A stretch of DNA of 36,267 nt from Thermoanaerobaculia bacterium (GTDB lineage Bacteria; Acidobacteriota; Thermoanaerobaculia; Gp7-AA8), in contig JADGNY010000069.1 in assembly GCA_017883235.1 (NCBI GenBank), positions 1 to 36,267 of the forward strand, given 5' to 3'. Under the pieces are notes generated by a model. That model saw only the letters and a list, made by a program, of their open reading frames with translations, was not told the DNA's origin and did no database searches. The number at the start of each line of letters is the position of its first letter. The stretch's first letter is position 1. Below are positions 1 through 36,267 of the stretch, piece after piece. A program made the translations under genes and the position numbers.

Positions 1-268
1 GACAGTCCTTGCACGCCTGGCCGGATGGCTGAGACAGATTCGGGTCGAAGAACAACTGCTTGCCGAGCCACTGCTTGTCAGTGAAGCTGGCTGATCGCTG
101 GAGTGCGGGCAGCGGCTTGCGGGCGTCGCTCGCCGACCCGGATGTCGTACTGGAGTCCGTGGTTGCTGTGCCCTGAGTCTGCCTCTTTCCGCTGCACGCC
201 GATACGGCGAGGAGAAGTAGCACGCACAGCGCGATTGCGGTTACCGGGAGCACGGTCTTGCGTAGCAT
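1..268 (-). CDS. Di-haem cytochrome c peroxidase (MauG/CCP family) lipoprotein, 5' part only
   Basis: The reading frame starts at ATG 266-268 and stays open for 89 codons to the window edge, so only the N-terminus is present. It begins with a basic start (MLRK), a hydrophobic stretch and a lipobox VSAC with Cys at residue 25, so a signal-peptidase-II lipoprotein is expected. After a Ser/Thr-rich linker comes LGKQLFFDPNLSQPSGQACK, then DC. This is the conserved beginning of bacterial di-haem peroxidases, where LGxxLFFDxxLS precedes the first haem-binding CxxCH; the His would be the next codon outside the window. Such enzymes reduce peroxide or modify proteins in the periplasm. A purine-rich AGGGGG stands about 6 nt before the ATG. 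The family call is fairly secure; the exact subfamily is not visible. Confidence 0.8.
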   Translation of the reverse strand, partial: MLRKTVLPVTAIALCVLLLLAVSACSGKRQTQGTATTDSSTTSGSASDARKPLPALQRSASFTDKQWLGKQLFFDPNLSQPSGQACKDC

Positions 269-480
269 CTGATCCCCCTTCTTCGAGCGGTCATGAAGAC
301 CCCCGCGCGTTAATGCTTATCCCCGCGCGTTGCATTCTTCTTGCCGAGGTTCTCCTCCTTTGCCGCTTGCTTCGCCTCGACCAGGCGTGCATCGGGCTTT
401 CTTTTTGTCGTCTGACTGGGAACGGCGGGCGCAGCGGGGGAGACCGGCGGGTTGGACGACTTTTGCGCTTGAAAACAGCA

Positions 481-502
481 AACCCTCTGTTTCCAGAGGG
501 TT
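481..502 (-). terminator. Hairpin terminator beyond the detached tRNA-fMet 3' half
   Basis: A perfect 9-bp inverted repeat (AACCCTCTG / CAGAGGGTT) encloses a 4-nt loop. Read on the minus strand the loop is GAAA, a stable GNRA tetraloop, and the stem is followed by TTTGCTGTTTT, so it points along the minus strand. It lies just beyond the tRNA-fMet 3' fragment. If the 514-20294 island inserted into the tRNA, this would have been the tRNA's original terminator, now about 20 kb away from it. Confidence 0.75.
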
Positions 503-513
503 CGGTTGGATTC

Positions 514-561
514 GATTGGTTGCGGGGGCGGGATTTGAACCCGCGACCTTTGGGTTATGAG
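514..561 (-). repeat. Distal attachment-site copy: detached 3' part of tRNA-fMet
   Basis: These 48 bp are identical, in the same orientation, to 20247-20294. On the minus strand they run from position 32 of the tRNA (anticodon loop CTCATAA) through the variable region, T-arm, acceptor 3' strand and encoded CCA, plus 3 bp. The sequence on the 5' side (562 upward) has no D-arm or acceptor partner, so this is not a tRNA gene. Tyrosine-recombinase elements often cross over in the anticodon loop and leave exactly such a displaced 3' half at the far end. Confidence 0.85.
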
Positions 562-796
562 GGGGCGAGCCTTCATAGTCCGCGGGACGCACCAGTGCTG
601 AGAGTTTTCCGACTCCGTGGTTTCTCCAAGCGTCTCCGTGCCAGAGCTGTGCTAGCTCGGGAAGTAGAAGCCATCGGCCGGGATCAGGAAGACATCGGCT
701 TGGTGCGCTCGGCTGCCTGGCTGAGAATGTCGAGACAAACGTGGAGTTCACACTCAGGAGGTCTTCGGTTCGATCCCGTTCAGCTCCACCACCTTC
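562..796. other. Island left end without a protein gene
   Basis: Between the detached tRNA-fMet half and the stop codon of gene C there is no convincing coding sequence. Apart from the tRNA-like 3' half at 747-791 I see no integrase, excisionase or transposase remnant here. Confidence 0.5.
747..791 (+). pseudogene. Second tRNA-like 3' half (anticodon CAC, Val-like), degenerate
   Basis: The bases fit tRNA positions 32-76: loop TTCACAC (anticodon CAC), TCAGG, variable AGGTC, T-stem TTCGG, T-loop TTCGATC, CCGTT, acceptor CAGCTCC, discriminator A and CCA. The T-stem has two mismatches, and the 31 nt before 747 do not supply a 5' half. AGAGCTG at 643-649 could pair at 6 of 7 positions with the acceptor strand and is soon followed by TAGCTCGGG, which resembles a D-arm. 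A tRNA pseudogene split by about 70 nt is therefore an alternative. It lies 5 nt beyond the stop codon of giant gene C. The resemblance is clear but the origin is uncertain. Confidence 0.5.
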
Positions 797-3700
797 TCAG
801 ACAGTCAACTCGTTCTGCTCGAGATTCACGAGCCCAGACGAGTTCTCCACCATGATGCGGAAGCGGTGATAGAGGGTGTTGCCGGCTGCGTCCTCCTTCA
901 CCAGCACGTCGGAGGCGAGGGTTGTGGTTTGCAGGTCGACCTGGATCGACGGCGCGTTGCTTTGCACCGTGGCGATCCTGACCCACGTTCCGAGATTGTT
1001 CAGCTTATAGAGATGGTAACGGCCGTTGTACGTCGTCCGCGGCCAGCTCAGACTCACGTTTGAATATTGGAAAGGATGTGTCGCCGTCAGAGGGGCAGAG
1101 CTCATCGCGATCTGCGGCGCCGCCGGGTTGACCGTGTCGGCCACCGTCGTCATCGCGGCATCCGAGGCCTTTGAAGGGATGATCTCTTCTTCGCTGCGCT
1201 CGTTGATGATGTGGCGGAACGCAACCACGCGATAGTAGACCGGCTGTGCGAACGGCACGTAGCCGAGATCCGCGAAGTCGTCGTAGGCTGCCGCCGCGTC
1301 GACCGGGAACGCCTTTACCTCGGTCATCGTGCGTGGGCTCAGCGCGCCGTCGGCATCGAGAGCCCGGTAGAGCTTGTACGACGCGACACTCTCGCTCGGC
1401 AGGTAGCCGCTCAGCTCGAAGTTGACGCGCGGGGTCGTGACATCGAAGCCATTGACGAGTTGTGCGGTGATCTTGCGTATGACCGGTGCTTCGGGCGGCG
1501 CCGTGTTCACCAGTTGCACCGGGCCGGCTATGGCGCTTCGCGCGCTCACCTTCAATGTATTGGCAAGCTCCATGGCAAAGTAGAAATAGAGGTTCTTCGA
1601 CGCGCCGTCGATCGTGTAGTCCGTAAAGCGCACCCAGCGCGTATTCGCTGAATTGCCGTAGCCCGCGTCGCCCGCCTGCAGCACGTCACCGCTGACGTTT
1701 TTCTCGTAACGCACGGCCATCGGCCAGGGATCGCCGGGAAACAGCCGTTTGCCGTTGGTATCGCGGATCTTCGCTGGGCGTCCGGAGGTCTGCAGTGACA
1801 AATCATTAAGCTGGCGGTAAACGGGCGGGGCCTCGGTCAACGGCACGAACGCGCCGTTGATCGCTTCTTGGACCACGTCCTTCATCGTTCTCATCGTGCC
1901 AGGAACGTGAGTGCCGCTCCCGGGTGGCGTGCGGTCGCCGACGGTGGGGGTGACGAAGGGATTGACAGCGGGGTTATCGGGAATCACGTAGTCGGGATTG
2001 TCGGGAATTGGGAACCGGAAGCCGTTCAAGGCATGCTCGATGAAGTTGTCGTCCGGGCCGGTAACGACGTGTACGAGGTCGCTCCAGCGCTGACTTGTAA
2101 AACGTTGATCCCAATCGGAAAGGTTGTCGAGCTGGGCCACGATGCCGCGTACCGTGGAGGGTTGATAGAGTTGATCGAGGATCTTCCGGTCATTGGCCTT
2201 GTAGAAAATGAGGGAGTAGGGATCGTCCACCTGCACGTCGAACGTGTAGGTGGCCTTGCCGAAGAAGTTGGGGCGCGTGGCGAACAGCGGGCCGAGGGGC
2301 GGGCCGGGGGGAACGGGGTCGCGCAGCTCAAGCGCCAGAAGGACTGCTGGCTTGGCCATCGGCGAGGTCAACCGAGGCGACTGCGAGCTGTCGCGGGATC
2401 GCACCGTCATCAACGTCTGTCGCGTGCGCTCGTCGCGCACGGGCAGGATCGCAGGCTCGCCGAAGTTGTGTCCGGCGGTCAGGTCGGCGGTCAGATAGAC
2501 GCGATAGGACGGATGGAAGTTGACGTTACCAACGAGGCCCGTTCGGATCGGCACGTAGCCGTCCGCGAGAACGAAGTCGTTGGACTGAAGCAGGAACATG
2601 CCGGCGGCGTCGCGCTTCAGGCCGAAAGTGCTGTCGAATACGATGAGCTCGAGCGTCGGCTTGCTGCGATCGATATCCCAGACGCGCAATACCTTGATGT
2701 TCCCGTTCACATCGGGCATGCGGATGATGCCCTCATGAAAGTCGACGTCAGGATCGGCGATCGCGGGAAGTTGACGCGCTGAGAATCGGACAACATAGGC
2801 CCCAGACGGCACCACGGCTGGGCCGCCCGCTGGTACGAAATCGCCGATGTGCAGATCGGGATCGGGCACATCGGTGACAACCACGGAGTCGGAGAGTCCT
2901 CCCAGATGCAGCGTGCGGATCTGGCCGTCGTTGTGCGTCACGGTTTCGGTGTACGGCGGAGGAAATGAAACGATGTTGATCTCTTTGGCCAGCTTCGTGT
3001 CCCATGCCGCTGGATCATCAAGATCTTCGGAGATCAGGAAGCGTTCGCCGGGGCTCGGGCTGAGCCACGACTCGACAGTGCAGAACGATCTGTCCTGGTC
3101 GATGCTGAGTGAGGCCGTGTCGCGATTCTGCCGGAGTAGCAGCGTCGGATTCACGCCGGTGCTCAGCACGGAGTCAATGAGCCACGACTGACCGTTCGCT
3201 GAGAAGCGAGCGCCGACAAACCGCGACGCATCTGCGGGAGTGATCTCAGGCTGGACGGTCTGCGGAGGGTTCGTGCTGGCGATGGGATAATCCGTCGTGA
3301 CGATCGTCGCCGTGTGAGTCGCCGGATGATCGGCTACCGAGGCGACCTCCCCCCGCACGATCGCCGGCGGTCGGGCCCGGAAATAGAGCTCTACCTTGTC
3401 GGCCGATTGATACGCGTCGTTCTGCACGTAGTTCCAGTCAAAGGTGGCGCGAACGAGGGTCTTATCCCCAGGCGGTAGAAACAGCAGGCGGCCCTGCTCG
3501 TCGCCAGACGTGAAGATGAGCGGGTCCTCTTTTTGGATGAGCTGGACCGCGAAGTTCGACGGCGGCATGAGCGTATTGCGCGGCGCAAACGTGGTCGCGT
3601 CGGTCTGCACCTCGGGTGATACCCCTGCCGTGCGTGAAAACCAGTTGATGCTGTAGAGAGCGTAGTGATGGATCCCGGCGTTGCGCTCCTCGTGCGTGTA

Positions 3701-6586
3701 GACAGGATTTTCGCCGCGCTCCGGGATGGGAGACACTTCCGGCACGCCGGCGGGATCGAGCCAGTCGGGATTGTTACTGAGCTCCGGCTGCACTTCGTTG
3801 CCGGTGCCGATCGCACCCGGCCCGTAGCGCACGCCGAAACAGACCGGCACCGACTCTTCGCAGAGGCAGAACTCTTCGGCGGTCTGGAAAAAGGTCTCCA
3901 GCGGCCGTTCGTAGCGGAACGGATCGCGATCGAGATTGATGAAGCGCGCGTCGGCGAAGGAAGCGTAGCCGGCGGGATCGGTGAGCGGCGTTGTCGTGCC
4001 GCCACACTTCTCGGGCGGCAGCCCGTAACTGAGATGGATCGCCGGGACCGGCGGTTCTTTGAAGTCAGTGATGCTCACCGGTGGCGTCATGTAGTAGTGC
4101 GTGACACGCGCTGGCGTCTCATGCTCGAGCCGGGCATCCGTGATGTACCGCATCAGGTAAAGGAACTGAGTCGACGGAGTAACGGTGGGGTTCGGGTCGA
4201 TCGCGCCGAGGCCGAGCACGCGCGCCACGTGATAGTCGAGCGACACGAAGTTGAGCAGGTCGAGGTAGCTCAACTCCATTGTGGAGGTGTTCGAAACAGG
4301 ATCCGAGTTTGCCGTGACCACGTTGGCCTGGACGTCGGTTCGACTAACGTCGAGGTAGGTAGTCACCGCTGATTTCAATCCGTCGGCAGGCATGCGCCAG
4401 CGATCGCGGTAGTTCTGCGCGCGGACGCGGAACACGCCTGGAGCGGGCACGCGCTGGAACTTCGGCCATACACCGTCGATGGGTGTCTTCGCCGGATCTT
4501 CGAGACGCCGGAACACCTCGGCATCAGCGTCGGCGTTCCCGTCGTCCAGGCTGTAGTCGCCCAGCTTCGTCCATTCGCGGCGCGCGCAGGAGCCACGCAG
4601 AAAATCCTCATAGGTGGCGATGTGCAGCGAGACCGGAACGACACTGGAGTAGTCGAAGCGGACGCACTCGATGTTCTCGCAGTTGACCGACGCATTGGTC
4701 GCCGGCGTGAAGGTGCGCCGGCACCCGAGCGTACGCGACGTATTGTCGAGGGGATCGGGTAGCGTCACCGCCTCGACGCGCAGGCGCTGGCCCGTGGTCG
4801 CGACGCTGCTGCGAAGTTGGATCGACGCCGAAAAAGCGAGTTTGCCAACCGCACGTGCCTCGATGACTCCTGTGTACGACGTGACGAGCCCCTGCGGGTC
4901 GGTGTGCGGGTCGTGGCCCGGGCGCAGGGCATCGTACTGGGCGACGTCTGCGAAGCGGATCGATACGTCCGTCAAGTGGCCGGGGAACGAGCCAAGGTCT
5001 TCGTACAACCATTCGCGAAACGGGCCGCTCTCGAAGAGCGACGTTGGCGGCGTCTTGAATCCGACGTCCACGCCGTAGTCGTTGCGGAGCTCGGTGCGAT
5101 AGATGCGGACGAAGTCATCGGCGCGGTTGTAGCCGATCGTTGCCGGCCACGGGCCGCCGGGCGCGGCGAGGTTGCCTTTGGGAAGGTGCTCGGCCAGGCC
5201 CCGCAGCAGGTCCCATCGCAGGTCGAAACCGCGGACGGTCTGATCGCTGAAGTCGGAGCCGGCGGCCTGCAGGTAGATGTAAGGCGATTGGAAGCGAGGA
5301 TTGGTCTCCAGATCGACGGCGATGCCCGAAGGGCACTCTTCCGATACCACAGGATTGACGGTTTGAACCTGCACCTTCTGTGGATTCACGGTCATCGTCA
5401 CGGGCGTTACCTTGACGGACCACTGGCTGACGTTGAGCGCCAGTCTGCTCAATTCAGGCGGCGTCAAGTCAGTCGTGACGCAGCTCGCGAAGCCGGGGTC
5501 CGTGTAAGCGACCAGTGCGGCATCACCGGCGGCGCCGCACACGACCAGACCGTGGGCATCGTCGAAGACTTCGCGAATGTCGGTCAGAGAACAAGGAACG
5601 GGAAGGTTCAACGCCCGCTGCCAGAGCAACTGGAGCTGAGGGTTGAACTGCGCTACGAAGCTCTTGCGCGTTCCCGCGATCGTCGCGGCGACGTAGATGC
5701 CGACAGGGTCGATCAGGAGATGCCTGGAACCATCGTCCTGAAAATCATAGACAAGCGCAGTGATTCCGTTCGTCGCCGGTAGCGTCGGCAGCGTGGCAAT
5801 GAACGTGCTGCGGCCAGTGCCCCCCGAGACCTCGGTCTCGCCGACGATCACAAACTCCTGCGGGCCCGTCCGGGCCATCTGGCTGATTTGCTGGAGACCA
5901 TCGGCGCCGATGAGCTTCGCCCAAATGATGCCGAGGCTGGCGTCGAACGCTACGGCAAAGCCGTCCCAGCCCTGTCCTGAACTGGTGCCTCCGAATACGA
6001 TGCACCCTTGGTCGTCGGCGATGATCGAGCCGAGCTGGTCATCGCCTCCCGAGTCGATGTTCACGGCGGCAAGCACCTTGCCCGTGCCATCGATCCGGAC
6101 CACCTCCACATCGTCGCTATCGCCCGCTTGGTTGTACCACGATGCAAAGTAATAGGTGTCGCCGAGCCCCTTGACGAGGCGGGTGTTGAATCGCGTGCGA
6201 TCGCGGCTGTAGGTGTTGGCCCAGAGCACGTCGCCAGCAGCGGAGACGCGAATGATCAGCGACTGATTGCGCGCGTCGGGGGCGCTGCCGCTAACAACAA
6301 CGAGCGAGCCGTGAAGCATCAGGTCGCCGTTGTCGCAAGCCACGCCGCTCCAGAAATGGATGGTCTGGCCCGCGATCGAATACGTTTTCTGCCACACCGA
6401 TTCGCCGGACCGAGTGATGGATGCGAGGAGGCCGCTCTCCCGATAGTTCCCGACAATGCGGAAACCGCCGCCCTGAACATCATCCGCGATGACGATCGAC
6501 GCGTAGGACGCCGTCGCGTCGAAATCAAATTCGTTGACGAAGTAGGTCGCGGAGGCGACGAAATCAGGGTTCATGGGGAGGGTCAT
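797..6586 (-). CDS. Giant protein C: beta-propeller-like N-terminus and fibronectin-III-like C-terminus, function unknown
   Basis: About 1929 aa, last gene of the A-B-C operon. I chose ATG 6586, 7 nt beyond the stop of gene B; an open frame continues 31 codons upstream but overlaps gene B and looks non-coding. Residues 1 to about 390 hold repeats built around a Trp strand (SVWQKTYS, VLWANTYS, IIWAKLIG, LLWQRALN) followed by Gly/Asp turns, which suggests a beta-propeller. The middle, about 450-1650, is unrecognised. It contains a Cys-rich stretch (CLCEESVPVC) and IHHYALYSINWFSR, a phrase I associate with unannotated giant proteins of Bacteroidetes (recollection only). From about residue 1690 there are two fibronectin-III-like segments (SYKLYRALD, RYHLYKLNN). 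There is no signal peptide or membrane span, so secretion would need a dedicated route. The coding call is secure; the function is unknown. Confidence 0.85.
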   Translation of the reverse strand: MTLPMNPDFVASATYFVNEFDFDATASYASIVIADDVQGGGFRIVGNYRESGLLASITRSGESVWQKTYSIAGQTIHFWSGVACDNGDLMLHGSLVVVSGSAPDARNQSLIIRVSAAGDVLWANTYSRDRTRFNTRLVKGLGDTYYFASWYNQAGDSDDVEVVRIDGTGKVLAAVNIDSGGDDQLGSIIADDQGCIVFGGTSSGQGWDGFAVAFDASLGIIWAKLIGADGLQQISQMARTGPQEFVIVGETEVSGGTGRSTFIATLPTLPATNGITALVYDFQDDGSRHLLIDPVGIYVAATIAGTRKSFVAQFNPQLQLLWQRALNLPVPCSLTDIREVFDDAHGLVVCGAAGDAALVAYTDPGFASCVTTDLTPPELSRLALNVSQWSVKVTPVTMTVNPQKVQVQTVNPVVSEECPSGIAVDLETNPRFQSPYIYLQAAGSDFSDQTVRGFDLRWDLLRGLAEHLPKGNLAAPGGPWPATIGYNRADDFVRIYRTELRNDYGVDVGFKTPPTSLFESGPFREWLYEDLGSFPGHLTDVSIRFADVAQYDALRPGHDPHTDPQGLVTSYTGVIEARAVGKLAFSASIQLRSSVATTGQRLRVEAVTLPDPLDNTSRTLGCRRTFTPATNASVNCENIECVRFDYSSVVPVSLHIATYEDFLRGSCARREWTKLGDYSLDDGNADADAEVFRRLEDPAKTPIDGVWPKFQRVPAPGVFRVRAQNYRDRWRMPADGLKSAVTTYLDVSRTDVQANVVTANSDPVSNTSTMELSYLDLLNFVSLDYHVARVLGLGAIDPNPTVTPSTQFLYLMRYITDARLEHETPARVTHYYMTPPVSITDFKEPPVPAIHLSYGLPPEKCGGTTTPLTDPAGYASFADARFINLDRDPFRYERPLETFFQTAEEFCLCEESVPVCFGVRYGPGAIGTGNEVQPELSNNPDWLDPAGVPEVSPIPERGENPVYTHEERNAGIHHYALYSINWFSRTAGVSPEVQTDATTFAPRNTLMPPSNFAVQLIQKEDPLIFTSGDEQGRLLFLPPGDKTLVRATFDWNYVQNDAYQSADKVELYFRARPPAIVRGEVASVADHPATHTATIVTTDYPIASTNPPQTVQPEITPADASRFVGARFSANGQSWLIDSVLSTGVNPTLLLRQNRDTASLSIDQDRSFCTVESWLSPSPGERFLISEDLDDPAAWDTKLAKEINIVSFPPPYTETVTHNDGQIRTLHLGGLSDSVVVTDVPDPDLHIGDFVPAGGPAVVPSGAYVVRFSARQLPAIADPDVDFHEGIIRMPDVNGNIKVLRVWDIDRSKPTLELIVFDSTFGLKRDAAGMFLLQSNDFVLADGYVPIRTGLVGNVNFHPSYRVYLTADLTAGHNFGEPAILPVRDERTRQTLMTVRSRDSSQSPRLTSPMAKPAVLLALELRDPVPPGPPLGPLFATRPNFFGKATYTFDVQVDDPYSLIFYKANDRKILDQLYQPSTVRGIVAQLDNLSDWDQRFTSQRWSDLVHVVTGPDDNFIEHALNGFRFPIPDNPDYVIPDNPAVNPFVTPTVGDRTPPGSGTHVPGTMRTMKDVVQEAINGAFVPLTEAPPVYRQLNDLSLQTSGRPAKIRDTNGKRLFPGDPWPMAVRYEKNVSGDVLQAGDAGYGNSANTRWVRFTDYTIDGASKNLYFYFAMELANTLKVSARSAIAGPVQLVNTAPPEAPVIRKITAQLVNGFDVTTPRVNFELSGYLPSESVASYKLYRALDADGALSPRTMTEVKAFPVDAAAAYDDFADLGYVPFAQPVYYRVVAFRHIINERSEEEIIPSKASDAAMTTVADTVNPAAPQIAMSSAPLTATHPFQYSNVSLSWPRTTYNGRYHLYKLNNLGTWVRIATVQSNAPSIQVDLQTTTLASDVLVKEDAAGNTLYHRFRIMVENSSGLVNLEQNELTV

Positions 6587-6593
6587 CGCGGTC

Positions 6594-9500
6594 TCATGGC
6601 AGCACAAGGTGTACGGCGGCGGTGTCCACCGTCGCGTACTTGCTGCCGTCCCATTGCTTGTAATCGAACGTGAAATCAAGCGAGCCGCCTGCGGGCAGGC
6701 TCATACTGTTGTCGCTGTTCGTGACGAAGGCTTGCGAAAGATCCTTGGAGTAGAGGCACTTGTATAGAGCGCTGTCGCCGAGGTTGACCGATAGGCGGAT
6801 CGTGTCGGCGACATCGACGGCGGGGATCTTCGGGTCATTGAAAGGCTCCGGGTTCTTGACGACGATTCCCAGGACACGCCCCGAGGCTGTGTCGCGGATG
6901 ATGTTGAACTCAGTGCCAGTCGGTGGGTGGATCGCCTCCAGCTTCAGCGTACCGTCGATCAATCGATTGAAGGGATCGGCGAAGGCCTGCCGCAGCGGGT
7001 CGCCGGCCGGCATCGTGTCATCGAGCACGCTCGTGGCAACGGCGATGTCGGCTGCGGCGAACGCTTTGCCGGCCTCGAAGAGCGCCGCCTTGAGAACGGT
7101 CCCGTCATCAGGATCGACCTTCAGCTTGTAACTGTTGACCTGCTCCGCCAGATTTGCGTAACGCGAGGTCTGGAAACCGTAGCGAAGCTCCTCGCGCACC
7201 ACGTAGTCAACGTCGCTCTGCCGTTTGAAGCGCAGGTTGAAGATCGCCGTATAGAGCTTGAGTGGCTTGAGCTGCACCGCAGCCAGCGGAAAGGAGGAGC
7301 TTAGCCACGTTGGCTTGATTTCCGTAACCTTCGCGCACGGCTTTCCCTGAGTGATCATGTTGTTGAGGATCGTAATGTCCTGCGACACGAGTGGCAGAGG
7401 GCTCAGTTCCCAAACGGCTTCCACAGCACCGGCCTCAGGAACACTGGGGTCGGGGGCCGGATCTTTGACCAGAACTTCAAAGACTGCATTGGCCCCTTCG
7501 AGACCTCCGAAAGGCGCCCAGCCGCAGAACATGCGGGCGACGTACGTCTCCAGATAGAACAACGACAGGCTTGGGCTCGAATAAAACAGCGGCTTGGCGT
7601 TGATGAGCTGTCCGTTCGCGTTGGGGGAGCACTTGTCGAAGTCGAGGTAGTGCAGCAGGCCGATGAGCTTGAACTCGTCGCCGTGGCCTGCAGCTTCCAG
7701 CGCCGCATAGTCGCTGCGCGGAACCTGCACTCCGTTGGCGTCGCTGTAAATGTGGAAGAAGCCGAGGGGCCCGACAGTGCAAAATCCGTAGACGGAGTCA
7801 TTGGTGTAATGGGTCAAGAGGCTCAAGGCGCCCGAGTTGCTCTCCTGATACAGCCAATCGGTCGTCTTGACGCGAATCGCGTAGTGCCTGTTGGGAGCCC
7901 ACAGCGGCTGGATGGATCCCTGGAAAGCGTTGACGATCGTGGCCACCTCGGCATCGACGCTGCTCTGCGTCGGCAGCGTGGCGTTGAAGGCCGCTGTAGG
8001 ATAGTCGAGCGTACAAATCTCGTGCAGGTACACGCCGCCATTGTCCCAATGCGTGCCCTCACCGCGTGGCGGCTGCACCGGTTGCCCATTCGACACGATG
8101 ATGGGCGAATCGCCGAGAAGCGCCACCGTGCTCTCACCGTTTGGCCCGCGCACCCGCGCATCGATCACGAATGTCGTGTTCGGGCCGTCCTTCAAGCGGA
8201 GACCATCAGCGCGGAGGGTACCGAAGCCGATCACGTCATCGAAACGGAAGCCGTCTCGCGAAAACGGTAGTGCGAGCGACATCGCGTTGCTGAAGACGCC
8301 GTCCTGGAATGTCACCTCGATACGCACGGGCGGACCCGGTACCACGGTGGCCGTGAGCCATACCTTGCGTGTTTCGCCGGGAGGAACACCGCCGGGGCGC
8401 GGAAAGGCGCGGTCGAACACAGCAATCTCTTCGGGAGAAAGCTTGACACGCGGCTGCACCAGGCGATTGGCGGCTGCAAGAATCTCCAGCAGTTCGCCAA
8501 GCGCTTGCGCTGCTCCCGTCACCGGCCCGGGCAACGAATTCGCGGCTACCTCGCACCGGATGATCGGATGGCACGAGCGGCCACGAAGGGTGACTCGCTT
8601 TGTCCCCGCCGGCGTCACGACCTCGGCGTCGATGAGGAACGTGCGGTTCGCGCCGGCAACTGGCGGTGCGCTATCAATGCGCAAATCGTAAACACGGGCG
8701 ACTTGGTTCCAGTCAATCGATATCGTGCCAGCGATCAAAGTCAGGTCGAGCGGACACGGACGGCCACGCCCATCGGTGATGATGGCGTGCAACTCGGTGT
8801 CGCTGAACGACAACAGGTTGTAGAGGACGCAGTCCTGACCGAACGGCGGCGACGTGAGAGGCGGCGACCAGCCGTATGGTGGTGAGCCGAACGGTGGTGA
8901 GCCATGTCGTGGTGACCCGTATGGCGGTGACCGGTGTGGAGGCGAGCGGTGTGGAGGCGACCATCGGATTGGTGGCGAGGTGTCGCCTACACCGCCGTCC
9001 CAATCGCCGTGTTCTCCGGCGCAAAGCACCGCGTTGAGGCTCAGGTGCTCGCCACGTCTGATGAGGGCATCGAGAAAGCGCTCCAGGTCACGGCCTTCCG
9101 CACTGACCGCGGTGTCGCAGATGAGCGGAGGATACACGCTCGTCTCGCCGGCGCTGATGACGATCTTGTGGACCGGTTGCGAGATGTCGTCATAACCAAC
9201 GTCAACCGCCGCACCTCGCTTTACAGGCTTCGTGACGGTGAGCACATAGCCAAACTGTGTGGGATCGAGGCCGGGACGCGGCGGCGGCACCGGCACTTGC
9301 TGATAGAAGCTCACCGTTGCCGTGTCGGTGCCGATCGTCAGCGTCAAGTGTACCGATACGGAGGGCTCAACCGGAAACAGCTCGATCGTCGTTCCGGCAT
9401 CGACCCATACGGCCGGTCCGTCGCCGTCCGGCGGATGGTCGACAACACTCCCGCTGCCGCCTGTGAATCGGATCTGGAAAGGGTGATGGAAGAACCGCTG

Positions 9501-12500
9501 GCCTTCGGGCAGCACTACGGGTGGTTTCCCGTTCGGCACAAGGTCGTTGAAACGGACGCAGGTTGGACGAATCGGATCAGGCGCGCAGAAGATCGACTCC
9601 ACCGTAATGCCGGAGTCCTCCAATACGGGATTTCCGGAACCCTGCGAGGCATAAGTCAGAGGCGACTGCGCCATGACGCGCAGCTTGTTGTGCAGGTTGG
9701 GCTGCTGGTACTGCCAGAAACCCTGTTTGAGCGTCGATAGGTCCGTTGTAATAAACGGCACGAGCTGCGCCGGCGTCGCGGCACTATAGATATTGTAGGG
9801 TTTCCACGCGGTCACGTCGTACGGCATCGACGCAGCGCCGTCGTAATAAAGGATCTCAACGCTGTCGAGGGTGTACTCATGGCGCACGCGGTCCGACTTC
9901 CCCCGCTGCGGCGGGACATACTCGATGTAGTCGCTGCCCATGGTATTGCCACCGAAAACACTGATGACCGAGGCCGATGGATTGACGCCCTTCATGAACT
10001 CGATGTCGATGTATGAGTCCATCGGCAGCATGTACGCATCGAGATCGGCCGGTTGCGGCAACGATGTTCCCGTCCAGAGCTCGTACGTCTCTTGCGTATG
10101 CATGTTGAGGGCTTTGCCGGAGTCCGCGAGGTTCTCTTTGAGGAGCCTGTTCTTGCCCGTATTGAGATCGGAATTAAAGAGCCAGGAGAACTCGAACTTC
10201 GCGCAGCGGTCCTTGCGCAGGACGCGCACGCACACTTCGATCGACCCGGCGATCGCGAACGGCTTCGTTCCCTCGGCGGCGAGCGACGCCGCGGCGCTGA
10301 TGCCGAAGCCGAATCCGAAGATCGAGAGCTGGACGCTGCCCCCGATCCGGATCGACGCGCCGATTTGCCGGGGACGGAAGCTGATGTGGCCGGCCGTGTC
10401 GAGATACGCGCTCAATTCGGCTTTCAGCGGACCGAACTTCTTGCTGAGGTGGTAGGAAGCGCCGGCACCGGCCCGGATGCCGGCATTCGACATCATGAAA
10501 TAGAAATAGGCGTCAATGATCGACAGCAGCCGCACGCTGACGCGCTCGTTGACGGGATTCTCTTTGCCAATGTCGATGTACCAGGCGAAGGAGCTACCCC
10601 AGAAGAATCCCATCTGGATGAGGGCATCGACGGTGGCGATGCCTCCCGGACTGGGGTCCTCAGCGGGGATCAAGTACTTCACGCCGAACGCCGCTTCGAC
10701 CGAGGTCTTGGTGATGGCGATCAATGCGAAGAACGGCGGGTCGGTCGTATCGGTAAGACGGATGCGCTCCTTGAGGATCTGCCCCTGGCCCTGCAACAGA
10801 AACACTTCCGGTAGCGATAAGAGAAAGAAGATTTTGCTGGAGAAGGTGATTCCGCTGTCCGCGGCGGTTGCCAGCGACACTCCGGCGCCCAGCGAGAACC
10901 CGCTGGTCTGCGCGAATTTCGAGATCTGAATGCCTTCCTGATAATCATCGGCGATCTTGGCCTTGTAGTACTTCCACCACGGCGCGCTCTCGTCGTGGAG
11001 GACCTGGTCCCGGCTGGCCACATATCTCTGGCCGAAAAGGGCACGGAAGTCCCAGATCCCAAGGCCGGTGGCGCCCAGCAGAATGGGAGTGGACAGCTCG
11101 AGCCCGACGTCGATGATGAATGACGGCACGCTGGGATTGAGGCGCATGGACGCGGCGCCGCCCATCTCGAGCCTCGGCAATCGGAAGGAGATGGAGCCAA
11201 CGTACTCCGTCCCGCTTCCAGGCGGCTGGGCAGCACGCATCGCCAGGTAGCCGTGTAGGATCAGCGCAGCGTTATCGGGCTCGGCGTCGTTGGGAATCAG
11301 CAGATCGACGGTGATGCTCTGGATACGTATGAAGCGGTCGGGCTTGCGCTGGTTCGGATCGCCGTCGGACAGACTGTTGTTGTCAACGGTGTAATAGAAC
11401 GCGATCCCGCTCCCGCTGGCGTCGACACCTCCGGGACTGACGTTGATGCTGCCGTCAAAGGTGAAGTACTTGTACTGCCGCAGGTGCCCATCGTGCTCCT
11501 GCTCGTGAGAGCCGAAGCCGATCGCTGTCACAGACAGATTCACCGGCCCGACCTTCAGGGGGATGGCGCGCGGCAAAGTGAGCTTGCCGCCCTCGAGCTC
11601 GATCTTGCCGTCGTCCCAGATGGTCAGCTTCTGCACTTCGATCTTGTCAGGCAGGAACTTGCCGATGACACCGCCCTGGTCCGCGAAGTCGAGGGCGCCG
11701 ATAATGGTGACGAAGAAACGGTGGTCCTTCCGTTCTACGGAGAGGCTGTAAATCTCGACATCGAGCACGCCCGGAATGCTCAGTGCGCGGATTCCCTGAT
11801 CGTCCGCAGCCGTTACTTTGAAGTTTCCATCGCTGCCAATATGGACGGTGATCTGTATCTCAGCGTCGTTTCCCTTGTCGTCCTTGAAACCGGGGATCTT
11901 CATCGACCCGCGGATGTCGGACGTGGTGATGGTGTTCTGATGGAGCGAGACGCTGACCGCGCTGAGAGCGATCTCGAAGCCCGACCCGAACTTCGCCTTC
12001 ACCAGCGCCGGCGTCGTCGAGGTTGGATTGACCGCCTCCAACGCGATCCTGCCGGACAAGCCACCCGTGCCCGCCAGGATCTTGAGACCGACGAGCCGGG
12101 CACTCGACGCAGGGTCTTGATTGAAAAACGGTGGCAGCTTGACCGTCGCCTTGTCGATAAAGACGCCGACGAAGTCGACCGGCCTGCCGTCGGCGGTCGC
12201 CTCGGGGATGTTCGTCGTGCGGCTCAGATCGAGCCGCGCTCCGGAGATCTCGATCTGGAATCCGGTGCTCCCGATCTGCGACGGATCCAGCGACGCCGTG
12301 AGAGTCTCGTCGTAGCCGATTCCCTCCTCGGTGCTGAAGGAGAAGGTCCCGGCGTCAAACGTGAGCTTCGACGATGCCGGGTCGTCGAGCGGCTTGCCTC
12401 CCACCGCGTCGAGCGGAACGAGGATGCTGCGTGGGAAGCGGATGGCGGCGCCGATCTGCAATGTCGCGTCGACGCGTGGCGTGATGAGCTTCAGGAAGTA

Positions 12501-13184
12501 GCTCTTCAGCGAGCCCCCGAACAGCCCGCCAAGGAACGTCTCGAGCCTTGCCTCCGTGCCGGCGAGGTCGAGGTCGTCCAGGATGTACGTGACGAACACT
12601 ACGATCGATGCGCCCTTGCCGATGACGCTCTCGATCTTCGTCAGAGCGTCGCCGAGAGGGTCGGTGCTCAGCGGATCGGCCGGAGTGATGGCCGTGGAAT
12701 ATGCAGTGCTGACGTCGGCCAGAAGCTTGTTGATCTGATCCAGAGGCGTGGCGCCCGTGACGAACACGCCGAGAGCACGGTCAAGAAGCTGGCGCTCAGT
12801 CAGACCTGTCGCAGTCAGGGCAAGTTGGTAGAAGTCCGCGGGCGAGAAGGCGAATGACTCGAGATGAAATTGTCGTACCCAGCCGAGAATGCCCCATTCG
12901 TAGCGAAGGGTGACCGGGAACTCGGACGTCGAACCCGCCTGTAGTCCCGGATTGAGCTCGAGGAAGATCCCGGTGCCCGGAACCTCGATCTCGAGCAGTT
13001 TGGCGCTGACTATGGTCAGACTGTAGTTCGCCGCGTCGCCGTGGGGGCTTCGACCCTGCTCGAAGTCCTTGAAATAGAGGCCGGTGAGGAGATTCCCGAT
13101 GCCGTCTTTGACGAAGCCTAATGCTTCCGGCAACGCGTCGAGCGGCAGGAGCAAGGAGAGCTTCGGATAGTAGACCGTTGACAT
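6594..13184 (-). CDS. Giant protein B: unknown function, long Gly/Ser-rich beta-type repeats
   Basis: 2196 aa. The gene begins 24 nt after gene A ends, with a weak purine-rich AGAGAG before the ATG. The N-terminal 1000 or so residues are alternating hydrophobic/polar strands (for example GLSGRIALEAV, IGSDGNFKVTA, SIRIGGSVQLSIFGFGFGIS) with almost no Cys. This is typical of long beta-sheet scaffolds and reminiscent of the DUF6603 type of giant protein; that resemblance is from memory and weak. Around residues 1400-1450 lies a Pro-rich linker of SPPxx pentapeptides. The last 350 residues look globular, with Cys, Trp and Tyr. No signal peptide, transmembrane helix or catalytic motif is evident. 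Its position between A and C implies a joint complex (inference). Confidence 0.85.
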   Translation of the reverse strand: MSTVYYPKLSLLLPLDALPEALGFVKDGIGNLLTGLYFKDFEQGRSPHGDAANYSLTIVSAKLLEIEVPGTGIFLELNPGLQAGSTSEFPVTLRYEWGILGWVRQFHLESFAFSPADFYQLALTATGLTERQLLDRALGVFVTGATPLDQINKLLADVSTAYSTAITPADPLSTDPLGDALTKIESVIGKGASIVVFVTYILDDLDLAGTEARLETFLGGLFGGSLKSYFLKLITPRVDATLQIGAAIRFPRSILVPLDAVGGKPLDDPASSKLTFDAGTFSFSTEEGIGYDETLTASLDPSQIGSTGFQIEISGARLDLSRTTNIPEATADGRPVDFVGVFIDKATVKLPPFFNQDPASSARLVGLKILAGTGGLSGRIALEAVNPTSTTPALVKAKFGSGFEIALSAVSVSLHQNTITTSDIRGSMKIPGFKDDKGNDAEIQITVHIGSDGNFKVTAADDQGIRALSIPGVLDVEIYSLSVERKDHRFFVTIIGALDFADQGGVIGKFLPDKIEVQKLTIWDDGKIELEGGKLTLPRAIPLKVGPVNLSVTAIGFGSHEQEHDGHLRQYKYFTFDGSINVSPGGVDASGSGIAFYYTVDNNSLSDGDPNQRKPDRFIRIQSITVDLLIPNDAEPDNAALILHGYLAMRAAQPPGSGTEYVGSISFRLPRLEMGGAASMRLNPSVPSFIIDVGLELSTPILLGATGLGIWDFRALFGQRYVASRDQVLHDESAPWWKYYKAKIADDYQEGIQISKFAQTSGFSLGAGVSLATAADSGITFSSKIFFLLSLPEVFLLQGQGQILKERIRLTDTTDPPFFALIAITKTSVEAAFGVKYLIPAEDPSPGGIATVDALIQMGFFWGSSFAWYIDIGKENPVNERVSVRLLSIIDAYFYFMMSNAGIRAGAGASYHLSKKFGPLKAELSAYLDTAGHISFRPRQIGASIRIGGSVQLSIFGFGFGISAAASLAAEGTKPFAIAGSIEVCVRVLRKDRCAKFEFSWLFNSDLNTGKNRLLKENLADSGKALNMHTQETYELWTGTSLPQPADLDAYMLPMDSYIDIEFMKGVNPSASVISVFGGNTMGSDYIEYVPPQRGKSDRVRHEYTLDSVEILYYDGAASMPYDVTAWKPYNIYSAATPAQLVPFITTDLSTLKQGFWQYQQPNLHNKLRVMAQSPLTYASQGSGNPVLEDSGITVESIFCAPDPIRPTCVRFNDLVPNGKPPVVLPEGQRFFHHPFQIRFTGGSGSVVDHPPDGDGPAVWVDAGTTIELFPVEPSVSVHLTLTIGTDTATVSFYQQVPVPPPRPGLDPTQFGYVLTVTKPVKRGAAVDVGYDDISQPVHKIVISAGETSVYPPLICDTAVSAEGRDLERFLDALIRRGEHLSLNAVLCAGEHGDWDGGVGDTSPPIRWSPPHRSPPHRSPPYGSPRHGSPPFGSPPYGWSPPLTSPPFGQDCVLYNLLSFSDTELHAIITDGRGRPCPLDLTLIAGTISIDWNQVARVYDLRIDSAPPVAGANRTFLIDAEVVTPAGTKRVTLRGRSCHPIIRCEVAANSLPGPVTGAAQALGELLEILAAANRLVQPRVKLSPEEIAVFDRAFPRPGGVPPGETRKVWLTATVVPGPPVRIEVTFQDGVFSNAMSLALPFSRDGFRFDDVIGFGTLRADGLRLKDGPNTTFVIDARVRGPNGESTVALLGDSPIIVSNGQPVQPPRGEGTHWDNGGVYLHEICTLDYPTAAFNATLPTQSSVDAEVATIVNAFQGSIQPLWAPNRHYAIRVKTTDWLYQESNSGALSLLTHYTNDSVYGFCTVGPLGFFHIYSDANGVQVPRSDYAALEAAGHGDEFKLIGLLHYLDFDKCSPNANGQLINAKPLFYSSPSLSLFYLETYVARMFCGWAPFGGLEGANAVFEVLVKDPAPDPSVPEAGAVEAVWELSPLPLVSQDITILNNMITQGKPCAKVTEIKPTWLSSSFPLAAVQLKPLKLYTAIFNLRFKRQSDVDYVVREELRYGFQTSRYANLAEQVNSYKLKVDPDDGTVLKAALFEAGKAFAAADIAVATSVLDDTMPAGDPLRQAFADPFNRLIDGTLKLEAIHPPTGTEFNIIRDTASGRVLGIVVKNPEPFNDPKIPAVDVADTIRLSVNLGDSALYKCLYSKDLSQAFVTNSDNSMSLPAGGSLDFTFDYKQWDGSKYATVDTAAVHLVLP
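8838..8985 (-). repeat. Pro-rich SPP-pentapeptide repeat inside gene B
   Basis: About ten 15-nt degenerate units encode SPP[YFHIL][GR]-type pentapeptides, with interspersed Trp. At DNA level the plus strand shows a recurring GGTGGTGAGCC-like word. It probably forms an extended, flexible or surface-exposed linker between the long beta region and the C-terminal part. Such arrays expand and contract easily. Confidence 0.75.
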
Positions 13185-13208
13185 CGTTTTCTCTCTTCGA
13201 GTACGACC

Positions 13209-16200
13209 TCACATAGGCCGGCTGTCGAGCCAGCGCCTGATCAGTTGCCGGACCACGTCGATGATCTGGCCGATGGAAAGATGGGAATAGTGGGTGGACG
13301 GGACGTGGAAGTGTCCGGTGAGCGTTGCGCTGTTCCGCGTCACCCGGCAATAAGCGATACGGTAGAAGATCTCGTTTGAGAGGTAGTTGCTACCAGAGCC
13401 TTCCTTCGCCTCGCCTGTAGGTAGGACCTCATTCGCCTCATTGGTGTTCGTTGACCCCGGATGCTGCACGGGCGGCTTGCCAATGATGATGTAGCTCTGG
13501 TCAAAGAACAGGTTCTGCGTGGGCGCCGGGGGCCACGCGAACGGTCCCTCAACCATGTGCTTATGGTCCAGCGTGGTCTCGTAGAACGGCAGGTACGTCG
13601 CATCGCCGACTTTGCTCGACTGCTGGGACTTGCCTTCGTTGTCCTGACCCCCGCTCCGAAGCTGCCCGGCAAACCGCTCCAGGTCGAAGTAGCGCGCGCT
13701 GCCGTTTTGGCTCACGGAGATAATCGTGGTTGCGAGTAACGGGTCAGCTACGATGCCAGTTGGCAGGAGCCACCGGTTCGCCAGCTTTTCCACACGTCCT
13801 GCGTCGAAGTCGCGATAACGGACCGGAAAGATCGCGGTTTCCACGTAAGCTGGGGTGTGGTGGACGGGATCGGACGATAGGATCGTTTGGCCGTGCAGCG
13901 CGAGGGCGACGGCGCCGGCTGGATTGCTGGTCACGATGCCGTCGTCTGGGTTACTAGGGTCATCGAAGTCGAGTCGGAACGGATCGAAGCCCGTTAGTAG
14001 CACTCTCAGATACGTCTGATCGGTCGGCTGACCGGCAAAGTCGAGATCGTATCCCCGTGATGTCCGCTCGAGGGCGTTGAGGATCTCGTCGCGGGCCGTA
14101 AATGCCTTCACACAATACGGGTGGCTCTTGATGTCCACCGTTATGCGCAGGCGGGTCCAATAGAGCGTTCGGTCAAAGTCATTGGCATGCATGGGATCCT
14201 GCCCCGCCAACTTGCGCGCGCGCTTCAGGATTTTCGGCCCGATGGCGTTGACCTTGGCGAGAATACCCGCCTTCGCGGCCGGGTCGTCCTTGCCTATGTT
14301 CCCGAGATCCACGGCGAACTGATCGACCAAACTACGCATCCGGTCAATTCCGTCGGTGGGCGGGTTCTGGTCGAGATTGATGAAGTAATCCTCGACGTAT
14401 CGCTGCAGAGTGGAGGCGCTGACGAGAGAGGCCGAAGGCCCCAGCGGCGAGGGCCCTCCGCTCAGCACGATGACGGTGTCGCTGCCGCTAAGCGTCGCCG
14501 AGAAGATTGTATACTCATCGAAGCTGTCATCCGCTTTCTTGATCTGCACACGGTCGCCGGGGAAGATTTCGTTGCGCCAGTCATATCCGGCGATGGTGAT
14601 CGAATTCATACTTGCGTCGGCTGCGTCGATCCGTCGCTCGCTTACCGGCCAGATGTGTACTCCCATCTCTTCCTCAAAGATGCGGACATAGTTCTCCGAA
14701 GGTGCCTCGCCGGTCGCGAAGTCTTTGGAGGCGAAGAACTGTCCGTCGAGTGTGTAGACCTGGATATCCGTTGACGGAAACGCTGAGTCTCGAGTGCCGT
14801 CGGCTGTCTTAAGTCCCTGTATCCCGATACGGTAGCGGTCAAATGTAAAGCCGTTGATGTCCGTTATGGTTGTCTTTCCGTCGAGCACCACGGTCCGCTG
14901 CCAGTCTTTACTAAGTCCAGGTCCTAGACTCAACAGCATGTCCATTTCACTTTTCGATAGCCCGAGGATAAGGGCACTGCTCGGTGGGTAGCCGTTTGTC
15001 GGAGTCTGGAGGAAACGGAGCGTATGCACCGTAACGCCAGCATCAATGACTTCATCCTGCTGGAGTGCGTAGACGCCGAAAAGGCTCGGCTCGGCGAAAA
15101 AGCTGCTCCGGTCGCTGACTCCATCTGGAACGGATCTAAGCGAAACGAAGTCGACCGCCCCGGAAAAATCGCAAGCTGTCGCTACGGCGTAGAACAGCGT
15201 CCGCAAGTTGCCGGTCGTTTCCTGCGCCAGCCCGCAGCGCATCATCTGCCTCCAGCCGACGGCGCTCTCAGCATCCACGTAACGGTTGTCTTGAATATTG
15301 GACCACTTGATGTTCGCCGCGTGTTTCCAATTCGAGACTCGATCGATCGGCCCGAAGACGCAATCGGTGTACTTCAGTGCGGTCACGACTGTTGTCGGAA
15401 GCGGCACGGTCCGGGCCGCGACTTCCTGGCGGCCATAGAGAAGTCGAAGGAGCCACGCCACACCAACCTTCGCTCCGGAGGGGCCCGTGTTTGGATGGTT
15501 GAAGCCGACTGCGCTCGTCCACTGAGACGCGCCAAGCGCATCGGGCCCAACGAAGGGGCCGTTTCCGGAGATCAACTCGCCGTGTTCGACGTACATGACC
15601 GGGTTCTCGTTGTCGTCGCGTCTAAGCCGGATGAATTGCTCCAACTTGTCACTGGACGTGTTGACGGCGGCGCTTTTGTCGAGGATGAGGATCGGCCATC
15701 CCTGAGTGGCGTATGGCGCCGGCGCACCGGGATTCAGTGCGTCGCCGCCGACCTGGACCTGATTACCCGCGCCATCGTCGTAGTTGCGGTGGAAGTTCAG
15801 CGAGCTGCCGTTGTCGCTGCGGATGTCGACGTATAGTCTATTGGGCCCGGCGAAACAGTCGATGATGTTGGCGAAAATATCCTGTCCCGTGTACGGCCCC
15901 GGCGGCGTTACCGACGGTGGCATCGTGACCTTGCCGCCGTCATGCATGTGCAGCCCGTAGAAAGCTGCCGGGTCGAGAAAGTTGAGGATCTTTTCCTTCT
16001 CGAGCCGTTGCGCCAGAGTGCCGTCCGGGGCGCCCACGACGATTTCATTCACTGCTGTGCGGGCGTACCGGAGGTCGGGCGCGTAGACGCCCTCCTGCAA
16101 CATCACCTCGAAGCCGAAGTCATACGTGCCGCCGGCCGTGTTGAATAGGCCGAGATTTGTGCCCTCGCCAACAAAGGGAAGTTGCTTCGCGGGGTCCAGC

Positions 16201-16604
16201 CGAAAGAAGAGGTCGTCGAGCAGATTAGTGTCCGGGGTACTGGCATCGTGGCCGAGGAAGGTGGCAGGCACCGTGGTCTGCGTAGGGTTGAGCTCCAGGA
16301 AGTCATTCCAGATCGAGAGGATGAGGGAGGAAGACCCAGCCTGCGCGCGCAGCCGGGTGGCAGCGGCACCGCTCGCTCCTTCGAGGAATTCGTCGAGCCG
16401 CAAGCCGCGGTAGACGAAATAGCGGATCGGCATCAGTCCCTGAAGCGGCTGCGACAATGGCTTGAGGATGAGGTTCACAGCGTCGTTGTTCGCCGGATCG
16501 CGCTGCAGCGCGATCGTTCCGCTTGTCACGGCGTAGGCGTGAACGTCGCTTGTCGAGCGAAAGAGTGCCGTCGTGCGATATCGAGTGGTCGGGCTGCCGT
16601 CCAC
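13209..16604 (-). CDS. Giant protein A: unknown N-terminal region with C-terminal pyroglutamyl-peptidase-like (C15) domain, Cys replaced by Ser
   Basis: The open frame gives 1131 aa from GTG 16604, but that start lacks a ribosome site. The same frame continues plausibly coding upstream (FVFADVGSLTQTAQQAFGP before the GTG) to an in-frame TAG at 16755-16757, and beyond it to an ATG at 16883. The early part, about 55-80, carries IRYFVYRGLRLDEFLEG. From about residue 865 the sequence follows peptidase C15: LLTGFDPF...NPAGAVALAL, then ISVSQNGSARYFDLERF with the active-site Glu, and near the end YLSNEIFYRIAY and GHFHVPS with the active-site His. The usual YxCN motif reads YLSN (codon TCA at 13377-13379), so the nucleophile is missing. 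It is the first gene of the A-B-C operon, with no signal peptide seen. Coding is secure; the C15 relationship is fairly strong; the role is unknown. Confidence 0.85.
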   Translation of the reverse strand: MDGSPTTRYRTTALFRSTSDVHAYAVTSGTIALQRDPANNDAVNLILKPLSQPLQGLMPIRYFVYRGLRLDEFLEGASGAAATRLRAQAGSSSLILSIWNDFLELNPTQTTVPATFLGHDASTPDTNLLDDLFFRLDPAKQLPFVGEGTNLGLFNTAGGTYDFGFEVMLQEGVYAPDLRYARTAVNEIVVGAPDGTLAQRLEKEKILNFLDPAAFYGLHMHDGGKVTMPPSVTPPGPYTGQDIFANIIDCFAGPNRLYVDIRSDNGSSLNFHRNYDDGAGNQVQVGGDALNPGAPAPYATQGWPILILDKSAAVNTSSDKLEQFIRLRRDDNENPVMYVEHGELISGNGPFVGPDALGASQWTSAVGFNHPNTGPSGAKVGVAWLLRLLYGRQEVAARTVPLPTTVVTALKYTDCVFGPIDRVSNWKHAANIKWSNIQDNRYVDAESAVGWRQMMRCGLAQETTGNLRTLFYAVATACDFSGAVDFVSLRSVPDGVSDRSSFFAEPSLFGVYALQQDEVIDAGVTVHTLRFLQTPTNGYPPSSALILGLSKSEMDMLLSLGPGLSKDWQRTVVLDGKTTITDINGFTFDRYRIGIQGLKTADGTRDSAFPSTDIQVYTLDGQFFASKDFATGEAPSENYVRIFEEEMGVHIWPVSERRIDAADASMNSITIAGYDWRNEIFPGDRVQIKKADDSFDEYTIFSATLSGSDTVIVLSGGPSPLGPSASLVSASTLQRYVEDYFINLDQNPPTDGIDRMRSLVDQFAVDLGNIGKDDPAAKAGILAKVNAIGPKILKRARKLAGQDPMHANDFDRTLYWTRLRITVDIKSHPYCVKAFTARDEILNALERTSRGYDLDFAGQPTDQTYLRVLLTGFDPFRLDFDDPSNPDDGIVTSNPAGAVALALHGQTILSSDPVHHTPAYVETAIFPVRYRDFDAGRVEKLANRWLLPTGIVADPLLATTIISVSQNGSARYFDLERFAGQLRSGGQDNEGKSQQSSKVGDATYLPFYETTLDHKHMVEGPFAWPPAPTQNLFFDQSYIIIGKPPVQHPGSTNTNEANEVLPTGEAKEGSGSNYLSNEIFYRIAYCRVTRNSATLTGHFHVPSTHYSHLSIGQIIDVVRQLIRRWLDSRPM

Positions 16605-16754
16605 GGGGCCGAAGGCCTGCTGCGCGGTCTGCGTGAGCGACCCGACGTCGGCGAAGACGAAGGAGTAGGGCTGGAGCTCCGTCGCCTTCGCTGCTGCAAC
16701 TGTCCCGCTTGGCAGCGACTGTTGCCCCGTTACCCCATTTTCAACATCTCCGTA

Positions 16755-16883
16755 CTACAGGGAAAGCACCTGTTGATGTTGGTGGATCTTCTGAATGAGT
16801 GCTGACAGTATTTCCTTCCCGCGAAGAAGGCTAGAGAGGTCAGGACTGCCGAGAAGCGCCCTGTCAAACGTTACATCGTTCAT
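16755..16883 (-). CDS. 42-codon frame, apparent N-terminus of protein A cut off by TAG
   Basis: ATG 16883 opens a 42-codon frame (MNDVTFDRALLGSPDLSSLL, then a helical stretch) ending in TAG at 16755-16757. It is in the same frame as gene A, and the 50 codons between the TAG and GTG 16604 are open and protein-like. It also lies 10-20 nt downstream of a good promoter, with AGGA 11 nt before the ATG, and an in-frame stop closes the frame further upstream. The natural reading is that this is the true N-terminus of A, giving a total of 1224 codon positions. The TAG would then be a nonsense mutation, a sequence error, or a site of readthrough. A free 42-aa leader peptide is the alternative. Confidence 0.6.
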   Translation of the reverse strand: MNDVTFDRALLGSPDLSSLLRGKEILSALIQKIHQHQQVLSL

Positions 16884-16900
16884 GACGACCGAGTTCCTGC

Positions 16901-16929
16901 AACATACGTCGGGAGTCTACTGAAGTCAA
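16901..16929 (-). promoter_or_regulatory. Sigma70-type promoter of the A-B-C operon
   Basis: On the minus strand TTGACT (16924-16929, 5/6 of the -35 consensus) and TATGTT (16901-16906, 4/6 of the -10 consensus) are separated by exactly 17 bp. Transcription should begin near 16894, about 10 nt before ATG 16883, giving a very short leader. This supports 16883 rather than 16604 as the start of gene A. Confidence 0.65.
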
Positions 16930-17110
16930 GGACCCACTCACCCGGCAACGAAACCGGGACCGATAAGGCGTCGCATTCCACCGTTCTTGGGCCCAAGAAG
17001 GATGATTTCGCGTCAGTTTGTCGACTTGTTTGAGCTGTTCATGGCGCTGCAAAGCCGGTGGATGTCGAGATCACGAAGCAAGCGAACGTCCAGCTCTAGC
17101 GCCTTGGCCC

Positions 17111-19792
17111 TCACCCAATCCCGTGCTTCGCGCGGTATTTCGCGTAGTTCTCGTACTGCATTGCGGCAATTTTGGAATCTGTGTAGAGAGAGCGGAACGT
17201 CGTGCGGTGGTGGTGGACCACGTAGGCGCCAGGCACGAACGCGAGACCGTAGCCGGCACTGCGCAGCCGGAAGCAGTAGTCATCGTCGTCGCCCAGGCCC
17301 ACGCCGAAGCGCGGGTCGAGCAGGCCAACCTCGGACAAGACATGCTTCCGGAATACCGTGCAGAAGAAGGCGATCATCGGGACCGTCACGATTGCCTCGC
17401 CGAATTCTGCGGCCAGTGCGCGGCTCGCTTCCTCGGGCGTTCCCGTGGCCAGCGCGTCCGGGGGCTGTGCCCCCCATTCCGCGAAGATGTCGGGCCAGAC
17501 CTGGCAGGGGGATGAAGGAGAGGTCATCGGGCCGGCGGCGGCGATCGAAGGATCGCGCTCCAGAGCGCCGGTCAGCCGCTCCAGCCATTCCGGCGTCACT
17601 TCCGTGTCGTTGTTGAGCAAAACCACGTACTCGGCGTCAGAGGAGTGTGCGCCGAGAACGGTTCGCAGGCCGAGGTTGGTTCCGCCGACGAATCCGAGAT
17701 TCTGATCGGGCCAGATCGAGAGGCGCTGGCGATGTTTCTCGAACGCGGCCTGAACGATGGTGCGCGAGGCAGCCGATGAGCCATTGTCGACCCACACCAG
17801 CCGGTAGGCGTCGGTGTGGGCCAGAAGCGAGTCGAAACAGCGGACCGTGAACTGCTCCTGCCCGAAGGTGGGAACGATGACCTCGGCTTTGAGCGCGGTC
17901 GCTGCAGCACTGTTTCGCTGCACGACGACATCGATCGACCCTGGCGGCTCCGCGAGGTCGTCGACGATGAGCTGCGATTGCGGCACGAGCGCGCGCGACC
18001 GCGAGCGCGCGAAGAGATCGGCCAGCCGTGCGACGTTGGTCGCGATGTCGCTGAGCTGCTCGACGCGCTCCCGTCCGCGCCGGCCCATCGCCAAACGCAG
18101 ATCGGAGTCGCCGCAGAGCCGTTCCAGGCGATCGGCGAGAGCCGCGGAATCGCGCGGCGGCGCGAGCAGGCCGTGCTCGCCATCGCGAACGTAGTGCGAA
18201 AGCGAGAGCAGGCTCGACGTCACCACCGGCAGCTCGAAGGCCATGGCCTCGAGGAGCGCGATCGGCGTCCCCTCCGCGTCGCCGATCGCCAGTTGTTCGC
18301 AAGGGAGGCAGAAGATGTCCGCGCGTGCGTACGTCTCCCGGCATTCCTCGTCGGAGAGCGATCCGAGAAAGGTGATGAACGGATGGCCGGCCGCGGCGAC
18401 TCGCAACTGCGCGTCGTCGGGACCGCCGCCGACGAGCCACAGCTCGACGTCGCTTCGCCGTCTCGACAGGTCATGGAATGCCCCGATCAGGAGGGCCAGC
18501 CCCTCCCGTTCGACGAGCCGTGCCACCGTGAGAATGCGCGTGGTGGTGTCGCGAGGCCGCGGCTCGCGCAGGCGGTAGAGCCCGAGGTCGAGGGACGGCG
18601 GAACGATGACGACGCGTTGGCGATCGACGCCGCAGCGTGACACCAGCCGGGCCTGCACGAAGGCGTCCTCCGCGACGACTCCGCCGCACAGAGGACTTAC
18701 CGCGATCGCGGCGTAGGTCGCTCCTTCGTTGGCCAGCGAGATTCCGCCTGAAACGCCGATCGTAAACGGGATGCCGAGCGCCTCCGCCACGGTGCGTGCG
18801 GCGGACCGCGCCCACGGCGTCACGCTTCCGTGCAGATGTTCGACACCATCGGCAGAGACGGCACCGGTCAGCGGCGCAAGCGAGGCGGTGCAGTCGATTT
18901 GGCGAACCGTCAGGCGATCGGTGGGCGAAGCGGCCACTCCGCGGTCCGGTGTGTAGACGAAGACCTCGTGGCCGAGGTCGCGGAGCGCGAGGGCCTCCCG
19001 CCGCACGACGCTGTCGGTCAGTGGGGAGAAGCGATTCAGCACGTAGCCGATCCGCAGGATGCGAGGAGCCGCCTGCGCCGGCGTTTGGTCGCGATCGGCG
19101 CGCGCGAAGTCGTAGAACGTGAAGTCTTCGCCCAGTATGCGCCGCAGATCTCCGTCCCATGGTGTCCAGGCTTCCTCCACGAGTTTCGGACTGGAGTTGC
19201 CGCGATGGATCATGGCCACGTAGATCTCGTGATCCGCCAGCGCGACCGCGTTCTGGAGTGACTGACTCCAGACGAACGCCGTGTCGGAGCCGACCTGAAC
19301 ATCCGGAAAAGGACTGCGGCTCCAGAAGTCCTTGGTGTACAGCAGCGAGCCGCCGGCAAGCCATCGGCAATCGTCGCTCGCGTCGAACGTGTAAAGCCAC
19401 GTGCGTCCCTTGCGCAGATCGTGGAAGAGCATCCGCGGCAGACCGCAGATTTCTGCGCCGGCATGCAGCAAGGCGTCGACCTGATAGCTGATGCGGTGAG
19501 GCGCGAACCAGTCGTCGTCATCCCAATGGAGGATCAGATCGCCGCGGCTCTCGCTCACGCAGAGGTTCTGCTTCGCACCAAGCGTGCGGCTGCCGCGGAG
19601 ACGCTTGTAGCGGATGCGCACATCAGGGGGGATCAGGTCTTCGACTACATCATCACCGTCGTCGAGGATGACGAGCTCACGATTCGGATAGTCCTGCCGG
19701 AGGAAGTAAAGGATTGCCTGCGGCACCCATCTCCGCCGATTAGCGGTGGGCATGATGCAGGAGACGAGAGGGCGAAGATCCTTTGCGGTCAT
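17111..19792 (-). CDS. Three-module glycosyltransferase (GT2-GT4-GT2)
   Basis: 893 aa from ATG 19792. An open frame extends 136 codons further upstream but is Arg-rich and non-coding in character, and the GT2 fold starts right after this ATG (LVSCIMPTANRRRWVPQAIL). Module 1, about 1-235, is a family-2 transferase with VILDDGDD and the metal-binding cluster HWDDDDW. Module 2, about 250-610, is GT4-like: RIGYVLNRFSPLTDS at its start, ILTVARLVEREG, and the donor-binding EGTPIALLEAMAFELPVV. Module 3, about 640-893, is a second GT2 with IVPTFGQEQFTVRCFDSL, WVDNGSS and LNNDTEV. It should be a cytosolic enzyme adding several sugars to a polysaccharide or glycoprotein. It lies in the tRNA-bounded island upstream of the giant operon on the same strand, with 227 bp and a separate promoter between. 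It may glycosylate the giant proteins (inference). Confidence 0.88.
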   Translation of the reverse strand: MTAKDLRPLVSCIMPTANRRRWVPQAILYFLRQDYPNRELVILDDGDDVVEDLIPPDVRIRYKRLRGSRTLGAKQNLCVSESRGDLILHWDDDDWFAPHRISYQVDALLHAGAEICGLPRMLFHDLRKGRTWLYTFDASDDCRWLAGGSLLYTKDFWSRSPFPDVQVGSDTAFVWSQSLQNAVALADHEIYVAMIHRGNSSPKLVEEAWTPWDGDLRRILGEDFTFYDFARADRDQTPAQAAPRILRIGYVLNRFSPLTDSVVRREALALRDLGHEVFVYTPDRGVAASPTDRLTVRQIDCTASLAPLTGAVSADGVEHLHGSVTPWARSAARTVAEALGIPFTIGVSGGISLANEGATYAAIAVSPLCGGVVAEDAFVQARLVSRCGVDRQRVVIVPPSLDLGLYRLREPRPRDTTTRILTVARLVEREGLALLIGAFHDLSRRRSDVELWLVGGGPDDAQLRVAAAGHPFITFLGSLSDEECRETYARADIFCLPCEQLAIGDAEGTPIALLEAMAFELPVVTSSLLSLSHYVRDGEHGLLAPPRDSAALADRLERLCGDSDLRLAMGRRGRERVEQLSDIATNVARLADLFARSRSRALVPQSQLIVDDLAEPPGSIDVVVQRNSAAATALKAEVIVPTFGQEQFTVRCFDSLLAHTDAYRLVWVDNGSSAASRTIVQAAFEKHRQRLSIWPDQNLGFVGGTNLGLRTVLGAHSSDAEYVVLLNNDTEVTPEWLERLTGALERDPSIAAAGPMTSPSSPCQVWPDIFAEWGAQPPDALATGTPEEASRALAAEFGEAIVTVPMIAFFCTVFRKHVLSEVGLLDPRFGVGLGDDDDYCFRLRSAGYGLAFVPGAYVVHHHRTTFRSLYTDSKIAAMQYENYAKYRAKHGIG

Positions 19793-20246
19793 GATCGGCG
19801 CCGGCACGCCCGTGCGGCGGTAAATCAGGAAGCATAGTGCTAAGGAAATGTATCTCGGCGTAGATTTTTTCCGCCAAGCCAGCAGAGAAATCGATGGCGC
19901 GCGTCCACATCGATCTCCGAGTCTTCTGCGTCGTCTCGGACGTGCGTCAAGTCTCAAGGGATCAGCCGGGACTTCGAGTGCGATGACCTGCTCCCGAATA
20001 CCGGCGGCTTCGTGAAGACGCTCCGGCGCGAGTGCGTGCTCCCGCCCGGACAGTCCTCGCCGTCGCTCGCGGAAGTTGCTCCGGGACCTCGGGAGAAGAA
20101 GTAGAAAGAGTGACGGGGCAGGCCTGCCCCGTTGTGAGGTGGAACGCGTCGAAATACGTCGAAATGGGCCGAAATCGGCACAATTCGAGAGCGACCCCAA
20201 AACGAACCAAAGGCTGCGGGCAACCGCGGCCTTTTCAGTAAGTTCG
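19793..20246. other. Island right end: no protein gene, palindrome and short repeats
   Basis: I see no convincing gene in these 454 bp. They hold a 20-bp perfect palindrome at 20113-20132 (ACGGGGCAGGCCTGCCCCGT) and three 10-bp units at 20147-20176 (CGTCGAAATA, CGTCGAAATG, GGCCGAAATC). The tRNA-proximal terminator follows. Next to an attachment site such repeats could be recombinase arm sites, but no recombinase gene is present to support this. Confidence 0.5.
20209..20234 (-). terminator. Hairpin downstream of tRNA-fMet
   Basis: AAAGGC...GCCTTT arms with an inner GCGG/CCGC stem and one internal mismatch enclose a 4-nt loop, 16 nt beyond the 3' end of the tRNA. There is no long T-run after it, so termination strength is uncertain. 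If the island is an insertion, this terminator came with the element. Confidence 0.5.
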
Positions 20247-20326
<80 letters not shown>

Positions 20327-20487
20327 ACACTGGTGAGAAACGCTTGGCGGCTGGATGGCTCCGGCCGCGGTGAGGGGCGCGATTATCGGTTCGGCGCCCT
20401 CATGCGTCAAGGGCCTTCGTAACCCGGCCCCCCACATCTCCATTCCCGGGAAGAGGCTGGCACGGATATCGTTTGTCGACAGGGCGA

Positions 20488-21684
20488 ATGAAGCGACTCT
20501 TTCTGATTCTCATGCTCTCCACGGCGGCCGGCGCGTCGACCCTCCCCGGCTTTCGCGTTCAGCTCCTGCGGGGCGTTCCGGGGTTCGTCACCTCGCTCGC
20601 CGTCGACTCACATGGAACGATTTACTACTCCGTCAAAAGCGGCGACATCATTCGTTTCGGAGCGACCGACACCGTCGTCGCTCATCTGCCGACTCTCGGC
20701 GAAGGAAACTCGGGGCTGATCGGGCTGGCGCTCCGCGACGACCACACGGCCATCGTCCACTACACCCTCCCGAACCAGACCTACGACGTCGTTTCCGCCG
20801 TCGACCTCGGCACCGGCATCGAGAGCGAGATCCACCGGTTCGCCTGCGACAAGGATGTGCCCGAGCGCGGCGTTTCCACCGAGCATCACGGCGGCAATCT
20901 CACCATCGCGCCGGACGGCTCGATCTTCCTGGCCATCGGAGACTTCGGCGCCCCCCTGCTGGCTCCCGATCCGGCATGGAACGCCGGCAAGGTCTGGCGC
21001 ATCCTCCCCGACGGCTCGGTGGTGCAGTTCGCGCGCGGCTTCCGCAATCCGTTCGATCTGGCGTGGGATGCGGCGACGCAGCGCGTCATCCTGACCGACA
21101 ACGGTGACGTCGCCGACGACGAGATCGACGTCGTGGCCGAGGGCGACGACTGCGGCTGGCCGTACACGGCCGGCAACGAGCCGCCGAAGGCAGGCACGCG
21201 GCCCCCGGTCTATACATTCCCCACCGTCATAGCCCCGACCGGCCTGGCGCCGCTCAGCGGGCGCAATCCCATCCTTCACAGCGGCTACCTGCTGGGCAGC
21301 TATGTGGCCAAGGCGCTCGACTACATCCCTGACGTCTACGCGCAACCGATGCCCGATCCGGTGGCGGTCATCCAGAACGAAACCGATCCGATCATCGACG
21401 TCGTCGAGGGCCCGGATGGCAGCATCTACTTCGCAAGCGGCATCGGCATTTACAAGCTGATCGTGCCGATGCGCGGCGACTGCAACGGCGACGGCAAAGT
21501 CGACTCCGCGGACGTGGCCACGCTCACCAAGCTCCTGGCCGACGGCCCCCGTCCGATGACGTCCGCACAGAACGCCTCGGTGCGCGGCAGTTGGGGATGC
21601 GACGCCAACGGCGACGGAATCATCGACAGCCGCGACCTGGCGATGCTGGCAGGGTTGGTGCGTAGGCGTGCGGTGAGGAAGTGA
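20488..21684 (+). CDS. Secreted glucose/sorbosone dehydrogenase-like beta-propeller with C-terminal type I dockerin
   Basis: 398 aa from ATG 20488, which has AGGG just upstream and begins a clean signal peptide (MKRLFLILMLSTAAGAS). Residues about 20-320 have the soluble PQQ-dependent sugar dehydrogenase-type propeller: an HHGGNLTIAPDGSIFLAIGD stretch, GFRNPFDLAWD, DEIDVVAEGDDCGWPY and a blade ending VEGPDGSIYFASG. The last 60 residues contain two EF-hand-like calcium loops (DCNGDGKVDSADV and DANGDGIIDSRDL) of a type I dockerin. Such enzymes oxidise sugars or related alcohols outside the cytoplasm. The dockerin may anchor it or merely bind calcium, as no cohesin is visible here. Substrate and cofactor use are not proven by sequence. 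Confidence 0.85.
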   Translation: MKRLFLILMLSTAAGASTLPGFRVQLLRGVPGFVTSLAVDSHGTIYYSVKSGDIIRFGATDTVVAHLPTLGEGNSGLIGLALRDDHTAIVHYTLPNQTYDVVSAVDLGTGIESEIHRFACDKDVPERGVSTEHHGGNLTIAPDGSIFLAIGDFGAPLLAPDPAWNAGKVWRILPDGSVVQFARGFRNPFDLAWDAATQRVILTDNGDVADDEIDVVAEGDDCGWPYTAGNEPPKAGTRPPVYTFPTVIAPTGLAPLSGRNPILHSGYLLGSYVAKALDYIPDVYAQPMPDPVAVIQNETDPIIDVVEGPDGSIYFASGIGIYKLIVPMRGDCNGDGKVDSADVATLTKLLADGPRPMTSAQNASVRGSWGCDANGDGIIDSRDLAMLAGLVRRRAVRK

Positions 21685-21740
21685 CGGGTCGTTGAATTTT
21701 TCCGCTACGATTCACCTTTCATAACGCCGGGAGGAAACCT

Positions 21741-22175
21741 ATGTACGACGAACAGATTGCTGCTCCGATGCGCGCGGAACTGACGCAACTCGGATTTGAA
21801 GAGACACGGACGCCGCAGGAAGTCGATGCGGTGTTGAAGGAGAAGAAGGGTACCGTGCTGGTGGTGGTGAACTCGGTGTGCGGATGCGCCGCCGGAGTAG
21901 CCCGCCCCGCCATCGCACTCTCGCTGGAGAACGGGGTCCGCCCCGACCGGATGATCACCGTATTCGCCGGCAACGACCGCGAGGCGACGGCCCGCGCCCG
22001 CGAGTACTTTGTCGGATACCGCCCCTCATCCCCCTCGTTGGCCCTCTTCCGCGACGGCGAGCTGGTGAAGATGATCGAGCGCTGGCAGATCGAAGGCCGC
22101 GCCGCCCACGACATCGCCTCCGAGCTGGCGGCGTCGTTCAATGAGTACTGCGCGAAGGAAGCGGCGGTTTCGTAA
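21741..22175 (+). CDS. Bacilliredoxin, BrxA/BrxB (YphP/YqiW) family
   Basis: 144 aa, the usual length. The family CGC motif is at residues 47-49 in NSVCGCAAGVARP, preceded by GTVLVVVNS, and the typical MITVFAGNDREATARAREYF and PSSPSLALFRDGELVKMIERWQIEGR stretches follow. In Bacillus these proteins remove bacillithiol from oxidised proteins. In other phyla the same fold probably handles mixed disulfides of whatever thiol is used. A strong GGGAGGA lies 6 nt before the ATG. It is alone on this strand and convergent with the regulator downstream. Confidence 0.92.
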   Translation: MYDEQIAAPMRAELTQLGFEETRTPQEVDAVLKEKKGTVLVVVNSVCGCAAGVARPAIALSLENGVRPDRMITVFAGNDREATARAREYFVGYRPSSPSLALFRDGELVKMIERWQIEGRAAHDIASELAASFNEYCAKEAAVS

Positions 22176-22180
22176 CCGCG

Positions 22181-22229
22181 GTTGCGCGGTCTCGTGGTGG
22201 GATCAATGGAACGACCGCGAGACCGCAAC
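22181..22229. terminator. Inverted repeat between convergent brx and regulator genes
   Basis: Arms GTTGCGCGGTCTCG (22181-22194) and CGAGACCGCAAC (22218-22229) pair with a two-base bulge between two convergent genes. Position and pairing suit a shared bidirectional terminator. T-tracts are lacking on the brx side except TTCTTTTT inside the neighbouring gene. Confidence 0.5.
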
Positions 22230-23671
22230 TACCTCTTCTTTTTCCTGATCGGCACTGTCGCCGCCACCGCCGGCGCATAGAACGACGCCCCCCTCACGTT
22301 CTCATCGATCGTGAAGCCGTGCTGTAGCGGAGGAAAGGCCCTCTGCTCGCAATCGAGACGTTCGCAGAGGCGGCAGCTGGTCCCGATGGGGACGGCGGCG
22401 TCGAGGTTGTCGAGGTCGTAGCCGTCGGCGTAGACGAGCTTCCGCCCGGCATCGACCGGGCAGCCGATGCCGACCGCCATCAACGCATCGCCGGCGGCGA
22501 AGCCGAAGCTCTTGCGGATGGTGCGGGCCACGCAGAAGTAGGCGGTGCCGTCGGGCATCTTCGAGAGCTGCGTCCGGATTCGCCCGGGCGTGAGAAAGGC
22601 GGCGTGCACATCCCAGCGCGGGCAGGAGCCGGAAAAACGGGCGAAGCGGATGCCGGTGCCGCTGAAGCGCTTGGAGATGTTGCCGGCGATGTCGACGCGC
22701 ACGAAGTGAAAGGGAACGCCGGGGCGGGAAGGATTGCGAAGCGTGGTCAGGCGGTGGCAGACCTGCTCCCAACTGGCAGTGTAGTGATGCTGCAGCAACT
22801 CGATGTCGTAGCGCACCTGCTCGGCCATGCGCAGGAAATCGTCGTACGGCATCAGCAGCGCGGCGGCGAAGTAGCTGGCCAGGGCGATGCGGCAAAGCTT
22901 GGCCGACTCCGGCGTCGTCAGAAACTCTTTCGAGCGGACCACGATGGCGTCGATCACGTCGGCCGCCTCGATGAGCCCGAGCTGATGGGCGAGCTGGAAC
23001 TGCCTGCTCCACGGCGGCAGGACCTCGGACAATGACAACACCCGCCGCTCCGGGTCGTACCGCCGCGTGGCCGCGCGGTCGCGTCCGACCGGAACGATGG
23101 CCACCTCGATGCGGTGCCGTTCGCGCAGATGCTGCACGAGCGACCGATACGCATCCTGCCGGTCGATGGTCACCCTCCCTGCGATCTCTTCCAGTTCCGG
23201 GAAGAAGTTGAGGTTGTGCTGGATGACGTCGCTCACCTCTTCCGACGGCAGATGCGCCGGATCGATGCCGCGAAAGTCGTCGCCGTCGTAGACCTTGCTG
23301 GCCAGCGCCCGCGTCGACTCGACCGTCGACCGATAGGCCTGATACAGCGCCAGCACGGCGCGGGCCGTGGCGGGATGTTCGGACAGCTCACGCATGTCCG
23401 AAGTCGTCAGCGGATGCTCCTCGAACATCGGATCGCCGAACGCTTCCTGAAGATCGTCCGCCAGCCGCGAGTGATCGTCGTCCGCAAACGAGTCGAGATC
23501 GACCTTCAACACCTGCGCGACCTTGACCAGCAGATGCGCCGGCAACGGCCGCTGATTGTGCTCGATGAGATTGAGATAGCTCGGCGAGATCTCCAGCTTG
23601 GCCGCGAGATCGGTCTGCGTGAGGTGCTCGCGGCGGCGGATGGATCGGACTTTGGTGCCGAGGGTGGACAT
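22229..23671 (-). CDS. ScfR/RamB-family transcriptional regulator of acetate/glyoxylate metabolism
   Basis: 480 aa from ATG 23671; the frame runs 41 codons further upstream but without family similarity. Residues 1-60 are an XRE-type helix-turn-helix (LTQTDLAAKLEISPSYLNLIEHNQRP). The middle resembles the IrrE-like domain but lacks HExxH (QLAHQLG instead). The C-terminal half is the DUF2083-type domain with the conserved Cys cluster CRLCERLDCEQRAFPPL. Family members bind acyl-CoA-type effectors and control isocitrate lyase, malate synthase or methylcitrate genes. That matches the aceB-aceA operon 3 kb away. It is divergent from the TIR gene with 91 bp between start codons. The C-terminus is basic (IRKKKR). 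Confidence 0.88.
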   Translation of the reverse strand: MSTLGTKVRSIRRREHLTQTDLAAKLEISPSYLNLIEHNQRPLPAHLLVKVAQVLKVDLDSFADDDHSRLADDLQEAFGDPMFEEHPLTTSDMRELSEHPATARAVLALYQAYRSTVESTRALASKVYDGDDFRGIDPAHLPSEEVSDVIQHNLNFFPELEEIAGRVTIDRQDAYRSLVQHLRERHRIEVAIVPVGRDRAATRRYDPERRVLSLSEVLPPWSRQFQLAHQLGLIEAADVIDAIVVRSKEFLTTPESAKLCRIALASYFAAALLMPYDDFLRMAEQVRYDIELLQHHYTASWEQVCHRLTTLRNPSRPGVPFHFVRVDIAGNISKRFSGTGIRFARFSGSCPRWDVHAAFLTPGRIRTQLSKMPDGTAYFCVARTIRKSFGFAAGDALMAVGIGCPVDAGRKLVYADGYDLDNLDAAVPIGTSCRLCERLDCEQRAFPPLQHGFTIDENVRGASFYAPAVAATVPIRKKKR

Positions 23672-23762
23672 GGTTTGTCTGGCTATTGTCTCACCAGGGC
23701 TTCTCTTAACTCCTGCTTGGTGGTATTCCTGATGCTCGGATCGTAGATTCAGACGAGGAATC

Positions 23763-24224
23763 ATGGCCAAGACAGCACGGGACAAGATTTTCATCAGCTA
23801 CAGCCACAAGGACAAGAGACTCTTCGAAGAGTTCAAGACGATGCTCGCTCCCGCGATTCGCGACGGTATCGTCGACGTCTGGGACGACAAGAAGATCGAC
23901 CCCGGAGCGAAGTGGAAAGACGAGGTCAACGCTGCGCTGGCTTCAGCGAAGATAGCAGTACTGCTCGTGAGTCAGAACTTCCTGGCCTCGGATTTCATCG
24001 CCAGTCACGAATTACCTTTGCTACTCGTGGCCGCGCAGAAAGAAGGAGTCACGGTCTTTTGGATCTACTTCAGCTCCTGCCTGTACGAGCAAACAGAGAT
24101 CGCCACATATCAGGCCGCACACGACGTCTCGAAGCCGCTGGACCGGCTCGATAAACCACACCGTCAGGCCGTCTTCAGTGAAGTCTGCGCGAAGCTGATT
24201 CGTCTCGCGCGAAACCCCAGGTAG
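23763..24224 (+). CDS. TIR-domain protein, probable defence effector
   Basis: 153 aa, essentially one TIR domain: KIFISYSHKDKRLFEEF at the start, a BB-loop-like DGIVDVWDDKKIDPGAKW, AKIAVLLVSQNFLASDF, and SHELPLLL with a Glu at residue 83 in the position of the catalytic Glu of NADase TIRs. Such proteins cleave NAD+ or make signalling nucleotides when a partner senses infection. GAGGA precedes the ATG by 5 nt. The STAND ATPase follows 29 nt later in the -1 frame. The gene ends AAC CCC AGG TAG, and a heptamer A AAC CCC sits in the phase needed for a -1 shift into the next frame, so a TIR-STAND fusion is possible. Confidence 0.85.
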   Translation: MAKTARDKIFISYSHKDKRLFEEFKTMLAPAIRDGIVDVWDDKKIDPGAKWKDEVNAALASAKIAVLLVSQNFLASDFIASHELPLLLVAAQKEGVTVFWIYFSSCLYEQTEIATYQAAHDVSKPLDRLDKPHRQAVFSEVCAKLIRLARNPR

Positions 24225-24253
24225 GCTCATCGGAATCCGCCGGCGCAGCGCCG

Positions 24254-26836
24254 GTGAGCCGTTTCCCCATTGCGCCGAAGATTGCGGTTTCGAAGCTCTT
24301 TCGAGGGAGTACTCCAGGCTCTAGCCTGCTTGTTGGCCGCGAGGAAGAGCTGAAGGCTCTCGACGATGCCTGGAGCGGCACTCAGAAGAAGAACGTGGTC
24401 ACGATCGTCGCTTGGGGTGGCGTCGGGAAAACGTCGCTGGTCGCACGGTGGGCAGCGAACACTCTGGCAAAGGAAAACCACGTCGGTATCGAAAGCTACT
24501 TCGACTGGTCGTTCTATAGTCAGGGGACGCGTACCGAGGGCGACGCTACCGGCGCGGACAAGGCCGCCTCGGCGGATATTTTCGTCAGGGAAGCGCTTGA
24601 GTTCTTCGGCGATGGCGATCTCGCCGCCAGCAACGCCGGCGCATGGCAGAAGGGAGAGCGACTCGCCCGACTGATCTCCGAGCATCGAAATCTCCTCATC
24701 CTTGATGGCCTTGAGCCGTTGCAGGAAGCAAAAAGCGGCGATCTGCAGGACTACGCGCTACGTGCCCTCCTTCGCGGGCTGGCGGTGGACAACCGCGGCT
24801 TGTGCGTCGTCACGACCCGCCAGCAGCTGCCCGAGCTGAATACCTGGCACGAGACCACCGCGCCAGAATGGCGGCTCGCCAAGCTTTCAAAAGAAGCGGG
24901 AGCCGAGTTGCTAAAGAATCTCGGCGTTAAGGGGACTCCGAGCGATCGCGAACAACTTGCGGAGGACGTCAAAGGTCACGCCCTTACCCTCACGCTGCTT
25001 GGCAAGTACCTCGCCGAGGCCCACGACGGCGATATCCGCAAACGTGACCTCGTATCGCTGTCCGAGGCCGACTACGAGGAAACCAGAGGTCATGCCTTTC
25101 ATGTGATGGAGGCTTATGAGCGCTGGCTTGAGAAAGATTGCGGCCGGGCGGAATTGGCGATCATGCGGCTCACCGGCCTGTTCGACCGCCCCGCCACGCC
25201 TGATTGCCTCGCTGCGTTGCGGCAGGCACCTGTCATCACTGGCCTCACCGACGTCCTCGTTCCATTAAACGACGCCCAGTGGAACCTGGCAGCCAAACGC
25301 CTAGTGCAACTCGGCCTCGTCGAGGAGCAACTGTGGGAGCCCCGACGCGTTCTGGGCTATAGCGAGGAAGAGGCAAACAACGCCGTATCCCGGGGCTACC
25401 AACTCGGAGAACCCAGCCTAGTCGAGACTTCACTCTCTCCTGTCTACGACCATAAGTCACTCGACGCTCACCCGCTGATCCGAGAATACTTCGGTTGGCG
25501 CCTTCGCGATAAGGCGCAAGAGGCATGGCGAGAGGCACACTCGCGTTTGTTCGGGCACCTGCGAGGCAGCGTACCCTACTGGCCGGAGGGCCTCGATGGG
25601 CTCCAACCGCTTTATCAAGCTATCACACACGGATGCCACGCCGGGCGATATCAAGAGGCGTGTGATGAGGTCTTTAGAGGTCGCATCGTGCGCAACACTT
25701 CCGGGCCACACGCTTTTTTCAGCAGCAGAAAGCTCGGAGCCATGGGCGCAGACCTAGCCGCCATTGGCTGTTTCTTCGTAGCACCTTGGACACGGCCAGC
25801 AGAGGCGCTATCTGAAGAGGCACAAGCATGGTTGCTGAGCTTAGCGTCCTACCGACTCCAGGCTCTTGGCCGGCTAACGGAAGCGCGGGAGCCTGTGCAA
25901 GTATCAATTGACGCTGCCATTCGCGAACAGAATTGGGAAAGTGCCGCAGTGCGTTCTGGCAACCTCAGTGGACTCGACCTGACTCTGGGTGACGTGGCAA
26001 CTGCCGTGCGAGAGGCTGAGCAGAGTGTGTCCTATGCCGAACTGAGTGGCAAAACCTTCCAGCGCATCACAAAGCGCGCTAAGTGCGCTTACACCCTGCA
26101 CCAAGCGGGACGGGCAATTGAGGCGCGTGAGCAATTCGAAGAGTCGGAGGCCATGCAGCGAGAAACGCAGCCGAACTACCCGTTTCTCTATTCGTTGCAA
26201 GGCTTCTGGTTCTGCGATCTTCTACTCGCTGATGCTGAGCGCGTAGCGGCGCAGCGTGCTCTTTGGGAGCACGCCGATTCAAGCGCGCGCCTGATTGGAT
26301 TCGACGGCGGTAAGAAACCACTTCACCGCGAAGTGCTGCAAGCCCTTGAGCAGCGGGCAACCCACACGCTGGAGTGGGGAGAAGCGAACGACGCCTCACT
26401 CCTCGACATCGCGCTTAACCACCTCACCCTAGGCCGCGCCGTGCTCTACGGCACAGTGCTCGAACCTTCATTGGACAGAGGGAATTCAGAACTCGCTGCG
26501 CACATCAACGCCGCCGTCAATGGATTCCGCCAATATGGCGATCAGAGTTGGATTTCAGCATCTCTTCTAACCCGCGCGTGGCTGTGGGTGATGCTGGCCC
26601 GGACCGCCGAGGCACGGCGGGACCTCGACGAAGCCCAACAAATCGCCGAGCGAGGCCCAATGCGGCTCCATCTCGCTGATGTCCACCTCTACCGCGCACG
26701 CTTGTTCTTTCGCGAAGATCTCGCGGCGGCCCGCGAAGATCTGAAGCAAGCCCGCCTCCTCATCGAGAAATGCGGCTACCTCCGCCGCATGCCGGAGTTG
26801 GAAGACGCAGAGAAGGTCATCCTCGCCGTGCAGTAG
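24254..26836 (+). CDS. NB-ARC/STAND ATPase with TPR-like repeats, TIR partner
   Basis: 860 aa from GTG 24254. No ribosome site is visible, and the frame is open back to 24182 without another common start. Walker A GGVGKTS is at residues 55-61, Walker B LLILDGLE at 147-154, a sensor strand CVVTTRQ at 184-190, and the GLPLA-like KGHALTLTLLGKYL near 260. FDWSFYSQG after the P-loop is a phrase I associate with bacterial TIR/NB-ARC proteins. A winged-helix region (LMRLTGLFDRP-like, about 305) follows. The last 330 residues are Ala/Leu-rich helical repeats resembling TPRs (for example ARTAEARRDLDEAQQIAERG), which would sense a trigger. It should oligomerise on activation and switch on the TIR enzyme. 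Confidence 0.85.
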   Translation: MSRFPIAPKIAVSKLFRGSTPGSSLLVGREEELKALDDAWSGTQKKNVVTIVAWGGVGKTSLVARWAANTLAKENHVGIESYFDWSFYSQGTRTEGDATGADKAASADIFVREALEFFGDGDLAASNAGAWQKGERLARLISEHRNLLILDGLEPLQEAKSGDLQDYALRALLRGLAVDNRGLCVVTTRQQLPELNTWHETTAPEWRLAKLSKEAGAELLKNLGVKGTPSDREQLAEDVKGHALTLTLLGKYLAEAHDGDIRKRDLVSLSEADYEETRGHAFHVMEAYERWLEKDCGRAELAIMRLTGLFDRPATPDCLAALRQAPVITGLTDVLVPLNDAQWNLAAKRLVQLGLVEEQLWEPRRVLGYSEEEANNAVSRGYQLGEPSLVETSLSPVYDHKSLDAHPLIREYFGWRLRDKAQEAWREAHSRLFGHLRGSVPYWPEGLDGLQPLYQAITHGCHAGRYQEACDEVFRGRIVRNTSGPHAFFSSRKLGAMGADLAAIGCFFVAPWTRPAEALSEEAQAWLLSLASYRLQALGRLTEAREPVQVSIDAAIREQNWESAAVRSGNLSGLDLTLGDVATAVREAEQSVSYAELSGKTFQRITKRAKCAYTLHQAGRAIEAREQFEESEAMQRETQPNYPFLYSLQGFWFCDLLLADAERVAAQRALWEHADSSARLIGFDGGKKPLHREVLQALEQRATHTLEWGEANDASLLDIALNHLTLGRAVLYGTVLEPSLDRGNSELAAHINAAVNGFRQYGDQSWISASLLTRAWLWVMLARTAEARRDLDEAQQIAERGPMRLHLADVHLYRARLFFREDLAAAREDLKQARLLIEKCGYLRRMPELEDAEKVILAVQ

Positions 26837-26840
26837 CCTC

Positions 26841-26887
26841 TTTACAAACGTTGACAACCTTACACACCCATCTTCACAACCCTTGAC
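26841..26887 (+). promoter_or_regulatory. Direct-repeat operator candidate before aceB
   Basis: TTTACAAACGTTGAC (26841-26855) and TTCACAACCCTTGAC (26873-26887) match at 12 of 15 positions and start 32 bp apart, about three helical turns. The second overlaps the -35 box. The first contains TTTACAAA, close to the TTTGCAAA core that I recall for RamB, so control by the ScfR/RamB-type regulator in this window is plausible. Confidence 0.45.
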
Positions 26888-26912
26888 TGCGTAACATGCA
26901 GAGGGGTATCAA
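26883..26912 (+). promoter_or_regulatory. Promoter of the aceB-aceA operon
   Basis: TTGACT (26883-26888) and TATCAA (26907-26912) are 18 bp apart. The start point would be near 26919, leaving a leader of about 27 nt before ATG 26946 with no clear Shine-Dalgarno sequence. Confidence 0.5.
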
Positions 26913-26945
26913 CTTGGCGCGTTCCGTGCTCAACTGCTTTACACG

Positions 26946-28511
26946 ATGAACGGTATCGAAGTACGTGGAGAGCAGCGACCGGAATGGGATGAGATTCTGA
27001 CGGCGGATGCGCTGGCGTTCGTGGCGGATCTGCATCGGCGGTTCAATTCGCGGCGCGAGGAGTTGCTGGCCTCACGCGAGGTTCGGAAGACGCGGATCGA
27101 CGCGGGGGAGCTGCCGGATTTTCTGCCGGAGACGAAGGCCATTCGCGAGGGCGACTGGACCGTGGCGTCGATTCCGGCGGATCTGCTCGACCGGCGTGTG
27201 GAGATCACCGGGCCGGTCGACCGGAAGATGATCATCAATGCGCTCAACTGCGGGGCGAACGTCTTCATGGCGGATTTCGAAGACGCCAACGCGCCGACCT
27301 GGGCGAACAACATCGAAGGGCAGTTGAATCTGCGCGACGCGGTGCGGCGGACGATCTCGTTCTCTGCCGGGGCGAAGCAGTACGCGTTGAACGAGAGGAC
27401 GGCCACGCTCGTCGTCCGGCCGCGCGGGTGGCATCTGCTGGAGAAGCATCTGAGCGTGGATGGTGAACCGATATCGGCCAGCCTCTTCGACTTCGGGCTC
27501 TACTTCTTCCACAACGCGAAGGAAGCGATGGCGCGCGGGACCGGGCCGTATTTCTATCTGCCGAAGATGGAGTCGCATCTCGAGGCGCGGCTCTGGAACG
27601 ATGTCTTCGTCCACGCCCAGCAATCCCTCGGCGTTCCCAACGGGACGATCCGGGCCACGGTGCTCATCGAGACCATCCTGGCGGCGTTCGAGATGGACGA
27701 GATCCTCTACGAGCTCCGCGATCACTCCTCCGGACTGAACTGCGGTCGCTGGGATTACATCTTCTCCTTCATCAAGAAGCTCCGCGCGCAGCGCGATGTC
27801 GTGCTGCCGGACCGCGGCAGCGTGACGATGGAGAAGCACTTTCTCGCCTCGTACGTTGCGCTGCTGATCAAGACCTGCCACCGGCGCGGCATCCACGCCA
27901 TGGGCGGGATGGCGGCGCAGATTCCGATCAAAGACGACGCCGCGGCGAACGACGCTGCGATGGCGAAAGTCGTCGCTGACAAGCTGCGCGAAGTGCGCGC
28001 CGGGCACGACGGCACCTGGGTTGCCCATCCGGGACTCGTGCCGATCGCGAAGCAGATCTTCGACGCCCACATGCCGGGACCGAATCAGATCGACGTCAAT
28101 CGCGACGATGTGCATGTCACGGCGGCCGATCTTCTGCGCGCCCCCGAGGGCGTGATCACGGAGAACGGGGTACGTCAGAACATCAACGTCGGCATCCTCT
28201 ACCTCGAGGCGTGGCTCGGCGGCCTCGGCTGCGTGCCGCTCTACAACCTGATGGAAGACGCGGCCACGGCAGAGATCTCGCGCACCCAACTGTGGCAGTG
28301 GATTCATCACCACTGCCGTCTCGATGACGGGCGTGACGTGACGCCGGAGCTGTATCGAACGATCCGCGATGAAGAGCTGGAGAAGATCGGATCGCGCCCG
28401 CACCTCGGCGCGGCGGCGGCGATCTTCGACGACCTGATCCTGAACGATGAACTGGCCGATTTCCTGACGCTCCCGGCGTACGAGGAGCTTTTGACCCACG
28501 AAAAGGAGTAA
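26946..28511 (+). CDS. aceB: Malate synthase A
   Basis: 521 aa, the length of the A isoform. It condenses glyoxylate with acetyl-CoA to malate in the glyoxylate shunt. The family signature is complete ([16 protein letters not shown] near residue 262), as are [13 protein letters not shown], the Arg-containing ATVLIETI and [17 protein letters not shown] with the catalytic Asp. Isocitrate lyase starts 2 nt after its stop, so the two are co-translated. The regulator at 22229-23671 is the likely controller; the TIR/STAND pair separates the two. Confidence 0.96.
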
Positions 28512-28513
28512 CG

Positions 28514-29809
28514 ATGGTGAAGCTGAAGGCTGTACGCGACCCGAGGCAGATCGAGCGCGACTGGGAAAACAACCCGCGGTGGGACGGCATCACGCGCGAC
28601 TACACCGCGGACGACGTCGTCCGTCTTCGCGGCTCGATCGACATCGAACAGACGCTCGCCGAGATGGGGGCAAACCGTCTGTGGGATCTGCTGCATGAGG
28701 ATCCGTACGTCAACGCGCTCGGCGCGCTGACCGGGAACCAGGCCATCCAGCAGGTGCGGGCCGGTCTCAAGGCCATCTACCTCAGCGGCTGGCAGGTGGC
28801 CGCCGACGCTAATCTGGCCGGGCAGATGTATCCGGACCAGAGTCTCTATCCGTCCAACTCCGTGCCGCAGGTGGTCAAGCGGATCAATCAGGCTTTACAG
28901 CGCGCCGATCAGATCGATCACAGCGAGGGGAAGCACGGCACGCACTGGTTCGCGCCGATCGTGGCCGACGCCGAGGCGGGCTTCGGCGGATGTTTGAACG
29001 CGTTCGAGCTGATGAAGCTGATGATCGAATGCGGCGCCGCGGCCGTTCATTTCGAGGACCAGCTTGCCTCGGAGAAGAAGTGCGGTCACCTCGGCGGGAA
29101 GGTTCTGCTGCCGACGTCGCAGTTCATCCGCACGTTGTCGGCGGCGCGCCTGGCCGCGGACGTGATGGGCGTGCCGACGCTGGTCATCGCACGGACGGAC
29201 GCGGACAGCGCCACGCTGCTCACGAGCGACATCGATGAGCGCGATCATCCCTTCCTCACCGGCGAGCGGACGGCGGAAGGCTTCTTCATGATCAGGAGCG
29301 GCGTCGATGCCGCGATCGCGCGGGCCATCGCCTACGCGCCGTACGCCGACCTGCTGTGGATGGAGACGTCGATGCCGGACATCGAGGAAGCGCGCCGCTT
29401 TGCCGATGCCGTCCACGCGAAGTATCCGGGAAAGATGCTGGCCTACAACTGCTCGCCGTCGTTCAATTGGGCGAAGAAGTTGTCCGCCAGCGAGATCGCG
29501 AGCTTCCAGAGCGAGCTCGGAGCGCTCGGCTACAAGTTCCAGTTCGTCACGCTGGCCGGCTTCCACGCTCTGAATTTCTCGATGTTCGAGCTGGCCCGGC
29601 AGTATCGCCAGGAAGGGATGACCGCCTACTCGCGCATGCAGCAGTCGGAGTTTGCGGCCGAGGAGCATGGCTACACGGCCACGAAACACCAGCACGAAGT
29701 CGGCACCGGCTACTTCGACGAGGTGATGAAAGTGATCTCGAACGGGCAGTCATCGACGACCGCGCTGGCCGGCTCCACCGAGGCCGCGCAGTTCGGCGGG
29801 AGGATGTAA
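28514..29809 (+). CDS. aceA: Isocitrate lyase
   Basis: 431 aa, a typical bacterial length. It splits isocitrate into succinate and glyoxylate. Metal-binding [10 protein letters not shown], the active-site signature KKCGHLGGK with the catalytic Cys, and NCSPSFNW in the C-terminal half are all intact. AAGGAG lies inside the end of aceB, 5 nt before the ATG. Its TAA overlaps the ATG of a small acidic protein. Confidence 0.97.
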
Positions 29810-29922
29810 TGGAAGATATTCGCGACTACCAGATCGAAGACGAGAGTGATGTGACCGAGGAAGAGCGCGAGTACGAGAGCGCGCAGCGGGAAGAGGTGCC
29901 GTTTCATATTCCGAGGGATTGA
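29809..29922 (+). CDS. 37-aa acidic microprotein coupled to aceA
   Basis: The ATG shares one base with the aceA stop (TAATG), an arrangement that favours re-initiation by the same ribosome. The product ([20 protein letters not shown], then EYESAQREEVPFHIPRD) has 14 Asp/Glu, no hydrophobic segment, and a distinct PFHIPRD tail. I recognise no family. The codon choice is that of normal coding DNA and the frame ends at TGA just before the repeat region. It could modulate isocitrate lyase, but this is a guess. Confidence 0.6.
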   Translation: MEDIRDYQIEDESDVTEEEREYESAQREEVPFHIPRD

Positions 29923-29985
29923 GAGCCCGGCGTGTGCTTCCGGCCTGAAGGACTCACGCGGAGGCGCGGAGTGCGCGGAGTACTT

Positions 29986-30100
29986 CTGCGTCCTGATCTT
30001 GATCCTTCTGCGTCCTGATCTTGATCCCCTCGATCCTGATCTTGAACCCCCTCGATCGTGATCTTGAACCCCCTCTGTACTGATCTTGAACCCCTCTGTT
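29986..30100. repeat. Tandem repeat array 1 (21-22 bp, CTGATCTTGA core)
   Basis: Five consecutive units share TGATCTTGA(A/T)CCCCCTC with variable ends. A lone sixth unit sits at 30789-30810, after array 2, which shows that the arrays were rearranged together. Confidence 0.8.
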
Positions 30101-30289
30101 TCTGTGCCACATCGGTCCCGGCGATTCGGGCGATTGGGCAGTCGAGATGCGCCTCAATCACCAGAAATGGTGACTCACAGCGCTGCGTAGCCGCACCAAA
30201 CCGTGGATGCCGGTCGGGACATAGCAAGCACCGCCCCCTCATCCGGCTTCGCCACCCTTCGACTCGCTTCGCTCGCTCAGGGCAGGCTC

Positions 30290-30321
30290 TTCTCCCCCGC
30301 TGGAAAGCGCGGGGGAGAAGG
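30290..30321. repeat. Hairpin repeat (CTTCTCCCCCGC / GCGGGGGAGAAG)
   Basis: An almost perfect inverted repeat with a short loop. It is preceded by CTTCGCCACCCTTCGACTCG, a sequence type common in dispersed intergenic repeats of high-GC genomes. It is probably a REP-like element. Confidence 0.6.
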
Positions 30322-30358
30322 GCTCTCGAGGGGAGGGAGGCGCGAGCTCAAGATCTTC

Positions 30359-30780
30359 CCGTGTTCCTCCGCCAGTGTGTCGCGTTCCTCCGCCCGCGTG
30401 TCGCGTTCCTCCGCCAGTGTGTCGTGTTCCTCCGCCCACGTGTCGCGTTCCTCCGCCCGCGTGTCGCGTTCCTCCGCGTGTGTGTCGCGTTCCTCCGCGT
30501 GTGTGTCGCGTTCCTCCGCGTGTGTGTCGCGTTCCTCCCGCCCGCGTGTCGCGTTCCTCCGCCCGCGTGTCGCGTTCCTCCGCCTGTGTGTCGGGTTCCT
30601 CCGCCCTGGTGTCGCGTTCCACCGCCCACGTGTCGTGTCCCTCCGCCGGTGTGTCGTGTCCCTCCGCCCACGTGTCGTGTTCCTCCGCCGGCGTGTCGTG
30701 TTCCCCGCCTGTGTGTCGTGTTCCACCGCCGGTGTGTCGTGTTACACCGCCGGTGTGTCGCGTTACGCCGCCGGTGTGCA
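30359..30780. repeat. Tandem repeat array 2 (21 bp, about 20 units)
   Basis: Each unit is GTGTCG(C/T)GTTCCTCCGCC plus three variable bases (CGC, AGT, CAC, TGT, GGT). One unit has an extra C and another lacks a base, so the reading frame is not preserved across the array. On the minus strand each unit carries GGAGGAAC, which resembles a ribosome binding site. The right end is more diverged (TTACACC, TTACGCC). Confidence 0.9.
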
Positions 30781-30813
30781 GCGAACAGGTCCTGATCTTG
30801 AACCCCCTCTGTA

Positions 30814-30912
30814 GTTACCTTCAGAGGCAGTGAACCGCCTTCAGAGGCAGTGAACTGCCTTTCGGAGGCAGTGAAGTTCCTTCCAGAGGCAGCGAACTGC
30901 CTTTCAGAGGCC
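30814..30912. repeat. Tandem repeat array 3 (about 20 bp, CAGAGGCAGTGAA core)
   Basis: Five degenerate units of CCTT(T)CAGAGGCAGTGAACTG, ending beside the stop codon of the zincin gene (30916). Confidence 0.8.
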
Positions 30913-30915
30913 GAA

Positions 30916-31272
30916 TCAGAACACCATCTCATCGTCATCCAGGCCGAAGTAGTGTCCCAGCTCGTGGATGACGGTCTCGCGGATCTGTTGCTTTGCCTCG
31001 TGCGGGCCGCGGGTGACGCGCAGGATGGGGCCGCGGAAGATGGCGATCTGGTCGGGGAGGCGGAAGGAATCGTAGGACCGCCGGGTCATCGGCGTGCCGC
31101 GGTAGAGACCGAGCAACTCGCTATGGGAGTGTTCGAGCACGTCGCGATCGGACGCGCTCGGCTCCTCTTCGACCACGACGACGACATTGTCGAGCAGGTC
31201 CGCGAACCGCTCGGGGAGCGAGTCGAGCGCCTCGGCCACGAGGCGCTCGAACTCGGCGGGATTGATCGGCAC
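30916..31272 (-). CDS. Small metallopeptidase-like protein (zincin, DUF1025/PF06262 type)
   Basis: 118 aa from GTG 31272, which overlaps the stop of the upstream gene by one base (TAGTG), so translation is probably coupled. VIHELGHYFGLDDDE near the C-terminus carries HExxH followed by a downstream Asp, and FRGPILRVTRGPHE and ELLGLYRGTPMTRRS are typical of this small family. No signal peptide is seen, so it should be cytosolic. The substrate is unknown. The start is set by the overlap; family similarity begins at FERLVAEALDSLP. Confidence 0.85.
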   Translation of the reverse strand: MPINPAEFERLVAEALDSLPERFADLLDNVVVVVEEEPSASDRDVLEHSHSELLGLYRGTPMTRRSYDSFRLPDQIAIFRGPILRVTRGPHEAKQQIRETVIHELGHYFGLDDDEMVF

Positions 31273-34200
31273 TACCAGCCCGGGGCGATGTTGAATCCGG
31301 TCACCCATCCGCGCCCCGGCCGCTGGAACGGCTTGGCGGTGTAGAACTCCAGAGGAATGTAGGCCAGCAGCAGGCGGATGCCGACGCCCGTGCTGACCAC
31401 CGGCACGCGGTCTGTGGCGTTCTTGTTTGAAAACGTCCACTTTACTTTACAGTTGGATGGCAGAGCATTCGCGGGCAGGTTTGCCAGCGTGCGGCAACCA
31501 TCATTCGTCGACCACGCGGCACCAGCATCGACGAAACCGAACAGCTCCGTCGGGATGAAGCCGCTGGCCAGACCGAACTGCTTGTTTCCGAACACTGGGA
31601 CGCGAACCTCGGCGTTGCCGACGACGATCTTCGAGCCGACGAGACGATCGAAGACCGGGCAACTCGTCGAGCCGGGCGTCTGTACACACTCATCGAGGCC
31701 GATGGAGTTGACGTTATACCCGTGGATCAGTGTGTCCTGCCCGATGTAAAGGGGAGAGATTTGTCCGAGCTGAACGCCGGTACCACTGGTTCTGGCATTG
31801 AGATAGGTATCAGAATCCTTGCCATAGCGACCGTAGTGGATGCCGCGCACCGCGAAGGTAATCGGATTCATGAAGAAGTACTTCCGCCAGTCGGCCAGCG
31901 CGGTCTCGAACTTGAGATCGCCGGAGAGCGCCGAAACCTCGTAGCGATAGCGCGTCCCGCGCACGGGCGAGAGGAAGCCGAACACCGAACTATCACCGAC
32001 GAACGCGGCGCCGACATGCGTAAGGTTCAGCGTGAAGTTGAACGGGTTGGGGGTGACGTCATCGGCGACGATCGTGTTATTGACGATCAAGACCGTCTCG
32101 ACCTCCGACTTGAACGCCTCGTGCTGGAAGCCGGCGCTGGCTTCGATACGCCGGGTCTGACTGAACGGATACTGGACGACGCCGGTGACGTCATCGAAGC
32201 GCTGAATATCGCGTTCCTGCTGCACGACGTCGGCGAGCTGGCCCTTGAACACAACCGGCGGTAGCACGGACGTGAATGCGGCGACGTACGGCAGGTGGGT
32301 CGTATCGATGCCCCAGTTCAGACGATGCCTCTGGTTGAGGTAGAAGACCTCCCCCGCGACCTGATCGCCAACCGTGCCGACACCCGAGGTCCCGCCACCC
32401 TGGAAGGTGATTCCGACGTTGTGGTAGCCGAGGATGTCGGTGTAGTAGGCGCTGACACTGCCGCCGACGCCGGTTCCGAACGAGCTGACGCCGACGCCGA
32501 TCGTCGGCGGGCCAAGGTAGGCGATGTGAAGACCGGAATGATAGCCGGACTGCGAGAAGACCGTATTCTCCGGCAGCAATCCCTCGGCGGGATTCTGCAG
32601 GTAGGCGGTGATCGTGGATCCGGTCCCGCGCAGCGGCGGAAGCTGGCCGGCGCGTGCGGTGGAAGGCGCGGTATTGGTCATGGCCACGGCGATCGACGGC
32701 GGGTTCGCCGCCAGCTTGTAGATGTTGTAGTTGTCGCTCTCGTACAGCGAGAAAGCGATATCGCCCGTCCGCAACGCCACCGTCATCGCCGGTGACATGT
32801 CCGTGATGCCGGCCACGCCGGTCTGCACGCGGGTGATGCGGAGGACGCGTCCGTCCGGCGTGTAGCGATAGATGTCGGCCAGCCCTTCGGGATTGGCGAT
32901 GAAGTAGATGCTGCCGTCAGGGCCGTACTGCGGGTTGATGTTCTTGGCGTTGGAGAAGAGCGGCAGGGTCTTGATCGAACCGCTGGCGACGTCGATCGTC
33001 GAGATCCGCATCCCCTGGAAGGAGAGTTGCTCGAGGTTTGCCTCGGGACCGGTCCCGCGGTCGGAGACGAAGGCGATCGTTTTGCCGTCCGGCGAGAAGG
33101 CCGGCTGCAGGTCGGCGTACTTGTCGTTCGTCAGTCGATGGACTTCCATCGTCTCCGTATCGAAGAGGAAGAGATCGGAGACGCCGGTGGCCTGGCCGGA
33201 GAGGACGATGGTCTTGTTGTCGGGCGACCAGGCAACACTGCTGATGGCATCGATGCCGGGGACGCGCACGGTCGAGACCTTGCCGGAATCGACGTCGACC
33301 ATGCCGAGGTAGTTGTCGCCGTGCTGGAAGGTGACGAAGGCCAGGCGCCGTGAATCGGCGGACCAACTGCCGGCCGAGTCGATGAAGCGGAGCGACTCGA
33401 AATGTCCGTTGCGGTCGCTCGACGCCAGGCGGCGAAGGACCTTGCCGGTCTGGGCATCGGCGAGGAAGAGATCGATGTCGAAGATGGCGCGCGTGGAGAG
33501 GAAGGCGATGTACTTGCCGTCAGGGCTGTAGGCTGGACCGAGGTTGAGGTTGCCGCGTACCCCCGCTTTGCTGCCGATGAGCGGCGTGCCGGGCTCGGAC
33601 GGTCGGTCGGCGACGATCGGAGCGTAGAGCTCGTGAGCCGCCTCCTGCCAGTCGGTGAAGAGCTGTTTGGCCGGAACGCCGAGGGCCCGATCGAACGCGG
33701 CCTCCGGATTGGTCATGCCGGCGGCGAGGAAGTAGCGGACGACGGCGTCATCACCGAAGCGGCCGCCGATGTACGCCAGGACGGCCTGCCCGTAGCGATA
33801 CGGGAAGTAGTACGGATCGCGCTCGAGCTGGCGGAGGGTCGGAAGATGGTTGTGCACCTCGGCGTCGCGAATCCACATCGCCGTCAGCGGGTCGACGCGG
33901 CCTTTGGAAAAGTACTCGGCCATCCCTTCGACGATCCAAAGCGGCATCATCTCCAGATTGAAACGCCGCCGGTTGTTGGTGATGCTCGCGGCGATGTCGA
34001 ACTGGAAGACGTGCACCATCTCGTGGCCGAGGACGTGATCGTTTTCCGCGTAGTCGCCCGTCAGCGGCAGGACGATGCGGTTCATGAACGGATCGGTGAA
34101 CCCGCCCGTCCCTTCGCCGATCAGCTCCGAGGTGGTCGTCGTCTGCTGGAAGTCGGCGGAGTTCGCGTAGAGAACGATCGGCTTGCGGTTGAACGTGTGA

Positions 34201-34421
34201 TTGAACGTCCGTGAGAGCCGCGTGTACCAGCGCTCGGCCTGGCGGCCGACGTCGTTCACCACGTCCGCTTCACGATCGTAGTAATAAATATCAAAGTGCT
34301 CCGTCTTCAGAACCTTGAAGTCGAAGTGCTCCCACTGGACCTTGTTGCGCCCGAAGTACTGCGCGTTGAGAGATGTGGAAGCGAAAAGGAGAAAGAGGAA
34401 GGCGACTGCAAGTTTGCGCAT
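31272..34421 (-). CDS. Exported peptidase-MA / TolB propeller / Omp85 barrel fusion
   Basis: 1049 aa from ATG 34421, which has GAGG 6 nt upstream and starts the signal peptide MRKLAVAFLFLLFASTSLNA. Residues about 25-260 form a gluzincin: VLGHEMVHVFQFD (HExxH) and WIVEGMAEYFS, with the third-ligand Glu. Residues about 280-600 contain PD40/TolB-type blades (YSPDGKYIAFLSTRA, FSPDGKTIAFVSDRG). The last 400 residues are a beta-barrel resembling the Omp85/BamA surface-antigen domain (LIHGYNVNSIG, GNAEVRVPVFG, ELFGFVDAGAAW). It is therefore probably an outer-membrane protein with a periplasmic protease and propeller. The small zincin gene is coupled downstream. The domain calls are good, the function unknown. 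Confidence 0.88.
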   Translation of the reverse strand: MRKLAVAFLFLLFASTSLNAQYFGRNKVQWEHFDFKVLKTEHFDIYYYDREADVVNDVGRQAERWYTRLSRTFNHTFNRKPIVLYANSADFQQTTTTSELIGEGTGGFTDPFMNRIVLPLTGDYAENDHVLGHEMVHVFQFDIAASITNNRRRFNLEMMPLWIVEGMAEYFSKGRVDPLTAMWIRDAEVHNHLPTLRQLERDPYYFPYRYGQAVLAYIGGRFGDDAVVRYFLAAGMTNPEAAFDRALGVPAKQLFTDWQEAAHELYAPIVADRPSEPGTPLIGSKAGVRGNLNLGPAYSPDGKYIAFLSTRAIFDIDLFLADAQTGKVLRRLASSDRNGHFESLRFIDSAGSWSADSRRLAFVTFQHGDNYLGMVDVDSGKVSTVRVPGIDAISSVAWSPDNKTIVLSGQATGVSDLFLFDTETMEVHRLTNDKYADLQPAFSPDGKTIAFVSDRGTGPEANLEQLSFQGMRISTIDVASGSIKTLPLFSNAKNINPQYGPDGSIYFIANPEGLADIYRYTPDGRVLRITRVQTGVAGITDMSPAMTVALRTGDIAFSLYESDNYNIYKLAANPPSIAVAMTNTAPSTARAGQLPPLRGTGSTITAYLQNPAEGLLPENTVFSQSGYHSGLHIAYLGPPTIGVGVSSFGTGVGGSVSAYYTDILGYHNVGITFQGGGTSGVGTVGDQVAGEVFYLNQRHRLNWGIDTTHLPYVAAFTSVLPPVVFKGQLADVVQQERDIQRFDDVTGVVQYPFSQTRRIEASAGFQHEAFKSEVETVLIVNNTIVADDVTPNPFNFTLNLTHVGAAFVGDSSVFGFLSPVRGTRYRYEVSALSGDLKFETALADWRKYFFMNPITFAVRGIHYGRYGKDSDTYLNARTSGTGVQLGQISPLYIGQDTLIHGYNVNSIGLDECVQTPGSTSCPVFDRLVGSKIVVGNAEVRVPVFGNKQFGLASGFIPTELFGFVDAGAAWSTNDGCRTLANLPANALPSNCKVKWTFSNKNATDRVPVVSTGVGIRLLLAYIPLEFYTAKPFQRPGRGWVTGFNIAPGW

Positions 34422-34541
34422 GAGAGACCTCATTCGAATGATGTTCCGAATCTGTCGTTGCGGCAGGGCCATCCTACTACCGTCGCCGGTCCGGGCTGTT
34501 GCAAAGAGGTGAACGGGCGGGTTTTATGGCTGAAAACCGGT

Positions 34542-35186
34542 TCATTTGTGAAGCATCTTGAACGCGTGCACCCAGGAACCGGAAAGCACTCCGTGAAGGA
34601 CCCAGACCATGCACATCGGCTCGAGATGGCGGGCGGCTTCGATCCCGCCGAGGTCGATCACGCCCCAGCCGAAGGCGTCGCAGACTTGGGAGACGAGTTT
34701 CTTGGCATCGGCGTCATTGCCGCCGATGAACATGTCGGGAGGTCCGCCGGGCAGTTGCGGCTTGAAGAACAGCCCGTTGCCTACGGTGTTGAACGCCTTG
34801 ACTACGCGCGCATCCGGCAGCGCGCGTTGAATCTGCTCACCGAGGGAGTCGGTATGGCCGACCGAAAGCCGCGGCGCGCCGGCGCTGAAGTCGAGCGGAT
34901 TCGTGGCGTCGATGACGACCTTGTGATCGAAGTGCCGCTTGCCGGCGATGCTGATGGCCTCATGAGTGGCCACACCGTACGTCGCCAGGACGATGAGATC
35001 GCCGGCGCGCGCCGCCCCCTCGAACGTTCCGCTGCGGACCCGGTCCCCCTCGCCGCTGACGAACTCGGCCAGCTTCTCCGGTGATCGCGAGCCGATGGTG
35101 ACCTCATGTCCGAGCGCACCGAACGCGTGGGCGAATGACTTGCCGACATCTCCCGATCCGAGGATCCCGACCTTCATATTTTTCAT
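34542..35186 (-). CDS. NAD(P)-binding oxidoreductase, F420-dependent NADP reductase-like (COG2085)
   Basis: 214 aa. A Rossmann motif GILGSGDVG opens the protein, followed by GHEVTIGSR, whose basic residues suggest NADP(H). VIDATNPL, VVKAFNTVG and DMFIGGNDADAK are family landmarks. The ATG at 35186 and another 9 nt further are both possible, as neither has a clear ribosome site. It is a soluble cytosolic enzyme; coenzyme (F420 or other) and substrate cannot be told from sequence. Confidence 0.85.
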   Translation of the reverse strand: MKNMKVGILGSGDVGKSFAHAFGALGHEVTIGSRSPEKLAEFVSGEGDRVRSGTFEGAARAGDLIVLATYGVATHEAISIAGKRHFDHKVVIDATNPLDFSAGAPRLSVGHTDSLGEQIQRALPDARVVKAFNTVGNGLFFKPQLPGGPPDMFIGGNDADAKKLVSQVCDAFGWGVIDLGGIEAARHLEPMCMVWVLHGVLSGSWVHAFKMLHK

Positions 35187-35212
35187 GCGTAAAGTCTACT
35201 GCCAAGACACTT

Positions 35213-35450
35213 CATCCTGACGTGGAGCGCAGCGACACCGTCAGGATCTCCGGTCAGACCGCTCGGTAGTTGCCCATCGGCATGGCCGGCGCGGTCGAAC
35301 CGGAGATCCTGACAGTGTCGCTTCGCTCCACGTCAGGATGGATCTCTGTGTCAGGATCTCCGGTCAGACCGCTCGGTAGTCGCCCATCGGCAGGGCCGGC
35401 GCGGTCGAACCGGAGATCCTGACAGTGTCGCTTCGCTCCACGTCAGGATG
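35213..35450. repeat. Duplicated palindromic (REP-like) element
   Basis: A 110-bp unit occurs twice in tandem (from 35240 and from 35350). Each has 23-bp inverted arms beginning GTCAGGATCTCCGGT (35240-35262 with 35291-35313; 35350-35372 with 35401-35423). A further inverted copy of CATCCTGACGTGGAGCG lies at 35213-35239. The rest of 35187-35588 holds no gene that I can support. Confidence 0.85.
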
Positions 35451-35588
35451 GAGTATCTGTGCCGTGCGGCGCAGCCGCGCGTTTCGATCGACAACGTCAC
35501 CGGTGATGCCTGGACGACGCTCGGCTTCAACTCGGGCCCACCACCCCGCTGACGCGGTCGCATGTTAGGCTCCGGAGCGAAGACCACG

Positions 35589-36267
35589 ATGAAGCCAATC
35601 ACCATCGTCACGTTCGCCATCGTCGTGCTCGCTTGTTCGGTGCCGGCCGGATTGGCAGCGCAAGCGTCATCTCCCGCGCCCAAAGGGGCGCTCGGCAACG
35701 TGTCGGGCAGTTGCACCTTCGACAAGACGCACACCGTGAAGTTCGTTGACGGCGTTGCGCTCCAGGGCCACTTGTTCTTCAAGGACAAGGAGCCCGCCAC
35801 ACTAGTGTGCGTGTCCAATCTCACGCTGGGCGGGTTCCACCCAGACCTGTTCCTGGATCCGTCAGCCGAGCTGGATGGCATGAGCAGCGGCCCAAAGAAC
35901 GCCTACAACGTCATCACTCTCTCCATCGACAAGACCGGCGATCTGGAAGGCCTCGGGCCTTCAGGATCTTTGCGCACCGGCGACTGGACCTTCACAGGCG
36001 GTACCGTGAAAAACGGTCGCGTCAGCGGCACGGTCAGCGGAACCGGGGGCGCCACTGGCGGTGATACGTGCCGGATCACGTTCGACGTGCCATTCATGGG
36101 GGACTATGGCGCCGGCAAACCCTTGCCGGCCGACGGCGGCGAACCAGGCCAGGCCATCCGGGCTCTCTGGACCTCGCTGCAGAATGAGGACTCCGCCGCC
36201 ACGGTGGCCGTGCTCGGGGAATCCTGGGTGGCGCAGGCCCAACACGGGACGATGCCGCAGTTCGTGA
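35589..36267 (+). CDS. Secreted protein of unknown function, 3' end beyond window
   Basis: ATG 35589 opens a frame that runs 226 codons to the window edge. It starts with a signal peptide (MKPITIVTFAIVVLACSVPA, cleavage likely after GLAAQA). The mature part has four or more Cys (GSCTFDK, TLVCVSN, DTCRITF) and Gly/Thr-rich beta strands (GDWTFTGGTVKNGRVSGTVS), followed by a helical ending (IRALWTSLQNEDS). I do not recognise the family. It lies alone after the palindromic repeats. Confidence 0.75.
   Translation, partial: MKPITIVTFAIVVLACSVPAGLAAQASSPAPKGALGNVSGSCTFDKTHTVKFVDGVALQGHLFFKDKEPATLVCVSNLTLGGFHPDLFLDPSAELDGMSSGPKNAYNVITLSIDKTGDLEGLGPSGSLRTGDWTFTGGTVKNGRVSGTVSGTGGATGGDTCRITFDVPFMGDYGAGKPLPADGGEPGQAIRALWTSLQNEDSAATVAVLGESWVAQAQHGTMPQFV

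What the first reader, a model, noticed from the sequence alone, without database searches (positions are those of the whole stretch)
797..16883. Operon of three giant proteins (A-B-C) of unknown function
Three consecutive genes cover 16 kb and encode about 1130-1220, 2196 and 1929 aa, with gaps of 24 and 7 nt and one promoter. None has a signal peptide or a recognised toxin, phage or injection-system domain. Visible parts are a C15-like domain (A), long beta-sheet scaffold and Pro-rich linker (B), and propeller plus fibronectin-like domains (C). Conserved gene order of such large non-exported proteins suggests one assembly. Inside a tRNA-bounded island with a glycosyltransferase, this is the best candidate for an undescribed system.
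Basis: partly seen in the sequence, partly recalled or inferred. Interest (0 to 1): 0.85.

Follow-up and report, generated by a model that had tools for sequence, protein, structure and literature searches.

The report
Mobile three-giant-protein conflict system
Three giant bacterial genes sit together on a DNA island inserted at a transfer-RNA gene, and their relatives in another phylum swap toxin-like enzyme ends and whole gene sets as microbial weapons do, so this is probably an undescribed mobile weapon or conflict system.

Summary
In detail: A (about 1181 aa, start unclear), B (2196 aa) and C (1929 aa) are real, co-directional and lack export signals. A and C match no Pfam, NCBIfam or PDB family; B is related to proteins annotated DUF6603. 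Gene order A-B-C recurs in Bacteroidota, where C always co-occurs with A and B (11 of 11 genomes); among 396 genomes of its own phylum only this one has A. The operon lies in a 19.7-kb island bounded by a perfect 48-bp repeat of tRNA-Met; four relatives also lie in tRNA islands. Relatives point to conflict: A joins a constant core to variable hydrolases; one genome has an array of A genes and orphan A tails, each followed by a small membrane protein, as in toxin/immunity arrays; two genomes with 92-99% identical flanks carry different A-x-y-B operons. Best reading: a mobile polymorphic toxin-like system on a new giant-protein carrier. Delivery is unproven; lysin-like and tail-fibre-like genes beside some loci suggest release by lysis. 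Structure prediction failed. The window copy has no immunity gene, no integrase and no C15 nucleophile.

The parts
13209..16754 (-). Gene A: constant A-core joined to a C-terminal C15-like domain; start codon uncertain
15315..16682 (-). A-core (about residues 25-480 of the open frame), shared with 15 other genomes of the G101 sample and G101 itself
13209..14150 (-). C15 (pyroglutamyl peptidase)-like domain of A with Ser in place of the nucleophile Cys
6594..13184 (-). Gene B: 2196 aa giant related to DUF6603 proteins
10173..12497 (-). DUF6603-like core of B (residues about 230-1004)
797..6586 (-). Gene C: 1929 aa giant; residues about 417-1929 conserved, N-terminal part variable
16901..16929 (-). 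Sigma-70-like promoter of the operon
   Evidence: consensus match only
20250..20326 (-). tRNA-Met gene, integration site of the island
20247..20294 (.). Attachment repeat, tRNA-side copy (48 bp)
514..561 (.). Attachment repeat, distal copy (48 bp, perfect)
17111..20200 (-). Glycosyltransferase (GT1 and GT2 domains) inside the island; link to A-B-C unknown
743..791 (+). tRNA-Ala/tmRNA-like 3'-end fragment, possible scar of an earlier site
   Evidence: weak match

Best explanation
A-B-C is a horizontally mobile, polymorphic toxin-like (conflict) system built on three giant proteins made without export signals. A is the business end: a constant core that couples exchangeable hydrolase or toxin domains to the complex. 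B (DUF6603-like) and C are constant partners that probably form the carrier. The operon moves between phyla as cargo of tRNA-integrated islands, and its whole content is replaced at a locus, as expected under antagonistic selection. SHOWN by sequence: gene order, co-occurrence, absence of export signals (crude test), variable hydrolases on a constant A-core, arrays of A copies and orphan A tails each followed by a small membrane protein, operon-level allelic replacement, tRNA attachment repeats. INFERRED: that A tails are toxins and the membrane proteins immunity; that B and C carry A; that the complex is released by lysis and acts outside the cell. The window copy has a degenerate C15-like tail and no immunity-like neighbour, so its target and activity are unknown.
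For: Order A-B-C in L007, L008, G524, G496, G574, G493, G549, G491. Among 199 relatives of G101: A in 16, B in 16 (contig-truncated copies counted), C in 11, all 11 with A and B (Fisher p 1e-14 or less, genomes not independent). Variable enzymes: S8 in L007, G524, G574, G550 A; metzincin motif in L008 and G493 A; alpha/beta hydrolase in G491 A; separate SGNH, PLD and metallophosphatase genes. G583:C52: A copies 84-96% identical in the N-terminal part then diverging, four orphan tails, each of the eight A or orphan genes followed by a 105-136 aa protein with 2-4 TM segments, seven of these in one family. G534 against G562: 92-99% DNA identity for 13 kb up to the start of A, then A 29%, B 37%, companions unrelated. 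tRNA islands: window, G101, G002, G524, G496; tyrosine integrases in three. Window B nests in the Bacteroidota clade, 100/100. Lysin-like and tail-fibre-like neighbours.
Against: No functional data. In the window, L007, L008, G574 and G493 no gene lies between A and B that could be immunity. The window C15-like tail lacks the Cys nucleophile. Most A tails have no recognised toxin domain. Lysin-like genes occur at about four loci and tail-fibre-like genes at two, so lysis release is not a constant feature. Structure predictions failed. The L007 island also holds genes that read as anti-phage defence genes.
Confidence: 0.55

Rival explanations
1. An intracellular anti-phage or anti-plasmid defence system: A-B-C senses infection in the cell and its hydrolase arm kills or arrests the cell.
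For: Carried on tRNA islands; the L007 island holds genes that read as a DNA methyltransferase, HerA-like ATPase and HNH/AAA pair (read by eye). Operon replacement at one locus is also typical of defence islands. No export signals.
Against: No NTPase or nuclease in A, B or C; lysin-like and tail-fibre-like neighbours fit poorly; membrane or secreted partner genes fit self-protection better. PADLOC was not searched.
Confidence: 0.15
2. An extracellular hydrolytic complex for nutrition, predation or surface degradation rather than a toxin system; enzymes differ because substrates differ.
For: Enzymes are proteases, esterases, phosphatase, PLD and peptidoglycan hydrolases; first three loci lack immunity candidates.
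Against: Orphan tails paired with membrane proteins and replacement of the whole operon between near-identical loci are not expected of nutrient enzymes; no secretion signals although Bacteroidota have T9SS.
Confidence: 0.15
3. Cargo or accessory parts of an extracellular contractile injection system encoded elsewhere in the genome.
For: Sheath matches in 8 of 12 carriers (6 over the cut-off), including two on G000:C120 with tube- and LysM-like neighbours.
Against: None detected in G102, G496, G493, G534, which carry the operon; the background frequency in Bacteroidota was not measured; loci are on different contigs.
Confidence: 0.08
4. The window copy is a decaying cargo: the family is a conflict system elsewhere but here A has lost its start codon and catalytic residue.
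For: No canonical start before the conserved part of A; Cys to Ser in the C15-like domain; no integrase in the island.
Against: All three frames are open over 16 kb; Ser is shared with G524 A, so it is not a new mutation; a promoter-like site is kept.
Confidence: 0.15

Closest known systems
Polymorphic toxin systems (CDI, Rhs, T6SS/T7SS, MuF and others; PMC3482391)
   Same: Constant N-terminal part with variable tails, orphan cassettes, small adjacent candidate immunity genes, exchange between close strains.
   Different: None of the known trafficking domains in A, B or C; the constant part is a new A-core plus two further giants; the hydrolase can also be N-terminal (S8) or on a separate gene; the window copy has no immunity candidate.
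DUF6603 proteins (PF20248), e.g. Mycetohabitans WP_212667342 and WP_013436792
   Same: B residues 237-988 align at 28.9%, E 2e-54; those operons also hold a C-like gene and a hydrolase.
   Different: B does not reach the Pfam cut-off; that class has no A-core and another gene order, and a 100/100 branch separates the two classes.
Tc (ABC) toxin complexes
   Same: Three large proteins without signal peptides.
   Different: No TcA, TcB/SpvB or Rhs domain found in the window proteins; the likeness is of general plan only.
Extracellular contractile injection systems and tailocins
   Same: Lysin-like and tail-fibre-like neighbours at some loci.
   Different: No sheath, tube or baseplate recognised in the loci; no sheath detected at all in 4 of 12 genomes.
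Pyroglutamyl peptidase I (peptidase C15)
   Same: A's C-terminal domain aligns with C15 motifs.
   Different: The nucleophile Cys is Ser in window and G524 A, Phe in G574 A.

Membership tests
Polymorphic toxin system | Constant N-terminal part with variable C-terminal domains among paralogues or close strains | tested here: met
   G583:C52 paralogues and enzyme variety of A; met in relatives, the window has a single A
Polymorphic toxin system | Small immunity gene directly after the toxin | tested here: inconclusive
   Membrane proteins after all eight A or orphan genes in G583; signal-peptide, TM or lipoprotein gene before B in G524, G496, G534, G562, G550, G540; none in window, L007, L008, G574, G493. 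Neutralisation untested
Polymorphic toxin system | Orphan toxin cassettes without the constant part | tested here: met
   G583 genes 2, 6, 8, 12
Polymorphic toxin system | A known trafficking domain (CdiA, Rhs/SpvB, PAAR/VgrG, LXG, MuF) | tested here: not met
   Pfam and NCBIfam scans of A, B, C; Pfam scans of relatives
DUF6603 (PF20248) | Pfam model match above 27 bits | tested here: not met
   (best relative 23.5 bits in G496)
DUF6603 (PF20248) | Homology to proteins annotated with the domain | tested here: met
   E 2e-54; alignment A1
Peptidase C15 | Cys nucleophile of the catalytic triad | tested here: not met
   Ser in window and G524, Phe in G574
Tc toxin complex | TcA, TcB (SpvB) and TcC (Rhs) domains | tested here: not met
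Extracellular contractile injection system | Sheath, tube and baseplate genes in the locus | tested here: inconclusive
   Sheath elsewhere in 8/12 carriers, not detected in 4; not every neighbour was profiled
tRNA-integrated genomic island | Direct repeat of the tRNA 3' end at the far boundary | tested here: met
   48-bp perfect repeat
tRNA-integrated genomic island | Integrase gene inside | tested here: not met
   None recognised in the window island; tyrosine integrases in the G101, G524 and G496 islands by motif reading

The most novel reading that the evidence does not exclude
A previously undescribed class of particle-like weapon: a complex of DUF6603-type and other giants without a contractile apparatus, released by phage-type lysis, aimed by tail-fibre-like proteins where present, loaded with exchangeable hydrolases or toxins through the A-core, and moving between bacterial phyla on tRNA islands.
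Probability: 0.25. Interest if true: 0.93.

Novelty: new variant of a known kind. Interest (0 to 1): 0.76.

Why it matters
If right, this adds a family of mobile, polymorphic conflict systems whose constant parts (A-core, C) are in no family library searched here and whose B relatives are labelled only as a domain of unknown function. No paper in the open-access library searched holds the term DUF6603. It gives the DUF6603 giants a testable role, and supplies candidate toxin/immunity pairs (G583 array) and a natural operon-replacement pair (G534/G562) for experiments. It also shows 16 kb of giant genes crossing phyla at tRNA sites.

Tried and rejected
Pfam, NCBIfam and PHROGs scans of A, B and C gave only noise. 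PDB sequence searches with A, A-core, B-core, C profiles and the C N-terminal region gave nothing credible. AlphaFold2 of B 1-1000 (mean pLDDT 42) and C 1210-1929 (37), with the three sequences the rules allow, was too poor, so no fold search was run. B in phage records and viral contigs: no match, so prophage origin is not favoured. Tc toxin: rejected, no domain match. eCIS cargo: not favoured, no sheath detected in 4 of 12 carriers. Fibronectin and propeller claims for C: not confirmed. Literature searches for DUF6603 or a matching system: nothing relevant. The G003 tRNA-Gly repeat does not enclose its DUF6603-like gene.

Full report
What is there. The window is the whole contig C103 of a 6.9-Mb genome, G000. 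On the minus strand A, B and C follow each other: A 13209-16754, B 6594-13184 (2196 aa), C 797-6586 (1929 aa), with gaps of 24 and 7 nt. One sigma-70-like promoter lies at 16929-16901. The conserved region of A begins before the first ATG/GTG/TTG of the open frame, so its start is non-canonical (a CTG is in frame) or the sequence has an error; I could not decide.

Relatives. Scans against Pfam, PHROGs and NCBIfam give nothing above noise for A, B or C. B residues 237-988 align with Mycetohabitans plasmid proteins annotated 'DUF6603 domain-containing' (28.9%, E 2e-54). Two Bacteroidota MAGs carry full-length B (49% and 38%) and C (44% and 34%) in the same order, preceded by larger A proteins. 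Among 199 relatives of G101, A occurs in 16, C in 11 and B in 16 (contig-truncated copies counted); every genome with C has A and B (Fisher p 1e-14 or less, with the caution that genomes are not independent). In 396 genomes of the window's own phylum only the window has A; C recurs only weakly in two genomes of its family that carry another class. In a tree of the B core the window falls inside the Bacteroidota clade (100/100), apart from that class. Transfer between phyla is the simplest reading.

A second class. In Mycetohabitans, G002 and G009 an operon of three genes holds a C-like protein, a hydrolase (PLD in Mycetohabitans; SGNH motifs in G002 and G009) and a DUF6603-like giant, without A-core.

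Mobility. A 48-bp perfect direct repeat, the 3' part of tRNA-Met, lies at 514-561 and 20247-20294; a 21-bp core of it occurs nowhere else in the genome. The 19.7-kb island holds A, B, C and a glycosyltransferase and no recognised integrase. The same was found independently for G101/L007 (47-bp tRNA-Met repeat, 38.9 kb, a protein that reads as a tyrosine integrase beside the far repeat), G524 (tRNA-Asp), G496 (tRNA-Lys) and the class II locus of G002 (tRNA-Thr, about 46 bp, 16.4 kb, no integrase recognised). No such boundary was found in the sequence fetched for L008, G493, G549, G534 or G009. A tRNA-Ala/tmRNA-like 3' fragment follows C at 743-791; it may be a scar of an earlier site, but the match is weak.

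A is modular. A core of about 450 residues (motifs QS..FGP, AYAV..G, IKYFIYRG, NFLDPAAFYG, YIDIR) is shared. Attached to it are a subtilase in L007, G524, G574 and G550 A, a metzincin motif (HEFGHLMGLDDRY, HEWGHVLGLSDRY) in L008 and G493 A, an alpha/beta hydrolase in G491 A, and a C15-like domain in window, G524 and G574 A. G524's C15 match exceeds the Pfam cut-off. Alignment to PDB 5z47 puts Ser where the nucleophile Cys is in G524; the three-way alignment shows Ser in the window and Phe in G574. Whether the window's domain is an enzyme is therefore doubtful.

Signs of conflict. Contig G583:C52 has four A genes and four orphan A tails lacking the core. A genes share 84-96% of the N-terminal part and then diverge; g4 and g10 drop from above 88% to 17-42% at about residue 350. 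Each of the eight is followed by a protein of 105-136 aa with 2-4 predicted membrane segments; seven of these belong to one divergent family. Such a small adjacent gene is how immunity genes of polymorphic toxins are recognised (PMC3482391). G534 and G562 are 92-99% identical in DNA for 13 kb upstream, up to the first codons of A; beyond that the whole A-x-y-B operon differs (A 29%, B 37%, companions unrelated). In G524, G496, G534, G562, G550 and G540 a gene with a signal peptide, TM segments or lipoprotein signal lies directly before B. The window has none.

Possible delivery. A, B and C have no signal peptide or clear TM segment by a crude hydropathy test. Signal-less lysin-like genes lie beside C in L008 and G496, and an amidase-like gene lies upstream of A in G534 and G562; G549 and G562 have tail-fibre-like genes after C, with PHROG matches down to 2.9e-48. 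This fits release by lysis and binding outside the cell but is not constant. Sheath genes occur elsewhere in 8 of 12 carriers, including an eCIS-like locus on G000:C120, and are not detected in four, so a contractile apparatus does not look obligatory.

What failed. Structure prediction with the three sequences allowed gave pLDDT 42 and 37, so nothing is claimed about folds.

Verdict. Comparative evidence makes it most likely a mobile polymorphic conflict system carried by new giant proteins. Function, delivery and the activity of the window copy are not shown.

Noticed in passing
G000:C120:18000-41000 (L138, L139): An eCIS/phage-tail-like locus (two sheath matches; tube-like 34261-34761 and LysM-like 33504-34268 by reading) in the same genome, on another contig.
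   Followed up: partly
window 743-791 (+): A tRNA-Ala/tmRNA-like 3'-end fragment directly after gene C, besides the tRNA-Met repeat; possibly a scar of an earlier integration.
   Followed up: partly
L007 island, G101:C123 (L019 and L007): Genes in the same tRNA-Met island as A-B-C read as a DNA methyltransferase, a HerA-like ATPase and an HNH/AAA Septu-like pair.
   Followed up: no
window 24254-26836 (+) and 22229-23794 (-): AAA/NB-ARC STAND-like ATPase and an M78/ScfRs regulator next to malate synthase and isocitrate lyase, outside the island.
   Followed up: no
window 30363-30778 and 35240-35461: Tandem repeats: about 20 copies of a 21-bp unit, and two copies of a 110-bp unit.
   Followed up: no
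L104 16321-19380 and L105 3-2297: In G550 and G540 a protein family of up to 1019 aa (63% identical between the two) with no Pfam match follows B where C would be expected.
   Followed up: partly
L012 7741-7832 and 11945-12036: An 85% identical 93-bp copy of a tRNA-Gly region in G003, near but not enclosing its DUF6603-like gene.
   Followed up: partly
L110 1269-5076 and L101 303-3531: In both G534 and G562 a second A homologue is split into two overlapping frames at the same place.
   Followed up: no
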